A stretch of 63,345 nt of DNA from Nitrospira sp. (GCA_019636815.1 JAHBWT010000012.1:1-63345), one strand, 5' to 3'. Shown: positions 1-63,345, counted from the first letter of the stretch. Numbers and translations are program-made. Notes: generated by a model not told the origin, from the sequence alone.

Positions 1-434
1 TCGCTCTTGACTCGCCATATGTATGTCCCTCCTTCCGCTCTATTAAATGAGTCCACTTCCTAAACTGTTTCATCCTACCTGCCAACTGACCGCAAAACAA
101 CATGACTACACCTTCAGCCATTAACCTCTACTGGGCTCCCAAAATTAAAGAAATTCTACCCCTACCAAGAATATCATTTCAAGACCAATTAGCTCCTCCC
201 ATCTTTTCAGAGCGTGGGCCTCATCTGACTCAGGACCGCGGCTCGTCAGGACTTTGAGTTACCCCTGGTCTTCCATCAATAGGGAACTCCCGCCGGATTA
301 GAGGTATCATCTCTATCTAATTGATTGATCATCCACTTCACGGCGAAGTTGATCCAATTCTTCTCCTTGGCGTAGGATAAACTGCTCGGGGTTGTAATGT
401 TTATCGACGTGTCATTAACTCCTAAGGCAGTGTG
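1..434. other. non-coding stretch at window start
   Basis: No convincing coding region is seen on either strand. The last bases carry a Shine-Dalgarno-like AAGG seven bases before the ATG of the next gene. I see no strong hairpin or repeat. Confidence 0.5.
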
Positions 435-995
435 ATGCCTAATAAATGGTTATTTCGCTCCGCCATTCTGGCCCTCATTGCAGTCTCATACCTTTTAGGC
501 TCCCAACTCTTGAGCCCCCCCTTAACTCAAAAGGAAGTCGTGATCGCCGACATCGTCCAAAACTGGCAACAAGCGCATCCATCCGCGAACCGATTTGTGA
601 TTCTTCCTGATTTCAACAACGAGGCCGTTTTCGATGCCGATACGGGACTGATATGGGAGATCGCCCCTAGGCCTACAGCGATCACATGGAACGAGGCTCG
701 TTCCACATGCGTGAACAGAGCTACCGGAGGCCAAAAAGGCTGGCGCCTACCCGCACCGATTGAAATGCGTAGCCTTGTGGGGCCGGCGGTTGATTCTCCT
801 ATCCCCAATATCCCACCAGGACATCCGTTCATGAATATTCAGCCTACATCTTACTGGACGGTGGTGCCAGAAAGTCACCAGCCGGCCTATGCCAAATACG
901 TAGACGCGTTCCTAGGCAATGTTCTCAGCTTCATTAAGATATACACCTATCCGGTCTGGTGTGTTCGTGGACCAATTGCGCAAAATCACAGATGA
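435..995 (+). CDS. exported DUF1566 (Lcl C-terminal-like) protein
   Basis: A 186-residue protein of unknown biochemical role. Residues about 8-27 form a single hydrophobic segment after a basic start (NKWLFR), so it is a signal anchor or signal peptide. The rest shows the DUF1566 signature: an FDADTGLIWE strand, then TWNEARSTCVNRATGGQKGWRLP, and a late YWTVV and WCVRG. DUF1566 domains are cell-surface or secreted modules with a C-type-lectin-like fold; binding partners are generally unknown. GTG 432 is directly followed by ATG 435. I chose the ATG because AAGG lies seven bases upstream. The gene stands alone, with 365 bases before the next one. Confidence 0.75.
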   Translation: MPNKWLFRSAILALIAVSYLLGSQLLSPPLTQKEVVIADIVQNWQQAHPSANRFVILPDFNNEAVFDADTGLIWEIAPRPTAITWNEARSTCVNRATGGQKGWRLPAPIEMRSLVGPAVDSPIPNIPPGHPFMNIQPTSYWTVVPESHQPAYAKYVDAFLGNVLSFIKIYTYPVWCVRGPIAQNHR

Positions 996-1360
996 GCTGA
1001 GCAGTGAACCTCCGACAAATGCTCTTCTCAGAATTAAAAGCCAAACCAGTACTCCCCATGCGGGTTTTCCACTTCCTGACTTGAAGAGTCACAAGCATCC
1101 GAGCCCTTGTTTAGCTAGCACCACTCAATATCTGCTCCCTACGAGCTCCCAAGTTGTGGAGGTTTGTACCTAGGCTGGCTGCGCGGGTCAGAGAAAACAA
1201 GTCCGCTCGGAAGTAGAGGGTGGTCGGTTGTCTCCTTATCGGAAGCTCGCGCAACGGACAAATCGCAATAGGCCTTCTGCGAATGGACCTCATGAGTCAA
1301 GGTAAGGAGAGACGCGGAACGAATGATCATACGTGACGGGTTTTACCAGGAGGTGCGGCT
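996..1360. other. intergenic region
   Basis: 365 bases without a supported gene. It ends in a strong Shine-Dalgarno (CAGGAGGTG) for the next gene. No clear terminator or repeat was recognised. Confidence 0.5.
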
Positions 1361-2299
1361 ATGAACATCGTAGTCACCGGAGGAACAGGGTTCATCGGTC
1401 GGGCGTTATGCGCAGCGCTCTCCCGTGACGGTCATCGAATAATCGTCCTTACGAGAAATGAGGGACAGGTCGTTCAGCAGCCTGGGATAATCGTGAACCC
1501 GATTCAATGGAACGGTCGTGACTCCGGGCCCTGGGAGCAGGTTCTTAAAGGAGCAGATGCGGTTATTAACCTCGCTGGTGCATCGATCGCTGATGCACGC
1601 TGGACAGACGCGCGTAAGCGACTCATCACCGACAGCCGTGTGCTCTCCACCAGGTTACTGGTCCGAGCGATGTCCCGTTGGGCCTCTCAACCCACCACGT
1701 TTATCAGTGCTTCCGGCATTGGTTATTACGGCGCTTGCGACGATCGTGTTCTGGATGAAGGAGCAGCGCGCGGTCTGGGTTTCTTAGCCGACTTATGCCT
1801 CGCATGGGAAGCGGAGGCCCTTCGGGCTGCCGAGTTTGGTGCGCGTGTCGTCATCCTACGAACCGGAATGGTGCTCGAACAAGACGGCGGGGCTTTGCCC
1901 AAAATGCTGTTGCCCTTTCGACTGTTTGCCGGCGGTCCCATCATGCCGGGGAGCCAGTGGGTTTCCTGGATTCACCGGGCAGATCACATCGGTCTAATGC
2001 AATGGGCTCTCAGCATGGCGAAGGTTTCCGGCCCGATTAATGCCGTGGCTCCAGAGCCTGTAACGATGAAGACATTCTGTGAGGTCCTTGGGCGGGTGCT
2101 TCACAGACCATCGTGGCTTCCCATTCCAAGGTTCGTCTTGAACATGCTCCTCGGTGAGTTGGGGACATTGATGACAACCGGCCAGCGGGTGATTCCGGCG
2201 AAAGGAATGGCGGGAGGTTATACATTTCACTATCCGACGCTGGAGCCAGCCCTGCGAACCATCTTGATGGGGACAACAAATGCTCGGAGAGCGGCATAG
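1361..2299 (+). CDS. TIGR01777 family (YfcH-like) NAD(P)-dependent epimerase-like protein
   Basis: A 312-residue extended short-chain dehydrogenase/reductase. The N-terminus MNIVVTGGTGFIGRALC is the Rossmann GxxGxxG nucleotide-binding loop. INLAGASI and SASGIGYYG (residues about 72-79 and 116-124) match the TIGR01777/YfcH group, and the C-terminal third fits the DUF1731 extension. Substrate is unknown for the family. A strong Shine-Dalgarno (AGGAGG) sits upstream of the ATG. Its stop codon overlaps a GTG that opens a tiny hydrophobic ORF, so it may head an operon with the DUF523/DUF1722 gene. Confidence 0.88.
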   Translation: MNIVVTGGTGFIGRALCAALSRDGHRIIVLTRNEGQVVQQPGIIVNPIQWNGRDSGPWEQVLKGADAVINLAGASIADARWTDARKRLITDSRVLSTRLLVRAMSRWASQPTTFISASGIGYYGACDDRVLDEGAARGLGFLADLCLAWEAEALRAAEFGARVVILRTGMVLEQDGGALPKMLLPFRLFAGGPIMPGSQWVSWIHRADHIGLMQWALSMAKVSGPINAVAPEPVTMKTFCEVLGRVLHRPSWLPIPRFVLNMLLGELGTLMTTGQRVIPAKGMAGGYTFHYPTLEPALRTILMGTTNARRAA

Positions 2300-2400
2300 T
2301 GATAGACAAAATCCTGATGTATCTGGTGCCCCTGGCAATGGTGATTATGATGGGGAAAGCGGTGTTCCTCTCCTCCGTTTGTATTGTTGGACTCCTCTGA
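2299..2400 (+). CDS. possible 33-aa hydrophobic microprotein
   Basis: A GTG that overlaps the preceding TAG stop (TAGTG) opens 33 codons encoding almost only hydrophobic residues (ILMYLVPLAMVIMM, then VFLSSVCIVGLL). This could be a one-helix membrane peptide translated by coupling. There is no independent ribosome binding site, and the region may equally be a non-coding spacer. No homologue is recognised. Confidence 0.3.
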   Translation: MIDKILMYLVPLAMVIMMGKAVFLSSVCIVGLL

Positions 2401-2423
2401 TATCGCCTACAAGGAGGGGGCTT

Positions 2424-2564
2424 ATGCGAGCGGTTGCCATGTATGTTGCGGAAGGATTGACGATGGGTCTTCTCGTTGTTGGTTCGGCGCCCCAGCTGTC
2501 TTGTATGTCGGAACGGTTCACCCAGGAATACTTGGATCTCGGCAAGCAGCAGGTGACGAGATGA
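2424..2564 (+). CDS. 46-aa ORF coupled to the DUF523/DUF1722 gene
   Basis: The ATG at 2424 is preceded by one of the strongest Shine-Dalgarno sequences in the region (AAGGAGGGGG). The 46-codon frame ends in TGA at 2562-2564, which overlaps the ATG at 2561 of the next gene (ATGA). The peptide has a central hydrophobic stretch (GLTMGLLVVGS) and a charged tail. The signal placement suggests it is really translated and feeds ribosomes to the next gene. Function is unknown; it may be only a leader. Confidence 0.45.
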   Translation: MRAVAMYVAEGLTMGLLVVGSAPQLSCMSERFTQEYLDLGKQQVTR

Positions 2565-3514
2565 CGGCTTCCACGATCCGCCTGGGCGTCAGCCGTTGTC
2601 TCTTCGGCGACGAAGTTCGCTTCGACGGAGGACATAAACGAGACCACTTTTTGACCGATGTATTGGGTCGCTACGTCGAGTGGGTACCAGTATGCCCTGA
2701 AGTAGAAGCAGGACTGGGCACCCCACGTGAGGCTATGCGGTTGGTGGGCAATCCCTATCGACCGCGGCTGCTGACGATCACGAGTAAGCACGATCACACC
2801 GAAGCGATGGAGACGATGGCGGAGGAGCGTCTCGACTCGCTCAAGAAACTTGATCTCTCCGGGTTTGTCTTCAAAAGGGGCTCGCCCAGTTGTGGGGTCG
2901 AACGGGTGAGTGTGTACACCGCACAGGGGATGCCAAGCCACAGTGGCGCTGGAATCTTCGCCAAGGCCTTTAAAGAGCAGTTTCCGTTGATTCCTGTCGA
3001 GGAAGAAGGCCGACTCTGCGAGGCTTCACTTCGGGAGAACTTCATCGCACGGGTGTTCTGCTACCGCCGATTCCAAGATCTCGTGCGGAACGGCATCACG
3101 AAACAGGCTCTGATACGCTTCCACACAGCCCATAAGTATCTCCTTCTGGCTCATAGCCCTCAGCATTACAAAACTCTGGGCCAGCTAGTCGGTCATGCCG
3201 AGCGCCATCGCCCCAAGGAGTTGATAGTCCGTTACGGTGAACTTTTGATGAAGACCTTGGCCGTAAAGGCAACGGTGCGCAAGCACGTGGACGTACTGCA
3301 TCACATTGTAGGCCACTTCAAACGCATGTTAAAAACCAATGAAAAAACCGAGCTATTGAGCGTCATCGACGACTATTATCACGGACTCACTCCCTTGATC
3401 GTTCCGTTGACGTTGATGAAGCACTACGTCGAGATATTCAACGTGGACTATGTCCGAGACCAAGTGTATCTCAATCCACATCCGAATGAACTGATGTTGC
3501 GAAATCACGTGTAA
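2561..3514 (+). CDS. DUF523 + DUF1722 (YbgA-like) two-domain protein
   Basis: A 317-residue protein. Residues about 5-160 form a DUF523 domain with its typical cysteines (SRCLFG, PVCPEVEAGLGTPREAMRL, FKRGSPSCG), likely a metal or cluster site. Residues about 190-310 match DUF1722/YbgA. This fusion is common in bacteria. Members near photolyase or stress genes have been proposed to act in 2-thiouracil or DNA/RNA stress responses, but no role is shown here. The start is taken at 2561, not the longer upstream frame, because homology begins at TIRLGVSRC and the ATG overlaps the stop of the small upstream ORF. Confidence 0.85.
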   Translation: MTASTIRLGVSRCLFGDEVRFDGGHKRDHFLTDVLGRYVEWVPVCPEVEAGLGTPREAMRLVGNPYRPRLLTITSKHDHTEAMETMAEERLDSLKKLDLSGFVFKRGSPSCGVERVSVYTAQGMPSHSGAGIFAKAFKEQFPLIPVEEEGRLCEASLRENFIARVFCYRRFQDLVRNGITKQALIRFHTAHKYLLLAHSPQHYKTLGQLVGHAERHRPKELIVRYGELLMKTLAVKATVRKHVDVLHHIVGHFKRMLKTNEKTELLSVIDDYYHGLTPLIVPLTLMKHYVEIFNVDYVRDQVYLNPHPNELMLRNHV

Positions 3515-3516
3515 AA

Positions 3517-3707
3517 ATGAATCAACATGCCGAACATTCTGAAGTTGCAGGCACCGTTCGGTTGTTGCCGACCACCGATCCTGGGAAACCACTGCGGTCA
3601 AGAAACTGATGGCCCTCGTGGCGGGTTTTATTCGAACCGTGTACCCAGAGAGTCGCTACGGAAAGATGAATCTTCAGGAATACTTGGAACAGATACGCCA
3701 AAAATGA
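3517..3707 (+). pseudogene. small frameshifted gene
   Basis: Two adjoining frames each read like protein. 3517-3609 encodes MNQHAEHSEVAGTVRLLPTT and ends in TGA. 3609-3707, one frame off, encodes MALVAGFIRTVYPESRYGKM, and its reading continues upstream as ETTAVKKLMALV past the stop. Joined by a single-base shift near 3580-3600 they give one protein of about 62 residues. Either a real frameshift, a sequencing error, or two coupled ORFs (TGATG at 3607-3611) would explain it. The 3' end overlaps an ATG at 3704 (ATGA). No family is recognised. Confidence 0.4.
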
Positions 3708-3751
3708 ACGTGAATGAACATGATGGAATGATCACCGAAAGGACGAAGGAA

Positions 3752-4282
3752 ATGCAGATCACTCGAGGCGTCATCTTAGTCGGGCACGGCGGCATCCCCA
3801 AGGACTGCCCGCAAGACTTGGTGACAAAATTGAAACGGTTGGAGGCCCAACGGCTGGCAGCCAAGCAATCACCATCGCCAGAAGAAATCGAACTGGATAC
3901 CAAGATCCGCCACTGGCCGAGGACGGCGGCGACCGATCCCTACCAGTCAGGCTTTCAGGCGGTCGCTGAACGGTTGCGACCTCAGCTTGACGGCGTCTTG
4001 TTCGGTATCGCCTATAATGAGTTCTGCGCTCCGACCTTAGAGGAAGCCGTTGAGGAACTCATCGCACAAAGGGTCAGCCACATCACGGTGACGACCACGA
4101 TGTTTACTCCTGGAGGTTTCCATTCTGAAATCGAGATACCCGAAATCCTCGACCATCTCAGGTCAAAACATCCCGACGTGGAACTCTGCTATGCCTGGCC
4201 GTTCGATCTGCAATTGGTCGCCAACACGTTAGCGGAGCAAGTTCGTCGCTTCTCCACGAGCGTCCCTCATCAGAATCGGTGA
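3752..4282 (+). CDS. CbiX-like sirohydrochlorin chelatase family protein
   Basis: A 176-residue single-module CbiX protein. The family inserts Co2+ or Fe2+ into sirohydrochlorin (cobalamin or siroheme synthesis). Visible marks are the N-terminal ILVGHGG (usual LVGHGS/R) and the C-terminal TMFTPGGFHSEIEIPEIL, with a histidine in the position of the family metal ligand. ATGs at 3704 and 3728 are also in frame. I chose 3752 because AAGGA lies eight bases upstream, and because the conserved core starts directly after it; an ATGA overlap makes 3704 possible. Substrate metal cannot be read from the sequence. Confidence 0.75.
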   Translation: MQITRGVILVGHGGIPKDCPQDLVTKLKRLEAQRLAAKQSPSPEEIELDTKIRHWPRTAATDPYQSGFQAVAERLRPQLDGVLFGIAYNEFCAPTLEEAVEELIAQRVSHITVTTTMFTPGGFHSEIEIPEILDHLRSKHPDVELCYAWPFDLQLVANTLAEQVRRFSTSVPHQNR

Positions 4283-4357
4283 AAAGGTGTACTGCAGTCC
4301 TCCGGGCAGTGTAGAATGCCGGCTCATGCCGGACTTCTGAAAGAAGGAGGACGAATC

Positions 4358-4933
4358 GTGACGGCTCAGGAGCAATTGGCGAAATCATTCCATGACACTC
4401 AATCATTTAAATGGGATCGCGACAACGGATTCAAACTCGCATCCGGCGAGATCAGCCCGTTCTACGTCGATTGTCGTGCCCTCATGGGGCATCCGACAGC
4501 GCGCCGTCTGGTCGCCCAACTGGCCTATGAGGCACTCACTGACATTGAATTCGATTGTCTCGGCGGGATCGAGCTCGGAGCCATCCCGATTGCCGTGACC
4601 ATTTCTGATTTTGCCTGTGCGGCTTCGCCTCAGCGTCTCTGGCGAACGTTCGTCGTTCGAAAGCAGCCAAAAGACCATGGCTTGGGAAAGTTAATCGAAG
4701 GCAGCATTCGTCCAACCGATCGAGCACTCATCGTGGACGACGTGCTCACGAGCGGCGGGTCCTTACTCAAAGCGGTGGGAGTCGCACGGGAAGCCGGTCT
4801 TCAAGTGGATCATGCATTAGTGATTGTGGACCGTCTAGAGCAGAATGGGAGAGTGCGTGTGGAAAGAGAGAAGGTTCGACTGATCAGTCTCCTTACTATT
4901 GAAGATCTCATGCGGACAGTGAGCCACTCGTAG
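4358..4933 (+). CDS. pyrE: orotate phosphoribosyltransferase (PyrE-like)
   Basis: A 191-residue type I phosphoribosyltransferase. OPRTase makes orotidine 5'-phosphate from orotate and PRPP in pyrimidine synthesis. The PRPP loop ALIVDDVLTSGGSLLKAV is clear at about 121-138. LASGEISPFYVDCR near residue 28 corresponds to the N-terminal substrate segment (usually SGR/K-SPFYFD), and GGIELGAIPIA is the usual G-x-E-x-GAIP loop. A GTG start at 4358 is preceded by AAGGAGG; an upstream ATG (4316) is less likely. A generic orotate-PRT-like role remains possible. Confidence 0.85.
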   Translation: MTAQEQLAKSFHDTQSFKWDRDNGFKLASGEISPFYVDCRALMGHPTARRLVAQLAYEALTDIEFDCLGGIELGAIPIAVTISDFACAASPQRLWRTFVVRKQPKDHGLGKLIEGSIRPTDRALIVDDVLTSGGSLLKAVGVAREAGLQVDHALVIVDRLEQNGRVRVEREKVRLISLLTIEDLMRTVSHS

Positions 4934-4964
4934 CGCAACTCCATCCCAGCGGATCTATTTTTCA

Positions 4965-5282
4965 TTACTTGCACTCAAACTGAATTCCCCATCGACGCTC
5001 CTCAACAAGTTCTTCGGCTCCATCAAGCGGACTCACCACACGCGTCCGCCCTTGCGCTTCTCCCTCACGAACGATGGAGTAAGACGTCCCGCTACATTTC
5101 TCTTTCATGAGGTCGAGTGCGTCCTTTCGAAACGAGGAGAGAATGGGCCCCTGTCCTTCTTTAAACGGATAAATGACCACCCCACCCTTATCATTCTGTT
5201 GAACGATCTTGGCGCCATCCGCACAGCCTCCAACAGTTAGGCACGCCACGACCCCAGTAATTTTCAGCCACGAGTTCATCAT
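4965..5282 (-). CDS. small lipoprotein
   Basis: A 105-residue protein with a signal sequence and lipobox (LTVGGC, Cys about 20), so probably lipid-anchored. The mature part contains YSIVREGEAQGRTRVV and ends in WGIQFECK, with a second and third cysteine that could form a disulfide. No family name can be given. Its ATG overlaps the stop of the glycosidase gene upstream (TAATG), so it is the last gene of the coupled signalling operon. Confidence 0.7.
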   Translation of the reverse strand: MMNSWLKITGVVACLTVGGCADGAKIVQQNDKGGVVIYPFKEGQGPILSSFRKDALDLMKEKCSGTSYSIVREGEAQGRTRVVSPLDGAEELVEERRWGIQFECK

Positions 5283-6133
5283 TATCTGGGACTTGCCCCA
5301 ATCACTGTGGGCAACGGAATATGACTACCCGTGTTTCCAGCGAACAAGCTCTTCCATGACGTGCGGTCCTCTGTCTCTATGTCTTTTTGCCACAGTGATT
5401 CCAGAATCCGAACATCCGAAGAGGACCCTCCATCCATGGCCATCGCTTGACGCACTGCAGGAAGGACGTCCTTCAAACACTGCGCGATGTCGTATAGCCG
5501 GGCGGCTCCGAGGCTCTTCAAGAGAAGAATATGTCCGGCCTCCGTTTCAGCGACTATCGTCTGGTAGGCATACCTCCCCGTTTCGCGCACACGGACCTTG
5601 CGCGTCCGATCAAGAAGCATCAGAGCCTGTGCCGCCTCTTGATAGGCGGGTCGCTCTTCATCGAAGGCCTCCGAGTCCAAATCAAGGACTCGCGCCTTTC
5701 GCAACCCCGAATTAGATGGCTCCGCAACAAACAACCCGCGCCACGAAGGGTGTTGTCGGCTTCCCAACGGACGCCCGTTCTTATAGAGGAGACCAAGATA
5801 CGCGAAGTTTTCACGGAATAATCCCGCATTAAATACCACGTGGTGACCTGTTCGTTTCTGCCATTGGTCAATCCTGAGAGGCTCTGAAAGTCCTTCCTGG
5901 GCGTAATAATGAACGGAGAAGCTTATGCGTTCGGGATCCAAATCGACAACCATCATTCTCGGGACGATAGGGCATTGATCCTGGGCTTTCCACACCGAAA
6001 CTCTGATACCGTCGGAAAGCTGTATCCACGAGAGATCCTCGGCTATGCTGGGACTGGGGAGCACGCATGCGGCAACTAGCAGATACGTCGATCCAGGCAT
6101 ACTCCATCGTGACGAACGGTGCCCCTTGATCAT
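5282..6133 (-). CDS. exported phosphodiester glycosidase (NAGPA/DUF2233) family protein
   Basis: A protein of about 283 residues with an N-terminal hydrophobic signal (STYLLVAACVLPSPSIAED). The core has the NAGPA hallmarks HHVVFNAGLFRENFAYLGLLYKNG and QAMAMDGGSSSDV. Family members cleave phosphodiester-linked N-acetylglucosamine and related bonds; bacterial ones are periplasmic or surface enzymes with unknown natural substrates. The ATG at 6133 is used. An in-frame TTG at 6190 overlaps the stop of the upstream kinase (TTGA) and would add 19 residues. It follows three signalling genes in one operon, so export or envelope chemistry may be the output or sensor side of that pathway (inference). 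Confidence 0.75.
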   Translation of the reverse strand: MIKGHRSSRWSMPGSTYLLVAACVLPSPSIAEDLSWIQLSDGIRVSVWKAQDQCPIVPRMMVVDLDPERISFSVHYYAQEGLSEPLRIDQWQKRTGHHVVFNAGLFRENFAYLGLLYKNGRPLGSRQHPSWRGLFVAEPSNSGLRKARVLDLDSEAFDEERPAYQEAAQALMLLDRTRKVRVRETGRYAYQTIVAETEAGHILLLKSLGAARLYDIAQCLKDVLPAVRQAMAMDGGSSSDVRILESLWQKDIETEDRTSWKSLFAGNTGSHIPLPTVIGASPR

Positions 6134-6186
6134 ACTTCCTGTAGAAACCCAACCACGGAACGATTCTGGGTGTTGCTTTCCATGTA

Positions 6187-7815
6187 TCAAGATTGACTCG
6201 GGATCGATGGCCGCAGTGGCGCCGATATGTGGCCGCTCATCTTTTGGCTGGAAGACTCAGGGTTAAGAACTTCGCGCACCTTTTCTGCTAACACCTCCGG
6301 CGTGAATGGTTTTTGCAGATACGCGCTGGCCGGATCACCGGCACCGATTCCGATATCATCCGTGTAGCCCGAAATGAAGAGCACCTTGAGCCCTGGCTTG
6401 GCCACACGGAGATTCCGAGCAAGTTCTACTCCACTCATTCCCGGCATGACAATATCGGTGAGCAAGAGCTGGAGCTTCCCCATATACGGTGTGGCCACAA
6501 GGCACGCCTCCACGCCATTTCTTGCTTCCACGATTCGATAACCACATTTGCGGAGTTCCTCGCCAATCAGCATGCGAACATTCTCATCATCCTCTACGAG
6601 AAGGATCGTTTCATGACCCCGTGGTGATTGCACGGTTGACTTCTCGCTCGCTGAAAGCTCGATCTCGGTCTCAACACGTGGAAGGTAGACATCAAAACGC
6701 GTTCCTTCCCCAGTCTTACTGGTCACATCTAATCCTCCACCGCCCTGAGTCACAATGCCAAAGACGGTCGAAAGTCCCAATCCGGTTCCCTTTCCTTCCT
6801 CCTTGGTCGTAAAGAAAGGCTCAAAAATATGTGCTTGCATTTCTGGAGCCATTCCGCACCCACTGTCAGCCACGGAAAGCCTGACGTAAGCTCCTGGCGC
6901 TATCGGACTGATGTGGTACACCGGCATGTGATCGAGAACTGCAGCAGCAGTTTCTATCGTGAGTTTACCGCCCTTTGGCATGGCATCTCGAGCATTGACC
7001 ACTAGATTCATCACAACCTGCTCGAGTAAGGTTGGGTCAGCCTTGACTCTGAGGTCATCCATGCTCGGTCTCAACATGAGTTGGATATCTTCGCCGATCA
7101 ACCTCCGCAGCATGGGTTCGAGGTCGACCAGGATCATATTCAGATTCAGAACCTTAGCCTCAGAGGGTTGTTTTCTGCTGAACGCAAGTAACTGGCGAAT
7201 AAGAAGCCTCGCACGATCACCAGCCTTGTGCATCTCTTCAACTCTACTTCTTAGTGGATCCTCCAGGCCCATTTCGCTCAGCAGCACTTGACTTTGCCCC
7301 ATGATGACGGTGAGCAAGTTATTGAAATCATGGGCTAACCCACCAGCCAGACGACCGACTGCCTCAAGTTTCTGCACCTGCCGGAACTGTGCTTGGCTTT
7401 CCGAGAGTGCCGCTTCGGCCCGTATACGCGCTGCACGCTCCTGTTGCTCTCGCCATACGCGCCGTACCGATGGAACCAGTCGATCTAGTTCATCTTTAGG
7501 GATACAATCCGTGGCGCCGCGAGACAGCAGGTCAATGCGCTGTTTCCCTGGAAGAGTTGCCGAGACGAAGATAACGGGAACGCCAGGAGCCAATCGTTGA
7601 GCCAGCTCAAGCACCGACCGTCCATCAAACCGAGGCAGGTTGTATTCCGTCAGGATGAGGTCGACCTGACCGCCTGTGAGAGCCGGTGCGAAGGCGGCTC
7701 GGCTCTCCACTTGGTGTATCACGCAGGGGATGCCTCCACCCGTCAAGATCGCCTCAACCCGGTCACTCTCGTGCCGATTAGATTCCAGATGGAGAACTTG
7801 TAGCGGAGTTGTCAT
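6187..7815 (-). CDS. hybrid histidine kinase, REC-HisKA-HATPase-REC
   Basis: A 542-residue soluble hybrid kinase. An N-terminal receiver-like domain (about 5-125) is followed by HisKA with [14 protein letters not shown] (about 158-172), HATPase_c with N box [10 protein letters not shown] and G boxes GCGMAPE and [14 protein letters not shown], and a C-terminal receiver (about 400-520) with [13 protein letters not shown]. The N-terminal receiver has glutamate in place of the phosphoacceptor aspartate ([13 protein letters not shown]), so it may be locked or non-phosphorylatable. The C-terminal receiver keeps its aspartate. Its ATG overlaps the stop of the receiver gene before it (ATGA). Confidence 0.9.
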
Positions 7816-8276
7816 GAATGGAGCGGAACGGACTGGGGACCTTCAGGAGGGGGTTCGTTAATGACCCCCCAGAACGTTCCGAGCTCTTTTACGGCCGACA
7901 GAAATTTGTGAAACTCAACAGGCTTGACCACATAGGCGTTCGCTCCCAACGCATAACTTTCAGCTAAATCACGTTCTTCTCGTGACGAGGTGAGCATCAC
8001 GACCGGAATCGGCCGCAGGTTGATGTCCGCCTTGATGGTACGCAAAACTTCCAGTCCATTCACCTTCGGCATTTTGAGGTCAAGAAAGATTACAGCCGGG
8101 TTGCCCCTCAACCGTGACTTGAACTGCCCTCGACAGTATAAATAGTCCAACACTTCAGCCCCGTCATGACAGAGAACGACTTTATCCGATATATGTTCCT
8201 CTTCCATCGCAGCAAGAGCAAGTTCGGCATCACGTGGATTATCTTCGGCGAGGATAATTGGCTTCGCCGCAGTCAT
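7812..8276 (-). CDS. single-domain response regulator (Rcp1/CheY-like)
   Basis: A 154-residue receiver with no output domain. Acidic pair AEDN near the start, phosphoacceptor in FLDLKMPKVNGLEVL, TSS switch residue in VVMLTSSREERD, and lysine in VVKPVEF. The length and the CRGQFKSR insert fit the Rcp1 group, which usually pairs with phytochrome-like kinases. Here the partner is probably the CHASE3 kinase directly upstream, whose stop overlaps this ATG (ATGA). Confidence 0.9.
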   Translation of the reverse strand: MTAAKPIILAEDNPRDAELALAAMEEEHISDKVVLCHDGAEVLDYLYCRGQFKSRLRGNPAVIFLDLKMPKVNGLEVLRTIKADINLRPIPVVMLTSSREERDLAESYALGANAYVVKPVEFHKFLSAVKELGTFWGVINEPPPEGPQSVPLHS

Positions 8277-9826
8277 GGCTCATTACTCCTTGTTGGTAAT
8301 GCAATGAAGAAAGTGGCTCCCTTCTCTGGAACTCCTTCCGCCCAGGTCCGCCCCCCATGGCGATGAACGATCCGACGCACATTGGCTAGACCGATTCCGG
8401 TTCCTTCGAACTCATCTGCACGGTGGAGTCTCTGGAAGACCCCAAACAGCTTGGACGCATATTCCATATTAAAACCAACCCCATTGTCACGCACAAAAAT
8501 GACGATTTCTGAAGAGCTTGGGCGATCCACACCGATTTCAATAGACGCTTTTGGCTTGGCATCGGTGAATTTAATCGCGTTCGTGAGCAAATTCACAAAT
8601 ACCTGTCTAAGCATCGCCTGATCGCCCTTGACCTCAGGTAATGGGGCGATTGTCCACAATATCTCCCGCCCTTGCAAGTCCAGACGCAAATCCGCAAGAA
8701 TACTTTTGATCAACTGCTCAAGATTGACATTGGCGCGAAGCATTTCTTGTCGGCCCATACGTGAAAAGACCAGCAGATCATCAATCAGCTGGCCCATCTG
8801 CTTGGCGGCATCGGAAATTGTCTGCAAATACCGTGCGCCCTTCTCGTTCAACGACTGCTCAACGGTTTTACGCAAGAGAGCGGCATACCCGTCTATATGC
8901 CGCAGAGGCGCCCGTAAATCATGAGAGACTGAATAGCTGAACGCTTCCAGCTCCTTATTTGCTGCCTCTAAAAGCTCTCCTCGACGCTGCAGCTCATCCG
9001 CCACACGCCGCCGCTCCGTAATGTCATGACGAATGAGATAGTAGACCCACGTCAACAAGACCAGCTGGAGAAAAGCCCCTATGCCCAAAAGCACGATCGT
9101 ATTCCTGGTCCCGACAGCGGAATCCGCCACACGACGATTCATGGCCTGTCGTTCGTCTGAATCCATTTCAGCAATGAGTCGGTGAATCACGTCCAATTCT
9201 CGGCGGCCCGCCCCCTCAAGAGCCATCTTCTTAACGGATCGGAACGCCCCTTGCTCGAACAGGGTGATCGCCTCGGATTCGGCGCTCAACTGTTTGTCCA
9301 TCATCCGATCTAGCACTCCGACTCGTTGCTCCTGTTCCGTAGAACCGCGCGTCAATTCACGAAGGTAGGCGGCGAATGTCGGCTTTTGCTCTGCCACTTT
9401 CTTATAGGACTCAAGATAGGACATTTCGCCTGTGACGAGATATCGTCGATGAGCATCTTCCGCTTCGTTCATCGCAACATCAATGCTGCTGAGAAGCTGG
9501 AGCAGATCATGGCTGCGACCATCGAGTCGACTATTGGCCAGCACAATACTGGTGTTATGATAGGAGACGCCGGTGACAACGAGGATCCCGACAAACACAA
9601 GACTAAAACCCGCTAGTATCCGTTGCTCAATGGTCAGTTTTTCGAGCCATGAAACACGGCCCTTGGTCGAGCTCATTGAACCTGGGCCAATGTCTGAAGG
9701 TTTCGCTTCCCCAGTCGCTACGGCCGGGGACTCCGACTGCTGGTGTGTGGCTGATTCCATGGCTAGATGACAGGCCATCACGGCACTGTGCTTGTCGTGC
9801 GGGATCCGAACACAACAAGACTTCAT
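8273..9826 (-). CDS. CHASE3-domain membrane histidine kinase
   Basis: 517 residues. A first membrane helix (ILAGFSLVFVGILVVTGVSY, about 70-90) is followed by a periplasmic CHASE3 sensor with AEDAHRRYLVTGEMSYLESY, then a second helix (VLLGIGAFLQLVLLTWVYYLI, about 245-265). HisKA has FSYSVSHDLRAPLRHIDGY and HATPase_c has NLLTNAIKF and DNGVGFNMEY. The HisKA type is that of bacteriophytochrome-related kinases. Starts at 9826, 9778, 9760 and 9676 are all in frame, and none has a good ribosome site, so the start is uncertain. It lies 47 bases after nuoN and may be co-transcribed with it. The input signal is unknown. Confidence 0.88.
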   Translation of the reverse strand: MKSCCVRIPHDKHSAVMACHLAMESATHQQSESPAVATGEAKPSDIGPGSMSSTKGRVSWLEKLTIEQRILAGFSLVFVGILVVTGVSYHNTSIVLANSRLDGRSHDLLQLLSSIDVAMNEAEDAHRRYLVTGEMSYLESYKKVAEQKPTFAAYLRELTRGSTEQEQRVGVLDRMMDKQLSAESEAITLFEQGAFRSVKKMALEGAGRRELDVIHRLIAEMDSDERQAMNRRVADSAVGTRNTIVLLGIGAFLQLVLLTWVYYLIRHDITERRRVADELQRRGELLEAANKELEAFSYSVSHDLRAPLRHIDGYAALLRKTVEQSLNEKGARYLQTISDAAKQMGQLIDDLLVFSRMGRQEMLRANVNLEQLIKSILADLRLDLQGREILWTIAPLPEVKGDQAMLRQVFVNLLTNAIKFTDAKPKASIEIGVDRPSSSEIVIFVRDNGVGFNMEYASKLFGVFQRLHRADEFEGTGIGLANVRRIVHRHGGRTWAEGVPEKGATFFIALPTRSNEP

Positions 9827-9872
9827 GCTGGGTGTAATTGTAGCAGAACTCTAGATAGGAGAAAGGAGAAAA

Positions 9873-11369
9873 CTAACCGCCGCCATGAATGCTTGAGGGA
9901 ACGGCCGTAGCGGAAGGACTCACGAAGTCGGAAAACATCAGGGTGGCTTCAACGACCCAATCTGTAAACGGTTGGGGATAAATGCCGATCACCAAAGTCC
10001 CCGCCAAGCCGACGTAGATGACGGCCTTCATCGGGCCAGAAATCCTAATCGGAGACGGATCAACCGGCTCATTGATGTACATTTGTTTCACCACGATCAG
10101 GTAATAGTACATCGATATGACGATATTGATGAGACCGACCGTGATCAAAGTGTAGAGTCCTTCCTTGATCGCAGCGATAAAGATGTATAGCTTTCCGATA
10201 AACCCGGCGAGGGGAGGCACCCCGGCTAAGGACAAGAGAAATAGCAACATGGCAAACGCCAAAAACGGCGACCGGCGGTTGAGGCCACGATAATCCTCTA
10301 TCTCATCCCGTCCGATCGCATGGCTGACTGCAATGACGACGGCAAACGCTCCGATATTGGCGAAGAGGTACGCCAAGAGATAAAATAGTATCGCGTCGCT
10401 TCCCATCTTCGTTCCTGCCGCCAATCCAATCAGGACAGTCCCGATCTGGGCGATCCCGGAGTAGGCAAGCAGGCGCTTGATATTTCGTTGAGCGATCGCC
10501 ACGATGTTTCCGTACGTCATCGACACGATCGAGACAGCCACCAATAAGTAAACCCACACCGGTTTGAATGATGCCAATGCAACGAGGAAAATCCTGAGCA
10601 GGATCACCAAGGCAGCGCCTTTGGGAGCGATCGACAAAAAAGCCGTGACGGGGGTTGGGGCGCCATGGTAGGTGTCAGGAATCCAGGAATGGAAGGGAAC
10701 GGCCCCGAGCTTAAATCCTAAAGCGGCGAAGATCAGCAAAAATCCAATGATGAGACCTGGGGTCGCCTGTGCGGATGACATTTCCGAAAATACCAGCTGA
10801 CCCGTTTCACCGTACACGAGGCTGATGCCGTAGGCGAACAGCCCGGCGGCAAAGACGCCCAGAATAAAAAACTTCAACCCTGCCTCGTTTGACGCCAGAT
10901 CCTCGCGTAAATACGACACCAACACATAGAACCCGAGGGTCGAGAACTCCAAACTGACAAAGACCGACAGGAGGTCATTGGCTGACGCCATGAACATCAT
11001 GCCGATCGCGGACATCACCACGAGAACATAGTATTCCCCCCGAAATAACGCGAACCGATTGACGTACTCGACCGAGGAGAGAATCACGAGTATGGTGGCG
11101 CCCAGAACAAATACCTTGAAGAAAATCGCCATGCGATCCAGCACAAACATATTGCCAAAGAGCGCGCCGGAAATGTGATTGACGTCAAACCACGCTAAAC
11201 ATCCGAGTGTCAGAACAAGGCCCGTCACGCTGAGATAGGCCAACTGTTCCTTCGGCAGGCGGGGAGACACGAAATCCACGATGAGCACCACACACAGCCA
11301 ACATGTGAGGAGGATTTCCGGCAGGAGCAGCAGCAGATCCGAGAGGGACAGGTCGAGCGAAAAGATCAT
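9873..11369 (-). CDS. nuoN: NADH-quinone oxidoreductase subunit N
   Basis: A 498-residue antiporter-like membrane subunit of complex I, the proton-pumping part next to NuoK. It contains the family pattern of about 14 hydrophobic helices, with FKLGAVPFHSWIPDTYHGAPTPVTAFLS and KRLLAYSGIAQIG. The ATG overlaps the stop of the upstream nuoM (ATGA), so it is translated with it as the last gene of the nuo operon. Confidence 0.95.
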   Translation of the reverse strand: MIFSLDLSLSDLLLLLPEILLTCWLCVVLIVDFVSPRLPKEQLAYLSVTGLVLTLGCLAWFDVNHISGALFGNMFVLDRMAIFFKVFVLGATILVILSSVEYVNRFALFRGEYYVLVVMSAIGMMFMASANDLLSVFVSLEFSTLGFYVLVSYLREDLASNEAGLKFFILGVFAAGLFAYGISLVYGETGQLVFSEMSSAQATPGLIIGFLLIFAALGFKLGAVPFHSWIPDTYHGAPTPVTAFLSIAPKGAALVILLRIFLVALASFKPVWVYLLVAVSIVSMTYGNIVAIAQRNIKRLLAYSGIAQIGTVLIGLAAGTKMGSDAILFYLLAYLFANIGAFAVVIAVSHAIGRDEIEDYRGLNRRSPFLAFAMLLFLLSLAGVPPLAGFIGKLYIFIAAIKEGLYTLITVGLINIVISMYYYLIVVKQMYINEPVDPSPIRISGPMKAVIYVGLAGTLVIGIYPQPFTDWVVEATLMFSDFVSPSATAVPSSIHGGG

Positions 11370-13075
11370 TCGCTTCCTCCTCGTGAAATCTGCAACGGAG
11401 TCGCCAGGACCTCATTGACAATGACCGGCGAGGTGGACATGGACTCAGAGCGACTCACTCCACTCTGAGCATCTGCGTCGCCCTCGGATTGCGCAACAGG
11501 AACGACTTGCGTGATCCTCACGACCAACGGGTCCACTCCAGAGCGGACAACATCGTATAGATGCATCGGGAAAATACCAAACCCGATGCTGACCGAAATC
11601 ATGATCAACAACGGGAGACGATCAACCGTCGAAATGGCATCATGAGCATGCCCATACTTCTGATTCATCGGGCCGTAAAACAACCCCCTCATCATCTTAA
11701 ACAGGTACGCGAGAGTCAGCACGATGCCCAACATCGCCACGATCACTTGCAATGGGTACTTATTCCAACTACCGACGATGATCATGATCTCCGCAATAAA
11801 ATTCACCGTGCCCGGCATCCCAATCGAGGCCATACACCCCACGATAAAACAGGCAGAAATAAACGGCATCTTATTGGAGAGCCCGCCCAAAGAAGGAATG
11901 TCTCGTGTATGGGTTTGATCATAGACCCATCCCGCCATCGCGAACAGCATGCCGGTGGCCATGGCATGAGCAAACATATAGATGACGGCCCCACTCAAGC
12001 TGATATAGTTGAGGGCTGCCATGCCCAGAAAGACATAACCCATGTGGCTGGAGCTTGAATAGCCAATGACATACTTAGTGTCCTTGGCATAAAAAGCGAC
12101 GAAGCCACCATAGATGATGCTGAACATGCAAAGGACGGCGGCAATCGGCATCATTTCTCTTGTGGTTTCCGGCAGAATTTCAAAGGCAACCCTGATAATG
12201 GAGAAATGCCCTAGTTTCATCAGGACACCGGCATGCAGCATGCTCGTCGCAGCCGGTGCTGCCGCATGGCCAACCGGAGACCATGAGTGCATCGGCCAAA
12301 GTGGAGCGATCGATGCAAACCCGAAGAAGACCAAGATCCAAATAATCTTGTCCAGAGTCGTACCCAGAACGGGGATATTCATGAGGTTGGCGTGCTCACG
12401 AAGCACCAAGATATCAAAGGTGTTGAGCCCGGAATATTTATAGATCAGCAAGATGCCCATCAAGGCGACAACGGCAAACGCGGATAGAAAGAGCACTAAT
12501 TTCATCGCGGCGTATTCTTTGCTGTTGGATCCGAAATTAAAAATAAAGCCGACGGAGTCCCTCCGTTTCATCCCTTCAGGATCGGTCATCTCCAGGTACT
12601 TCTTCGTGTGACTTCCCCACATGCCCAATAGCAAGTACATCGGGATCACGGACATTTCATAGAAGAAGTAGAGAAAAAACAGATCAAGGGACATGAAGAC
12701 GCCGATCGTGGCAGCCGCCAGGATCAGCAACCAAATGTAGAACTCTTTCGTCCGATCTTTGATGTGCCAGGACACAAAGATACCCGCGAACAACAGAATC
12801 GTTGAGGCTAGCACAAGGGGGGTTCCGATGCCGTCGACACCGAGGTGCAAGGAAATGCCGAGCTGTCGGGACCACTCGATTTTTTGGATAAACTGAAATC
12901 CCCCTTTGACCGGATCATAGGCATAAAAGAGATAGATCGATGCGATCAATGAGACAAACGCGGAACCTACGGCAATGCTACGAACGAGTAGAGGTTGTCG
13001 ATTCGAGACGAAAATCAACCCTAACGCTCCCAGAAATGGAGCGAAGAGGATACAGAGCAGGACGTACTCTCCCAT
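11366..13075 (-). CDS. nuoM: NADH-quinone oxidoreductase subunit M, second copy
   Basis: A 569-residue NuoM paralogue with FASIAPLWPMHSWSPVGHAAAPAATSMLHAG (about 253-283) and TKYVIGYSSSSHMGYV. It differs from the other copy. It has an extra soluble segment between helices (TDPEGMKRRDSVGFIFNFGS, about 160-180) and a polar C-terminal tail of about 45 residues after the last helix. The spacing to the upstream nuoM is nine bases. A fourth antiporter-like subunit next to NuoL, NuoM and NuoN is the hallmark of the described 2M type of complex I, predicted to pump an extra proton. Confidence 0.93.
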   Translation of the reverse strand: MGEYVLLCILFAPFLGALGLIFVSNRQPLLVRSIAVGSAFVSLIASIYLFYAYDPVKGGFQFIQKIEWSRQLGISLHLGVDGIGTPLVLASTILLFAGIFVSWHIKDRTKEFYIWLLILAAATIGVFMSLDLFFLYFFYEMSVIPMYLLLGMWGSHTKKYLEMTDPEGMKRRDSVGFIFNFGSNSKEYAAMKLVLFLSAFAVVALMGILLIYKYSGLNTFDILVLREHANLMNIPVLGTTLDKIIWILVFFGFASIAPLWPMHSWSPVGHAAAPAATSMLHAGVLMKLGHFSIIRVAFEILPETTREMMPIAAVLCMFSIIYGGFVAFYAKDTKYVIGYSSSSHMGYVFLGMAALNYISLSGAVIYMFAHAMATGMLFAMAGWVYDQTHTRDIPSLGGLSNKMPFISACFIVGCMASIGMPGTVNFIAEIMIIVGSWNKYPLQVIVAMLGIVLTLAYLFKMMRGLFYGPMNQKYGHAHDAISTVDRLPLLIMISVSIGFGIFPMHLYDVVRSGVDPLVVRITQVVPVAQSEGDADAQSGVSRSESMSTSPVIVNEVLATPLQISRGGSE

Positions 13076-13084
13076 GACCGGAAC

Positions 13085-14647
13085 CTACTTCTCCCGTTGA
13101 ACTTGAGGGTCGCCAATCGCTGCTGCCGACTGATCGTGGTGAATCCGGTCGACAAGGGCTTGAACCGATCCGTTCATGATTCGCAGAAACGGGGACGGAT
13201 AGAGCCCGATCCAGAGAATCATGACAGATAATGAGACCGCAATGACCATTTCCCGAAACTGCAGATCGCTCATCGTGACTCTCACCGCTGTCCCAACCGG
13301 TCCCAGCATGGACCGCTCGTAATACCACAAAAAATATGCGGCACCGAAAATCACCCCCAAGACGGCGACGGCTCCAAACCACCATTTGGCCTTAAAGGCC
13401 CCAAGCAGGATAAGAAACTCGCCGACAAAGCCGTTTGTACCGGGAAGCCCGATGGACGCCAGCCCAATAATAAGAAAGAACGTGGCGAGCATCGGGACTT
13501 GTTTAGCCATTCCCCCGAAGGCGGATAATTGAGTCGTCTGCTGGCGGGAGTACAAGAACCCCGCGATGAAAAACAACCCGGCCGTGCTGAACCCCAGATT
13601 GATCATGGTCAGCAAACTGCCCTGCAGACCTTGATAGTTCAAGGCAAACAACCCCACCACCACAAAACCCAAGTGACTCACGCTGCTGTAGGCGAGCAGG
13701 CGTCTCAAATCAGCCTGCACCAGCGCCATCCAGGCTCCATAGAGAATGGCACACAGACCAAGGACCACCAGGATGGAGACAACCGTTTCACTCTTCGACG
13801 CATCTGGGAGTAGTGGGATACTGAAACGCATAAAACCAAAGGTCCCCAGCTTGAGGCCGGCTAACACCACGGACATTCCAATCGGCCCTTCTAAGAGGGC
13901 ATCAGGCAACCAGGTATGGAACGGGAATACCGGCGCTTTGAACGCAAATCCCAAAAACATCAGCCAGAAGATCACCAGCTGTTGACCGATGGGAATTGGC
14001 ACGCTCAGAAGGTCATGAAAATCAAACGAGTACGCTTGATCGGCGTGATGCAACGAGGCCCACTGATGGAAATTAATATTCAGTAATGCGATTCCAACCA
14101 GCATGAAGACACTGCCCAAAAGCGTATAGAGGACGAACTTCAATGCCGCGGAATGACGTTCGGCTCCGCCTCCCCACAGTTTGATCAAGAAGTAACTCGG
14201 GATCAGCATCAGCTCCCAGAAGACGAAGAATAAGATCAAATCCAACGATACGAACACGCCCATCGTCGTCGTCTCAAGGGCCAACAGGCACATCATGTAC
14301 AATTTGACCTGATGGCGGATCGTATCCCACGAGTAGACCACGACCAGAACCGTCAGAAACGCCGTGAGACCCACGAACAGGACGCTGATTCCATCGACCG
14401 CCAGGTGGTAGCTGATCCCTAGAGCCGGAATCCATGGCACACGTTCTGTGAACTGCATGGCGGCCGACTCCGGCACGAAGCGAAGCAGGAGAAAAATACA
14501 GAGCGCAAGCTCGACGAGTGCGATGGTGAGGGCGGCGCTCCTGACCGTATCCTCGTCCTCGACCACCCACAGGAGGGTCGCTCCAAGCACAGGGAGAAAG
14601 AGGATACAGGATAAAATTGGAAACCCAGCGGTGAGCTCTTCGAGCAT
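13085..14647 (-). CDS. nuoM: NADH-quinone oxidoreductase subunit M, first copy
   Basis: A 520-residue NuoM with canonical length and motifs: MGVFVSLDLILFFVFWELMLIPSYFLI with the buried glutamate, FKAPVFPFHTWLPDALLEGPIG, and RRLLAYSSVSHLGFV. It is the closer match to ordinary NuoM. It lies 25 bases after nuoL. Together with the second copy it suggests a membrane arm with four antiporter-like modules. Confidence 0.95.
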   Translation of the reverse strand: MLEELTAGFPILSCILFLPVLGATLLWVVEDEDTVRSAALTIALVELALCIFLLLRFVPESAAMQFTERVPWIPALGISYHLAVDGISVLFVGLTAFLTVLVVVYSWDTIRHQVKLYMMCLLALETTTMGVFVSLDLILFFVFWELMLIPSYFLIKLWGGGAERHSAALKFVLYTLLGSVFMLVGIALLNINFHQWASLHHADQAYSFDFHDLLSVPIPIGQQLVIFWLMFLGFAFKAPVFPFHTWLPDALLEGPIGMSVVLAGLKLGTFGFMRFSIPLLPDASKSETVVSILVVLGLCAILYGAWMALVQADLRRLLAYSSVSHLGFVVVGLFALNYQGLQGSLLTMINLGFSTAGLFFIAGFLYSRQQTTQLSAFGGMAKQVPMLATFFLIIGLASIGLPGTNGFVGEFLILLGAFKAKWWFGAVAVLGVIFGAAYFLWYYERSMLGPVGTAVRVTMSDLQFREMVIAVSLSVMILWIGLYPSPFLRIMNGSVQALVDRIHHDQSAAAIGDPQVQREK

Positions 14648-14672
14648 ATTGATAACCTGTTTGCCTTCCGAC

Positions 14673-16649
14673 CTACATCTGAACTACCAGCTGAACAACC
14701 ACCGCCAGGAGAAAAAGCCCCGCAACAATGATGGCGGCATAGTGATGGACCATTCCGCTCTGCAGTTTTCGCCCTTCACGAGCCGCCAGATGGTTTCCAT
14801 ATCCGATCACATTCAAGCCGGCATAGACGATGTACTTCTCAATCCATGTCGATCCAGAGGCCCCCCAATCGGCGAGCCGTCCCACGCTGCGCACGACACC
14901 GTCGATGACGGCACGATCAAACCAGTACAGCAGCATACCGAGACGCTTCACCGGTTCCACGAACAGCAGGTCATACAGTTCGTCGACATAGTACTTGTTC
15001 AAGAGCGTTCGATACATCCCTGAAAACTTCTCCGCCCAACCGTCGGCCGTGACCGGACTCACCGCATAAAGGAAATGCGCGAGTCCCCAACCGATCAAGG
15101 CAATGGCAATCGCCACACCCATCAACAGAAATACCATCCCCGTACCGGCCTCATGTTCACTGACAGCGCCAACGCCAGGACCCAAAAATCCATGCAGCCA
15201 TCCGTGTTCTGGTGGGAATCCGAGGATTAATCCTCCCACCCCGGATAGGAAGGCTAAAACCATCAACGGTGCGATCATGACCATGGGAGATTCATGCACA
15301 TGCTCCTCGGTATGATGATCCATCCTTGAGCGGCCATAGAACGTGAGGTAGGTCAGCCGAAACATGTAAAACGACGTCATCAACGCCCCGATCGCAGCCA
15401 TACTGTAGAGGAGGTAGTGATGATTCATGAAAGCGTGGGCCATGATTTCATCCTTACTCCAGAATCCAGCGAGAGGAGGCAGCCCTGCGATCGCGATCGT
15501 GCCGATTAGAAACAGACGATGGGTCCATGGAATACGCTTGCTCAATCCGCCCATCTTGCGAATATCCTGTTCTCCGGATAGCGCATGGATGACCGATCCA
15601 GCCGCCAAAAACAACAAGGCTTTAAAGAACGCGTGGGTCATGACGTGAAATACGGCAGCTGTGTAGGCACCAACCCCGCAACCCAGGAACATGTATCCCA
15701 GCTGGCTTACGGTGGAGTAGGCCAACACACGCTTGATGTCGGTTTGCACGAGCCCGATGGTCGCGGCAAACAATGCGGTGCCACCGCCGACAAATGCCAC
15801 CACAGACATGGCAAACGGAGAAAGATCAAAAATCACATGGTTCCGCACGATCATGTACACCCCTGCCGTCACCATGGTAGCCGCGTGGATGAGTGCGCTG
15901 ACAGGCGTTGGACCTTCCATCGCATCGGGCAACCATGTGTGGAGAGGCAATTGCGCCGACTTTCCCACCGCGCCCACAAGAAGGCACAGGGCTATTGCTG
16001 TGGCCATTTCCGGAGACAGTTGGCCGACTTGCGCAAAGACCTTGGTATAGTCGAGGGTCTTGAAGTTGACGAAGACTAGAAAGATGGCAACCAGAAAACC
16101 TGCATCCCCGATTCGGTTGACGACAAATGCCTTTGTCGCCGCTTTTGCGGCAGATACTTTGTCATAGTAATAGCCGATGAGCAGATAGGAACAGAGCCCT
16201 ACCCCTTCCCAACCGATGAAGAGCACCAGATAATTGTTCCCCATGACAAGCAACAGCATGGAGACCATAAACAAATTCATATACGTAAAGAACCGCGTAA
16301 ACCCGGCTTCCCCGTGCATATATCCGACGGAATAGACGTGGATCAAGAACCCCACGCCGGTGACGATCAGCAACCAGGCACAGGTCAAAGGATCCACGAG
16401 GTACGCAAGATTGATCGTTAGATCTCCCCCGAAAATCCATTGGTACGCGATGACTTCGTGGGTCGTTCCAGTCCGCAGAACATCAATAAATACGGCCATT
16501 GTGCAGAGGAACGAAAGCCCCACTGACCCCCAAGCGAGTCGATGTGCGATGTCTCGGGAATAGCGATGCCCCAAAAGGCCGTTCGAGATGACCGCTACCA
16601 GTGGGAAAATGGGAATCAGCTTAATCAGCAGATCAGTGAGGTTCGACAC
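14673..16649 (-). CDS. nuoL: NADH-quinone oxidoreductase subunit L with a long lateral helix
   Basis: A 658-residue distal antiporter-like subunit. Typical motifs are WEGVGLCSYLLIGYYY and KSAQLPLHTWLPDAMEGPTPVSALIHAATMV. The C-terminal part from YYVDELYDLLFVEP to the final membrane helix (HHYAAIIVAGLFLLAVVV) is about 85 residues. The same stretch in E. coli and Thermus NuoL, as I remember them, is about 56-58. That is an insertion of just under 30 residues in the amphipathic lateral helix, which fits the need to reach over one extra NuoM. A 134-base gap separates it from nuoK. Confidence 0.95.
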   Translation of the reverse strand: MSNLTDLLIKLIPIFPLVAVISNGLLGHRYSRDIAHRLAWGSVGLSFLCTMAVFIDVLRTGTTHEVIAYQWIFGGDLTINLAYLVDPLTCAWLLIVTGVGFLIHVYSVGYMHGEAGFTRFFTYMNLFMVSMLLLVMGNNYLVLFIGWEGVGLCSYLLIGYYYDKVSAAKAATKAFVVNRIGDAGFLVAIFLVFVNFKTLDYTKVFAQVGQLSPEMATAIALCLLVGAVGKSAQLPLHTWLPDAMEGPTPVSALIHAATMVTAGVYMIVRNHVIFDLSPFAMSVVAFVGGGTALFAATIGLVQTDIKRVLAYSTVSQLGYMFLGCGVGAYTAAVFHVMTHAFFKALLFLAAGSVIHALSGEQDIRKMGGLSKRIPWTHRLFLIGTIAIAGLPPLAGFWSKDEIMAHAFMNHHYLLYSMAAIGALMTSFYMFRLTYLTFYGRSRMDHHTEEHVHESPMVMIAPLMVLAFLSGVGGLILGFPPEHGWLHGFLGPGVGAVSEHEAGTGMVFLLMGVAIAIALIGWGLAHFLYAVSPVTADGWAEKFSGMYRTLLNKYYVDELYDLLFVEPVKRLGMLLYWFDRAVIDGVVRSVGRLADWGASGSTWIEKYIVYAGLNVIGYGNHLAAREGRKLQSGMVHHYAAIIVAGLFLLAVVVQLVVQM

Positions 16650-16783
16650 GGTATCCTACTATTCTTCGCCTATTTCGGCCAGGAAACGATTCTCTAGAGA
16701 GCCAAGTCCCGTAGCATCGGCCTGGGGACACGTGTGTGGGCATGGCGCACTGGCACGAAAATCGTTGCCCCCGCAAGATCCTG

Positions 16784-17086
16784 CTACCATTTTAAAAGGT
16801 TCATCTCGTCAACATTGGTCGAGATCTTGCCCCGGAAGACCACAATGATAATGGCTAGGCCGACGGCGGCTTCACCAGCGGCAATAGCAATGACGAAGAG
16901 AGCCACCAGCTGCCCCGCCATAGATTCCAAATAATGAGAAAATGCGACAAGATTGATATTGGCCGCATTCAACATCATCTCAACCGACATAAGGACAATG
17001 ATGAAATTGCGCCTCACAAGAACACCGAGAAGCCCGGTCATGAAAAGCACAGCGCTCACCGCGGTGTAGGCGGAGAGGGGGATCAT
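16784..17086 (-). CDS. nuoK: NADH-quinone oxidoreductase subunit K
   Basis: A 100-residue, three-helix complex I subunit. The two membrane glutamates of the proton path are present at residues 36 (SVEMMLNAANINL) and 72 (AAGEAAVGLAI). The ATG overlaps the nuoJ stop (ATGA). Confidence 0.95.
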   Translation of the reverse strand: MIPLSAYTAVSAVLFMTGLLGVLVRRNFIIVLMSVEMMLNAANINLVAFSHYLESMAGQLVALFVIAIAAGEAAVGLAIIIVVFRGKISTNVDEMNLLKW

Positions 17087-17610
17087 GAACGTTCTTCCTT
17101 GGGATCCATGGTCTTCGGCGTCTTGGCGAGGACAATGGCACCGATGATCGCTCCGAGGAGAAATATGCCGACGATTTCGAACTGCAGGATATGGTCACTG
17201 AACATCTTGATACCGACTGCATAGGTACCACCGTCTTGCAGGACGACACTCGGCGGAGCAGTACCCTTCGCACCATCGAACGGAGATTGTAAGAGAAGAA
17301 AGATCACGTAAACGACTCCCAGGATGGCCGGTCCCACAAGGTACAGAGCCGATGGATGGAAATAGCGTTCATCAGTTTTAAGATTCATCAGCATCAGCAC
17401 GAAGAGGTAGAGCACGAGAATTGCCCCAACGTAGACAATGACCTGCACAGCCCACAAGAACTCTGCGTTCAGAAGGATGAAAAGGCCCGAAACGTGCAAA
17501 AGCAAGGCAAGTAGCGCGAGCGCGCAGTGAACAGGGTGGCGCAAGGCCACCGTGAGGACACCGGAGACAATACTGACCAACGCGAAATACGCGAAAAATA
17601 CCAACGTCAT
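17083..17610 (-). CDS. nuoJ: NADH-quinone oxidoreductase subunit J
   Basis: A 175-residue five-helix subunit of the complex I membrane arm. It contains the conserved VQVIVYVGAILVLYLFVLMLM helix (third helix, with the pi-bulge region). It lies nine bases after nuoI and overlaps nuoK by four bases. Confidence 0.95.
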   Translation of the reverse strand: MTLVFFAYFALVSIVSGVLTVALRHPVHCALALLALLLHVSGLFILLNAEFLWAVQVIVYVGAILVLYLFVLMLMNLKTDERYFHPSALYLVGPAILGVVYVIFLLLQSPFDGAKGTAPPSVVLQDGGTYAVGIKMFSDHILQFEIVGIFLLGAIIGAIVLAKTPKTMDPKEERS

Positions 17611-17619
17611 GTGTTCGGC

Positions 17620-18207
17620 TCAGCTCAAATGCTTGGGAGGTTGTTGGGTAGCCTTCTGTACCGACTGAGGAAAGTAGTACCGGTACTCCCGGCTCTGCTC
17701 CACATCCTTTTCTTGATTATGGGCGTACAGGTATTTCTTCCCATCCTCAAGATGGCGCTCGCCGATATCATACAGCCGCTTCTTGTCGAACAACAGGCTC
17801 CGTTTATCATGCGTCGAATATTCGTACATCTTGGTCATGGCCAGCGCGTTCACCGGACAGGCCTCGACACAATAGCCACAGAACACGCATTTCGTGATAT
17901 CGATGTAGAATTCGCTCGCGTATCGTTGAAGTGGGCGGGTCATGTCCTCAGCACTAATCACCTTGATGCAATGAGATGGGCACGCGACTTCGCACAGATC
18001 ACAGCCGACACAACGCTCCCGTCCGTCGTCGTATCGAAGCAGACCAAGCGCTCCTCTGTGTGCATCAGGGATCGTTCGTTGTTCACGAGGATACTGAAAC
18101 GTCATCGGTTTATGAAGCATGTGCCGAAAGGTGACTTTCATGGCGTCCCAAATCTCATAGAACAACGCGGCATGAAGGAGTTTCTTTGTCAGCGCAACGA
18201 CACTCAT
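17620..18207 (-). CDS. nuoI: NADH-quinone oxidoreductase subunit I
   Basis: A 195-residue ferredoxin-like subunit that carries clusters N6a and N6b on the way to quinone. Two 4Fe-4S motifs are visible: CVGCDLCEVACP (about 73-84) and CVFCGYCVEACP (about 112-123). GAGGAG precedes the ATG. nuoH, which normally lies between nuoG and nuoI, is absent: only 40 bases separate the two genes. Confidence 0.95.
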   Translation of the reverse strand: MSVVALTKKLLHAALFYEIWDAMKVTFRHMLHKPMTFQYPREQRTIPDAHRGALGLLRYDDGRERCVGCDLCEVACPSHCIKVISAEDMTRPLQRYASEFYIDITKCVFCGYCVEACPVNALAMTKMYEYSTHDKRSLLFDKKRLYDIGERHLEDGKKYLYAHNQEKDVEQSREYRYYFPQSVQKATQQPPKHLS

Positions 18208-18247
18208 CGTAGCTCCTCGTCACAGACCGGCCACCGTGCACATCCAC

Positions 18248-20941
18248 TTACACCGGTTCAACACTGACCCACATCTGTTTGAATGACGGCACACCCGTCG
18301 TGGCATCGACCGAGACCGTCATCAAATCTTTCACAGGGGGTTCATTAAAATGTTCAGGGAAAAAACAGGTGCCTGGCGCGATGGATTGATCAGGTTGCAC
18401 CGCAAGTTGAAGCGACCCGCGATCAGATATCAGGCGCACCTTTGTGCCATCCTGCAGTCCCAGACGTTCCATATCCCGTATATTCATCCGCAACTTCCCC
18501 GTGTTGGGAGCAATCTTGATCAGTCCGGGTGCCTGCGCGGAGAGCTTTCCCGAATGCATCAACAACTGCCCCATAACCAGCGCAAGGCGATGTGCACGTT
18601 CTACAGAAGCGTGAGTCGTACGGTAACGACCCTTGACCTCTGCCACATAACCGTTGGACAGATACTGATCGAGCGCGGGTGCGAACTTCCGAGGTTGACC
18701 AAGATTATAGTACCCGGGAAGCAGCTTCATGATTTCGCTCTGAATATCGTTCGCTGATTGGTATTCCCATTGACAACCCATGGCATTCGCGAGGGCAGTC
18801 ATGATGTGCCAGTCAGGCAAGCTCTCTCCAAGGGAATCCATCGCCTGGCGAATCCGAAGGACACGACCCTCAAGGTTCGTAAATGTGCCGTCCTTTTCCG
18901 CATATGTACAGGCAGGAAGCACAAAATGAGCGATCTTCGCTGTCTCGGTCAAAAAAGGATCTTGCACGACTAACAACTCCAGACGTTCGAGCGCAGCCCG
19001 TACCTCCATTGAGGCGGGGAACGTTGCCAGAGGATTCTCCCCCAGCACGTACAGTGCTTTAATCTGGCCACTCTTACACCTTTTTAGAATCTCAACCAGA
19101 TGAGCTCCTGATTCAACGGATGGGAGTGCCGCATCCCATGCACTGGCAAAATGGTCCCGAGCGGATGGATCATCAAACCGAGCCTGTCCAGGAAGGAACT
19201 CCGGGGCCACGCCCATATCCACCGCCCCCTGTTCGTTCGGCTCCTCCGTCACGGTATTCACACCACATCCCGGTCGCCCGATCTTCCCCGTAATCCATGC
19301 GAGGTCCATCAGCTTTAGGACGTTCTGATAGCCGTTCGCTCTCCTGACAATCCCTTCCGCGCACAAAATGATGGACCTCGGCGATTCGGCAAAAATAGAC
19401 GCGATTTCTTTGAAAGTCTCGATCGCAAGCCCTGTTTGGACAGATATATCTTCCAGAGTGAGATTCGCCACCGCACTTTTGAGCTCATCAAACGCTCTGG
19501 GATGTTTCCCGACAACGCTTTCATCCACCAAGTCGTAGACAAGCGCCGCTTTCACTAAGCCATCGATCACCGCTCCTTCCGTTCCAGGCTTGATCAAAAA
19601 GGGATGCGATGCCAGCTTGGCCATATTCGTGATGGCACTGTCGAGAGTGACCACCTGAGCCTTGTAGACCCGGATCGCCTCTTTGATTCGCACGGCGGTC
19701 AATGGGTTCGTTTCCGTAATATTGGAACCAATCAAAATGATTGCCTTCGCCCTCGTCAAATCTTCCCAATCGTTCGATGTTCTCCCTACTCCGATGGCAT
19801 GTTTGGAGGCGAGCACAAAGTTCATATGACCATAGCGCGCGCTGCTGTCGAGCTGGTTGGTGCCGAAACCGGTACGCATGAGCTTTTGGAACAGATACAG
19901 TTCTTCGTTGGTGCAGCGCGCCGTCGCCAAGCCAGCGATGGCATCGGCCCCATGCTGACGTTTGATTTCGGCAAACCGGTCTACCAGGACATGCATGGTC
20001 TCCAACCACGACTTTTCGACCAATCGGCCGCCTTCACGAACCAACGGCTGTACGAGCCTGTACTGACTATTCAGATACTCGAATCCAAAACGTCCTCGGA
20101 CACACAGCCCCCCATGGCCCTTCGCAGTTTCGGAACGATCTCCCCATTTATTTTTCCAGGACAACGGCGACGAGACACGGACCACTTCCGTGTCCTTTGT
20201 CTCCAAGTACATTTGACAGCCATCCCCACAGTAATTGCAGGTGGTCGTCGTCTTCTTCATCTGCCAAGGCTTGTACAGGTACTTGGAAAACTTGTTTGTG
20301 ATCGCTCCAACAGGACAGACCGCTAAACAGTCTCCACAGAATTCGCAGTCGAGAGCCAGATCGCCTTTAGGGACGACCTGATTGAACCCACCCTTTTTCA
20401 TGAACTGCAACGCGTCGATCATCAGCACATCTTTGCAAACGTTGATGCACTCTGCGCACGCGATGCAACGATTCATGTTGAAATCGAGGACCGGACTACG
20501 CGTGTCTTCCGGGATGAATTTCTGCTTGGCATTGGCCAGGTTTGTCACCCCGTGCTGAAAGGCCATGTCCTGTAATTCGCAATGCCCATCTGCGTCACAC
20601 ACCGGGCAATCGAGGGGGTGCACCGAGAGATGTTTTTCGACGGCTTTTTTGCGGGCAAGGAACAGATCCTCTCCCTCCGTTCGGATCACCATCCCTGCCG
20701 CCGCCTTGGCTGTACAGGACCGCACGGGAGCCTTTTTCCCCTCTTGCATCACCAGGCACATCCCGCAGGAGCCGAACGGATCGAACGTGTAGTGGTAGCA
20801 CATCGCCGGGATGATCTTACCGGTCATCGAGATGACGTCATACAAGGATACGCCATCCTTAGCCATCACCGATTTCCCATCGATGCTCAGCTCGATCGCT
20901 GCCGTTTCAACATCGGGGTTTGTCGCGGGTTTGAGTCCCAT
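18248..20941 (-). CDS. nuoG: NADH-quinone oxidoreductase subunit G
   Basis: An 897-residue electron-transfer subunit. In order: a plant-type 2Fe-2S domain (FGSCGMCLV and RSCTAKA), the His/Cys cluster region (HPLDCPVCDADGHCELQ), two 4Fe-4S motifs (CIACAECINVCK and CEFCGDCLAVCPVGA), a further CNYCGDGCQ motif as in formate-dehydrogenase-like proteins (about 233-241), a long molybdopterin-oxidoreductase-like domain, and a C-terminal dinucleotide-binding-like domain (about 790-890). The missing nuoE and nuoF raise the question of which soluble electron donor or acceptor docks on this subunit. Confidence 0.93.
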   Translation of the reverse strand: MGLKPATNPDVETAAIELSIDGKSVMAKDGVSLYDVISMTGKIIPAMCYHYTFDPFGSCGMCLVMQEGKKAPVRSCTAKAAAGMVIRTEGEDLFLARKKAVEKHLSVHPLDCPVCDADGHCELQDMAFQHGVTNLANAKQKFIPEDTRSPVLDFNMNRCIACAECINVCKDVLMIDALQFMKKGGFNQVVPKGDLALDCEFCGDCLAVCPVGAITNKFSKYLYKPWQMKKTTTTCNYCGDGCQMYLETKDTEVVRVSSPLSWKNKWGDRSETAKGHGGLCVRGRFGFEYLNSQYRLVQPLVREGGRLVEKSWLETMHVLVDRFAEIKRQHGADAIAGLATARCTNEELYLFQKLMRTGFGTNQLDSSARYGHMNFVLASKHAIGVGRTSNDWEDLTRAKAIILIGSNITETNPLTAVRIKEAIRVYKAQVVTLDSAITNMAKLASHPFLIKPGTEGAVIDGLVKAALVYDLVDESVVGKHPRAFDELKSAVANLTLEDISVQTGLAIETFKEIASIFAESPRSIILCAEGIVRRANGYQNVLKLMDLAWITGKIGRPGCGVNTVTEEPNEQGAVDMGVAPEFLPGQARFDDPSARDHFASAWDAALPSVESGAHLVEILKRCKSGQIKALYVLGENPLATFPASMEVRAALERLELLVVQDPFLTETAKIAHFVLPACTYAEKDGTFTNLEGRVLRIRQAMDSLGESLPDWHIMTALANAMGCQWEYQSANDIQSEIMKLLPGYYNLGQPRKFAPALDQYLSNGYVAEVKGRYRTTHASVERAHRLALVMGQLLMHSGKLSAQAPGLIKIAPNTGKLRMNIRDMERLGLQDGTKVRLISDRGSLQLAVQPDQSIAPGTCFFPEHFNEPPVKDLMTVSVDATTGVPSFKQMWVSVEPV

Positions 20942-21031
20942 TTGCTTTTACACCCTGTCCCGGCTTTCCTTATCCTTGCCTTCTACCGATGAAACTCCGC
21001 AGAACCACTCCACATGCTGCACCACACAATT

Positions 21032-22276
21032 TTATCGATCGCATTCACCCATCACAACATCGTAGGTGCCGAAAATCGTACAAGCGTCCGAGATCATATA
21101 ACCTCGAGCCATATGATCGAAGGCGCCCATATGCACGAACGATGGGGCACGAATCTTCAGCCGATATGGCTTTCCACCTCCCGTACTGACGATATAAAAA
21201 CCCAGTTCGCCTTTATGTGCCTCGGTGCCGCAATAGATTTCGCCTGGCGGAGCATCAAACCCTTGCGAAAAGAGTTTGAATTGCTGGATCATTGCCTCCA
21301 AGTTGGTGAAGACTCGCTCCTTCGGCGGCAGTGTCACGCTCGGGGCATCCGCCATGATTGGCCCTTCCTGCATCTGCTCCAGACATTGCCGAATGATTTT
21401 GACACTTTCGTAGAGTTCCATCACTCGGATCCAATATCGGTCGTAGGTATCGCCGTTTTTCCCGACCGGCACACTGAACTCACACTTTGGATATGCGCTA
21501 TAGGGTTCATACTTGCGTAAATCATAGTCCACCCCTGACCCTCGGAGCACTGGCCCGCTCAACCCAAAATTGACCGCGTCTTCGGCAGAAATGACGGCAA
21601 CCCCTTTCGTACGCCCAATCCAAATGCGGTTCTTCTCAAGGAACACCTGATATTCATCGATCTTCGGTGGGAAGTAGTCTAAAAACTGTTTGAGCTTGTC
21701 GATCAACGCCGGCGTCAGGTCTCTCTCCACTCCGCCGATTCGATACCAACTGGTCGTAAGACGCGCTCCGCACAGCTCGTCGAACCAATCGAGCAGGATT
21801 TCACGATCCCGAAAACAATAGAAAAAGACCGTCATGGCCCCGATGTCGAGCGCCTGGGCACTGAGCCAAAATTGGTGCCCAATGATACGCTGAACTTCCG
21901 CCACGATGGTCCGTAAATACTCCGCCCGCTCCGGCACCTGCAGATTCAAGAGTTTTTCGACAGCGCGACAGTAGGCAAAGTTGTTGTACATCGCGCAGAC
22001 ATAGTCCAGCCGATCCGTATGCGGAATGAACTGATGGTAGGTTCCGTCTTCCGCGAGCTTTTCGACTCCACGATGGAGATAGCCCATCACCGGAGTCGAT
22101 TTCACCAGCCGCTCTCCCTCCAATTCAAGAATCACTTTGAGCACACCGTGCGTGCTGGGGTGCTGAGGACCCATGTTGAGTAAAAGCTCCTCGGTTCGAA
22201 GCGTCGGAAGGCTCTCGCTTTCCGGATGCTCTGGATCGATCTTATAGACGGTGGTTCTTTGGTCTTCGAACGCCAT
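21032..22276 (-). CDS. nuoD: NADH-quinone oxidoreductase subunit D
   Basis: A 414-residue 49-kDa-type subunit that lines the quinone site. It has NMGPQHPSTHGVLKVILELEGE near the start, YLHRGVEKLAE, and the C-terminal VMGECDR. It is a separate gene from nuoC (14 bases apart), unlike the fused nuoCD of enterobacteria. About 90 bases without a gene follow before nuoG. Confidence 0.95.
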   Translation of the reverse strand: MAFEDQRTTVYKIDPEHPESESLPTLRTEELLLNMGPQHPSTHGVLKVILELEGERLVKSTPVMGYLHRGVEKLAEDGTYHQFIPHTDRLDYVCAMYNNFAYCRAVEKLLNLQVPERAEYLRTIVAEVQRIIGHQFWLSAQALDIGAMTVFFYCFRDREILLDWFDELCGARLTTSWYRIGGVERDLTPALIDKLKQFLDYFPPKIDEYQVFLEKNRIWIGRTKGVAVISAEDAVNFGLSGPVLRGSGVDYDLRKYEPYSAYPKCEFSVPVGKNGDTYDRYWIRVMELYESVKIIRQCLEQMQEGPIMADAPSVTLPPKERVFTNLEAMIQQFKLFSQGFDAPPGEIYCGTEAHKGELGFYIVSTGGGKPYRLKIRAPSFVHMGAFDHMARGYMISDACTIFGTYDVVMGECDR

Positions 22277-22290
22277 ACAATTTCAGAATC

Positions 22291-22788
22291 CTATCGCGGA
22301 ATTTCATCCAGAAATTCAAACGTGTCTCGCCAGCCTTTGCCGCGTAGTGGAAAATCTTTTCGAAGCGGATACCCTTCAGTATAATCATCCGGCATGAGGA
22401 TTCGACGAAGATCCGGATGATTTCTGAATCGGATACCCATCATGTCGTAGACTTCGCGTTCCATGAAGTCGGCGCCTTTCCAAAGGTTCGTCAAGGAATC
22501 AACCACGCAATCCGACTCAGGCACCCGAGCCTTGAGCCTGATACGATGTCGTTTTCGAATAGAGTAGAACTCCCACACGACTTCGAATCGTTCTTCATCA
22601 TCCGGCCAATCCACGGAGCTGACGTGGACAATGTAGTCAAAATCCATCCACGGATCGTCCCGCAGGAACTGGGCAACCTCACTAAGCTTGTCTCGCGAAA
22701 CCGTCACGGCCACATCGCCTCGCCACTCCGTCAAGCCGGTAATTCCCGACGAAAAGGCCTGCTGAATACGCTCAAGTAATGGGTGCAT
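22291..22788 (-). CDS. nuoC: NADH-quinone oxidoreductase subunit C
   Basis: A 165-residue 30-kDa-type subunit. The signature region is present as WKGADFMEREVYDMMGIRFRNHPDLRRILMPDDY followed by GYPLRKDFPLRG. It lies eight bases after nuoB and 14 before nuoD. Confidence 0.94.
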   Translation of the reverse strand: MHPLLERIQQAFSSGITGLTEWRGDVAVTVSRDKLSEVAQFLRDDPWMDFDYIVHVSSVDWPDDEERFEVVWEFYSIRKRHRIRLKARVPESDCVVDSLTNLWKGADFMEREVYDMMGIRFRNHPDLRRILMPDDYTEGYPLRKDFPLRGKGWRDTFEFLDEIPR

Positions 22789-22796
22789 GTCGACAG

Positions 22797-23324
22797 TCAG
22801 ACTTTCAAATTGGTCTTGATCTGATCAGGCTGAGTCACAAACACGCGCTTTTGCATGATGCGCTCTTGTAGTTTGAGGATACCATCAAGCAGGGCTTCCG
22901 GAGTCGGAGGACAGCCAGGCACATAAATATCGACGGGAATGAATCGGTCCACTCCCTGCACAACGGGATAGCTGTCATAAATATTACCTGATGTGGCACA
23001 AGAACCCATCGCAATCACATACTTGGGTTCAGGCATCTGATCATAGATTTTTCTAATCACTGGTGCCATCCGACGGCACACAGTACCGGCCACGATCATC
23101 AAGTCAGACTGCCTCGGGGAACCACGAAAGACTCCCGCCCCGAACCGGTCCATGTCGTACCGTGAAGAAACGGCAGCCATCATCTCAATGGCACAGCATG
23201 CGAGGCCGAAAGTCATAGGCCAGAGGGAACCTTTCCTTGCCCAATTGACAGCTTTTTCCAGGGACCCCGTGATGATGTCCGGGGCCCCGTCTTTTTCATA
23301 TCGCCCCAGCTGAATCAGCCCCAT
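22797..23324 (-). CDS. nuoB: NADH-quinone oxidoreductase subunit B
   Basis: The 175-residue subunit that carries cluster N2 next to the quinone site. Ligands are visible: the adjacent cysteines in [11 protein letters not shown], one in GSCATSGN and one in [11 protein letters not shown]. The start at 23324 is chosen because GAGG lies five bases upstream and because it avoids overlap. An in-frame ATG at 23372 would overlap nuoA by 41 bases and add 16 unconserved residues. Confidence 0.94.
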
Positions 23325-23331
23325 ACCATCC

Positions 23332-23721
23332 TCAATCCCACTCCAGCGCACCTTTTCGCCAGGCATAGACATATGCTACGACAAAAAGGCCGATAAAGAT
23401 CATCATTTCGACGAGCCCAATGACCCCGATCTTCTTAAAAACAACCGCCCACGGATAGAGAAAAATGACCTCTATATCAAAAATGACAAACAGCATCGCA
23501 AAAATGTAATACCTGACAGGGAATGGCATGCGCGCATCGGAAAATGGTTCGGACCCACATTCGTAGGTCGTTAATTTTTCAGGTTCCGGGTACCGAGGTT
23601 GAACGAAATAACTGATCAGCAAAGTCACCATTCCAAACGCCAAGGTTACAAAAATAAACAGAAGGATCGGGAAGAACTTGGTCAAGTACGCCAGAAGAAC
23701 TTCAGCTCCGTCCATCTCCAT
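23332..23721 (-). CDS. nuoA: NADH-quinone oxidoreductase subunit A
   Basis: A three-helix subunit of about 129 residues. Its conserved loop is [39 protein letters not shown]. Starts are possible at GTG 23763, ATG 23721 and ATG 23715; 23721 fits the family length best. This is the first gene of the nuo operon. Confidence 0.93.
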
Positions 23722-23910
23722 ACTTTTCTCACAAGGTATTGACGTGGAAAGAGTATTCTCCACCCGATGCGTGGAATCTTAGTGCCCAGCTCTCGGGGAT
23801 AGCAAGAGAACAAAGGACCTAGCTCGCGGTCGACCCGAAAGCCCTAGCAAGAAAGGACCAGGAGTGGTGTCGCGGCTGAGAGTGTGTCAATGGCCTTGTA
23901 CGGCATAAAC

Positions 23911-24108
23911 TCAGGCATCTGACGCGGGTTCCCATTCGATGTCTGGATCGATTTGCGAAAGCTTGGTCCTGGATGACTGAAAACAATCCCATTCGATTTG
24001 TAGGGGAGAAAAAACCTTGATCTTTCGGCGCCGGTGGATCTGCGTCTCGATGCGATCCATCGGGTTGAACTCCTTAGACAGAGACACGGGTTTCTTACGA
24101 CCATTCAT
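23911..24108 (-). CDS. hypothetical 65-aa protein
   Basis: A short, highly charged ORF (MNGRKKPVSLSKEFNPMDRI, then RRRKIKVFSPLQIEWDCF). It lies upstream of nuoA on the same strand and divergent from the OmpA-like gene. A weak GGAG precedes the ATG. The composition is protein-like, but there is no family recognition, and an overlapping frame of 86 codons exists. Treated as possible. Confidence 0.35.
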   Translation of the reverse strand: MNGRKKPVSLSKEFNPMDRIETQIHRRRKIKVFSPLQIEWDCFQSSRTKLSQIDPDIEWEPASDA

Positions 24109-24223
24109 GGCTTCATCGCTCCGAGAGGATTCTGAGGGAGAGTACCCGCCAGCCTCTCGTAGATCTCACGGTAACACTGAGAGAAACCGTGGGTCAAACT
24201 CGGATCAATCACACTCAAATTCT

Positions 24224-24250
24224 TGACAATGCAGCACCTTTTGCTATGGT
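24224..24250 (+). promoter_or_regulatory. possible sigma-70-type promoter for the OmpA-like gene
   Basis: TTGACA at 24224-24229 is a consensus -35. TATGGT at 24245-24250, preceded by TGC (extended -10), follows at 15 bases, which is shorter than ideal. It lies 34 bases before the ATG of the OmpA-like gene, whose own Shine-Dalgarno is AAAGGA. Confidence 0.45.
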
Positions 24251-24283
24251 TTTCCAAAGGACTCTAGCCCAAAGGAACGATCT

Positions 24284-25855
24284 ATGAAAACCGTGGCATG
24301 CCTTGTCGTGATCCTGTGTCTCAGCATGAACGTCTCACTCGATGGAGTACAAGCCCAGGTTTCAGAGGTCGAATCCGTTCGGTTAGGTGATCGTGCGCTG
24401 GCATTCGCCAACGGTTCCATCCAGAAAACATCCTCAATCGATGGGACCGTGAATTTGGTAACTGGCGATAATCAGTCCTCGGGTAATCGAATGCTCTTGG
24501 GCAAGCGAGACTCGCTCTATCTTAAACTCAACAACTCAACTGACGTGGCGGTTGGAGATCTCTTTACCGTGTATCGACGGGTTCGAAAGGTGTTTCACCC
24601 AGTCACTCGAGAATATCTCGGTTTTGTGGTGAATCGATCAGCCGTCGTGAAGGTGACGGCGTCCGATCATGCCCTTACCACAGCAGAGGCCGTTGTCAGC
24701 TACGGACCTATCTCTCCAGGCGACCCAGTGGTGCGGTTTGTTGCTCCTACGGCAGATGTCGAGCCAGGCCCCGTGGAGAGCGTGTCCGATCTCGAAGGGA
24801 TGATCGTTGAACTCCAAGCTGACCGATCCATGACGCTGGTTGCCCAATCGAATGTTGTTTATCTGGATCGAGGCAGGGAGGACGGATTGAAGTCCGGCGA
24901 TCTTCTCGATATCCAGCGTCAGAGCGCGGGACTTCCTCCGCGAAAGATCGGCCAACTCAAGGTACTGACGACCGAACCACGCACAGCTGTCGCCAAAGTC
25001 CTTAAGGTCACCACCCGGGTCATGAAAGGAGATCGGTTCAAGCTCGTCGAGGCTTCCGCACCCATGCTACAGCCCGTCGCAACAAGCGAGAACTTGTCTG
25101 CGGTACAACAGGCTGCTCAGGACATTCCGGCCGATCTGATATCCAGCAAGTTGGCAATCAAGGATGACTCAGGTCAGAGTCGCCTCAATCTTGATGAAAT
25201 GGCCAAGTTCCTGCGCTACGACTCTGGAGACGCAGCCATTAAACCTGAAAATTACGCGGTACTGGATCAGTTGATTGCATACCTGCAGACCCGTAGCGAT
25301 ACGAGGCTGATCCGAATCGAAGGTCATACCGATAATGTGGAGATCGGCCCTTCTCTCAAATCCCGGTATCCCAACAATTTGGAGTTGTCCAAGGTGCGCG
25401 CAAACGGAGTCCTTCGGTATTTGCTGGAGAAGGGGGGGGTGGAGCCATCTCGTCTTAGCGCGGTGGGGCTTGGGGACACCAAACCAGCGGCCACGAATTC
25501 AGTTGAGGAAGGTCGCAAGAAAAATCGGCGCGTGGAGATTCTCCTGTACAATCCGGTCACTGATACCTCGGCCCCTAAACCTGACGCCGAGACTCACGTG
25601 CAATCTCCGGGTGGCAGCTTTTCTACCCTGAACGCACGTGATAGCGGCAACCAACAGGATCCCGCCAATGCAGCCTTCTCCGATTCAGACGATTCCGCTC
25701 GTCCCGGAACCCTGTCGCTGGGCGATTCTTCACAGACGTCTGGAAGAGGCGAGTCAAACACTGGGAATGGCTCTGATCCAAGTGACTCAACGACGACAGA
25801 CACTGACAAGCAAGATCTGCCTCAACAACCAGCTAGTGGGACAGCAGAGGACTAA
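24284..25855 (+). CDS. OmpA-family C-terminal domain protein with a signal peptide
   Basis: 523 residues. A signal peptide (VACLVVILCLSMNVSLDGVQA) is followed by a middle region with two similar segments. These are LYLKLNNSTDVAVGDLFTVYRR (about 85-106) and NVVYLDRGREDGLKSGDLLDIQR (about 186-208), each giving a -VGDLF/-SGDLL- hairpin, which may be a repeated beta domain. An OmpA/MotB peptidoglycan-binding domain (about 320-425) has IEGHTDN, ELSKVRANGVLRYL and GRKKNRRVEI. The last 95 residues are an unstructured Ser/Asp/Gly/Thr-rich tail. It is probably envelope-anchored to the cell wall. A hairpin terminator follows. Confidence 0.88.
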   Translation: MKTVACLVVILCLSMNVSLDGVQAQVSEVESVRLGDRALAFANGSIQKTSSIDGTVNLVTGDNQSSGNRMLLGKRDSLYLKLNNSTDVAVGDLFTVYRRVRKVFHPVTREYLGFVVNRSAVVKVTASDHALTTAEAVVSYGPISPGDPVVRFVAPTADVEPGPVESVSDLEGMIVELQADRSMTLVAQSNVVYLDRGREDGLKSGDLLDIQRQSAGLPPRKIGQLKVLTTEPRTAVAKVLKVTTRVMKGDRFKLVEASAPMLQPVATSENLSAVQQAAQDIPADLISSKLAIKDDSGQSRLNLDEMAKFLRYDSGDAAIKPENYAVLDQLIAYLQTRSDTRLIRIEGHTDNVEIGPSLKSRYPNNLELSKVRANGVLRYLLEKGGVEPSRLSAVGLGDTKPAATNSVEEGRKKNRRVEILLYNPVTDTSAPKPDAETHVQSPGGSFSTLNARDSGNQQDPANAAFSDSDDSARPGTLSLGDSSQTSGRGESNTGNGSDPSDSTTTDTDKQDLPQQPASGTAED

Positions 25856-25869
25856 CCTCACAGAAACCA

Positions 25870-25893
25870 GGGACTCAGCGAACGCTGAGTCCC
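25870..25893 (+). terminator. rho-independent-type hairpin after the OmpA-like gene
   Basis: A perfect 10-bp stem (GGGACTCAGC / GCTGAGTCCC) with a four-base GAAC loop lies 15 bases after the stop, followed by TGTCTT. The T-run is poor, so termination efficiency is uncertain. Confidence 0.7.
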
Positions 25894-25984
25894 TGTCTTA
25901 GCTAGAATCATCACGCGACCCCCCTTCATCGAGTATGCCGACATACCCGGTGTTCTTCGTTGTTATCCACTGATAGAATGCGGG

Positions 25985-28264
25985 ATGGATTTCGATGGGA
26001 ATTCGACCGCCGTTAGGCGAAGGGACATACTCTATGCGGATGTCATTGTTCCACGTCATATCGAACGGTCTTTCACCTATCTAGTCCCCCCCACCTTAGC
26101 TCAAGTCATTAGCGTCGGAAGCCGCGTCCTAGTCCCATTTGGACGCGTGGTGTTGGAAGGAGCGGTCGTTTCACTGGCCCATGAGCTTCCGACCGAGATA
26201 AGGGCCGTTTCTCTTAAGGAGATCTCTTCTCTGGTACAGGACGGACAAAATCCGTTGCTGCCCCCCAAGCTGCTCCAGCTATCCCGCGACATCGCTACCC
26301 ACTATGTTGCGCCCTGGGGGCAATGTCTTCGACTTGTATCTTCCCCATTCGCAACGCGCCTGACTTCCCCCACTCGATACCGGTACATTGTTACTCCGGA
26401 GGGGCGTCTCGCATTGGCAACCGGCAGTTGCCCCGACGACCTGCGACCAACTCTTCAGCGAATTGCCCGTCGAACGACGGGAATCCTGTCGTCGACTCTG
26501 CATCTGACTCAACGAACTCCCACTCTACGGATGGTCGATGCACTCATCAAGAGGTCGTGGCTAGCTCGCGTCGCTCCAGACAACCCCAACGTCAATGAGC
26601 GGAAACGGCCGGTGAAGGCGGTAGCGAATGAACACAGTGACAGAGCACGGATGGATACCGCTCTGTTCTATCAGACCCTTCCGGACTCAGATGTATCTTG
26701 GAGAGCTCACATTAGCCAATGTCTTCAAAGCAACCACATGCGGAAACTCGTCCTGCAGGCTCCATGGCCAGACCGAATCAGAAGGCTTGCCGACGCCATT
26801 CAACAGGCGCACTCACTGAGGCGATCCACCATTGTGATTACCGGCGAGATCGCAAGAGCATTGTGGCTCAGGCAGCTCCTCTCAACTCTCACGGGGGTTC
26901 AGATTACCCTCGCGCACGCGTCTTCCGGGTCCGACCGATTGGAACAGAGTCATCATTCAATTCCATCCGTTGTCGTAGGAACTCGCTCCGTCATTTTCGC
27001 GCCCATCGAATCGATTGGACTGATCTGGGTGGAAGGGGAGGAGGATACCGCCCTCAAAGAACCTCAGGAGCCTCGTTATCATGCCCGTGAGGTCGCGGGC
27101 ATGAGGGCTGAGCGTGAGCGCGCTCTGCTCGTCCTTGCCTCAGCGCATCCATCTCTTGAGTCAAAATTCGACGCTGCAGCCGAGCACCACGACGTTCAAC
27201 GCAATGCCGGGCTTCGACCGAGGATCGAGCTCGTTGACCTCCGCAAGGAGTCGGGGAGAACCCTATTCAGCCAGAAACTGATCTCAGCCATGCAGGAAGC
27301 GCTTGAGATGGATGCGAAAGTACTGCTTTTTCTCAATAGAAAAGGGTACGCAAAGACCTTGGTATGTCGAGATTGTGGCTGGGTGCCTCGCTGTGTCTCC
27401 TGTGCCGTACCGTTCACCTACTATCGGGACGCCGGTCGGCTCACTTGCCGCTACTGTGGCAGCTCGGACGGATTACCGGATTCCTGTCCGGTGTGCCGTG
27501 CATCCCATATAAGCCCCTTAGGAGACGGCACTGAGCGAATTGAAACCGAAACTCGTCGCTTGTTTCCACACGCCAAGATCGCACGGATCGACGGCGATAC
27601 GCTCCGTCGACCGGATTCCGCCCACCCGTTGTGGGAGTCCGCGAGGTCTGGGGCCTGGGATATCCTGATCGGGACGCAAGCGTTCTTTCGCCGAGATCCA
27701 CTGCCTCAACATGGATTGGTAGGGATTCTTCAAGCAGATTCCGAGCTGCACATCTCCGATTTTCGATCCGCCGAGCGGACCTATCAGCTCCTGATCGATG
27801 CCGCAGACTTGGCCTCCCCGGCATCGGCAGGAGGTCGAGTCATTGTCCAGACACGCTTTCCCACCCATCATGCCGTCCAAGCTCTGCTATCAGGAAACCC
27901 TGATCGATTCTACGAGGAAGAGCTTGGGACGCGTCGGCTTCTTTCCTATCCGCCGGTATGCCATCTGGCGGAGCTCTCGGTAACCGGAAAGAATCGTGAG
28001 CGTGTTGAAGAAGCCGCGAAGCGATGGGCCATGGATCTCGGTCAGATTGCCTCTGATCAGGAGCCTCTCGTTGTGTTAGGGCCGGTCCAGGCCATGAGCA
28101 CGCGGCTCCGACACTACCATCACCGCATGTTGGTCAAAGCAAGTGATCATAGGATACTGAGTCGTCGAGTCCATGATTCTGTGGAGCGCTTAGAGCGAGA
28201 GTACCAAAAAGGACGGATCAAGTTTACCATCGATATAGACCCTGTTGAAACTGGACAAGGTTAA
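25985..28264 (+). CDS. priA: primosomal protein N' (PriA) lacking helicase motifs
   Basis: 759 residues co-linear with PriA. The N-terminal DNA-binding domain has ADVIVPRHIERSFTYLVP and GSRVLVPFGR. The zinc region has eight cysteines (CRDCGWVPRCVSC, CRYCG, CPVC; about 459-503), and helicase-core landmarks such as VVVGTRSVIFAPIESIGLI and HISDFRSAERTYQLL are present. The ATPase residues are gone. The Walker A region reads LVLQAPWPDRIRR instead of GVTGSGKTE, motif II reads VEGEEDTALKE instead of DEEH, and the motif VI VAGRAGR is AADLASPASAG. Known PriA acts in replication restart; this one may only recognise forks and load proteins. The stop overlaps the convergent gene by four bases. Confidence 0.9.
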   Translation: MDFDGNSTAVRRRDILYADVIVPRHIERSFTYLVPPTLAQVISVGSRVLVPFGRVVLEGAVVSLAHELPTEIRAVSLKEISSLVQDGQNPLLPPKLLQLSRDIATHYVAPWGQCLRLVSSPFATRLTSPTRYRYIVTPEGRLALATGSCPDDLRPTLQRIARRTTGILSSTLHLTQRTPTLRMVDALIKRSWLARVAPDNPNVNERKRPVKAVANEHSDRARMDTALFYQTLPDSDVSWRAHISQCLQSNHMRKLVLQAPWPDRIRRLADAIQQAHSLRRSTIVITGEIARALWLRQLLSTLTGVQITLAHASSGSDRLEQSHHSIPSVVVGTRSVIFAPIESIGLIWVEGEEDTALKEPQEPRYHAREVAGMRAERERALLVLASAHPSLESKFDAAAEHHDVQRNAGLRPRIELVDLRKESGRTLFSQKLISAMQEALEMDAKVLLFLNRKGYAKTLVCRDCGWVPRCVSCAVPFTYYRDAGRLTCRYCGSSDGLPDSCPVCRASHISPLGDGTERIETETRRLFPHAKIARIDGDTLRRPDSAHPLWESARSGAWDILIGTQAFFRRDPLPQHGLVGILQADSELHISDFRSAERTYQLLIDAADLASPASAGGRVIVQTRFPTHHAVQALLSGNPDRFYEEELGTRRLLSYPPVCHLAELSVTGKNRERVEEAAKRWAMDLGQIASDQEPLVVLGPVQAMSTRLRHYHHRMLVKASDHRILSRRVHDSVERLEREYQKGRIKFTIDIDPVETGQG

Positions 28265-28734
28265 GCTGTTTTTTTTGCCTTCTTCGTCGACTTCGACCCC
28301 GATAATGCGGCTGGGCGCTCGTTGGACGGTATGGAATCAGCTGTTCGGGATCGATTGAACAACCCGTAAGCAAACGATACCCAAAACACTGATGAGAAGA
28401 GCCCTAGGACGACGGCGGAGAGAATCGTTCCCATTTCAGATTCAGGCACTGTGTCCGACGTTCCCTTGAGTTGCACCATCACCACAATCGGCCATACAAA
28501 GCTTTCCAGGCCGAGCAACAGGGTAGACCACGCCCATACTTTTGAGATCGACTCCGCCTTCACCCATAGAAATAGTCCCACGACGAAAGCCCACCCGAGG
28601 ACGACGAACGGCGAAACACTTCCCCAGATCAGCCAGAATCCGACAGTAGCGACCGCAGTACCAAGTAAGAGATTCAGCAGTTTCATGAAGACGATAGGAC
28701 TCACGCCAAAAAGCGGAGTCTGACGGGACCGCAC
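28261..28734 (-). CDS. four-helix membrane protein of unknown function
   Basis: 157 residues with about four hydrophobic segments (LLNLLLGTAVATVGFWLIW, FVVLGWAFVVGLFLWV, WSTLLLGLESFVWPIVVMV, ILSAVVLGLFSSVFWVSFAYG) and a basic cytoplasmic tail rich in Lys (SKSTKKAKKTA). ATG 28686 (MKLLN) is an alternative start. It is convergent with priA with a four-base overlap. No family is recognised. Confidence 0.65.
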   Translation of the reverse strand: MRSRQTPLFGVSPIVFMKLLNLLLGTAVATVGFWLIWGSVSPFVVLGWAFVVGLFLWVKAESISKVWAWSTLLLGLESFVWPIVVMVQLKGTSDTVPESEMGTILSAVVLGLFSSVFWVSFAYGLFNRSRTADSIPSNERPAALSGSKSTKKAKKTA

Positions 28735-28776
28735 AGTGATGTCAACCGGGAGGAATAGCGCGCAGGATGAGTACGG

Positions 28777-28878
28777 TTAGTTGTTCATTTCCGAAGCGAC
28801 CACTTCAAGGAGAATCTTAGTTTTTCGAATGGGCCGACGAACTTGGTCCTGATCGTCAACGACGAGGACCAACGGCAT
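28777..28878 (-). pseudogene. remnant of a receiver domain
   Basis: 33 codons beginning MPLVLVVDDQDQVRRPIRKT resemble the first strand and acidic pair of a CheY-like receiver (LVVDD...VRR). It then breaks off and ends in TAA. It sits in a different frame across the stop of the PAS protein upstream, with GAGG six bases before its ATG. It reads as the leftover of a hybrid kinase whose HATPase and most of the receiver have been lost. Confidence 0.5.
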
Positions 28879-31147
28879 CCGAGACCTCGACGGATAACGC
28901 TGATGGTTCCTGGTCGGCATTGATCGACACCGTCCTGGCAACCTGGTATGACGAAGCGTGGTCCAAGGTGCGGCGAAACCTAAGAGCCACCTCGCGGGCT
29001 TTTCGCCCGGCGGCTATGACTTGGTTGACATGACGATGAGCTTTGGTTTCGGCTGGAATCAGGGCCAGTGCCAACTCGCTGAAGCCCAGTACTGCGGTAA
29101 GACTGTTGTTAAGCTCATGGACAATACCACCAGTCAAGCCCCTCATGGTTTCCATCTCCTCCACGACTCGGATCACCATTGAGGTATTCACGTGATCTGT
29201 GATGTCGACAACCATCCCAATCGTGCGCTTGGGTCGCTGCTTGCTCCCCTCCCCTTCAAACCATGTCAAGGTTCGAAGACTGATGTGCCGCACAGCTCCA
29301 TTCGGCCGGATCAGTCTGTGTTCAACTGTGTGCGTCCCCTCGGAGGTGCGTAAGACCGTGGCGCGCATCCTCTCTCGATCACCGGGGTGAACCAGTTCCA
29401 GATAACGATCGAGAGAAGGCGATTCATTCGTGCCGATCCCATAGATCTCGCGCAAGATCGGCGACCAGATTTGACTGTTCGTCCGGTGATCATGTTCAAA
29501 GACCCCCACCTGTCCCGCCAGGACTGCAAGATCACATCGAGTCTTGATGTCCTTGAGCGCCTGTTCGATCTGCTGCCGAGCCGTGAGATCGCTCATGGTC
29601 ATAATGATCGTCCTTCCCTTGGACTGATCAACAGGATGCAGCCGGATTTCGATCGGGAACTCCGAACCATCCTTGCGAAGTCCATGCAATTCTCGACCGA
29701 CGTCCATGGGACCTGAGCCAGCGCATGAGAGACAGGCAGCACGTGCTTCCCGCTGCTCCTCGCGCTCTCGAGTTGACAGCAAGCACTCGACAGGTCGACC
29801 GAGCAGCTCTTCACGAACATACCCAAACATTCGTTCGACATGGCTATTGACAAGAGAGATGGTGCCATCTTGGCGAACCAGGAGTATACCGTTGGGGGCC
29901 GACTCCAGGACCGTCTTCAATTGAAGGTCTCGTTCTTCTGCCATCGTAGCAAGCAGCTTGTAGTCGGTGATGTCCTCAATCGTTCCAGACATCCGAATTG
30001 GCTGGTCGGAGGAACCTCGTATGAGCACGCCACGGCAACGGACAAATCGAATATCACCACCAGGCTGGATTATTCGACATTCGACATCATATGGGCGATC
30101 CGAGGTAAACGTTTCCTCGACCAAGGTGAGCACACGCTCGAGGTCTTCTGGGTGGAGAGCCTTCTTAAAGGTCTCATAGGTTGGCGGCACCGAACCCGGC
30201 TCGTATCCAAGAACACGATAGTGCTCTTCCGACCAAATCTCAGCGCCATTGCCGCTTGCCCATCCCCAGTCATGATCCGCAATAGCGTGGGCTTGACCGG
30301 GCTGATTGCGGCTGTTGGGGGATTCCATTTCCATTGGTTGCCGGACAGAATTGTCAGAAAAACAGACCAGAACGGATTCTTTCCCATCCCACATGATTGG
30401 AGCCACAGACAGTACAACAACAACTTCCTGCCCATCAAATCGTACGAACTTCGTTTCCAGTCGGCTGTTCGAATGACGTGATCCCACTGTCTGCGCAATC
30501 CATAGGCGTACGACCTCCTGCAGCTCATAGTACACGATGTCCAAACACGGGCTGCCGATCATTTGTTCGGCCGAAGTAGCGCGGAGGATAGTCAAACCAG
30601 CCCGGTTAATATACACAATCTCGGATGCGGTCATTACAAGCATACCTTCTAAGGCGACATCGCACAAAAACATTGGAGAAGGCATCTTCTGAAGTTCGGC
30701 TCCCGCCTGCTGGCGGTGGGAGACATCGCTCATTACCCAGACCACCGACCGTACACGCCCCGTCCGATCCTCCATCGGTGACAATGTCACCTCATTCCAC
30801 AACGACGTCCCGTTCTTGCGATACTGTCGCAATGATACGCGGCAAGCCCGTCCGTCTTGGAGAGCCAACGCGAGTTTTTCGATCGATCCGCGCTCGGTTT
30901 CGGGACCGTTCAGTATCGCCGTTGTTTGACCAAGTACCTCATACTCTGCATAGCCGGTCAACAACAGGAACGCGGGATTCGCATAAATGATGGGATGATG
31001 GGGCAGCGTCGCATCCGTCACAAGGATGCCGCAATTCGTCGCCTCGATAACCCTTGCCTGTAGCGCATTCTCTTGGTGCTGTCTAATTGCGATCCAGATT
31101 GAAAGACCCGTGAGCAAGAACAACACGAGGAGGAAAGCAGCAGTCAT
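28856..31147 (-). CDS. multi-PAS membrane sensor with HisKA but no ATPase domain
   Basis: 763 residues. One N-terminal membrane helix (AAFLLVLFLLTGLSIWIAI) precedes five PAS domains, beginning roughly at residues 35, 160, 290, 420 and 550, several followed by PAC-type RTIIMTMSDLTARQQIE or TIGMVVDITDH. A HisKA dimerisation domain with GIVHELNNSLTAVLGFSELAL lies at about 680-745. The protein then stops, with no N, G1 or G2 box of an HATPase_c domain. It may be a decayed kinase or a sensor that relies on another kinase's catalytic domain. ATG 31147 is used because GGGAGG lies nine bases upstream. The LuxR-type regulator gene is directly upstream. Confidence 0.85.
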   Translation of the reverse strand: MTAAFLLVLFLLTGLSIWIAIRQHQENALQARVIEATNCGILVTDATLPHHPIIYANPAFLLLTGYAEYEVLGQTTAILNGPETERGSIEKLALALQDGRACRVSLRQYRKNGTSLWNEVTLSPMEDRTGRVRSVVWVMSDVSHRQQAGAELQKMPSPMFLCDVALEGMLVMTASEIVYINRAGLTILRATSAEQMIGSPCLDIVYYELQEVVRLWIAQTVGSRHSNSRLETKFVRFDGQEVVVVLSVAPIMWDGKESVLVCFSDNSVRQPMEMESPNSRNQPGQAHAIADHDWGWASGNGAEIWSEEHYRVLGYEPGSVPPTYETFKKALHPEDLERVLTLVEETFTSDRPYDVECRIIQPGGDIRFVRCRGVLIRGSSDQPIRMSGTIEDITDYKLLATMAEERDLQLKTVLESAPNGILLVRQDGTISLVNSHVERMFGYVREELLGRPVECLLSTREREEQREARAACLSCAGSGPMDVGRELHGLRKDGSEFPIEIRLHPVDQSKGRTIIMTMSDLTARQQIEQALKDIKTRCDLAVLAGQVGVFEHDHRTNSQIWSPILREIYGIGTNESPSLDRYLELVHPGDRERMRATVLRTSEGTHTVEHRLIRPNGAVRHISLRTLTWFEGEGSKQRPKRTIGMVVDITDHVNTSMVIRVVEEMETMRGLTGGIVHELNNSLTAVLGFSELALALIPAETKAHRHVNQVIAAGRKAREVALRFRRTLDHASSYQVARTVSINADQEPSALSVEVSDAVGPRR

Positions 31148-31299
31148 GCGGTACAACCTCCCGGTCGGTACACACCGTGTACGTATAACTACAACTACCC
31201 AGGGTGAGACTATACGAAGCGAGGGAAGATGCCTAGAGATGAAGGTCGTAACACAACGAGAATTTTGTCTCTAGAATACTAGAGCCGAATGTTGCTTCA

Positions 31300-31962
31300 T
31301 CAGGCTTGCCGTTTGACGAAGAAGGCGGCGGCCTGTGCGCGGCGTGTGATGCGAAGCTTCTGAAAGACATTTGCAAGGTAGTTTTTCACAGTCTTGTCAC
31401 TAAGCCCGAGTGCAACAGCGATTTCCTTGTTGGTTTTTCCCTCCGCCACTAATGCCACGACTCGTTCTTCCTGATGGGAAAGCTGGTCCGTACCTGGAGT
31501 GGCCGGTAGATCATGAACTCCTCGCAACCACCTTAGAGCTCGTTCGGTGACGGTCGAGTCTAAGATGGATTGTCCCTTGGCGACCGAACGGATGGCTTCC
31601 AGCAATCCCGGCGAGTCGATTTCCTTCAAGACATAACCATGAGCTCCGGCGAGCACTGCGGCGAGCACTGAATCGTCGTCTGCATAGGACGTCAGAAAAA
31701 TGACCCGAGTGGCGGGAAGAGCCCCCAGAATCTCTCGGCAGGCATCGATACCGGAACCATCCGGAAGACGCACATCCATCAAAACGACGTCGGGTTTCAT
31801 CCTCTGAGTCTGCAGGATGGCATCAGCCATCGTACCGGCTTCCCCCACCACGGTGATACCCTGGTTTTGAGCCAGAACAGTCCGAAGCCCCACGCGAATC
31901 ACTTCGTGATCGTCGACCAGCAGTACACGAACGGTTTGAACTTGCGTTTTAGTTGTGAGCAT
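31300..31962 (-). CDS. NarL/LuxR-family response regulator
   Basis: 220 residues. The receiver has VDDHEVIRVGLRTVL, phosphoacceptor in PDVVLMDVRLPDGSG and lysine in GYVLKEIDSPG. The C-terminal LuxR helix-turn-helix reads LSHQEERVVALVAEGKTNKEIAVALGLSDKTVKNYLANVFQKL. It overlaps the 3' end of the giant kinase by 14 bases, so that kinase (HisKA_3/NarX type) is the natural partner. The ATG at 31962 has AAGGA eight bases upstream; ATG 31971 is too close to it. Confidence 0.93.
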   Translation of the reverse strand: MLTTKTQVQTVRVLLVDDHEVIRVGLRTVLAQNQGITVVGEAGTMADAILQTQRMKPDVVLMDVRLPDGSGIDACREILGALPATRVIFLTSYADDDSVLAAVLAGAHGYVLKEIDSPGLLEAIRSVAKGQSILDSTVTERALRWLRGVHDLPATPGTDQLSHQEERVVALVAEGKTNKEIAVALGLSDKTVKNYLANVFQKLRITRRAQAAAFFVKRQA

Positions 31963-34900
31963 AGTGACCATCCTTTGGAAGATCGAGTAAGATTTTTGTC
32001 CCCTTCCATGGTTTCGATTGAAGGGCGAACGATCCCCGGACCTTTTGAGCCCGGGCCGCCATGTTGCCTAACCCATGACCAACGCCCTGAGCCGACCGGG
32101 TATTAAACCCGATGCCATCGTCGCGAATGGTGAGACGAATGGTGCGGACGAGTTCTCGGAGTGATACCACGATCCGTGTGGCTCGGCTGTGGCGCAATGC
32201 ATTACTGAGGCCTTCCCGAACGATATTGATGATATGAAGTGCCTGTTCCGCTGACAGGCGGCGTGCTGCCGCCTCGTCGATCCGTATCAAACAGTTCGCC
32301 CGAGAGGAGCTGGACATCGTCCGGACCATGGTCCGGAGAGCGGTCGGAAAATCACCGCCTTGGATCACGTGAGATTCAAGGCCTGCGATGAAATTACGAA
32401 CCTCTCCCATCACGTGATTGAGTTGTCCAATCGTCTGATCGAGTGTGGCCACAAATTTAGCCGCGACAGGTTCCGGCTGTTGCTTGATCATCGGTTTACA
32501 ACCCTCTAGTCCAAGGCCCACCGCGTACAACGACTGGAGAATCCCGTCATGGAGATCCTGACTGATCCGCTCCCGCTCTTGGAGTGCGGCGCTCAAGTCT
32601 CGCTCGCGTTGCAGCAACATCTCTTCCATTCGCTTGCGCTCGGTAATGTCGGTCGCCGCGCCAAGCACCATATGAACCCGCCCATCGTCATCGAAAATCG
32701 GCCGTTTGACGGTCTGCAACCAACGAGTGTGTCCCTGGACATCAGTGAATTTCTCTTCCGGTATGAATCGATCCTGCCCGGAATTCATCACCTCAAGATC
32801 GTTTTCTCGGAAAAACTCCACCTCATCCGCATTGGAATTGAAGTCAGCATCTGACTTCCCGACCAGATCATCCACCGTGGTTCCGTACCAATCGGCGACC
32901 GCCTTGTTGGCCATCGCAAAACGCCCTTCACGATCCTTGGCAAAGATGAGGCCTGGGTCTGTGTCGATGACCTGTCGCAAGAACGTGTGGGAGCGGCGAA
33001 GTTCCGCTTCGGCTCGTTTGCGTTCTCCGATGTCTCTCAAGATCGCACAGCCGTACTCCTTCCCGTCATACTGCAGATAGTTGAACGTCACCTCCATCTC
33101 CAACACGTGGCCGGTGGACGACCAATATTTCGCCTCGAACGCCAATGCTCCCTGTTCCTTCACGTGATCCCAATGTTCCGCCCATCGTTCGATTGGAAAG
33201 TTAGGGTCGATGTCGTGTACCGTCATCGATGTCAGCTCCGGCCGAGAGTACCCCAACATTCGGCACGCGGTATCGTTGACGTTGAAGATCCGAGCGGTCG
33301 GATCCAGCCACAAGATCGCTTCCACTGCCTGGTCCACAGAAAACTGGGTCAGCCGCAGCGCTTTCTCCATGCGTTTGCGCTCGGTGATATCATCTCCGAC
33401 GGTGACAGAGCATTGCGTGCCGTTCAGCATGATCACTTCTGACGACAGCAGGCACTGGCGGACCTCGCCGTTTCTGCTCCGCAGCCTCACTTCTACGTTG
33501 CGGACCGATCCCTGTCGCTTCAACAGATCAAGGTATCGGGCTCGTTCTTCCACGGAATGCCAGAGCCCTATCTGCAATGTCGTTTGCTCCACAACCTCTT
33601 CTTTACAATAGCCGAACATCTGACAGGCAGCATCATTGACATCCACCACTCGACCGGTGTCAAGCTCGCTGATGACGACCGGATGGGGGCTGGCTCGGAA
33701 TGCCTTGGCAAACCGCTCTTCGCTGAGTCGCAATGCCTCCTCCGCGTGCTTTCGATCCGTGATGTCGTTCGCGACGGTCACCACACATAACGTTCCGTTG
33801 AGTTCCGCGAGATCAGCGGAGGCCAGAAAGTAGCGCAACGCACCCGATTTGGTCTTTAAAGCAACCTCCATGTTGCGCACCTGCTGCCCGGCTTTCAAAC
33901 GCTCGATGACCCGCGCTCGATCTTCGAGATTCGGCCAGATCCCGAGCATCAACGTGGTGTTTCCGATCACTTCCTCGCGACGAAAACCGAACGCTTGCAA
34001 ACAGGCGTCATTCACCTCGATACAGCGGCCCGTTGCCACCTCCGTAATCTTGATTGGATGGGGACTTGTGCGGAACGCTTTAGAGAATCGTTCTTCACTT
34101 TCACGCAGGTCGTCCAGCGCCGCTTGACGGTCCAGCTCACCACCCAGCCACCGCGCCATGAGTTGAACGAAATCTTTTTCAGACTCAGTAAAGCCTTTTG
34201 CGCGAGGTTCCAGGCCCACAAAACACAACGTCCCGTAGGTACGTTCGATTCCATTGATTGGAGTACCGATATACGATTCCAACTTCAGCGCGGCATAGGC
34301 TGGATGCCGCGTCCAATCTGCCGAAGCTCCGGCGTGTTCGAAACTTATCGGCCCCTTTTGGCGTAGAGTTTCAGCACAGTATGTTTTGTCCAAAGACACG
34401 CGCATGCCCTGGTGGAAAATCGTATCTGGTGCGTTCACCTGTTTGACTTCTAGCTCTTCCCCCCTGACAACGGTCTCCATCCCGATCGGAAGTTCAAAGA
34501 TGCGGCAGCCGAGTTGGAGCAGCGCCTCAACCCGCTCTTTGAATGACTGGCCTTGGGCCGACGAGATATCGTGAAGCGCTCGAATAGCCTGCTGGCTCTT
34601 CCAGAGGGCCTGTTCTGCCTGCCTGCGTTTAGTAATGTCTTTGCTGAGTGTGATCATGCAAGATTTTCCGTGATATTCGATCCGTTCTGCAGACACGAGG
34701 TAATCGCGTCGTTCACCGCAGGCCGCCTGAAACACCGCTTCGAAATTGCGGATCGAGCCATCCCGGAGCAATCTCTCAATGAAGCGGATCTGATCATCCG
34801 GCGTCAGCCAATGCTCCACTTCGTCCCCCTTTCGCCCGACCACCTGCTCTCGTTGATATCCAAGAGCGGCGAGACAGGCGTCATTGACATCGAGCCACCG

Positions 34901-37900
34901 GCCTGAGTCAAGCTCCACGAGGATCATTGGGTCAGGGCTGGACCGGAACGCTTTCGAAAACAGTTCCTCGCTGGCCCGCAGTGCCAGCTCCGCCTCCTTG
35001 CGCTCGGTGATATCGACCGTTGCACCGATCAGGCGCGTCAGTCGTCCATTAGCATCCCGAACAGCATGGCATCGCACATCGGTCCAGATAATGAGGCCGT
35101 CTTTCCTCACCATGCGAAGCTCGTAGTGGCACTCTTCAGCTGCTCCGCTTTGGACCAAGTCCCAGTTCTTCATGGCGATCGGCTGATCGTCCTGATGGAC
35201 CAAGTCCAACCAAGCAAAGGGATTGGATGAAAGTTCTTCTGACCCATAGCCGAAGAGAGCTTTCAAATTGACATCCCCATGATATTGGCCGGTTACAACA
35301 TCCAACTCCCACACTCCGACCTTGCCGACGGCGGTCGCACGCGCGTAGCGCTCCTCACTGGCTTGCAATTCGGCCGTACGCTCGATGACCTTGCGCTCCA
35401 ATTCATCATGCGCTTGCCGGAGGGCCTCCTCAGCTCGCTTGCGTTGGGTAATGTCCTGGAACGTTCCGTAGGCTCGAACGGCTCTTCCGTTGATGACATC
35501 GATCATGCCGGCAACCCGCACCGCAATCTGCCGCCCCATGGCCGTGATGAGTTCCAACTCGAGGTCCCACGACACCCCATGGGTGATCCCTTTTCCCAGC
35601 GCTTCTGATATGAGGGGGCGACTCTCGGGCGTGTAGAACTTCAAGGCGGTTTCCACCGTCGGGCTGTATGTGTCCGGCGTCGTGTCGTGCAAACGGTGCG
35701 TTTCTTCGCTCCACCGGAGACGGTTGGTCACAATGTCCAGCTCCCATCCCCCGATCTTGCCGACCGCTTCTGTTTGCTTCATGAGCGCAAGCTGTTGCTT
35801 GTGAGTTGTAATATCCTCTGCAATACACGCAATCCTATTCTCCAACCCAGCCATCCGTACTCGTCGGTCGGCGATCCAGCGGATGTAGCCATCTCGCCCT
35901 ACGATTCGGTACTCACAATAAAAAACCGCGGTTGTCCCGCCGGCAAGAAATCGATCATGGTGTGTCTCGACCCGGTCCCGGTCCTCCGGATGGATTGAGT
36001 CGAACCACAGAGACCCGTTTCGACAGATTTCCTCTCGTTCAATACCCCAGATGAACGTGAACGCCGCGTTCACATAAAGAACTTCCATTTCGCCCGGTGA
36101 CATGTCCGCGATCAGAAATGCGGAGCCGACTGACTCGGCAAACTGCTGGAATCGCGCCTGGCTCTCTCGCAACGCATCCTGGGCTTGCCTCCGCTCTGTA
36201 ATGTCAGTCGCAATGATCCCAACGGCGGAGAGATGACCGGCAGCATCAACGACGGGGAATTTCACCACGATACTGGTATGGAGCCCGTCTGCCTGTTCTG
36301 TAACTTCCTCGAATTCCTGTCCTCGGCCGCTGGTCAACACTTGTCGATCATGTGATCGAAACTGAGCGGCCTGCTCAGATGAAAACAGCTCCTCATCCGT
36401 CTTTCCTAACGCCACGCCTGAAGAAAACCCGAAGGCTTCGTCGAACCGGCGATTGGTATACAGATACCGACCGTCGTGATCCTTCAGGCATGTGATGTTC
36501 GGTGCGTTATCGAAGAACTGTCGAAAGCGCTCTTCGCTCCGGCGCAACGCTTCCGTCCGGTCGCACACCTGTCGTTCCAGCGAGGCATTGAGAGCTGCGA
36601 CGGCCTCTTGAACCTCTTTTCGCTCGGTGATATCGGAAAAGAGACCGAGAATAGCGGGCTTGCCATTCCACATGATCCGTGCCGCCTCGACCTGAACCGG
36701 AATCGGTGTTCCATCCAACTTGAAGTAGATCCGCTCTGCGCTATGGACGGAGACTCCGCCGCTCAGCAGTCGTGTGACATTCTCGCGCACTTCCTGATGA
36801 TAGTCGGGATGGATGAAATCAAAAGTCGGTCGGTTCAGAATTTCCTGCGCGTCCCGGGCACCCAAGAGAACGGAACCCGTGTGGTTGATATAGGTCGTCC
36901 GTCCCTCACAGAAGACGAACACACCGGAAGGAGAAAGTTCGACCAGCGTTCGATAGCGTTCTTCGCTCTCTCGTACCGTCTCCTCCATCTGCTTGCGATC
37001 GGTAATATCGGTATGGGAACCGAGCAGCCGAATTCGTCTGCCATCGGCCTCCGTGACAAACGAGGCTCGTGCTTCGATCCATCGATACGTCCCGTTTTTA
37101 TGTCGTAAGCGAAATTCCTGCCGATACTCACCCTTCCGATGAGCCAAATAATCCTGCACATACGCCATCGCTCGATCGCGATCTTCCGGGTGAAGAAGGC
37201 TTGCCCAGGTCTCAAAGGAACCTGAAAGTTCCGTTCGCTCGTATCCGAGCTGGCGCCTCCACTCCTCGGAAAACACCACCTCGTTCGTGTCCGTGTTCCA
37301 ATCCCATAACCCAGTACCTGAGGCTTGCAGAGCTTGTCGAAGCTTTTCCTGAGAGGTCCGTAGCGCCTCCTCGACTCGCTGTCGGTTTGTGATATCGAGC
37401 ATGCTGCCGGACATGGAAATAGGTTGGTCGCCGCGGTCTCGGAATACCTCGCCCCTGCAGCTGATGACGCGGATCTCTCCGTTTGGACGGACAATCCGAC
37501 ATTCCATATCGAACCGAGCCCGCCCTGCCAGCGCTGCGTCGATCGCTCTCTGCACGTCGCCTCGATCATCCGGATAGACGGCCCGCAAGAAGGTATCGTG
37601 GGTGGCCGGAATGGTTCCAGGTTCGTGGCCCAAGAGCCGATATTGTTCATCCGACCACCAGACATTTCCGCTCCATAGTTCCCAATCCCAACTTCCTAAG
37701 TGTGCCAGAGCCTGGGACTCGATCAGATGACGTTGCCGATGACGGAGCTCGTTTTCAATCTGCCGTCGCTGGAGTTCGGCTCCCGCACGTGGCACAAAAA
37801 CGGTCATGAGCGATTTCAGTCGTTGGGCATGACGCAACGGCGTGGTATCCATCACCGCGAGCAGGCCAATAACCGTCCCGTCTTTCGCTCTGAGCGGTAC

Positions 37901-38368
37901 CCCACAATAACTCTCGACACTCAGCTGGTCCAATCGTTCACATGCTGGGAACGAGGCTCGAACGTCTTGGTCGAAGCACGCAAAAGAATGCTTCAATGCT
38001 ATTTCGCAGGGGGTGCCGGCGAGGAGATAGTCGAAATTCTCGACGAGTGAGCCTCCTGACGAGACCGCAATGGTGCGAATTCTTTTCACGGCCGAGGATT
38101 GAACCTCTCCGACAATGGCATACTGCACACTAAACACTGAACACAGATGACGCACTAAGGCTTGAAAAAAGTCCTCGCCGGTCTCCGCTGCGGTACCGGC
38201 CACGATAGCTCGAAGCATTTCTGATTCCTCGCGCAGGTCTTGTAGCTCGCCGTCCATCTGTCGATTTTGGTGGCGAAGGGCCTGGTCCCGCTCTGTCAGC
38301 TCACGCGCTAAGTCGGCGACCTGCTTCCGCAACAGATCGAGTTCGGGAGGATGGCTTGTCGCACTCAT
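31949..38368 (-). CDS. giant GAF/PAS sensor histidine kinase (NarX-type)
   Basis: 2139 residues, soluble (no membrane helix seen). An N-terminal coiled coil and GAF-like domain (about 60-200) lead into eight PAS/PAC units, a second GAF domain (about 1240-1400; FELPIGMETVVRGEEL and SYIGTPINGIERTYGTLCFVG), four more PAS units, and then HisKA_3 with ERISQDLHDGILQSLYAVGLGLEG and an HATPase_c with DDGIGFN. I count about 12 PAS domains. Several are close copies of each other and of the neighbouring 883-residue kinase, so the gene grew by internal duplication. AAGGAG lies seven bases before the ATG. It is coupled to the LuxR-type regulator. Ligands cannot be told from the sequence. Confidence 0.92.
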   Translation of the reverse strand: MSATSHPPELDLLRKQVADLARELTERDQALRHQNRQMDGELQDLREESEMLRAIVAGTAAETGEDFFQALVRHLCSVFSVQYAIVGEVQSSAVKRIRTIAVSSGGSLVENFDYLLAGTPCEIALKHSFACFDQDVRASFPACERLDQLSVESYCGVPLRAKDGTVIGLLAVMDTTPLRHAQRLKSLMTVFVPRAGAELQRRQIENELRHRQRHLIESQALAHLGSWDWELWSGNVWWSDEQYRLLGHEPGTIPATHDTFLRAVYPDDRGDVQRAIDAALAGRARFDMECRIVRPNGEIRVISCRGEVFRDRGDQPISMSGSMLDITNRQRVEEALRTSQEKLRQALQASGTGLWDWNTDTNEVVFSEEWRRQLGYERTELSGSFETWASLLHPEDRDRAMAYVQDYLAHRKGEYRQEFRLRHKNGTYRWIEARASFVTEADGRRIRLLGSHTDITDRKQMEETVRESEERYRTLVELSPSGVFVFCEGRTTYINHTGSVLLGARDAQEILNRPTFDFIHPDYHQEVRENVTRLLSGGVSVHSAERIYFKLDGTPIPVQVEAARIMWNGKPAILGLFSDITERKEVQEAVAALNASLERQVCDRTEALRRSEERFRQFFDNAPNITCLKDHDGRYLYTNRRFDEAFGFSSGVALGKTDEELFSSEQAAQFRSHDRQVLTSGRGQEFEEVTEQADGLHTSIVVKFPVVDAAGHLSAVGIIATDITERRQAQDALRESQARFQQFAESVGSAFLIADMSPGEMEVLYVNAAFTFIWGIEREEICRNGSLWFDSIHPEDRDRVETHHDRFLAGGTTAVFYCEYRIVGRDGYIRWIADRRVRMAGLENRIACIAEDITTHKQQLALMKQTEAVGKIGGWELDIVTNRLRWSEETHRLHDTTPDTYSPTVETALKFYTPESRPLISEALGKGITHGVSWDLELELITAMGRQIAVRVAGMIDVINGRAVRAYGTFQDITQRKRAEEALRQAHDELERKVIERTAELQASEERYARATAVGKVGVWELDVVTGQYHGDVNLKALFGYGSEELSSNPFAWLDLVHQDDQPIAMKNWDLVQSGAAEECHYELRMVRKDGLIIWTDVRCHAVRDANGRLTRLIGATVDITERKEAELALRASEELFSKAFRSSPDPMILVELDSGRWLDVNDACLAALGYQREQVVGRKGDEVEHWLTPDDQIRFIERLLRDGSIRNFEAVFQAACGERRDYLVSAERIEYHGKSCMITLSKDITKRRQAEQALWKSQQAIRALHDISSAQGQSFKERVEALLQLGCRIFELPIGMETVVRGEELEVKQVNAPDTIFHQGMRVSLDKTYCAETLRQKGPISFEHAGASADWTRHPAYAALKLESYIGTPINGIERTYGTLCFVGLEPRAKGFTESEKDFVQLMARWLGGELDRQAALDDLRESEERFSKAFRTSPHPIKITEVATGRCIEVNDACLQAFGFRREEVIGNTTLMLGIWPNLEDRARVIERLKAGQQVRNMEVALKTKSGALRYFLASADLAELNGTLCVVTVANDITDRKHAEEALRLSEERFAKAFRASPHPVVISELDTGRVVDVNDAACQMFGYCKEEVVEQTTLQIGLWHSVEERARYLDLLKRQGSVRNVEVRLRSRNGEVRQCLLSSEVIMLNGTQCSVTVGDDITERKRMEKALRLTQFSVDQAVEAILWLDPTARIFNVNDTACRMLGYSRPELTSMTVHDIDPNFPIERWAEHWDHVKEQGALAFEAKYWSSTGHVLEMEVTFNYLQYDGKEYGCAILRDIGERKRAEAELRRSHTFLRQVIDTDPGLIFAKDREGRFAMANKAVADWYGTTVDDLVGKSDADFNSNADEVEFFRENDLEVMNSGQDRFIPEEKFTDVQGHTRWLQTVKRPIFDDDGRVHMVLGAATDITERKRMEEMLLQRERDLSAALQERERISQDLHDGILQSLYAVGLGLEGCKPMIKQQPEPVAAKFVATLDQTIGQLNHVMGEVRNFIAGLESHVIQGGDFPTALRTMVRTMSSSSRANCLIRIDEAAARRLSAEQALHIINIVREGLSNALRHSRATRIVVSLRELVRTIRLTIRDDGIGFNTRSAQGVGHGLGNMAARAQKVRGSFALQSKPWKGTKILLDLPKDGHYAHN

Positions 38369-38624
38369 GATTGGGCTCCTTGCTGCACGAAATCGACAAG
38401 AGGGCGAGAATGGCTCGGCTCACTGGAGTGACCGGCCTCATACCGCAAAACACTGATCAAGAATGGCTTTCGCCAAGAATAATCCTTCGCCCCAAATCTC
38501 GGCTACGGATTCTTAAGAAAAGGTCCCAATGAGGGGCTAGTCTCCTACGGAAGTAGATGAAAGTCTAGATCCGAATGGCCCAGGGCCTTCACGGATGAGG
38601 GTGCCTGGGGTGGGTGGGAACCGA

Positions 38625-38690
38625 TGGTGCCGAAGACATGACGTGAGCCCGCACGACCTTCCCCTCCACGCCTTAAACAAGCGTGTCAGT
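38625..38690 (-). pseudogene. relic of a tRNA-Leu gene (UAA type)
   Basis: This 66-base stretch aligns with the 3' two-thirds of the intact tRNA-Leu at 56.5 kb. It shares the CCA end with TTCGGCA, a T-arm region with CCCGCACG, and an anticodon loop that would read TTTAAGG (anticodon UAA). The acceptor 5' strand and D arm are missing and the T stem is broken, so it cannot be functional. The 3' flank (AACCGA) is the same as at the 41.6-kb attachment site, which suggests an old tandem duplication of kinase plus tRNA. Confidence 0.55.
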
Positions 38691-38698
38691 AAGCGTTC

Positions 38699-41350
38699 TT
38701 AATTGGTGCCCTTCGGAAGATCGAGCAGAATCCTTGTCCCCTTGTGAGGCTCCGATCTGATAGTGAGAGAGCCACCGATTTTTTGGGCCCGCTCCGCCAT
38801 GTTAGCCAACCCATGGCCGGCACTACGGACTGAGCTTGGACTAAATCCGACACCATTGTCCGTAATGACTAGACAGACTGAACCAATATGCTGTCGCAAT
38901 GACAAGGTAATGCGGGTGGCATGGCTGTGACGGAGTGAGTTACTCAATCCCTCCCGCGCGATATTCATGATGTGGACCGCCTGTTCGGTCGAGATATGAC
39001 GGCCGGCTGCATCATCGATCCGCACCCGATATCTGGCCGAATCGGCGGCCCCCATGGAATGGACCATGGTCCGTAGGGCCGTCGAGAAATCGCCTCCCTG
39101 TATGAGGTGAGACTCGAGACCCGCGATGAAGTTACGAACCTCTCTCATCACCTGGTTAAGTTGCCCGATCGCCTGATCGAGTGTCGCTAGGAGTTTTTCG
39201 GCGATGGGTTCCGGTTGTTGCCTGATCAACGGTTGACATGCCACTAAACCGAGCCCGACGGCATACAACGATTGGAGGATCCCGTCATGGAGATCCCGGC
39301 TGATGCGCTCTCGTTCTTGAAGCGCCGCGCTCAAGTCCTGTTCACGTTGCAGGAGCATCTCTTCCATCTGCTTCCGCTCGGTGATATCAGTCGCCGCACC
39401 AAGCACCATGTGGGTCTGACCATGGGCATCAATAATCGGCCGCTTGACGGTTTGTAACCAGCGTGTCTTTCCAGACCAATCTGTGATCTTTTCCTCGGCG
39501 ATAAAGCATTCTTGCGAGGAATTGATCACCTGGAGATCCTTCTGACGAGAAAACTCAACCTCTTCCCAGTTGGGATTAAAATCAGCGTCTGACTGGCCGA
39601 TGAGGTTCTCCACGGTGGTACCGTAACAATCGGCGACCGCTTTATTGGCCATCGTAAAACGTCCTTCGTGATCCTTGGCGAAGATAAAGTTCGGGTCGGC
39701 GTCGATCACCTGCCGCAAGAAGGTATGGGATCGGCGCAACTCGTCTTCCGTCCGTTTTCGATCGGTGATATCATCCCCAACCGTCACGCTGCATTGCTTG
39801 CCATGTAACTCGATCAGCTCCGACGACAGGAGGAACTGGCGGGCTTCGCCGTTCTTGCTCCGCAGTTTTACCTCCGCGTTGCGGACCGACCCCGCCTGTT
39901 TCAGTAAGTTCACAAACCGTGTTCGTTCCTCGGCAGACTGCCAGACTCCTATCTCTGCCGTGGTACGTCCCTGAACGTCTTCCTTGCGATAGCCCAGCAA
40001 CTGACAGGCGGCCTCATTGACATCAACGACCCGACCCGTATCCAGCTCGCTGATCACAACCGGGTGGGGGCTGGCCTGAAACGCCTTGGCAAACCGCTCC
40101 TCGCTGGCACGTAACGCCTCTTCCGCCTGCTTACGATCGGTGACATCGGAAATCAAGCCAAGAATGGCGGGCTTGCCGTTCCACATGATCCGTGCGGCTT
40201 CAACCTGAACCGGGACCGAGGTGCCATCCATTTTTACATATGTTCGTTCCGCACTATGGACGGAAGCTCCTCCGGTGAGCAACCGTCTCACATTTTCACG
40301 AACATCGTGACGATAGTCCGGATGGATCAAGCTGAGCATCGGTCGGTCGAGAATCTCCTTTGGATCTCCCGCTCCTAAAATCAGAGTTCCCATGTGGTTG
40401 ACATACACGGTTCGTCCTTCAGAGAACACAAAGACCCCGGACGGTGAAAGTTCGACCAACGTTCGATACCGGTCTTCGCTCTCACGTGCCGCCTCCTCCA
40501 TCCGTTTGCGTTCTGTAATGTCGGTGTGCGAACCAAGGAGGCGGACCTGGGAACCGTCTGTTTCCGCCACAAATGAGGCGCGGGCTTCGATCCATCGGTA
40601 GGTCCCGTCCTTGTGCCGCAGACGAAACTCCTGCCGATACTCTCCTTGGCGATCACGCACGTAATCCTGCAGATACGCGAGGGCGCGGCCATGATCAGCT
40701 GGGTGCAGCAGCGCTTCCCACGTCTCGAATGCGTCAGAGAGCTCCGTCTCCTCGTACCCAAGCTGGCGTTTCCACTCCTCCGAAAGGATCACATCGTTCG
40801 TTTTAGTATTCCAATCCCACAGTCCAATACCCGACGCTTGGAGGGCCTGCCTCAGCTTTTCTTGCGAGGAGCGCAACATCGCCTCAGTGCGCTTCCGCTC
40901 CGTGATGTCCAGGACAGAGCCGGACATCCGACAGGGCTTGCCCTTGTCGTCTCGTAAGACCTCGCCGCGGCAATGAATCGTCCGCGCTTCGCCATTCGGT
41001 CGAACGATTCGATATTCCACATCGTACGGTGCCTTCCCTCCCAAAGCATCATTGATGGCAGCGACAACTCGGTCGTGATCGCCCGGCACAAGTGCCGAGA
41101 CAAAGACCTCAAAGGTCATGTGGTGCACACCAGGATCACGGCCGAAGATGCGATACAACTCATGCGAGCATCGAACCTCGCCGCTCTCGATCTCCCAATC
41201 CCAGCTACCCAGATGAGCCAGAGACTGCGCAACACGAAGGTGCCGAGTGCGTTCGTGCAACACACTGTCCCGTTCGGCCAGTTCACGCGATAGATCGGCA
41301 ATCCGCCTGCGCAGCAGATCCAACACAGATAGGTTACTGGTAGAGATCAT
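38699..41350 (-). CDS. five-PAS sensor histidine kinase (NarX-type)
   Basis: 883 residues, soluble. PAS/PAC units start near residues 40, 165, 290, 410 and 530. HisKA_3 has ERISRDLHDGILQSLYAVGLGLVA and HATPase_c has TDNGVGFSPSS. Every domain has a near-identical counterpart in the 2139-residue kinase downstream, in the same order but with seven PAS and both GAF domains absent. The upstream regions also match (AAAGTCTAGATCC). It is therefore a tandem paralogue. ATG 41350 has AAGGA seven bases upstream; ATG 41380 does not. No response regulator is next to it. Confidence 0.9.
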   Translation of the reverse strand: MISTSNLSVLDLLRRRIADLSRELAERDSVLHERTRHLRVAQSLAHLGSWDWEIESGEVRCSHELYRIFGRDPGVHHMTFEVFVSALVPGDHDRVVAAINDALGGKAPYDVEYRIVRPNGEARTIHCRGEVLRDDKGKPCRMSGSVLDITERKRTEAMLRSSQEKLRQALQASGIGLWDWNTKTNDVILSEEWKRQLGYEETELSDAFETWEALLHPADHGRALAYLQDYVRDRQGEYRQEFRLRHKDGTYRWIEARASFVAETDGSQVRLLGSHTDITERKRMEEAARESEDRYRTLVELSPSGVFVFSEGRTVYVNHMGTLILGAGDPKEILDRPMLSLIHPDYRHDVRENVRRLLTGGASVHSAERTYVKMDGTSVPVQVEAARIMWNGKPAILGLISDVTDRKQAEEALRASEERFAKAFQASPHPVVISELDTGRVVDVNEAACQLLGYRKEDVQGRTTAEIGVWQSAEERTRFVNLLKQAGSVRNAEVKLRSKNGEARQFLLSSELIELHGKQCSVTVGDDITDRKRTEDELRRSHTFLRQVIDADPNFIFAKDHEGRFTMANKAVADCYGTTVENLIGQSDADFNPNWEEVEFSRQKDLQVINSSQECFIAEEKITDWSGKTRWLQTVKRPIIDAHGQTHMVLGAATDITERKQMEEMLLQREQDLSAALQERERISRDLHDGILQSLYAVGLGLVACQPLIRQQPEPIAEKLLATLDQAIGQLNQVMREVRNFIAGLESHLIQGGDFSTALRTMVHSMGAADSARYRVRIDDAAGRHISTEQAVHIMNIAREGLSNSLRHSHATRITLSLRQHIGSVCLVITDNGVGFSPSSVRSAGHGLANMAERAQKIGGSLTIRSEPHKGTRILLDLPKGTN

Positions 41351-41380
41351 GTGAGATTCCTTGCCGGGTAACGGACACAC

Positions 41381-41770
41381 CCGATTGAAAACGCGTTGAG
41401 GTCACGAGAACGAATGATGCGAGCCCGATAGAGTCGGCAGGTGGCAGTTTGGGATGAGGCGATCTCATCGCTTGTCATTCAGGCGTGTGAGAATAGGCAC
41501 AGGGCTGCGCCAGTGTCCTATGAGATAGGGCTGAAAGTCTAGATCCATGTGGCCTGGATGATTTGAGGTGAGATCGCCGAAGAAGTTCAAACCGATGGTG
41601 CCGAAGGCGGGACGTAGCGCGGATAACGAAATTCCGCCAAAACTTCCCCAACCATCCTGCCAACTTAGGAGAAACTGTAGACCAGAAGCTTAGCGCAGCT
41701 GTAGACAGATTTGCAAGTAACTCGACCCTCTCTTAAGCTAGTCTCCCAGTCATAAGTAAGGAGCTTCACT
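41381..41770. other. intergenic region that contains the element boundary
   Basis: Upstream region of the five-PAS kinase, partly similar to the region upstream of the giant kinase (AAAGTCTAGATCC near 41530 and near 38560). The 18-bp attachment repeat lies at 41597-41614. The sequence to its right belongs to the mobile element and has no gene until 41771. Confidence 0.6.
41597..41614. repeat. distal attachment site (direct repeat of the tRNA-Leu 3' end)
   Basis: TGGTGCCGAAGGCGGGAC is identical to the 3' end of the tRNA-Leu gene at 56532-56549 in the same orientation. Similarity to the tRNA stops directly after it. The left flank (AACCGA) also flanks the tRNA relic at 38.6 kb. This is what is expected if the tRNA's original 3' end and downstream DNA were displaced by integration. 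Confidence 0.75.
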
Positions 41771-42145
41771 ATGAACAATTTTAGCCTTCGTATGCTCGCC
41801 ACCATCGTGTGTGTCGTCTTCCTTGTGGCTTCTGCCCTTGCCGAGCTCTCCCAAGCGAGAGCCGACGACTCACCCTTTTACTTTGACGAATCAGGCCGTG
41901 TGCAACAACATGGCTATTGGTCACCCACAAACCGTCATGCTGTGGGAGCCGAAGAAGACCGAAGGCAATACAATGCCTGGTCGAATGCAGAGGCCTTACG
42001 CAAGAATCGCGAGATGATCGACGAGTACCACGCGCCTAAGCCTGTAGCACCTCCGTCCGGTCCTTCGTCGTATTGGATCTACCCCGGTCCAGGCGAGCCC
42101 GCACGCTTCTGCCAACCGTCCTTCGGGCAAGTGATCTGCAACTAG
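41771..42145 (+). CDS. secreted protein of unknown function
   Basis: 124 residues with a signal peptide (MLATIVCVVFLVASALA). Residues 25-31 (ELSQARA) are encoded by one of the element's palindromic boxes, just at or after the cleavage site. The mature part is Tyr/Trp/Pro-rich (YFDESGRVQQHGYWSP, then PSSYWIYPGPGEPARFCQPS) with two cysteines near the C-terminus that could bond. AAGGAG precedes the ATG. First gene inside the distal end of the element; no family recognised. Confidence 0.65.
   Translation: MNNFSLRMLATIVCVVFLVASALAELSQARADDSPFYFDESGRVQQHGYWSPTNRHAVGAEEDRRQYNAWSNAEALRKNREMIDEYHAPKPVAPPSGPSSYWIYPGPGEPARFCQPSFGQVICN
41840..41865 (+). repeat. palindromic box, intragenic copy
   Basis: Contains GCTCTC-N6-GAGAGC within GCCGAGCTCTCCC and AAGCGAGAGCCGA. 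It lies in frame in the secreted protein gene and encodes AELSQARA. The same 26 bases recur at 49970 with three substitutions and at 49362 with two. Confidence 0.8.
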
Positions 42146-42530
42146 GCTGGCAAACGTAACTTACTAATTTTGCTAAATTTTTTGTCAGCCTCATGTTGGC
42201 GCCGATTTTGGTTTCTACCCCCGGTTAGGGTGCGCTAACGGCGTAAACGTGGGGGTATCTCGCTGAAAACAGGTAGGGGTGGGGCTTGGTCGGCCAACGC
42301 GATCTGGCCCGAGCCAGCGCGGTGCATATGTATTACTCAGCCTGGGTATGGTGACTTCGGGGTGTCGGCTTCGAAGGTGAGCACTGACACCAATGCCCGG
42401 CGCTAGATGGCACGCAGACATCTAACTATGTAGAATCGTTGGGAGGTCTGGAAGACTTTATATCTATCAGACAGCTCTGGCCGTCGCTGAGACGGACGAA
42501 TAACAGGATTAGCTACAGTTGTGCTACGGC

Positions 42531-42608
42531 AAGCCCTCGCTTGCGCTCGGCTCTCGCTCGGCCTTCGCCTGGGCTCTCGCTCCGGCGAGCTCGGAAGGCT
42601 CGGTAAGC
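42531..42608 (-). repeat. cluster of palindromic boxes
   Basis: Several overlapping copies of CTCTCGCTCGG-type boxes in a row. Bases 42549-42570 (22 bases) are identical to 45561-45582, which is inside a coding region. In the reverse orientation it shows CCGAGCTCGCC and GGAGCGAGAGCC, matching the intragenic boxes. Confidence 0.75.
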
Positions 42609-42703
42609 CCTGGATCATAGCCACTCCAATCAACTGCCTATTACGTACATATTACCTCGCAGCTACCGTTTAGCTTCGTTCATTTCTATCAATTCAACTC
42701 ACA

Positions 42704-42724
42704 GAGCTCGTCCCGAGCGACTCA
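42704..42724 (+). repeat. palindromic box, short type
   Basis: GAGCTCGTCCCGAGCGACTC with hairpin GCTC-GTCCC-GAGC. It matches 43480-43501 except for one extra C. Confidence 0.75.
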
Positions 42725-42817
42725 GAGGCGGTTCTTGCCGTCACTCAAACCACCCAATCAAGCCGGACGCTGTGTGTGTGTGTGTGCGTTCGTGTCTTTG
42801 ATCGAGAAGGACTACTT

Positions 42818-43513
42818 ATGTCAGGATTAATTCAACCGCCAATCCAAAGAAAGAGACTGAAGCCCGCTGGTGGATTCCAGATTTGCGACGGTGGTCCAGG
42901 CTTCAAACTCGTCAAGCGCCGGACGATGCAGAAATGGCGCAAGGCCGTTAAGGAAGTCATGCTCAACAAACGAGGCCGAGTCAGAAAGCACGATCCAGCG
43001 ATTGAACAGATGCTCCTTGATTGTGCTACCGAGTGGGCCACCTATGCCTGTCCTGCATATCAGTCTTGGCCAAGCCTCACGCCACTACAGAAGCAGCAAG
43101 CACTGTTTGCGTGGATCTTAAGACAGAAGAGGCGAACGGCTCTCGATATCCTTGTGGCGGGTATCGCCGGAGACTTATACACCACGTACGGACCACAGCC
43201 CTTGAAGACGCCATACGCGCGAGCCGTGAACGTGGGCCGGTCGGTGTGGTTTCTGTTGCGAGCGGAGTTCAAAGACTACACGCACGACGATGGACACGGT
43301 AGCATCACCGTTCAGCGGGTCTGTATTACGAAGAAGGTTCGCCTGAGATCAAGGAATGCTGCGCAGAGGATCGAACGAGCGATTAGGAAACATGCGGCTT
43401 GGTTCATTGAGAGATACGGCTACGCGATTGCATCAGAGCTCGTCCCTTCCGCCCTGGGAAGGGCTCAGGGCGACTCACGGAGCTCGTCCCCGAGCGACTC
43501 ATGTCTTCTTTAG
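42818..43513 (+). CDS. hypothetical basic protein of the element
   Basis: 231 residues, rich in Arg and Lys (RRTMQKWRKAVKEVMLNKRGRVRKHD), so it may bind nucleic acid. No known family recognised. The last 25 residues (ASELVPSALGRAQGDSRSSSPSDS) are encoded by two palindromic boxes, which suggests the original C-terminus was replaced or extended by repeat insertion. AAGGA lies six bases before the ATG at 42818; an ATG further upstream (42776) falls in the TG run. It is directly followed by the iteron-like array, so a replication-initiator role is conceivable but unproven. Confidence 0.6.
   Translation: MSGLIQPPIQRKRLKPAGGFQICDGGPGFKLVKRRTMQKWRKAVKEVMLNKRGRVRKHDPAIEQMLLDCATEWATYACPAYQSWPSLTPLQKQQALFAWILRQKRRTALDILVAGIAGDLYTTYGPQPLKTPYARAVNVGRSVWFLLRAEFKDYTHDDGHGSITVQRVCITKKVRLRSRNAAQRIERAIRKHAAWFIERYGYAIASELVPSALGRAQGDSRSSSPSDSCLL
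43436..43501 (+). repeat. two palindromic boxes at a gene 3' end
   Basis: First copy GAGCTCGTCCC is interrupted by an inserted hairpin (CCCTTCC, then GGAAGGG) before its GGCGACTCA half. The second copy (43480-43501) is intact. A CCCTTCC...GGG sequence like the inserted hairpin also occurs near 52760. Confidence 0.7.
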
Positions 43514-43590
43514 AGCCTGTCGCGCGTGTTCTAGTGCGGCCTGGTTCTCATTGAGAGATATGGGTCTTGAGGTGAGACTTCAATTAGGCA

Positions 43591-44100
43591 CCTTATAACC
43601 GAATCGTAATTGTATTGGTTTTCCTAAAGAATAATTACGGCTTCGTTTATAGCCAGAGAAGCCACCTGGTTTAATACCCGGCCCCTTTTAGCCTAATCAA
43701 CACCAAGTGCTCGTTAGTGGTCGTTCGATTATGTACTGCCTTATAGCCACTAAACGCCAAGTGTCCGTTAGTATCCGTTGATAATTGGGTACCCGTTCAT
43801 AGCCAGAGAAACCACCTGGTTTAATTACCCATCACCTGTTAGCCTAATCAACGCCAAGTGTCCGTTAGTGGTCGTTCAATTACGGCCCCCCTTGTAACCT
43901 ATTAAACGGTTCCCTGTATTTGCGGACTTGAATTAGGTTGCCCCTTATAGCCGACTAAACAGTTCTGATTAGGTTGCACCTTATAACCGAGTAAACATGC
44001 TTTGTCCTAAAGAATAATTGTGTCTCCGTTAATAGCCCGATAAACACCAAGTGTCCGTTAGTAGCCATTCGATTATGTAGCGCCTTATAGCCAGATAAAC
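43591..44100 (+). repeat. iteron-like direct repeat array, about 11 units
   Basis: Units start with CCTTATAGCC (or TTATAACC), usually followed by three bases and TAAAC. They start near 43591, 43645, 43683, 43739, 43794, 43835, 43890, 43942, 43979, 44027 and 44083, so 37-56 bases apart. Four units carry an extra CCAAGTGTCCGTTAGT, two carry CCACCTGGTTTAAT and two carry TCCTAAAGAATAATT. The region is A+T-rich and has no ORF. It is consistent with an iteron-type replication origin or a recombination or partition site. Confidence 0.75.
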
Positions 44101-44103
44101 AGT

Positions 44104-44143
44104 AGCCCTGCCTGGGTGCCTCCTCCTGCTTCCAGGTAGGGCT
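44104..44143 (+). terminator. strong hairpin at the end of the repeat array
   Basis: AGCCCTGCCTGG pairs with CCAGGTAGGGCT as a 12-bp stem with one G-T wobble and a 16-base loop, followed by TTTCAAATT. It could be a terminator or a structural part of an origin. Confidence 0.55.
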
Positions 44144-44263
44144 TTCAAATTCAAATCTGTAATACACATTTCTGTTTCCTTTACCTCGCCCTGAAGGGCT
44201 TGTGTCCATCAGCTCTTTTCACCCGCTTTGAATAATTCAAGCGTGGCTTCCTGTGGAGTTCTT

Positions 44264-44614
44264 ATGCATCGTTCGTATCCAGTCAGACGCAAGGGTAAGG
44301 CTCAATCCTCACCAGTCACCAGCATCCGGTTCGGTCCCGCCGCCCATGAAAAGTTAAATACGATTCACACCATGCTTGCAAAGCGGTGGAGATTGACAGA
44401 CAAGCCGAGCCTCTCGCTGTTGCTTGAAGGTGTCATTAGTCTCTGGGCAGATGAAATGCAGCACGATCCAAGCGCCGTCACTGACTTGCTCAACGAGATC
44501 AAAGCTCGCGGTGGAACACGGGGAAGACGCAATCAGTTTGTGCTAGATGGACAACAATTCAAGAACGAGTCCCTGACGAGGACTCTGAAAGAGACAGAGC
44601 AGGTGAACGCATGA
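44264..44614 (+). CDS. small protein, possibly ribbon-helix-helix DNA-binding
   Basis: 116 residues. VTSIRFGPAAHEKLNTIHTMLA looks like the strand and first helix of an RHH repressor, and SLSLLLEGVISLWADEM like the second helix. The rest is polar. GGAG lies five bases before ATG 44264. It is the first gene after the iteron-like array and its TGA overlaps the next ATG (ATGA). A regulator or a copy-control protein is possible; the RHH call is tentative. Confidence 0.55.
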   Translation: MHRSYPVRRKGKAQSSPVTSIRFGPAAHEKLNTIHTMLAKRWRLTDKPSLSLLLEGVISLWADEMQHDPSAVTDLLNEIKARGGTRGRRNQFVLDGQQFKNESLTRTLKETEQVNA

Positions 44615-45294
44615 ACACACGTACAGGGCTTATTGACCAACTCCTCAATGGTCCCAGCTCGCCTCTATCAAAACATGCTCTGCATTGCGAGCCGGTCACT
44701 CTAACCATGGCCGCTATGGCCGGCGCCTCCGCTGCGATGTCCATCAAAGGTCAGATGGATGCCGCCTCCCAATTCAACGCTACTGAGGAGCATCGTCGTC
44801 TCGAACAAGAGAACGTGATCGAGGAGAACCGTCGTCGGTCAACCCACGATTATCTGACCCATGTCCGCCAGGAGCAGATGCAGCAGCAGCAAGAGTTTGA
44901 GATGGTCGCTCAGAAGTCCGTGGACATTCAGCGTCAAGCTGATCGCTCCATTGCCACCGGGATGGCCTCCGCTGCCGAGCGAGGCGTCGCTGGCAGAACC
45001 GTGGATCAGATCGCCGCTGACTTCGACTTCATGGCCAACGAAGAGACCGGACGGCTGAAAGAGAACCAGAAGCTGGCGAACCAACAGCACAGCGAGAACA
45101 TCCGCTCCTTCGGAACCACCTACTCAAACCGCATTGCCGACGTGAAGCCGTACATCAAGACGCCCGCCAAGCAGGTGGACTTCTTCGGACCGATCTTCCA
45201 GGCGGGAGCACAGACCCTCCAGACAGACTTAGCGGTAACCAACGCCAACCCTTCAGCAAACACGTTCACCAACTGGTTGTCAAAAAAGTCTTAA
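44611..45294 (+). CDS. T7 gp14-like internal virion protein homologue
   Basis: 227 residues. A short Ala/Met-rich hydrophobic segment (TMAAMAGASAAMS) is followed by a long Gln/Glu-rich coiled coil. The stretch MASAAERGVAGRTVDQIAADFDF matches the pattern seen in podovirus internal virion (ejection) proteins of the T7 gp14 type. In T7 these form the channel for DNA ejection. No gp15 or gp16 partner, portal or capsid is seen nearby. Assignment is by pattern memory, so moderate confidence. Followed by a terminator-like hairpin. Confidence 0.55.
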   Translation: MNTRTGLIDQLLNGPSSPLSKHALHCEPVTLTMAAMAGASAAMSIKGQMDAASQFNATEEHRRLEQENVIEENRRRSTHDYLTHVRQEQMQQQQEFEMVAQKSVDIQRQADRSIATGMASAAERGVAGRTVDQIAADFDFMANEETGRLKENQKLANQQHSENIRSFGTTYSNRIADVKPYIKTPAKQVDFFGPIFQAGAQTLQTDLAVTNANPSANTFTNWLSKKS

Positions 45295-45331
45295 GCATGA
45301 GTCGCCCTGAGTCTTCTAGACGAAGACCGAC

Positions 45332-45362
45332 GAGGCTCACGAGCCCTCCAGGCCTCTTTTTT
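45332..45362 (+). terminator. terminator-like hairpin with T-run
   Basis: GAGGCT-CACG-AGCC(C)TC and an overlapping GAGGC...GCCTC pairing lead directly into TTTTTT, 38 bases after the stop of the gp14-like gene. It would end the first short transcript of the element. Confidence 0.6.
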
Positions 45363-45471
45363 GAGCCGTCCGTACAGCCACACGGCCCATTCATCGAGTC
45401 GTCTAGTTATCTACCCTGTAAGTCACTGATTTATCTAGATTCGTAACCCCACCCTTCACGGAGTCTCTACT

Positions 45472-45912
45472 ATGTCCCTGTCCTGTAAACCACTATCCGC
45501 CCATGAGCGGGCCAAGTCCGGTTCCCAACACTCAAGATCCCGACGACGCCAGCGAGCCGAGGCTCTCGCTCGGCCTTCGCCTAGGAAGGCTCGAGAGAGC
45601 TCGGTTGACCTAACCTTCCCTGAACGACTGAACTCGCTAGCCCAGAAGTTCTACCAACAAGCTTTGACTCATCCGGCCTTTGTGCTTATGGCGCCTTCGG
45701 AGATCAGGCAATCCATCGAAAACCGTCTATGGGCAATTGCGGCTCGTTATCCGGCTTGGTTCGGCTGTGGGTCGGCCACGAAGCGGGAAGCAACCGAGAA
45801 ACAACTCATGGCACTAGAAAAGGCCAGGCAAGCGAAGGCCGGAGCTGTCTCAGCGACAGCCACTTTAACGACAGAGGAGTGTGAGCGTGAGCCTCGTCGA
45901 GGCGACTCGTGA
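45472..45912 (+). CDS. hypothetical protein with a repeat-encoded segment
   Basis: 146 residues. The N-terminal 45 are low-complexity and basic; RQRAEALARPSPRKARESS is encoded by a palindromic-box cluster whose 22-base core (45561-45582) is identical to the intergenic copy at 42549. The remaining part (LNSLAQKFYQQALTHPAFVLM, then RLWAIAARYPAWFGCG) looks helical. GGAG lies eight bases before the ATG. The stop overlaps the next gene (GTGA). Function unknown. Confidence 0.6.
   Translation: MSLSCKPLSAHERAKSGSQHSRSRRRQRAEALARPSPRKARESSVDLTFPERLNSLAQKFYQQALTHPAFVLMAPSEIRQSIENRLWAIAARYPAWFGCGSATKREATEKQLMALEKARQAKAGAVSATATLTTEECEREPRRGDS
45561..45582 (+). repeat. palindromic-box core, intragenic
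   Basis: A 22-base exact copy of 42549-42570, here inside a coding region. Next to it is AAGGCTCGAGAGAGCTCGG, another partial box. Confidence 0.8.
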
Positions 45913-46214
45913 GCAACGTATCCGAGCCTTCCGAGGCGAAGGCCAAAAAAGAATTACATCGAGCGAAGATGAAGCAGTGGCATATAACACATCCGAACTA
46001 TCAACGCGAACACAAGGCTCGGCAGAAACAACTGCAAACTGAGCTTGGGTGTAGCCTGAATGGTTCGCTTCCACTGAAGCTCGCTGATGGCTCACCATCG
46101 ATCAAACGGATCAAAGGCAAGCTGCCCTACTCAATCCACGTTACACACCCATTGCAACCAGAAGAGAAAGTCGTTCGAGCCAACCATCACACCACCAAGG
46201 AGGAACCGCGATGA
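45909..46214 (+). CDS. hypothetical small protein
   Basis: 101 residues from a GTG that overlaps the previous stop (GTGA). HITHPNYQREHKARQKQLQ is basic and helical. SEPSEAKAKKE near the start comes from a G+C-rich box-like stretch. It ends overlapping the next ATG (ATGA). No family recognised. Confidence 0.55.
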   Translation: MSNVSEPSEAKAKKELHRAKMKQWHITHPNYQREHKARQKQLQTELGCSLNGSLPLKLADGSPSIKRIKGKLPYSIHVTHPLQPEEKVVRANHHTTKEEPR

Positions 46215-46447
46215 ATAATCCATTTGTAGTGCCCCTGCCAAAGAAGAAGAAGAAAAAGAAGCCAGCAACACCCTCTGAAGAACTGCGTTGTTCAGTTTGT
46301 AACTCAGATCAGCGTGTTATCCGGCAATGGCTGGCGTGTACCTACTGCGATGAAACCTTGCAAGGTTGGGATGATGCTTCACCTGAAACAATGCAAGCAT
46401 GGACACGCCGCAAAGTGTGGCCGTCACCACAAGTAGGGACCGCCTAA
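46211..46447 (+). CDS. small zinc-ribbon-like protein
   Basis: 78 residues: a lysine run (KKKKKKK) near residue 11 and two cysteine pairs, CSVC and CTYC, spaced like a zinc ribbon (about 27-30 and 43-46). Such small zinc proteins are common in phages and plasmids. ATGA overlap with the previous gene. Confidence 0.6.
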   Translation: MNNPFVVPLPKKKKKKKPATPSEELRCSVCNSDQRVIRQWLACTYCDETLQGWDDASPETMQAWTRRKVWPSPQVGTA

Positions 46448-46449
46448 CC

Positions 46450-46704
46450 ATGTCTGCAACTTTTCAAACCAGACCACCCAAGCGCCGACACAACGAACCT
46501 ATGAGCGAACACGAGATTAGCCGTGAGATTGATAAAGAGCGTTTGTATCACAGGCTCTGTTATCGGGGCTCTGTAGCTATTTGTCAATGCGGGAAGTCTT
46601 ATGTAGATCCGACAAAAGGGGACATGAATTGGAGACACGACTACCATGTTAAGGCAGCGCTTGAGGCCTTTGAGAACAAGCTGAGAGGAATTCATGGCGA
46701 CTAA
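46450..46704 (+). CDS. hypothetical small protein
   Basis: 84 residues, start at ATG 46450 two bases after the previous stop. One CQCGK motif plus a Cys at about 38 and DMNWRHDYHVKAALEAFENK. It might bind a metal. A longer upstream start (46399) would overlap the zinc-ribbon gene. Overlaps the next gene by 11 bases. Confidence 0.5.
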   Translation: MSATFQTRPPKRRHNEPMSEHEISREIDKERLYHRLCYRGSVAICQCGKSYVDPTKGDMNWRHDYHVKAALEAFENKLRGIHGD

Positions 46705-47245
46705 AAAGCAGAGCGTCGCTAAGACGCGCCTTAAGAAAAGCATCCCAACGTATCCCGGTCCGTATTGGCCGGACCTCAACGCACTCACCGATGCCGAAGT
46801 GGACCAGGCCTATCGTGATCTGAATGTGAAACCTCGCCCGCTCCCGTGCGAACACGCGGACGATGCGCGATTCGTTACCGCTTATGGTGATAGAGAAGAG
46901 CCCATCGAATGGACTCCAGGTAATCCGGTATACGACTGGACACCAGAAGAAGTGAAGGCGCTACGACAACGGATTCGTGTGTGGTATCGAGGCTGTTTAA
47001 AGGTTGAGTTGTACAACCTCTACATTGAGCGCTGGGTGGCCACGCTCTCAGATACCGAGTGCTGGTCTATCATCGCAGACGTTGAGGGAAAACGCCCCTC
47101 GATCTCAGAACAGCGCTACACAAGCCGCGAGCAGTTGAGACAACAGACGCAAAGTGTGGTGTACCAGAAGAGCCCAGCGACCACGGCGAAGGCCGAGGCG
47201 ACCACCCACACCCAACAGGAAGGAGAGTCTATGAAATGCAACTGA
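46694..47245 (+). CDS. hypothetical protein
   Basis: 183 residues. PYWPDLNALTDAEVDQAYRDLN, then EWTPGNPVYDWTPEEVKALRQRIRVWYRGCLKVELYNLYIERWVATLSD; a Trp/Tyr-rich helical core and a polar Thr/Gln tail. No family recognised. It overlaps the genes on both sides by 10-11 bases, as in phage-style gene packing. Confidence 0.55.
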   Translation: MATKKQSVAKTRLKKSIPTYPGPYWPDLNALTDAEVDQAYRDLNVKPRPLPCEHADDARFVTAYGDREEPIEWTPGNPVYDWTPEEVKALRQRIRVWYRGCLKVELYNLYIERWVATLSDTECWSIIADVEGKRPSISEQRYTSREQLRQQTQSVVYQKSPATTAKAEATTHTQQEGESMKCN

Positions 47246-47460
47246 ATCAACATGGACTGCCTGTCATCCCCGCGACTAAGACAAAGCGGAACCCCCTGCT
47301 ATTCAATTTTGAAAATAATCGAACATTCGCCATCTATGCGATGACGCAATGGCGGCAAGAACTCAACCGAAGGACACAACTACATGAACAACGAGAACGC
47401 GAACAACAGCAAACTGGACGAGGCCCCACCGAGGACTCCAGGACGAAGAGTCTATTCTGA
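47236..47460 (+). CDS. hypothetical small protein
   Basis: 74 residues with NRTFAIYAMTQWRQELNRR and a Gln/Glu-rich end. It overlaps the previous gene by 10 bases and the next by 77 bases in another frame. The unusual overlap means one of the two reading frames may be shorter than shown. Confidence 0.45.
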   Translation: MQLNQHGLPVIPATKTKRNPLLFNFENNRTFAIYAMTQWRQELNRRTQLHEQREREQQQTGRGPTEDSRTKSLF

Positions 47461-47611
47461 CAATACAGGGATTTCGATTGGAGAGACCTTAGCCGCTTCA
47501 ATCACAAAGCAGCAATCAGGACAAGAAAAGCTACGTCCGTTTTCCTCGGCGAATGTGCGACTTGTTCCTGGTTCAACTGCCCACTTACTAATCAGACCCA
47601 AACATTCTTAA
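47384..47611 (+). CDS. hypothetical small protein
   Basis: 75 residues (KLDEAPPRTPGRRVYSDNTGIS, then GETLAASITKQQSGQEKLRP). Its first 25 codons run over the end of the preceding gene in a different frame. The part after 47460 is unshared and protein-like. No family recognised. Confidence 0.45.
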   Translation: MNNENANNSKLDEAPPRTPGRRVYSDNTGISIGETLAASITKQQSGQEKLRPFSSANVRLVPGSTAHLLIRPKHS

Positions 47612-47625
47612 CAAAGGAGCCCAGC

Positions 47626-48279
47626 ATGGCTGACAGAATCAAGCTAGGAAAGCAGTACCAAGACAACTCGGATTTGGTTATTCCACTTTGGCGTACTTAT
47701 CCAGATGGCCGGAAGGAACGCATCACGTCCTTTGCTTCGCAGGAGGAGCTACTAAAGGCCATGGATGCAGTAGATCCCAACTCAGGAGAATCTCTCTATG
47801 CGAAGTCCGAGCTATTCCGGGCGAGTGTTGAAGAGATTATTAACAACACCCCAGCCGAAGTGATTGGCGTCCAGCTTGAACAGCGCTCACCCATTCCCAC
47901 CGACGAGGAGATGCTCCAGGGGTTGCGGGAAGACGCTTTACGACAACAGTATCAGCGAATGGTAGACGCCGGTGGCGGTAATGACGCCATTGCGAAATAC
48001 AACCTTGCTCTCATGCTTACAAACCCAACCGAGGAACAGTACGCGAACTACCAGGATATGCAGCAGCTCACCCAGCCGGAAGGAAACCGACCATACGAGA
48101 ACTACCTGAAAGAGAGGAAAGCAGCTGGTCTAGGTCCGCAGCAAGACAACGTGCCTATGGAAAGCGAGGAAGAACGAGCGGCCAAGGAGGTAGCACACAA
48201 CGAGGAGGTACTTACCTGGCTGGCTTCTCAAGACATTGGAGACAGCATCACGATCGGAGATGAAGGAGTGGAGGTATAA
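47626..48279 (+). CDS. hypothetical acidic protein
   Basis: 217 residues, acidic and helical (PTDEEMLQGLREDALRQQYQ and LMLTNPTEEQYANYQDMQQL). AAAGGAG lies before the ATG, the clearest ribosome site of this gene run. Possibly a scaffold-like or assembly protein by composition, but that is a guess. It abuts the next ATG with no gap. Confidence 0.55.
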   Translation: MADRIKLGKQYQDNSDLVIPLWRTYPDGRKERITSFASQEELLKAMDAVDPNSGESLYAKSELFRASVEEIINNTPAEVIGVQLEQRSPIPTDEEMLQGLREDALRQQYQRMVDAGGGNDAIAKYNLALMLTNPTEEQYANYQDMQQLTQPEGNRPYENYLKERKAAGLGPQQDNVPMESEEERAAKEVAHNEEVLTWLASQDIGDSITIGDEGVEV

Positions 48280-48720
48280 ATGCCACCTAAAACTTTTCAA
48301 AAGATCGACCTAGCACAACCGGCCACGACAAACCAGCGCGACAAGGCCCCGACAACTAAGACCGATAACAGCAAGCCCTTTGCAACCTGCGGTGAGAGCT
48401 CGTCTGCTCTCGCTCAAGAGAGCTCGGGCGAGAAGACCTCGTTCAACTACGGCGAGCAGAATGAGTATAACGCCACGGTCCCTTATCCCGGCACTCGCCG
48501 GCTAGTGAATGTCACGGTCAATGCACCTGAACTTCAAGAAGGTATCCGCAAACAGAAAGAGGCCTTCGCCAGGACGATTCAAGCCAACCAAGAATACCGC
48601 AGAGTCCCGAAGGGTCAACGAGCACTGAAGCACAAGTTACCACTTCAAGAGGAATATCTAGAAGACGGGGATATTAAAGTGACGAGACCTTCCACAGTCA
48701 CTACACGAAAGGAACATTAA
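48280..48720 (+). CDS. hypothetical protein with a repeat-encoded segment
   Basis: 146 residues. Residues about 38-50 (GESSSALAQESSGEK) are encoded by a GAGAGCTCG box pair at 48394-48432, kept in frame. The remainder (VPYPGTRRLVNVTVNAPELQEGIRKQKEAF) looks ordered. No family recognised. It starts right after the previous stop. Confidence 0.55.
   Translation: MPPKTFQKIDLAQPATTNQRDKAPTTKTDNSKPFATCGESSSALAQESSGEKTSFNYGEQNEYNATVPYPGTRRLVNVTVNAPELQEGIRKQKEAFARTIQANQEYRRVPKGQRALKHKLPLQEEYLEDGDIKVTRPSTVTTRKEH
48394..48432 (+). repeat. double palindromic box, intragenic
   Basis: GAGAGCTCG occurs twice around CTGCTCTCGCTCAA, in frame inside a coding region. The arms can pair as GAGAGC / GCTCTC. Confidence 0.7.
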
Positions 48721-48723
48721 CCG

Positions 48724-49131
48724 ATGGGATACGCCACGAGAGAAACAGAAATTTCGACGCCAATCTACTCAGCTTGGAAACTACCAAATGGAAACTTAGT
48801 CTCAACCAAAATCGAACGTACGCCCACGACCCGAATCGATCAGGGCGACAGCGGTCTTGAACCAGAAACACACAGCTACGCCGATGTTGCCGCTGAAATC
48901 GTCGGAGCGATTGGGCCGGTCACTCAGCGAAGGCCGGATAGTGGGAATTGCTTCACGTACACATTCGAAGATGGCAATGACGAGGGCGACTTCAGCATCG
49001 AGCGTGGTCAGCTGGTTCGCACAGAAGGCCATACACTCACTGGTCCGTACGAACTAGCGCTGAGAGTCAGCGAAGGTAGTCCTCTGTATCGATCCTTCCC
49101 GGTTGAGATCACAGTCACCGTCGCTTCCTGA
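48724..49131 (+). CDS. protein with a cadherin-like beta-sandwich pattern
   Basis: 135 residues. The C-terminal half (NCFTYTFEDGNDEGDFSIERGQL, then GPYELALRVSEGSPLYRSFPVEITVTV) has the alternating beta pattern of a bacterial cadherin/VCBS-like repeat: F-S/T-I...G-L...Y-E-L-x-V-R-V...F-x-I-T-V-T. Such domains act in adhesion, including on phage tails and virions. Last gene of the tightly packed run (three bases after the previous stop). Confidence 0.5.
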   Translation: MGYATRETEISTPIYSAWKLPNGNLVSTKIERTPTTRIDQGDSGLEPETHSYADVAAEIVGAIGPVTQRRPDSGNCFTYTFEDGNDEGDFSIERGQLVRTEGHTLTGPYELALRVSEGSPLYRSFPVEITVTVAS

Positions 49132-49495
49132 GTCCTCGCTGGTCGCCTGGAGCGTCTTCCGTCCTCGGAAGGACTTCGCTCAGACGCGACTTTGAGACCA
49201 GGCTCCGGGGACTCGTCCTAAGCCTCGTCTCTTCCTCCCTCACCCGCTCAATCTGATTTAGCTGTAGCCCTATGGCGTGGTTTGCCCAAGCCTTGCGAGG
49301 CTTGTGTGAATCGCGCCTGATGGATAACTACATTCGACATCCAAACGAGTCGCCGAGGCTTGCCGAGCTTTCCCAAGCGAGAGCCGAGGGCTCGCCTAGT
49401 CCGGCTCACGAGTGGCTGTAGGGTTTCAACGGCCTGCACTGGTTCAAACAACTGGTGTAGGCCGTCTCATCAGCTCAAATAGAAAGAATGAATCT
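49132..49495. other. non-coding region with inverted repeats
   Basis: 364 bases without a supported gene. Contains CAAGCC-TTGCGA-GGCTTG (49286-49303) and a stretch of GTCCTCGGAAGGAC, both able to form hairpins, and the palindromic box at 49362. One of the hairpins may end the long transcript from 45.4 kb. Confidence 0.5.
49362..49387 (+). repeat. palindromic box, intergenic
   Basis: Same 26-base unit as at 41840 and 49970. One arm reads GCTTTC, so its pair with GAGAGC has a G-T wobble. Followed by GGGCTCGCC. Confidence 0.8.
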
Positions 49496-49750
49496 ATGTC
49501 AGTAGACTTCAAAGGGCGAGAGTTGGTCATCGGAAATGAAGTGGTCTTTATCAGTGCACCGAACACATTGCAGCAAGGAACCATCACAGGCTTCGTAAAA
49601 CTCAGCTCGAGGCTAACACTCGTTCAAATTGTTGTGGATCTTCCAGAGTCCTCAGCGAGCCCTCAGCGAGCTTCGGGGACTCGTCCAGACGGAGGGCAGG
49701 CCACCCTTCAAGTTGCGCCATGTGTATGTGCCAGGGTGCTAGCATCATGA
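49496..49750 (+). CDS. hypothetical small protein
   Basis: 84 residues. MSVDFKGRELVIGNEVVFISAPNT, with QGTITGFVKLSSRLTLVQIVVDL, has the look of a small SH3/KOW-like beta barrel. The C-terminal third (ASPQRASGTRPDGG) is encoded by box-like G+C-rich sequence, CCTCAGCGAGCC and GGGACTCGTCC. The ribosome site is weak. Confidence 0.45.
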   Translation: MSVDFKGRELVIGNEVVFISAPNTLQQGTITGFVKLSSRLTLVQIVVDLPESSASPQRASGTRPDGGQATLQVAPCVCARVLAS

Positions 49751-49845
49751 CATCAGTCTTCCACAAGTGGACTAAATCTAAGATCTAAGTCCGCAGTTTT
49801 GAACGACTAGAAAATCTCTCTAATCCGCTCCATTAGTGGAACACT

Positions 49846-49860
49846 TCCACATGTGGATAA
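49846..49860 (-). promoter_or_regulatory. perfect DnaA box next to a 12-bp palindrome
   Basis: The minus strand reads TTATCCACA (49852-49860), the strict DnaA box. It overlaps the palindrome TCCACATGTGGA (49846-49857). A related TTCCACAAGTGG lies near 49752. This may link expression or replication of the element to host DnaA, or be a regulator operator that matches by chance. Confidence 0.5.
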
Positions 49861-49877
49861 TTATACTTAGGTGGTAT

Positions 49878-49924
49878 TTGACTCCTAGCTGGATGGTGGT
49901 AGTATTCGAGCAGTTATTACCACC
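49878..49924 (+). promoter_or_regulatory. promoter with overlapping inverted repeat
   Basis: TTGACT (49878-49883), 16 bases, TAGTAT (49900-49905). The inverted repeat GGTGGTA (49895-49901) / TACCACC (49918-49924) covers the -10 and start region and is a good operator candidate. The ATG of the next gene follows at 49943 with AAGGAG. Confidence 0.6.
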
Positions 49925-49942
49925 AATACCAAGGAGTACCCA

Positions 49943-50197
49943 ATGGCACAACCAACAAACAAGCCAGTTGCCGAGCTCTCCCGAGCGAGAGCCAAGAACG
50001 AGGTCTTCCAGTTCGCAGTAACCAAGATGTCTTTCATAAAGAATACTCAACGCATGCTGATGAACCACGGGCTCGATCTGGCCACGCCCGAACAATTGGA
50101 GACAGATTGGGCAGAATTCAAAGACAGGATTTCCCAACTGAGAAGCTTCTATCACGTGCCCGGCCCGAGACCTGTAAAACGCTCCATAAATAAATAG
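49943..50197 (+). CDS. hypothetical small protein with a repeat-encoded peptide
   Basis: 84 residues. Residues 10-16 (AELSRAR) are encoded by a palindromic box in frame. The remaining part (VFQFAVTKMSFIKNTQRMLMNHGLDL and LETDWAEFKDRISQLRSFY) is helical. AAGGAG lies six bases before the ATG and a regulated promoter precedes it. It lies upstream of the helicase-like gene, so it could be an accessory replication or regulatory protein. No family recognised. Confidence 0.6.
   Translation: MAQPTNKPVAELSRARAKNEVFQFAVTKMSFIKNTQRMLMNHGLDLATPEQLETDWAEFKDRISQLRSFYHVPGPRPVKRSINK
49970..49995 (+). repeat. palindromic box, intragenic copy
   Basis: GCTCTC-CCGAGC-GAGAGC is a perfect 6-bp inverted repeat. 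It encodes AELSRARA in this frame, the same peptide (one change) as the copy at 41840 in an unrelated gene. Confidence 0.85.
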
Positions 50198-50209
50198 CAG
50201 TAAATAACA

Positions 50210-50272
50210 AAGCCGGATGCCTGTCCCCGCAAGGATCAGGAGTGGTTGCCGCCACCTTTCAACATCCGGCTT
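50210..50272 (+). promoter_or_regulatory. structured leader before the helicase-like gene
   Basis: AAGCCGGATG (50210-50219) and CATCCGGCTT (50263-50272) form a perfect 10-bp stem that closes a 43-base internal region. The internal region includes a smaller GTGG...CCAC stem. The structure ends 22 bases before the start codon. It may be an attenuator, a protein-binding leader, or a small RNA. Confidence 0.5.
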
Positions 50273-50294
50273 CCCTTTTGAAAGAGGAACACCC

Positions 50295-52235
50295 ATGCGA
50301 ACAAGTACCAAGCTCTCCAGAACGAGCGCCGAACTCACAACAGCCGCCTACCAACGGCTCGAGCACTTTTTACGACGCAACACCAATCCCACTGAGCAAC
50401 AGCTTCGGGCGCTCCACGCTTTGATGGACAACTTTTCGAGACTCACACACAAGGAAGCCACTGGCAGGTATGCGTGGCCCTTGCCCGTTGGTTTCGGGAA
50501 GACCTCAAGCGCATGTCACTACGTAGCCGAAGCCATAAAGGACGGCTTCAGTTTCGTTATCGCGTGCGGACAGCTGCAGGGATTGAATGACATCAATAAA
50601 GTTCTCGTCACCAACCTTGGAGTAGACCAAGACCTAATAGGAACGCTGGTGAACATCGACCTTCACAAAGACGTACAAGGAACAATTGCATATCAACCAG
50701 AGCAATTCCCTATTCTCTTGGTCACTCACGCTAGAGTTCACATGGGTAAGGAGCAACTGGAGAGATACTGGAAATATGACGGGCACGAGCGAGACTTATT
50801 GATCTATGACGAAAGCTTGATCAGCTCGAAGTCAGTTATCAGTTTGATTACAACCATTGAAACTGCACTCTATGACCTGGAGGGTAGGGTCAACAGACGT
50901 GGTTTTCCTATCTCATCTCCCTTTCTACAGTTCGCGCAAAGACAGCTTGAGAAATTCATTGACAAGCATGAAGAACTAAAACGACATGCGGCTTTCTTCA
51001 AGATGGATCACCCAACACACGAAGTCCCCAACGAGTTTAAACACGCGAACATTACGCTGGATGCAATGGACGCGGATAAGTTTGAAAACGACCTTGCTGT
51101 ACTCAGATCACAAACTGAATGGAATCCTCGACCATTGCTCGACTTCTTGGAATTATGTGGAACCGAGGTGAGACTAGCGCTTAACGACCAAGGGGATAGT
51201 GCCCTGTCCTACATCGTAACTGTTCCCGATGACATACACACGATGGTCATTCTTGATGCCAGTTCACCTATTCGCCTGTTGTCCCAGCTCGACACGAAGA
51301 ACCGAGTCATAGAGGCGACGACACTTCCGTTAGTCCAAGCCGCTGGCATCACCGACCTAGCCGCGTTATACGACTACTCGAATGTCAGCTGGTATTGCTA
51401 CAAAGCTGGTGGCGGCAGAAGTTCTTTCAAGAACGACAAACAGAACACACGGATTAAAGACTGTGTTGGGTTGTTAAAAAAGGACATTCCACAGGACGAC
51501 CCTGTTCTCTTCTATGTCTTTAAGAAACAGACGACCAACAAGAAAGAGAAAGACCTAGAGACTATCCTGAAGAAGGAGTTATCAAAATACGCCTATGACT
51601 TTGAGTCAGACACGAAAAGAATCTTTATCGAGACATTCGGTAGAGAGACATCGAGTAACAGCTATCGACACTGTAAGCATGTCGTCTTTGTCGGAACACC
51701 TTGGCAACATCGGCTACACCTGGTCGCTAATGTTCTAGGCCAAAAGCGAGACATCAAGATTCATATTCCAGACCAACAACTCCATGACATCGAAGTAGCT
51801 GAAGTGGCCTATAGGTTTCACCAAGGGGCTGGTCGAGGGTGTATGAGACAGAATGGCCCCGATGGTAGACCCCAGCCCATGTCCGTCTACTGCTTTCTCA
51901 CAGACGAGCAACGAGCTGAACTGCTACCGCTACTGGCCAAGGTCTTGCCAGGGATGAAGACACCTGAGAAACGTCTGACCAAGGGACACCAGACCACAGC
52001 CAAGCAAGATACAGTTGAAGCCTATATCCAAGAGCGATTAGCCGCATGTTCTAGTCATATGACTAAGACTAGCGGCTTATTTCAGATGTCAACGAAGGCC
52101 TTAAAGCGAGATTTACCTATCCCTGTCAGTATCGACACCTTCACTAGGGCCTTGAATAATCTACTAAAAAAGTCCCCAGGGTGGTCTAAGGTGAGTAGAA
52201 GCCTAGTCTATAAGCGACCAACCCTAGCCGCCTAG
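50295..52235 (+). CDS. SF2 helicase-like ATPase of the element
   Basis: 646 residues. Walker A-like WPLPVGFGKTSSACHYV (about 49-65), motif II as LLIYDESLI (about 169-177), and a late motif VI-like HQGAGRGCMRQ (about 514-524). The order and spacing fit a superfamily 2 DExx helicase or translocase. No primase, nuclease or zinc domain is recognised, and the closest family is unclear. It could drive replication or DNA transfer of the element. ATG 50295 is chosen because GAGG lies seven bases upstream. Its first 15 residues (STKLSRTSAEL) come partly from a degenerate palindromic box. Base use is more A+T-rich than the host genes. Confidence 0.65.
   Translation: MRTSTKLSRTSAELTTAAYQRLEHFLRRNTNPTEQQLRALHALMDNFSRLTHKEATGRYAWPLPVGFGKTSSACHYVAEAIKDGFSFVIACGQLQGLNDINKVLVTNLGVDQDLIGTLVNIDLHKDVQGTIAYQPEQFPILLVTHARVHMGKEQLERYWKYDGHERDLLIYDESLISSKSVISLITTIETALYDLEGRVNRRGFPISSPFLQFAQRQLEKFIDKHEELKRHAAFFKMDHPTHEVPNEFKHANITLDAMDADKFENDLAVLRSQTEWNPRPLLDFLELCGTEVRLALNDQGDSALSYIVTVPDDIHTMVILDASSPIRLLSQLDTKNRVIEATTLPLVQAAGITDLAALYDYSNVSWYCYKAGGGRSSFKNDKQNTRIKDCVGLLKKDIPQDDPVLFYVFKKQTTNKKEKDLETILKKELSKYAYDFESDTKRIFIETFGRETSSNSYRHCKHVVFVGTPWQHRLHLVANVLGQKRDIKIHIPDQQLHDIEVAEVAYRFHQGAGRGCMRQNGPDGRPQPMSVYCFLTDEQRAELLPLLAKVLPGMKTPEKRLTKGHQTTAKQDTVEAYIQERLAACSSHMTKTSGLFQMSTKALKRDLPIPVSIDTFTRALNNLLKKSPGWSKVSRSLVYKRPTLAA
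50310..50333 (+). repeat. degenerate palindromic box at a gene start
   Basis: AAGCTCTCCAGAACGAGCGCCGAA keeps GCTCTCC and CGAGCGCC of the box but the arms no longer pair fully. Encodes KLSRTSAE, similar to AELSRARA. Confidence 0.55.
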
Positions 52236-52265
52236 TGGTCTGACTATACCCCCGAACCCTATAGT

Positions 52266-52468
52266 AACGTAGTTAAGGAATGAATAAAATCAACGACTTT
52301 TAACTGCGTTAGTGTCTGCAGTTAACTACGTTAGGTTTGCTGCACCCCTCGGTTTCTACTTATAAAATCCCGGTTCCCAACCACAGTTCAATGTAACAAG
52401 TCCCGCCAAAGTCCAAAGTTGTTACATCCAAATGAAACAAGTCGGAGGTTTTATGAAAGTTGTTACAT
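52266..52468 (+). promoter_or_regulatory. regulatory region with two operator-like repeat families and a promoter
   Basis: TTAACTRCGTTAG occurs at 52300-52312 and 52322-52334, with an inverted AACGTAGTTAA at 52266-52276. A promoter candidate TTGCTG (52337-52342), 18 bases, TATAAA (52361-52366) follows. Then ATGTAACAA (52391-52399) and inverted TTGTTACAT at 52419-52427 and 52460-52468; the last lies just inside the next gene. The layout suggests tight repression or autoregulation. Confidence 0.6.
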
Positions 52469-52704
52469 CCAATAGTCGAGTTAAGCTGCACCGAGCCAGG
52501 GTCAAACGGTCGTTACCGCTCCAGCGTCTCCTGCAAGCCGCTGAGCTCGCCTACCTCCGACACAAACAGCGGGAGGTCTACACTAAGGCCTTCGTGGGTC
52601 GGATTGAGCGTCTACTCCTGAGCCTCACCAGAGGCGATGCCTGGCTCACCCAAAGTTTACCAAGAAGTTCGAATTCGCGATTAGAGACTGTAACGATGCC
52701 TTGA
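52453..52704 (+). CDS. small basic protein, possible regulator
   Basis: 83 residues, strongly basic and helical (KLHRARVKRSLPLQRLLQAAELAYLRHKQREVYTKAF). CGGAGG lies four to five bases before ATG 52453, so this start is preferred over ATG 52432. It is surrounded by operator-like repeats, one of them inside its first codons, so autoregulation is plausible. No helix-turn-helix can be assigned with confidence. Confidence 0.5.
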   Translation: MKVVTSNSRVKLHRARVKRSLPLQRLLQAAELAYLRHKQREVYTKAFVGRIERLLLSLTRGDAWLTQSLPRSSNSRLETVTMP

Positions 52705-52844
52705 GATATGCAGCGGTGGTCGGACAGATCTGAAGCAGGTCTCCGCTGAGGAACCCTTCCCAGGGCGGGAATCAGACACCTATAAAGTAGCTTTGCTAGA
52801 GTGATTTGGCTACACTGTGAACGCTCCTATTAGGAGGGTGAGAT
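52705..52844. other. short intergenic region
   Basis: Holds a CCCTTCCCAGGGCGGG segment similar to the inserted hairpin at 43443 and the strong ribosome site (AGGAGG) of the next gene. No clear terminator. Confidence 0.45.
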
Positions 52845-53624
52845 ATGCCTGTTAACAGGAAAGAACTAAAGAATAAGCCTCTAGTTGAGGTCATTCTGGA
52901 ACTGAAGTGGGTTCTGCAGCAGGGGAAACAAGGCCCTCAGTTTTCCTTTGATACGGGTTATCGCCTCTTACTTGGAAGATTTTTTGAAAAGGTAAAAGCG
53001 GAGTATCCAGCCCACAAGGCATTACCCACAGCCTCAGTCCCCGATGAGATGGTTGCTGGAATGGTTCAGCATCGCTTCCAAACACAGCCAGACAGCTGGC
53101 CCCTTATCCAACTCGGTCCAGGTGTGTTAACGGTAAATGAGACTTCAGGTTATACATGGGAAGACTTTAGTAAGCGTTGTCAGAAAGCTATTACCTACCT
53201 CCTAGAGGCCTATCCTACCGATGGCGGGCCTAAGGTTGATGAACTAACGTTATGGTATATTGATGCTGTTGAATGTAATTATTCGAAAGACAATCTTTTC
53301 AAATTTCTAGAAGACAAGATGAAGGTGAAAATTCAACTGCCTGATAGCTTGTTTACGGGAATACCTGTTGGTAATGCGCCAACCTCATTTCACTGGGAAG
53401 TCGCCTATCCCATTAATAGTCCAAAGGGACAGATCAAGATGAGATTCCGAACGGGAGTTAAGCAAGATGTCCCTGCTATAATTTGGGAGACTCTTGTGGT
53501 TTCCAAGGGGACAGATTGCCCCGCTCTCAGAGATTTTAGTGGGTGGTTGACCTCGGCTCATGAGGTAACTGATGAGTGGTTCTTCAGGTTAATCGAAGGT
53601 GACTTAGAAAAGAGGTTCTCCTGA
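52845..53624 (+). CDS. TIGR04255 family protein
   Basis: 259 residues. NKPLVEVILELKW near the N-terminus, followed by WPLIQLGPGVLTVNETSGYTWEDF and ELTLWYIDAVE, fits the sporadically distributed TIGR04255 family, whose function is unknown. Such genes often lie in variable or mobile regions. TAGGAGGGTG precedes the ATG. The next gene starts inside its stop (TGATG). The gene is more A+T-rich than the chromosome. It heads a three-gene cassette at the integrase end, the usual place for cargo. Confidence 0.75.
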   Translation: MPVNRKELKNKPLVEVILELKWVLQQGKQGPQFSFDTGYRLLLGRFFEKVKAEYPAHKALPTASVPDEMVAGMVQHRFQTQPDSWPLIQLGPGVLTVNETSGYTWEDFSKRCQKAITYLLEAYPTDGGPKVDELTLWYIDAVECNYSKDNLFKFLEDKMKVKIQLPDSLFTGIPVGNAPTSFHWEVAYPINSPKGQIKMRFRTGVKQDVPAIIWETLVVSKGTDCPALRDFSGWLTSAHEVTDEWFFRLIEGDLEKRFS

Positions 53625-54001
53625 TGCAATCAGTTAGATTAGCTACTAACACGAGCCTTGATAATGATGAAACAAGTCAGTTGCCAATTCGGCCAGATAT
53701 CGCACAAATTGGTACAACTTCAAAGAGACAGCCACTAGCCCCATTTAGAGCGGTTACAACTGGAATTATCCTTTCAATCATGAGTGCGTCTTGTACCGCC
53801 GTTGCATCTCCACCTTGGTTACAAGGTAGATTTCGTGATGGCTCCTCAGTATATGGGTTTTATCCTGCGAAACGATATCGACGCATAAGTCTCCCTGAGG
53901 CAAGGTCTCTTGCACTCCAAGCTCTCCTTCAAGCAGAAGCAGAGAGAATCGAGGCTGCGGATTGGGAAGCAAGAACCGCCTATGAATGGTTTGTGGTCTG
54001 A
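53624..54001 (+). CDS. hypothetical protein, middle gene of the cassette
   Basis: 125 residues. A polar N-terminal 40 residues is followed by one weak hydrophobic segment (AVTTGIILSIMSASCTAVASPP), then RFRDGSSVYGFYPAKRYRRISLPEARSLALQALLQAEAERIEAADWEARTAYEW, a basic and helical part. It could be membrane-anchored. Starts and ends by TGATG overlaps with its neighbours, so the three proteins are probably made together. No family recognised. Confidence 0.6.
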   Translation: MQSVRLATNTSLDNDETSQLPIRPDIAQIGTTSKRQPLAPFRAVTTGIILSIMSASCTAVASPPWLQGRFRDGSSVYGFYPAKRYRRISLPEARSLALQALLQAEAERIEAADWEARTAYEWFVV

Positions 54002-54645
54002 TGATCTATTCTTATCCTGACCCCACGGCTCCAATTAGGCAGGGAGACATCTTCATAAATCTCCCCCGTGTTGATCTATCATTAGCAAGTGTATTGGTAT
54101 TGAAGGAAGGGGAAGACCAGCTTGTCGAAATGCCTTGGGAAGACATCGCATTGGCTGGACAACCGGTAAGTGCGACTATCGCGCTACGACCAGTGGCAGC
54201 AATTGTAGCAAATCAAGATTGTGATACTTTGCATGGACGTGATGTAACGCTCTGTGAAATTAGACCATTCCGCGATGTTGAAAGAAGTGCTAAAGACACG
54301 ACTGCACCCAATAAGTGGGTTTCAAGGATTACTCAACAGGCTCGCATTAACCAAAAATGGTTCTATCTTCCTCCAGATACCCAAATCGGTTTCACCGAAA
54401 AGATGGGCGTGGATTTCATGGTGACGATTCGAGTAGCCAGAACTGATCTTGAAAACCTTAGGACCTTTCGTAGAGCGCGGCTAAACGATGTCGCTGATGA
54501 ACATTTTAGAGAACGAATATCAGAGTTCTTTCGTCGCTATCCATACGATGAGTGGTACTCCCTTAATAAAGATGAACTAGAGCATTACAAGAAGGAGCAT
54601 CCTGAAGCTGAACCATTTCCTTGGCAGAACTTCCCTCAGTCATGA
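54001..54645 (+). CDS. hypothetical protein, third gene of the cassette
   Basis: 214 residues. IRQGDIFINLPRVDL opens the protein and PVAAIVANQDCDTLHGRDVTLCEIRPF follows (about 76-102). This QGDIF plus QDCD arrangement recurs, as I recall, in uncharacterised proteins from mobile regions. The Asp/Cys pair could be a catalytic or metal site. The C-terminus (FRERISEFFRRYPYDEWYSLNKDELEHY) is helical. ATG 54001 overlaps the previous stop. Its 3' end meets the decayed recombinase coming from the other strand. Confidence 0.6.
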   Translation: MIYSYPDPTAPIRQGDIFINLPRVDLSLASVLVLKEGEDQLVEMPWEDIALAGQPVSATIALRPVAAIVANQDCDTLHGRDVTLCEIRPFRDVERSAKDTTAPNKWVSRITQQARINQKWFYLPPDTQIGFTEKMGVDFMVTIRVARTDLENLRTFRRARLNDVADEHFRERISEFFRRYPYDEWYSLNKDELEHYKKEHPEAEPFPWQNFPQS

Positions 54646-54828
54646 AGCGGCCTCTTCTGTCTGGGCCAGAATGTCGTTAACCACACCGTCATATCGCAAC
54701 TTCTCTAGAGCATCCTGCAGTGTCTCCATCGAGTCAATTCCTTGTGCACATACTGCTCATGCACATTTCCCGCTGAATGCCCTGTCCAAGCGTCTCCGCA
54801 ATGTTCACCGGTACTCCAGCACTATGCA
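54640..54828 (-). pseudogene. C-terminal remnant of a second tyrosine recombinase
   Basis: Reading across two frameshifts gives LHSAGVPVNIAETLG, GHSAGNVHEQYVHKELT and METLQDALEKLRYDGVVNDI. GHS...EQYVH is the end of a tyrosine recombinase catalytic domain with the active tyrosine. It is related to, but different from, the end of the intact integrase that adjoins it (GHASQGIHGQVYD). It looks like a predecessor integrase that was overwritten by the present one. Confidence 0.65.
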
Positions 54829-56447
54829 GCTTCTCTTCTCGTACTCTTGTTATTCAAAGACTGAAGGACATCCGGGTAGTGCAGCTGTTCGAGACCTTGG
54901 CGTAGAAGGTTCATCGGTACCCGTTCTCGTCGATCGTACACTTGTCCATGAATTCCCTGTGAGGCGTGCCCTGTGATCATCATACGAATCTTTTCAGGAA
55001 CTCCGAGGTTGCTTAGCTTCGTGATGCCGGTATGGCGTGTGCTGTAGAGCGTGAGGTTCGAATCATGTAATCCCTTCTTCTGCTTCAACCTCTTAAACCA
55101 CTTCCCAACGGAATCACCTAACGTAGACGTTCTGCCTCTCTTCAGTTGTGGAAAGAGATGTACATGGCCTGCAGCTTTGACCTCTTGCACATAATCTAAG
55201 AAACCAAGCTGAATCAGTGCCGGATGAACGGGTACCTTCCGAACACTTGCCTCCGTCTTGGTGGTCTGCTCTTTCCCATCGTGTTTGAAGTAGAGATAGG
55301 AAATGCCATCTTCCTCTAAGACATCAGCGACGTTGAGCTGCGCTGGTTCTTTCCTTCGACACACTTGAAAGAGCATGAGTAAGCAGATCCAGTAGCGCTC
55401 AGGCCGTGGCCCCCTCTGTGCTCTGAACTCTTCAGAGCCAAACGTCAGCAACAGTTCTGCATCGGTAAATTCTCTGTAGTGTTCAGCGCCTTCCCTTGCT
55501 TGTTTCTTGGTGAGAAGAAGACCCTTTACAGGATTGGAGTTCTCAGGAATAAAGTCTTGTCGCTCTGCCCAACGGAAGACACCAGACAACACCGCCAGCC
55601 ACTTGGAGACCGTTGCAGGTTTATTCTTCCGTTCGTCCCTCAAATGTTCTTTGTACTTCCTACATTCAGCCTTGGTGATGTAGTTGATTGGCTTGTCTCC
55701 TCCGACAACCTTTAGGAATGTATTGAACTCCGCTAAGGTTTGCTGTTGAGAGCGTGGTGATCGTGGCGGGTTGTCCTTGTGATACGCCTTGACCACTTCG
55801 GAAAAGAGCTTTGACGGTGGTAAGCCCTGTGGAGCCGCTAAACCAGTGGCTTGAGATATAGGAACAGCCTTGATAGAAGTGCTACCCATGCTAGGCGGTA
55901 GCTCCTTGTAAACTCCCTCCCATCGATCCATTTCAATCTTGGCATAGTCAAGCTTCGCTCGTAGCAGTCGCCTACACAATCGCCCATACTCAGCTGAATC
56001 GTGATCGAGCGGAGGGAGACTTGCAGAGGCTAGCAGTTCATCAGCTTCCTTCTCGATGCGCCTGAAGTCATTCGAGAGTAAGTCGTCTTCTGCTTCTCCC
56101 ATTTGATCGTGAAGGACAAGCCACGCTCCCTCTCGCTGGTTTTCGGAGATTGGGCGTAGACCCGCTCGATACTCTTCAGCCAGTTCAAGACGAGTATCCA
56201 ACCAGCGAGCGACAAGGCTATCAATCTGCTCTGGCGTCATTGAATGCCCATACCGCCTGAGTGTGAAGAACAAGCGCTTCGCGTGGCTTTCGAACTGGTG
56301 GGCCAGAACACGCGCCTCCTCCTTATCCTTGGTCTTGAGGCTCCTCCAGACCTCCACCTTGCCCTTGAAGTAGCTTCGTACGGCCTTCGGAATCCAGATC
56401 CGATAGTAGTACGATTTCCGATGTTTGGAAAGAAAACCTGTAGACAT
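54822..56447 (-). CDS. int: tyrosine recombinase / integrase
   Basis: 541 residues. An N-terminal domain of the DUF6538 kind (FLSKHRKSYYYRIWIPKAVRSYF), a core-binding SAM-like domain (about 200-310, FSEVVKAYHKDNPPRSPRSQQQTLAEF), and a catalytic domain. The first Arg lies in FQVCRRKEPAQL, the HxxR region is YSTRHTG (first His replaced by Tyr), the GH is in MITGHASQG, and the nucleophile is Tyr in GQVYDRRE. Such enzymes integrate elements at tRNA genes. The start has a perfect AGGAGG. It lies 84 bases inside the tRNA-Leu end and points away from it. Confidence 0.92.
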   Translation of the reverse strand: MSTGFLSKHRKSYYYRIWIPKAVRSYFKGKVEVWRSLKTKDKEEARVLAHQFESHAKRLFFTLRRYGHSMTPEQIDSLVARWLDTRLELAEEYRAGLRPISENQREGAWLVLHDQMGEAEDDLLSNDFRRIEKEADELLASASLPPLDHDSAEYGRLCRRLLRAKLDYAKIEMDRWEGVYKELPPSMGSTSIKAVPISQATGLAAPQGLPPSKLFSEVVKAYHKDNPPRSPRSQQQTLAEFNTFLKVVGGDKPINYITKAECRKYKEHLRDERKNKPATVSKWLAVLSGVFRWAERQDFIPENSNPVKGLLLTKKQAREGAEHYREFTDAELLLTFGSEEFRAQRGPRPERYWICLLMLFQVCRRKEPAQLNVADVLEEDGISYLYFKHDGKEQTTKTEASVRKVPVHPALIQLGFLDYVQEVKAAGHVHLFPQLKRGRTSTLGDSVGKWFKRLKQKKGLHDSNLTLYSTRHTGITKLSNLGVPEKIRMMITGHASQGIHGQVYDRRERVPMNLLRQGLEQLHYPDVLQSLNNKSTRREAA

Positions 56448-56531
56448 GGATACCTCCTCAGGCTGTAGCTTTGTCTACAGTTTCTAAGAAGGCTAGCTGC
56501 GGATTGGCTCTGGAGCCAACTAGAGGATGGG

Positions 56532-56549
56532 TGGTGCCGAAGGCGGGAC
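56532..56549. repeat. tRNA-side attachment site
   Basis: Identical over 18 bases to 41597-41614. It covers the CCA end, the acceptor 3' strand and the first bases of the T arm, the standard crossover region for tRNA-targeting tyrosine recombinases. Confidence 0.78.
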
Positions 56550-56615
56550 TTGAACCCGCACGGCTTTCGCCACACGCCCCTCAAACGTGCGTGTCTGCCA
56601 TTCCACCACTTCGGC
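56532..56615 (-). tRNA. tRNA-Leu(GAG)
   Basis: 84 bases including an encoded CCA. The acceptor stem pairs GCCGAAG with CTTCGGC, the T arm has GTTCAAGTC, the D arm has GGTGGAATGGCAGAC, and a class II variable arm is present. The anticodon loop TTGAGGG gives anticodon GAG (complement of 56580-56582), for CUC/CUU leucine codons. It is the integration target of the element; its 3' end is rebuilt by the integrated copy. Confidence 0.93.
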
Positions 56616-56797
56616 AACAACGCGTGAAACGTCGCTCGGTGAAGCGTCGTTCATCCAGAGTAAATCTCGCAAAGGTGCTTCACGAGTCACGAAGAACGAG
56701 CTAGAGGGAGCGCGTATTATAGGAGCACGGTAAAATTGTTGTCAATCAACCGAGGCTCCGGTAAAATCTGCACGAATTTTTTGTGCCTGAGTCGCTC

Positions 56798-57478
56798 ATG
56801 ATACGGACGGATCAACGGGGGCTCTCCTCCTCCATTGTGGCCTTCTTCGATGTTGACAATACCATTCTGCCTGGAGAGGCTAGTGAAGTACGATTTTTCC
56901 GCTGGCTGTGGCGGCGTGGGATCGTGGGTTGGCCGGAAGCCCGAGAGAGTGTCTTGTGGCTGCTGCGGCATTTTCCGACTCTCTCGCTGCATCCGCTCCG
57001 ATCGCGAAAGCTGTACCTAGCTGGAAAACCTGCGCAAGTGATCCAAGCCATGGGTGAAGAATTCTGTCGAGAGGAATTATGTCCTCGTGTTTCGGCCTCT
57101 GCCATGCGGGCTCTTGAAGAGCATCGACGAGCCGGCCATGCCATCGTCTTCGTGACGGGGTCCATCGATTTCTTGGTTGCTCCCGTCGCAGAGGCTCTTC
57201 GAGCCGATCGATGCTTTGCCAGCCGCTTGGAGCAGATGAACGGCCTCTATACCGGTTTTCTTATCCCCCCGCTTCCATACGGACAAGGGAAACGCCAACT
57301 GATTGATCAGCTGATCCACGAACTGACGTTGGATTTGTCTCAATGCTATGCCTATGGTGACAGTCCCGGAGATCTGGATTTGCTACGGGCCGTGGGCCAC
57401 CCGACAGTGGTAAATCCAATTCGTGGAATGGCCTCCGTTGCCAGACGCTGGAATTGGCCGGTGGTCAAATGGCAATAA
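56798..57478 (+). CDS. HAD-superfamily phosphatase (SerB-like subfamily IB)
   Basis: 226 residues. Motif I is FFDVDNTILPG, motif II is IVFVTGS, motif III spans QGKRQ and motif IV is AYGDSPGDLDLL. It has the typical order of HAD-IB hydrolases, related to phosphoserine phosphatase and the CicA group. The substrate cannot be named. An in-frame GTG at 56783 is possible; ATG 56798 is chosen. It is the first chromosomal gene beyond the tRNA. Confidence 0.85.
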   Translation: MIRTDQRGLSSSIVAFFDVDNTILPGEASEVRFFRWLWRRGIVGWPEARESVLWLLRHFPTLSLHPLRSRKLYLAGKPAQVIQAMGEEFCREELCPRVSASAMRALEEHRRAGHAIVFVTGSIDFLVAPVAEALRADRCFASRLEQMNGLYTGFLIPPLPYGQGKRQLIDQLIHELTLDLSQCYAYGDSPGDLDLLRAVGHPTVVNPIRGMASVARRWNWPVVKWQ

Positions 57479-57556
57479 GCGTCGGCGTGAGCCAGGACAC
57501 GCTGTTTTTTCAGCCAATCATTCGATCAGCACATCTGTGAGCATGGCACCTTTCTC

Positions 57557-58192
57557 ATGCGCGTGACGGAAATTTTTCACAGCGTTCAGGGTGAATCGAC
57601 CTTTGCGGGGCTGCCCTGCGTGTTCGTGCGGCTCACCGGCTGTCCGCTTCGCTGCACCTGGTGTGACACGGACTACGCCTTCTTCGGAGGATCGGAGCAT
57701 TCACTCGATGACATTCTCGGAAAGATACGGTCTTTCGGGTGTCCGTTGGTCGAGGTAACGGGAGGTGAGCCGTTGTCCCAGACAGAGACCACCGCCTTGC
57801 TCCACCGTTTGTGCCAAGAGAAGTTCACGGTCCTCCTTGAAACGAGCGGAGCAGTGGATACAGCCATGGTTGATCCATCAGTCCGGATCATCTTGGATGT
57901 GAAGTGTCCGGGAAGCGGCATGACGGATCGTATGCATTGGCCCAATGTCGAACGACTGAGGCCACAGGACGAGGCGAAATTCGTCATCCAAGACCGGATC
58001 GACTATGACTGGGCCAAAAGCATTCTCGATCGTTTCCGCGTGACCGAGCGCTGTCCGGTCTTGTTTAGTCCGGTGTTCGGCACGCTTGCCCCTCATGACC
58101 TGACTGAATGGATATTGGCAGATCGCCTGCCGGTCCGCCTTCAGTTGCAAATGCACAAGTACATCTGGGCACCTGATATGAGAGGTGTGTGA
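57557..58192 (+). CDS. queE: 7-carboxy-7-deazaguanine synthase (radical SAM)
   Basis: 211 residues. QueE makes 7-carboxy-7-deazaguanine, a queuosine/deazaguanine precursor. The radical SAM cluster motif is CPLRCTWC (CxxxCxxC), with IFHSVQGESTFAGLPCVFVRLTGC directly before it and VTGGEPL (GGE motif) after. LQMHKYIW near the end is typical. No other queuosine genes are in the window. The ATG is at 57557, without a clear ribosome site. Confidence 0.92.
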   Translation: MRVTEIFHSVQGESTFAGLPCVFVRLTGCPLRCTWCDTDYAFFGGSEHSLDDILGKIRSFGCPLVEVTGGEPLSQTETTALLHRLCQEKFTVLLETSGAVDTAMVDPSVRIILDVKCPGSGMTDRMHWPNVERLRPQDEAKFVIQDRIDYDWAKSILDRFRVTERCPVLFSPVFGTLAPHDLTEWILADRLPVRLQLQMHKYIWAPDMRGV

Positions 58193-58287
58193 GGTCCACC
58201 ACTCCCTCTGATCTGAGGCAAATTGTGGTGACTCTCTACGAGGAGTGGGTGACGGTCATTGATTGACGCATCATGAAGGAGAACGGA

Positions 58288-59805
58288 ATGAACATCATGC
58301 GAGTCAGATCCAAGCAGGGTCGAGTCGATACAGAGACTGCCGATACGCTTGTTCTCCTGCACTGTGAGGGTGAGGGACTTTCGAGCGAAGACGCAGCGGT
58401 GCTGGATCGACCTCTTGGAGGGGCGCTCCGCGAACTCCTCCACTCGGAGGAGTTCGAAGGAAGGGCCAATGAAGTGGTACTGCTCCATACACACGGGAAA
58501 ATTCCCGTGAAGCGGCTGATTCTCGTAGGACTCGGTAAGAAAGCCAATCTGGGTGTTGATCAGTTTCGGCAGGCTATGGGGCATGCCGTCAAACGAGTGC
58601 GCAGCGCAAAGTCCCGCGCCTTCGCGGTTGCGCTTCCAAGCCTCACGCCTCGTGACTCTTTGCCATTGCATGTGGTGCAGGCGATGACCGAAGGAGCCAT
58701 CCTTGGGAGCTATCAATTCACCGCTTACCGGAGTGACGCTTCCACCAACAACGAATTGACGGCGATGACGGTCTTGATCTCACACAAAAGCGAGCTGGAT
58801 CAGATATCGGAAGGAATTCGTCGTGGTGTGGCAACTGCAGAAGCCACGGTGTTCGTCAGAGATCTCTCCAATCACCCCTCCAATGTGATGACTCCGACGA
58901 GGATCGCCCATGAAGCAAAGGCCCTTGCCAAGGAGACTCGCATCAGCCTGAAAATTCTCGAGCAGAAGGACATGGAACATCTTGGCATGGGCGCCTTATT
59001 GGGGGTCGCAAAAGGCAGCCATGAACCGCCAAAGTTCATTATTCTCCAGTACCACGGAGCCAAAAAGAAAGACGAGCGTCCGGTAGTCCTTGTTGGCAAG
59101 ACCATCACCTTTGACACAGGGGGAATTTCGCTCAAGCCGTCGGAGAACATGGAGCAGATGAAAGCCGATATGACCGGCGGGGCAGAGGTCCTGGCCACGA
59201 TACGTGCGGCCGCTCGCTTGAAGCTCCCACTGAACCTGATCAGCATTCTTCCCGTCGCCGAGAATATGCCCGGGGGTCGGGCGATGAGACCAGGTGACGT
59301 GGTCAAGACACTCTCCGGCAAAACGGTAGAAGTCCAAAACACCGACGCCGAAGGTCGTCTGATCTTGTCAGACGGTTTAGCTTATGCAAACCGGTTCAAG
59401 CCGGCCGCCCTCATCGACATCGCCACACTGACCGGCGCGTGCGTCGTCGCACTGGGCCAATTCGCCATCGGGATGTTTGGCACTGATACAAAATTAAAAG
59501 AAGCGATTCGTCAGTCAGGCCTTCGAGCGGGGGAGCGCGTATGGGAGATGCCGCTGTGGGAAGAATATTTCGAACAATTACGCAGCGATGTGGCCGATAT
59601 GCGCAATATCGGCGGACGGGGAGGCGGCATGATCACCGCCGCTCTGTTCCTCAGCAAGTTCGTCGGCGATTGCCCATGGGTGCATCTGGATATTGCCAGC
59701 ACCGACTGGAGTGAGCGGGAACGCGCGTATATCCCCAAAGGACCGACCGGCATCGGGACCAGACTGTTGATCCAGTTCCTTATTGATCGCTCGCTCACTC
59801 ACTAA
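58288..59805 (+). CDS. pepA: leucyl aminopeptidase (M17)
   Basis: 505 residues. Two-metal M17 aminopeptidase that releases N-terminal amino acids and, in E. coli, also binds DNA. Metal and active-site motifs are VGKTITFDTGGISLKPS, MKADMTGGA and NTDAEGRLILSDGLAYA. ATG 58288 has AAGGAG six bases upstream and is preferred over ATG 58273. The downstream gene starts four bases after its stop. Confidence 0.93.
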   Translation: MNIMRVRSKQGRVDTETADTLVLLHCEGEGLSSEDAAVLDRPLGGALRELLHSEEFEGRANEVVLLHTHGKIPVKRLILVGLGKKANLGVDQFRQAMGHAVKRVRSAKSRAFAVALPSLTPRDSLPLHVVQAMTEGAILGSYQFTAYRSDASTNNELTAMTVLISHKSELDQISEGIRRGVATAEATVFVRDLSNHPSNVMTPTRIAHEAKALAKETRISLKILEQKDMEHLGMGALLGVAKGSHEPPKFIILQYHGAKKKDERPVVLVGKTITFDTGGISLKPSENMEQMKADMTGGAEVLATIRAAARLKLPLNLISILPVAENMPGGRAMRPGDVVKTLSGKTVEVQNTDAEGRLILSDGLAYANRFKPAALIDIATLTGACVVALGQFAIGMFGTDTKLKEAIRQSGLRAGERVWEMPLWEEYFEQLRSDVADMRNIGGRGGGMITAALFLSKFVGDCPWVHLDIASTDWSERERAYIPKGPTGIGTRLLIQFLIDRSLTH

Positions 59806-59809
59806 CAGT

Positions 59810-60913
59810 ATGACAGTTTCTCGCGACCAGATCGGCCAGCTTTTCATGATAGGGTTCGACGGGACAACCGTTTCGTCAGATCTGGCCTCGTTTATCACCG
59901 AATACAAGCCAGGTGGAATCATCCTGTTCGCGCGAAATCTCGAATCGGCGGCGCAAATTGTTGACTTGACGAACGAGCTTCAGCGTTGCAGTCCGCACGT
60001 CCCTCTCCTGATCTCGATCGATCAAGAAGGCGGGCGCGTCTCGCGGTTGCCGACAGAATTCACCATTTTCCCCCCGTGTGAAGTGCTGGGGCACTGTCAC
60101 TCTACGGAGTTGGCCTACGCGGCGGCGGCCACGACGGCGAAAGAGCTCAAAGCCGTCGGCATCAACATGAATATGTCTCCTGTACTGGATGTGAACAGCA
60201 ACCCATTGAACCCGGTGATCGGCGATCGTGCATTCGGCACACATCCTCAAGTCGTATCTGAATTGGGATTGGCCACGGTGGGTGGACTTCAGGACAATGG
60301 TGTCGTCGCCTGCGGAAAACACTTTCCTGGACATGGTGACACCGCCTCGGACTCGCATAAGGAATTACCCATCGTGACGGCGGACCGTGCACGGCTCGAA
60401 CACATTGAGTTTCCTCCTTTTCGACACGCGGTCGCCAACGGTGTGGCCACATTGATGAGCGCCCATGTCGTATATCGGACACTGGACGAAACTCGCCCAG
60501 CAACGCTCTCTCCTACTATTATTGGGAGGTTTCTCCGGGAAGAGTTGTATTACGATGGCGTTGTCCTAACGGATGACCTGGAGATGCACGCCATTATCGA
60601 TCATTACGGCATCGGGGACGCGGCCGTGCAGGCCATCCAGGCCGGCTGCGACATGCCATTGATCTGCAAAGATCGCAATAGGATCATTGCCGCTTTTCAC
60701 GCCGTTGAGAAGGCCGCCACAGCCGGCGACCTTTCTGCAGGACGATTGGCACAATCTTTTGCCCGGATCCGCCGATTAAAGGATCGGTTCTTGCGTTCCC
60801 ATCGACCGGTGACGATTTCTGATGCAAAACTCGTAGTGGGCTGCCGAAGCCACAAGGCCCTTTTGCGTTCTATCTACCAAACTCGAGAACGGCTCGCGAA
60901 GACCGAGGTCTGA
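59810..60913 (+). CDS. nagZ: beta-N-acetylhexosaminidase (GH3)
   Basis: 367 residues. NagZ removes N-acetylglucosamine from muropeptides in cell-wall recycling. The signature KHFPGHGDTASDSHKELP holds the catalytic Asp-His dyad loop, VLTDDLEMHAI the nucleophile aspartate, and SIDQEGGRVSRL the N-terminal motif. No signal peptide is seen, so it is cytoplasmic. ATG 59810 follows the pepA stop by four bases; the upstream in-frame start would overlap pepA. Confidence 0.92.
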   Translation: MTVSRDQIGQLFMIGFDGTTVSSDLASFITEYKPGGIILFARNLESAAQIVDLTNELQRCSPHVPLLISIDQEGGRVSRLPTEFTIFPPCEVLGHCHSTELAYAAAATTAKELKAVGINMNMSPVLDVNSNPLNPVIGDRAFGTHPQVVSELGLATVGGLQDNGVVACGKHFPGHGDTASDSHKELPIVTADRARLEHIEFPPFRHAVANGVATLMSAHVVYRTLDETRPATLSPTIIGRFLREELYYDGVVLTDDLEMHAIIDHYGIGDAAVQAIQAGCDMPLICKDRNRIIAAFHAVEKAATAGDLSAGRLAQSFARIRRLKDRFLRSHRPVTISDAKLVVGCRSHKALLRSIYQTRERLAKTEV

Positions 60914-61175
60914 TCAGGGATGATGTCGCATCTCTTTTTAACTCCCAGAACCTGAGATCAACCTATAGACCCATCGGATGCCCCAACATCGCGGCATCAC
61001 CCCATACCTCCTATCAAACCGTGCCTTGTTCTCTTCGACGTAGTAGCTGTTCATCGCATTGCATTCCATCAAATACGCCTCCTTACCGACTGAAGTCCAA
61101 ACGGCTTCCTACAGATATCCCCTCGGTTGCTCCAAATTATCGCGCTCGATAGAATTTACAGCTATCTGGTATCCG
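60914..61175. other. intergenic region
   Basis: 262 bases. The frame of the PilZ gene runs back to an ATG at 61059, but that part has no protein-like features. No clear promoter or terminator. Confidence 0.45.
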
Positions 61176-61697
61176 ATGGGACGCACGACATCCAACATCA
61201 CCTGTCCAACTTGTCACGCGGCAAAAGTACGCTTGGCGACAAGAAAAGGTCTGTCAGATGCTTTGCTTGGCGGATTTACCATTTATCCGTTCCGTTGTCA
61301 GCTCTGCGCCGATCGCTTTCGGAAGTTTCTCGGCCGCCGCACGCTCAATCCTCGGAGAAGCTTCGATCGGGTGGCGGTGTCGTTCCCGGTCTGGTTTCGA
61401 CCACACAGGACTCCAGGCTCGCCACGAGTGGGTCAGGAAGGTGTGATCGAGAATCTCTCGATTCGTGGGTGCCGGATCCGAACCACTGCTCCAATCATCA
61501 TCGGCTCTCTCCTGGAACTGGAATTTCAGTATTCCAAGGATTCGCTCCCAATTACGATTGCGGAAGCGGTGGTTCGTTCCTCGGGAGGGGATGGTACCAT
61601 CGGCTTGCGGTTCACCCGGCTCCATCGAGGAGAGGAACGGCGGATTCGGCACATCATCGATGTGTGGCTGCCCGAACTCATGCCGTCACGCATGTAA
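61176..61697 (+). CDS. PilZ-domain protein with an N-terminal zinc-ribbon-like part
   Basis: 173 residues. Residues about 10-50 contain CPTCHAAK and CQLCADRF, a zinc-ribbon-like pair. The rest is a PilZ domain: RRSFDRVAVSFPVWF (RxxxR c-di-GMP motif, present as RSFDR) and VIENLSIRGCRIRT (D/NxSxxG motif with Asn for Asp). It probably senses c-di-GMP, with reduced certainty because of the Asn. The start at 61176 (MGRTTSNITCPTC) is chosen because domain similarity begins there. Confidence 0.78.
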   Translation: MGRTTSNITCPTCHAAKVRLATRKGLSDALLGGFTIYPFRCQLCADRFRKFLGRRTLNPRRSFDRVAVSFPVWFRPHRTPGSPRVGQEGVIENLSIRGCRIRTTAPIIIGSLLELEFQYSKDSLPITIAEAVVRSSGGDGTIGLRFTRLHRGEERRIRHIIDVWLPELMPSRM

Positions 61698-61728
61698 CCT
61701 CGATTGCCTGACGATCACGAGTGTGAGG

Positions 61729-63345
61729 TTATTCCTGCCGAAGCACGGCTAAGGGGGGGTGTCCAAGAATTCGATAGGTGCTGAGAAAACCCACCAGCAA
61801 GGTCAGAATGACGGTGGCCACAAAGCCCAAGGCCAGCACACCAGGTTGAAGGCTCCAGGCGAGATCGAACACGGTTTCTAGGACCGCCCAGGATAATGCG
61901 CTGGCCAACGAGATTCCCAAGAGCCCACCCAAGACTCCCAGCATGGCATACTCGAGGGCGAACGAACGCGCGATTACGCCGCGTGTCGCGCCCAAAGCTT
62001 TGAGAATCACGGATTCGTACAGCCGGCGATACCGGGTTGCAGCCAATGCCGCCGCCATCACCAACCCTCCCGACAAAACACAGAACAACGCCACCGCACG
62101 GATGGCGAGGGACAATCGATCCAATACTCGCGCAAAACTGTCGAGCACGTCGCCGATATTGATCGCGGTGACGTTCGGGAACGCAGCCACCACCGCCTGC
62201 TGCAGAGGCACTTCATCCGATGGAGCCACCCGAACGGTAGCCACATAGGTATGCGGAGCTCCTTCGAGCGCGCCTGGGGAAACAATCATGAAGAAGTTGG
62301 TCGACATGTTCCCCCACTCAACCGATCGAACACTACTGATCTCACCTATGATGGGTACGCCTTGGATATCGAGTTCGATCGAATCGCCAACGGTGACCCC
62401 GAGTTGCCTCGCGGCATCCTCCTCGATCGAGATCAGCGGTGTGGACAACACTTGCCCTGGGTTCCACCACTCGCCCCGAATCACCGTGTTATCTTTGGGC
62501 AAATCTTGGAGGAACGTCAGGACGTACTCTCGTGTCAAAAACCACTTTCTCCGACGTTCTTCCTTCTGGGCTGTTTTTGCCTGCTGCTCTTCTTCCTCCG
62601 ACATCGGCTCAAGCTTCACGGGCTCGCCCTTGACGGCGGAGAGCCGTGAGCGAACCAAGGGTGTCAATTGAGGAGCTGGGTCACCGGATCGTTGCCGCAG
62701 GAGATTCACCATTCCTTCTGCCTGGTCGGGCTGAATGTCGATGAAGAAAAAGGTCGGCGCGTCCGTCGGCCGATTCTCGCCCACCTGCACGAGTAGTGCC
62801 CGCTCGACTAGCGACACGGTGGTCACAACCATCACGCCGATGCCGATCGCGATCGTGATACTCACCATCTGACTTCCTGGCCGTGTCACGTTTCCAACGG
62901 CCTGGCGAAGCGCCAGCTGTTCCGGTCTCGGCCATTTCTTGACGGCCATGAGGGATGCACTGGCGGCGGCACCCAGCAGGAACACCGCCGCGGCAAACGC
63001 CAAGATAAACAGGAGACCGACTCTCCACGATCCCGCTTGCCAGATCGATAAGAGCGCCAGTCCCAGGCCGATTCCAACCGCCACGAGCAGTTTGATCCGG
63101 TCAAGCTTCTGCCAAGAGCCCCACCATCTGGTCCATCCCGGGCTGAGCATCGGGGCGGAGGGAGCGACTTCACGGCGAAAGATCCGCGCGGGTTTGACGG
63201 CACGGATCGTCAGCAACGGCCACAAGGTAAAGAGCAATGTCGACAGTATCCCCAATGCCAATCCCTTCAACAGTGGAGAGAGTGCAAGGCCCATCCCCCC
63301 ACTCGCGAAACCTAATTGATCCAGCAGGTCAGAGGCCATCACGGT
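61729..63345 (-). CDS. ABC transporter permease, FtsX family (partial)
   Basis: C-terminal 537 residues of a larger permease; the 5' end lies beyond the window. Two FtsX modules can be seen: one around residues 20-180, with helices and then a periplasmic domain (AEGMVNLLRQRSGDPAPQLTPLVRSRLSAVKG), and the last with VALFCVLSGGLVMAAALAATRYRRLYESVILKALGATRGVIARSFALEYAMLGVLGGLLG. It ends STYRILGHPPLAVLRQE. This layout fits the YbbP-like permeases that work with a YbbA-type ATPase in lipid or lipoprotein-related export. Confidence 0.88.
   Translation of the reverse strand, partial: TVMASDLLDQLGFASGGMGLALSPLLKGLALGILSTLLFTLWPLLTIRAVKPARIFRREVAPSAPMLSPGWTRWWGSWQKLDRIKLLVAVGIGLGLALLSIWQAGSWRVGLLFILAFAAAVFLLGAAASASLMAVKKWPRPEQLALRQAVGNVTRPGSQMVSITIAIGIGVMVVTTVSLVERALLVQVGENRPTDAPTFFFIDIQPDQAEGMVNLLRQRSGDPAPQLTPLVRSRLSAVKGEPVKLEPMSEEEEQQAKTAQKEERRRKWFLTREYVLTFLQDLPKDNTVIRGEWWNPGQVLSTPLISIEEDAARQLGVTVGDSIELDIQGVPIIGEISSVRSVEWGNMSTNFFMIVSPGALEGAPHTYVATVRVAPSDEVPLQQAVVAAFPNVTAINIGDVLDSFARVLDRLSLAIRAVALFCVLSGGLVMAAALAATRYRRLYESVILKALGATRGVIARSFALEYAMLGVLGGLLGISLASALSWAVLETVFDLAWSLQPGVLALGFVATVILTLLVGFLSTYRILGHPPLAVLRQE

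Follow-up and report, generated by a model that had tools for sequence, protein, structure and literature searches.

A 21-bp palindromic box, likely mobile, in phage-like elements of Nitrospiraceae

Background

Short palindromes recur between and inside the genes of one integrated element in Nitrospira sp. (GCA_019636815.1), of which we analysed a stretch of 63,345 nt (JAHBWT010000012.1:1-63345; "the window" denotes this whole stretch, and coordinates given without a genome name refer to it). The locus raises the question of whether these palindromes are small mobile units inserted into genes and spacers, as a preliminary description made from sequence alone had proposed, or binding sites maintained by selection, or products of local copying. 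Our results support the proposal of a small intragenic mobile palindrome: the unit, referred to as the A box, is likely a 21-bp mobile palindrome that spreads as a hairpin-forming unit among T7-like phages and tRNA-integrated elements of Nitrospiraceae.

Results and discussion

The element and its relatives

The host genome (4.01 Mb, Nitrospiraceae) contains a phage-like element of 14.95 kb (~15 kb), integrated at tRNA-Leu and bounded at both ends by 18-bp direct repeats, TGGTGCCGAAGGCGGGAC. Its recognised features are:

41596..56549, strand not assigned: phage-like element holding every box (direct repeats, tRNA-Leu, integrase)
44611-45294: gene of a T7 gp14-like internal virion protein, in the element
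50286-52235: helicase-like ORF, in the element
54822-56447, minus strand: tyrosine integrase gene (Pfam matches)
56532-56615, minus strand: tRNA-Leu gene, one element end

The rest of the element consists of numerous small ORFs of no recognised function. The gp14-like protein found no match among annotated phages, and the tRNA was the sole match of an Rfam search. The helicase-like ORF has relatives in 13 other genomes. One of these, G117 (which we take to be Nitrospira sp. BO4, JAMPUU010000020, from a box match), carries a syntenic sibling element at 3742-18989 with protein identity of ~27-79%, while elements of 10-15 kb, bounded by 18-22-nt direct repeats and in several cases located at tRNA-His, are found in G087, G128 (two elements), G020, G056, G057 and G017. 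Only the genes for the integrase and the helicase-like protein could be recognised in almost every one of these elements; some also encode a serine recombinase, and the G117 element encodes an endonuclease VII-like protein, neither of which was seen in the window's element.

Structure of the A box

Comparison of the copies defines a core of 21 nt, GAGC-nnT-C-NNN-RGC-G-Ann-GC[CGA], that forms a hairpin (stem 6 bp, loop 6 nt); part of the copies are shorter, with a 5-nt loop and 20 nt in total. The copies in the window are:

41843..41863, plus strand: A box with stem TCT, inside ORF 41771-42145, adds ELSQARA
42549..42603, minus strand: nested composite of half an A box (42549-42559) and a CTT box with an A-type box in its loop
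42560 to about 42601-42603, minus strand: CTT box of this composite, its loop holding the A-type box 42572-42592
45561..45602, minus strand: TCT-type A box whose loop holds a CTT box (45572-45592), within ORF 45472-45912
45842..45861, plus strand: A-type box with stem TGT and a 5-nt loop, in ORF 45472-45912
45924..45944, plus strand: CTT box inside ORF 45909-46214, adds EPSEAKA
48405..48425, minus strand: A box (TCT) inside ORF 48280-48720
49365..49385, plus strand: spacer A box, with a more extended palindrome-like stretch (49347-49412) around it
49973..49993, plus strand: A box in ORF 49943-50197, as ELSRARA
50310..50330, plus strand: decayed A box (AAGCTCTCCAGAACGAGCGCC) at the N-terminus of the helicase-like ORF

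The copies at 41843, 49365 and 49973 share ~96% identity over 26-29 nt. The preliminary description had placed boxes at 41840, 49362 and 49970, and all of these were confirmed (units at 41843-41863, 49365-49385 and 49973-49993), with the proposed 26-base unit corrected to the 21-nt core. Its claims that boxes lie between and inside genes in both orientations (the 49365 copy is in a spacer), that in-frame boxes add the peptide AELSRARA or similar (ELSQARA, ELSRARA and EPSEAKA) and that a 22-base core is identical at 42549 and 45561 held as well, the last one exactly; the range it gave, ending at 50333, closes with the decayed copy at 50310-50330. The identical 22-base core represents the A-to-CTT junction of the box-in-loop composites. 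An early idea that the window's two composites show opposite nesting orders was dropped, the A-then-CTT junction being common to both.

The stem of the A box stays paired while its sequence changes. Four of the six stem pairs are invariant in the alignment, the outer bases and the loop GC are conserved, and the two middle pairs vary on both sides together (TC/GA, CT/AG, TG/CA, CG/CG), so that the stem subtypes TCT, CTT, TGT and CGT preserve pairing via two-sided changes. Every cell of the covariation table is paired, with 14 two-sided changes as compared to 4.9 in shuffles. Part of the rows were gathered with a pattern demanding complementary triplets, and for those rows the count is inflated; the TCT, CTT and TGT subtypes were each first recognised by plain sequence comparison. 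An extra correspondence, not imposed by the search pattern, relates columns 5 and 12: stem base 5 tracks loop base 12 (T-A, C-G), and therefore two 3'-side copies of (n')GC are available as pairing partners of GC(n).

Freedom from stop codons in all six frames was considered as a special property of the A box and rejected: many copies have at least one frame with a stop, and among random G+C-rich 21-mers 42% are free of stops. A flanking direct repeat of the A boxes amounts to at most 2 nt and occurs only in part of the copies (the last flank base matches in 11 of 19, permutation p 0.016), thus a classical target-site duplication is not established.

Enrichment and confinement

The form GCTCTC-N6-GAGAGC, originally given as defining the box, held only in part: as a search pattern with 2 mismatches the raw palindrome does not rise above chance, hence the loop and flanks are needed for significance and a structure-aware pattern was used. 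This pattern, GAGC(nnn)C N5-6 G(n'n'n')GC with complementary triplets, has 6 matches in the 14.95-kb element. The window's remaining 48.4 kb contain 0, and dinucleotide shuffling of the element (500 replicates) yields a mean of 0.018 (max 1). In the whole host genome, the first pattern at <=3 mismatches gave 5 matches, all in the element, and the reversed control gave 0. A covariance model built from 13 copies was run over 175 genomes of the family and a 395-genome sample of the phylum. At E<=0.01 it reported 7 places in the host genome, all within the element, which agrees with the earlier claim of no box outside it as far as confident matches in this genome are concerned; the refuting outcome, a box spread over the whole chromosome, was tested for and did not appear.

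The phylum sample yielded 23 places at E<=0.01, of which 15 are in these elements: 7 in the window's element, 7 in the elements of G117, G128, G020 and G057, and 1 in G136, which was counted since its contig shares an element gene (15 nt separate the box from sequence that matches an ORF of the G117 element). The other 8 are scattered singles (G085, G091, G084, G132, G103 and three genomes of other families) and were treated as chance. Two further copies, in the G087 element, came from the family search. A scan of local DNA-hairpin energy at a fixed threshold did not separate the element from the chromosome. The exact CTT-box 19-mer has 7 matches in 84,980 genomes, two of them in known Nitrospira elements; the remaining five were treated as chance because ~3.7 are expected by our own estimate.

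Sites with and without the box

Orthologous sites either have the A box or lack it, and the difference is an exact 21-nt unit. In ORF 41771 the window reads CTTGCC[GAGCTCTCCCAAGCGAGAGCC]GACGACTCACCC and G117 reads TTTGCCGAGGATTCACCC, with exactly 21 nt absent; in ORF 45909 the product VSNVS[EPSEAKA]KKELHRAKMKQWH corresponds to MTDDSKRKRRTEAARQWH in G117, of equal length once the box is removed. A precise 21-nt difference at the DNA level is also seen between the two elements of a single MAG, G128 (GGCTTCG[GAGCTGTCTTCAGCGACAGCG]CTAGACG vs GGCTTCGCTAGACG), where the flanks are identical over ~35 nt on one side and 14 nt on the other. Removal of the decayed copy 50310-50330 makes the helicase N-termini of the window and G117 equal in length up to the first conserved residues, and the reverse case exists too, as the helicase leader hairpin of G117 holds a box that the window lacks there. 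ORF 49412-49750 contains 42 nt (14 codons) with a C-type palindrome (see below), in frame and absent from G117; given that 42 = 2 x 21, we infer that this insert may consist of two nested units. ORF 48280 is not a precise case, because the 27 codons missing in G117 include the 48405 box and exceed it. In G117, the orthologues of 41771, 45909, 49412 and the helicase all lack the insert and keep the frame, so the other refuting outcome, homologous genes that all carry the box at the same place, was not met with either. Boxes inserted in genes add exactly seven codons and preserve the frame.

A boxes located at unrelated sites can also be identical over as many as 22-25 nt: 22/22 nt are common to window 45923 and G117 11514, 23/23 nt to G117 10908 and G128b 15130 (in one of the two G128 elements), and 25/25 nt to G128b and G087, in each case at unrelated places. 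Related tRNA-integrated elements of other Nitrospiraceae have these boxes too, but at other positions, and a near-identical counterpart of the 45842 TGT box is present in G117 and G136.

Boxes within boxes

A boxes are found within the 6-nt loops of other boxes. At G087 10346 a TGT box lies inside the loop of a CTT box, and the A-type box 42572-42592 of the window occupies the same position in a CTT-box loop, with unrelated outer flanks. Removal of exactly 21 nt restores a canonical box or loop at G087 10346, window 42572 and window 45572. A rough model of random insertion over the elements predicts ~0.02 nesting events (0.023 loop hits), and counting only two independent nestings it gives P of about 3e-4. 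Nested-hairpin folding is better than in shuffles for the G087 composite (z about -2.7) and the 45561 composite (z about -2.4), and no better than in shuffles for the stretches 42535-42610 and 49346-49414. The apparent preference for loops could in part reflect where insertions are tolerated. Taken together, the exact unit size, the identical units at unrelated sites, the box-free sites and the nesting make it likely that a discrete DNA unit has moved; insertion rather than deletion is firm for the nested copies only, and elsewhere rests on the repeated nature of the unit.

Boxes in phage contigs

Among IMG/VR contigs, L128 contains two exact TGT boxes and L134 three copies. Both are T7-like, with a terminase of the same family, and L128 additionally encodes a tail fibre and an internal virion protein. 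One box per contig is in frame in a small ORF (ELSSATA in L128 and ELSKRQR in L134). The L128 terminase is ~61% identical to terminases of marine Roseobacter phages; three Roseobacter phages related by this terminase have no box. Five other viral contigs show single TGT matches, possibly due to chance, and the TCT unit was not found in viral contigs. CTT-type matches in viral contigs fall mostly in one conserved coding gene and were treated as chance, and BLAST searches of the boxes against annotated phages remained at chance level.

Companion palindromes

The related type of palindrome mentioned in the preliminary description was confirmed by GAGCTCGTCCCGAGCGACTC at 42704, with relatives at 43436, 43480 and 45889. 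These B-type palindromes follow the pattern GAGC nnn YYC n'n'n' GCGACTC and were seen only in the window's element; a further, C-type family (GAGTCCTC...GGGACTCGTCC) was found here (49130, 49646) and in G117 (5826):

42704..42723, plus strand: B box GAGCTCGTCCCGAGCGACTC in a spacer
43436..43476, plus strand: B-type palindrome of 41 nt that encloses a second palindrome, C-terminal extension of ORF 42776-43513
43480..43500, plus strand: B box of 21 nt, in the C-terminal extension of ORF 42776-43513
45889..45908, plus strand: B box GAGCCTCGTCGAGGCGACTC at the end of ORF 45472-45912
49130..49214, plus strand: C-type palindrome GAGTCCTC...GGGGACTC, 85 nt with several nested stems (DNA fold z -2.7)
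49646..49682, plus strand: C-type palindrome, part of the 42-nt insertion in ORF 49412-49750

The palindrome at 43436 is enlarged by about 21 nt relative to other B boxes. We regard the B and C types as companion families whose mobility is plausible and less well shown than that of the A box, as it rests on one site only. In C-type palindromes, CGTC overlaps the 3' arm. Some compound palindromes have 5-7-nt flanking repeats (45886 CGTGAGC, 49347 ACGAGT, 49644 TCCAGA), for which no statistics are available.

Putative mechanism and alternative explanations

We infer that a nuclease, recombinase or transposase, as yet unidentified, recognises the hairpin, copies the box and inserts it in trans. 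Such an enzyme would cut preferentially at hairpin loops, probably during replication or a single-stranded state of the replicon; the loop insertions suggest that the enzyme works on hairpins that are extruded or single-stranded, and it may be supplied by a T7-like phage. Intragenic insertions would survive because 21 nt correspond to seven codons and the frame is kept. Our searches found neither a mobilising enzyme nor an autonomous relative, and transposition has not been observed. A bolder reading, which we consider more likely to fail than to hold, is a single joint claim: the A box would represent a new class of transposable DNA, a gene-free 21-bp hairpin with no room for ordinary terminal repeats, which T7-like phages or their satellites insert at the loops of other hairpins by means of an enzyme that recognises hairpins, and compound palindromes would grow by nesting in 21-nt steps.

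The boxes could instead be functional protein- or RNA-binding sites kept dispersed by selection and copied via recombination or local duplication, for which phage stoperators and packaging or replication sites serve as model systems. The confinement of the boxes to the element and phage replicons, the conserved outer bases and loop GC, and the several copies in spacers and leaders speak for this explanation. However, it does not account well for in-frame seven-codon inserts in coding sequences that are absent from orthologues, for copies in both orientations and inside the loops of other copies, or for positions not conserved between sibling elements and a stem sequence that is not conserved, and we find it unlikely. 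Even less probable, in our opinion, is that the boxes are REP-like elements moved by a host RAYT or IS200-IS605 (Y1) transposase. Their size and hairpin shape are REP-like, and Y1_Tnp (PF01797) genes are present in 7 of the 8 box-carrying genomes tested, including the host; yet G020, a complete genome in a single contig, carries a box without any Y1_Tnp match, the chromosomes that house such transposases are free of boxes, and the A-box stem has no adjoining GTAG or CGTC tag. The G020 case suggests that a resident Y1 transposase is not needed for carriage, even though this box may have arrived together with its element.

Finally, the palindromes might have been made in place, without movement, by template switching or quasi-palindrome correction during replication. 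This would fit stems that change on both sides together, as in the helicase leader hairpin of G128a vs G128b, but local copying is not expected to produce near-identical 21-25-nt units at unrelated sites of different genomes, nor a fixed size of 21 nt with constant end and loop bases, and we consider this explanation very improbable. If the preferred reading, a mobile 21-bp palindrome, is true, the A box is among the smallest mobile DNA described, with clean before/after sites, and it shows how a short hairpin can become widespread in the genes of phages and satellites while leaving the reading frame intact; the movement of enzyme-less palindromes (GC clusters, RPEs, CGTC REPs) could then be tested in bacteria, where phages encode candidate enzymes.

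Comparison with known systems

The A-box family was not found in the literature searched, which is weak evidence of novelty, as subscription papers were largely outside the search. The GTAG and CGTC super-families of REPs comprise palindromes of 20-40 nt, some of them intragenic, that are defined by an unpaired GTAG or CGTC tag at one hairpin end, and GTAG REPs are thought to be moved by RAYTs (PMC3733652). No such tag exists in the aligned A boxes, which begin with GAGC and end with GC[CGA], and there is no CCA tail; moreover, REPs are dispersed through the chromosome in intergenic space, whereas the A boxes of the host genome (E<=0.01) are all in the element. With neither tag nor distribution met, membership among the REPs fails. 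MITEs are defined by terminal inverted repeats, a target-site duplication and a parental transposon; in the A box the stem arms serve as inverted repeats, a flank match of at most 2 nt is found in part of the copies, and no parental transposon was seen. Phage stoperators are short repeats of fixed sequence dispersed in genes and spacers of one phage-like replicon; the dispersal is alike, but the A-box sequence varies with pairing kept, and its copies are discrete 21-nt insertions absent from orthologues.

The behaviour of the A box is closest to that of RPEs and of the GC clusters of yeast mitochondria (PMC4478555). The likeness to RPEs (Rickettsia palindromic elements), drawn already in the preliminary description, holds for behaviour and not for family membership: like them, the A box is an in-frame palindrome inside unrelated genes that adds a peptide and is absent from orthologues. 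RPEs are longer (RPE-1 measures about 100-150 bp) and chromosomal in Rickettsia, whereas the A box has 21 bp and is confined to phage-like replicons; no RPE sequences were compared. GC clusters such as GC42 are short G+C-rich palindromes with transposable-element-like presence and absence and no identified enzyme, they have short flanking direct repeats (AG or ACT), and their units merge and shuffle (PMC4478555). GC42 is a mitochondrial unit of 42 nt with stems more conserved than loops (PMC4478555), while the A box has 21 nt, resides in bacterial phage-like replicons, shows compensated stem changes and is found in frame in genes and inside the loops of its own kind. Its bacterial location sets the A box apart from the yeast GC clusters as a family, and the resemblance, for which sequences were not compared, is one of behaviour only.

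The leader upstream of the helicase-like gene contains a conserved hairpin, GCCGGATG...CATCCGGC, found in the window at 50211-50270 and in the sibling element of Nitrospira sp. BO4 (G117; locus L034) at 11500-11590; in the latter, the hairpin loop holds an inserted box. The arms of a helicase leader hairpin in the two related elements of the MAG G128 are GGCTATAG...CTATAGACGG in L060/L061 vs GGCTCTCG...GAGAGACGG in L062, with 96% identity between these loci in the surrounding DNA. Since both arms have changed together within such similar DNA, we infer rapid stem turnover in these elements.

Other repeats were also observed. One pair of TCCACAAGTGGA / TCCACATGTGGA-like palindromes, possibly operator- or origin-like, occupies equivalent positions in the window element (about 49757 and 49845) and in the G117 sibling (L034, about 11213 and 11290). 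An AT-rich array of diverged direct repeats (TATAGCC...AAACACCAAGTGTCCGTTAGT) is located between two ORFs of the window element (43560-44120); within it, 43644-43731 and 43794-43882 are 88% alike. In the complete genome G020 (L041, 10438-10520), GCGGCCCTCAAAAGGGCGA occurs three times in tandem after the box.

The G117 element encodes an endonuclease VII-like protein of the junction-resolving type (L034, 7030-7686), and none was seen in the window's element. The window encodes a T7 gp14-like internal virion protein (PF24072; 44611-45294), 79% identical to its G117 counterpart. This virion protein stands alone, no capsid genes having been recognised in the 15-kb tRNA-integrated element, which appears satellite-like.
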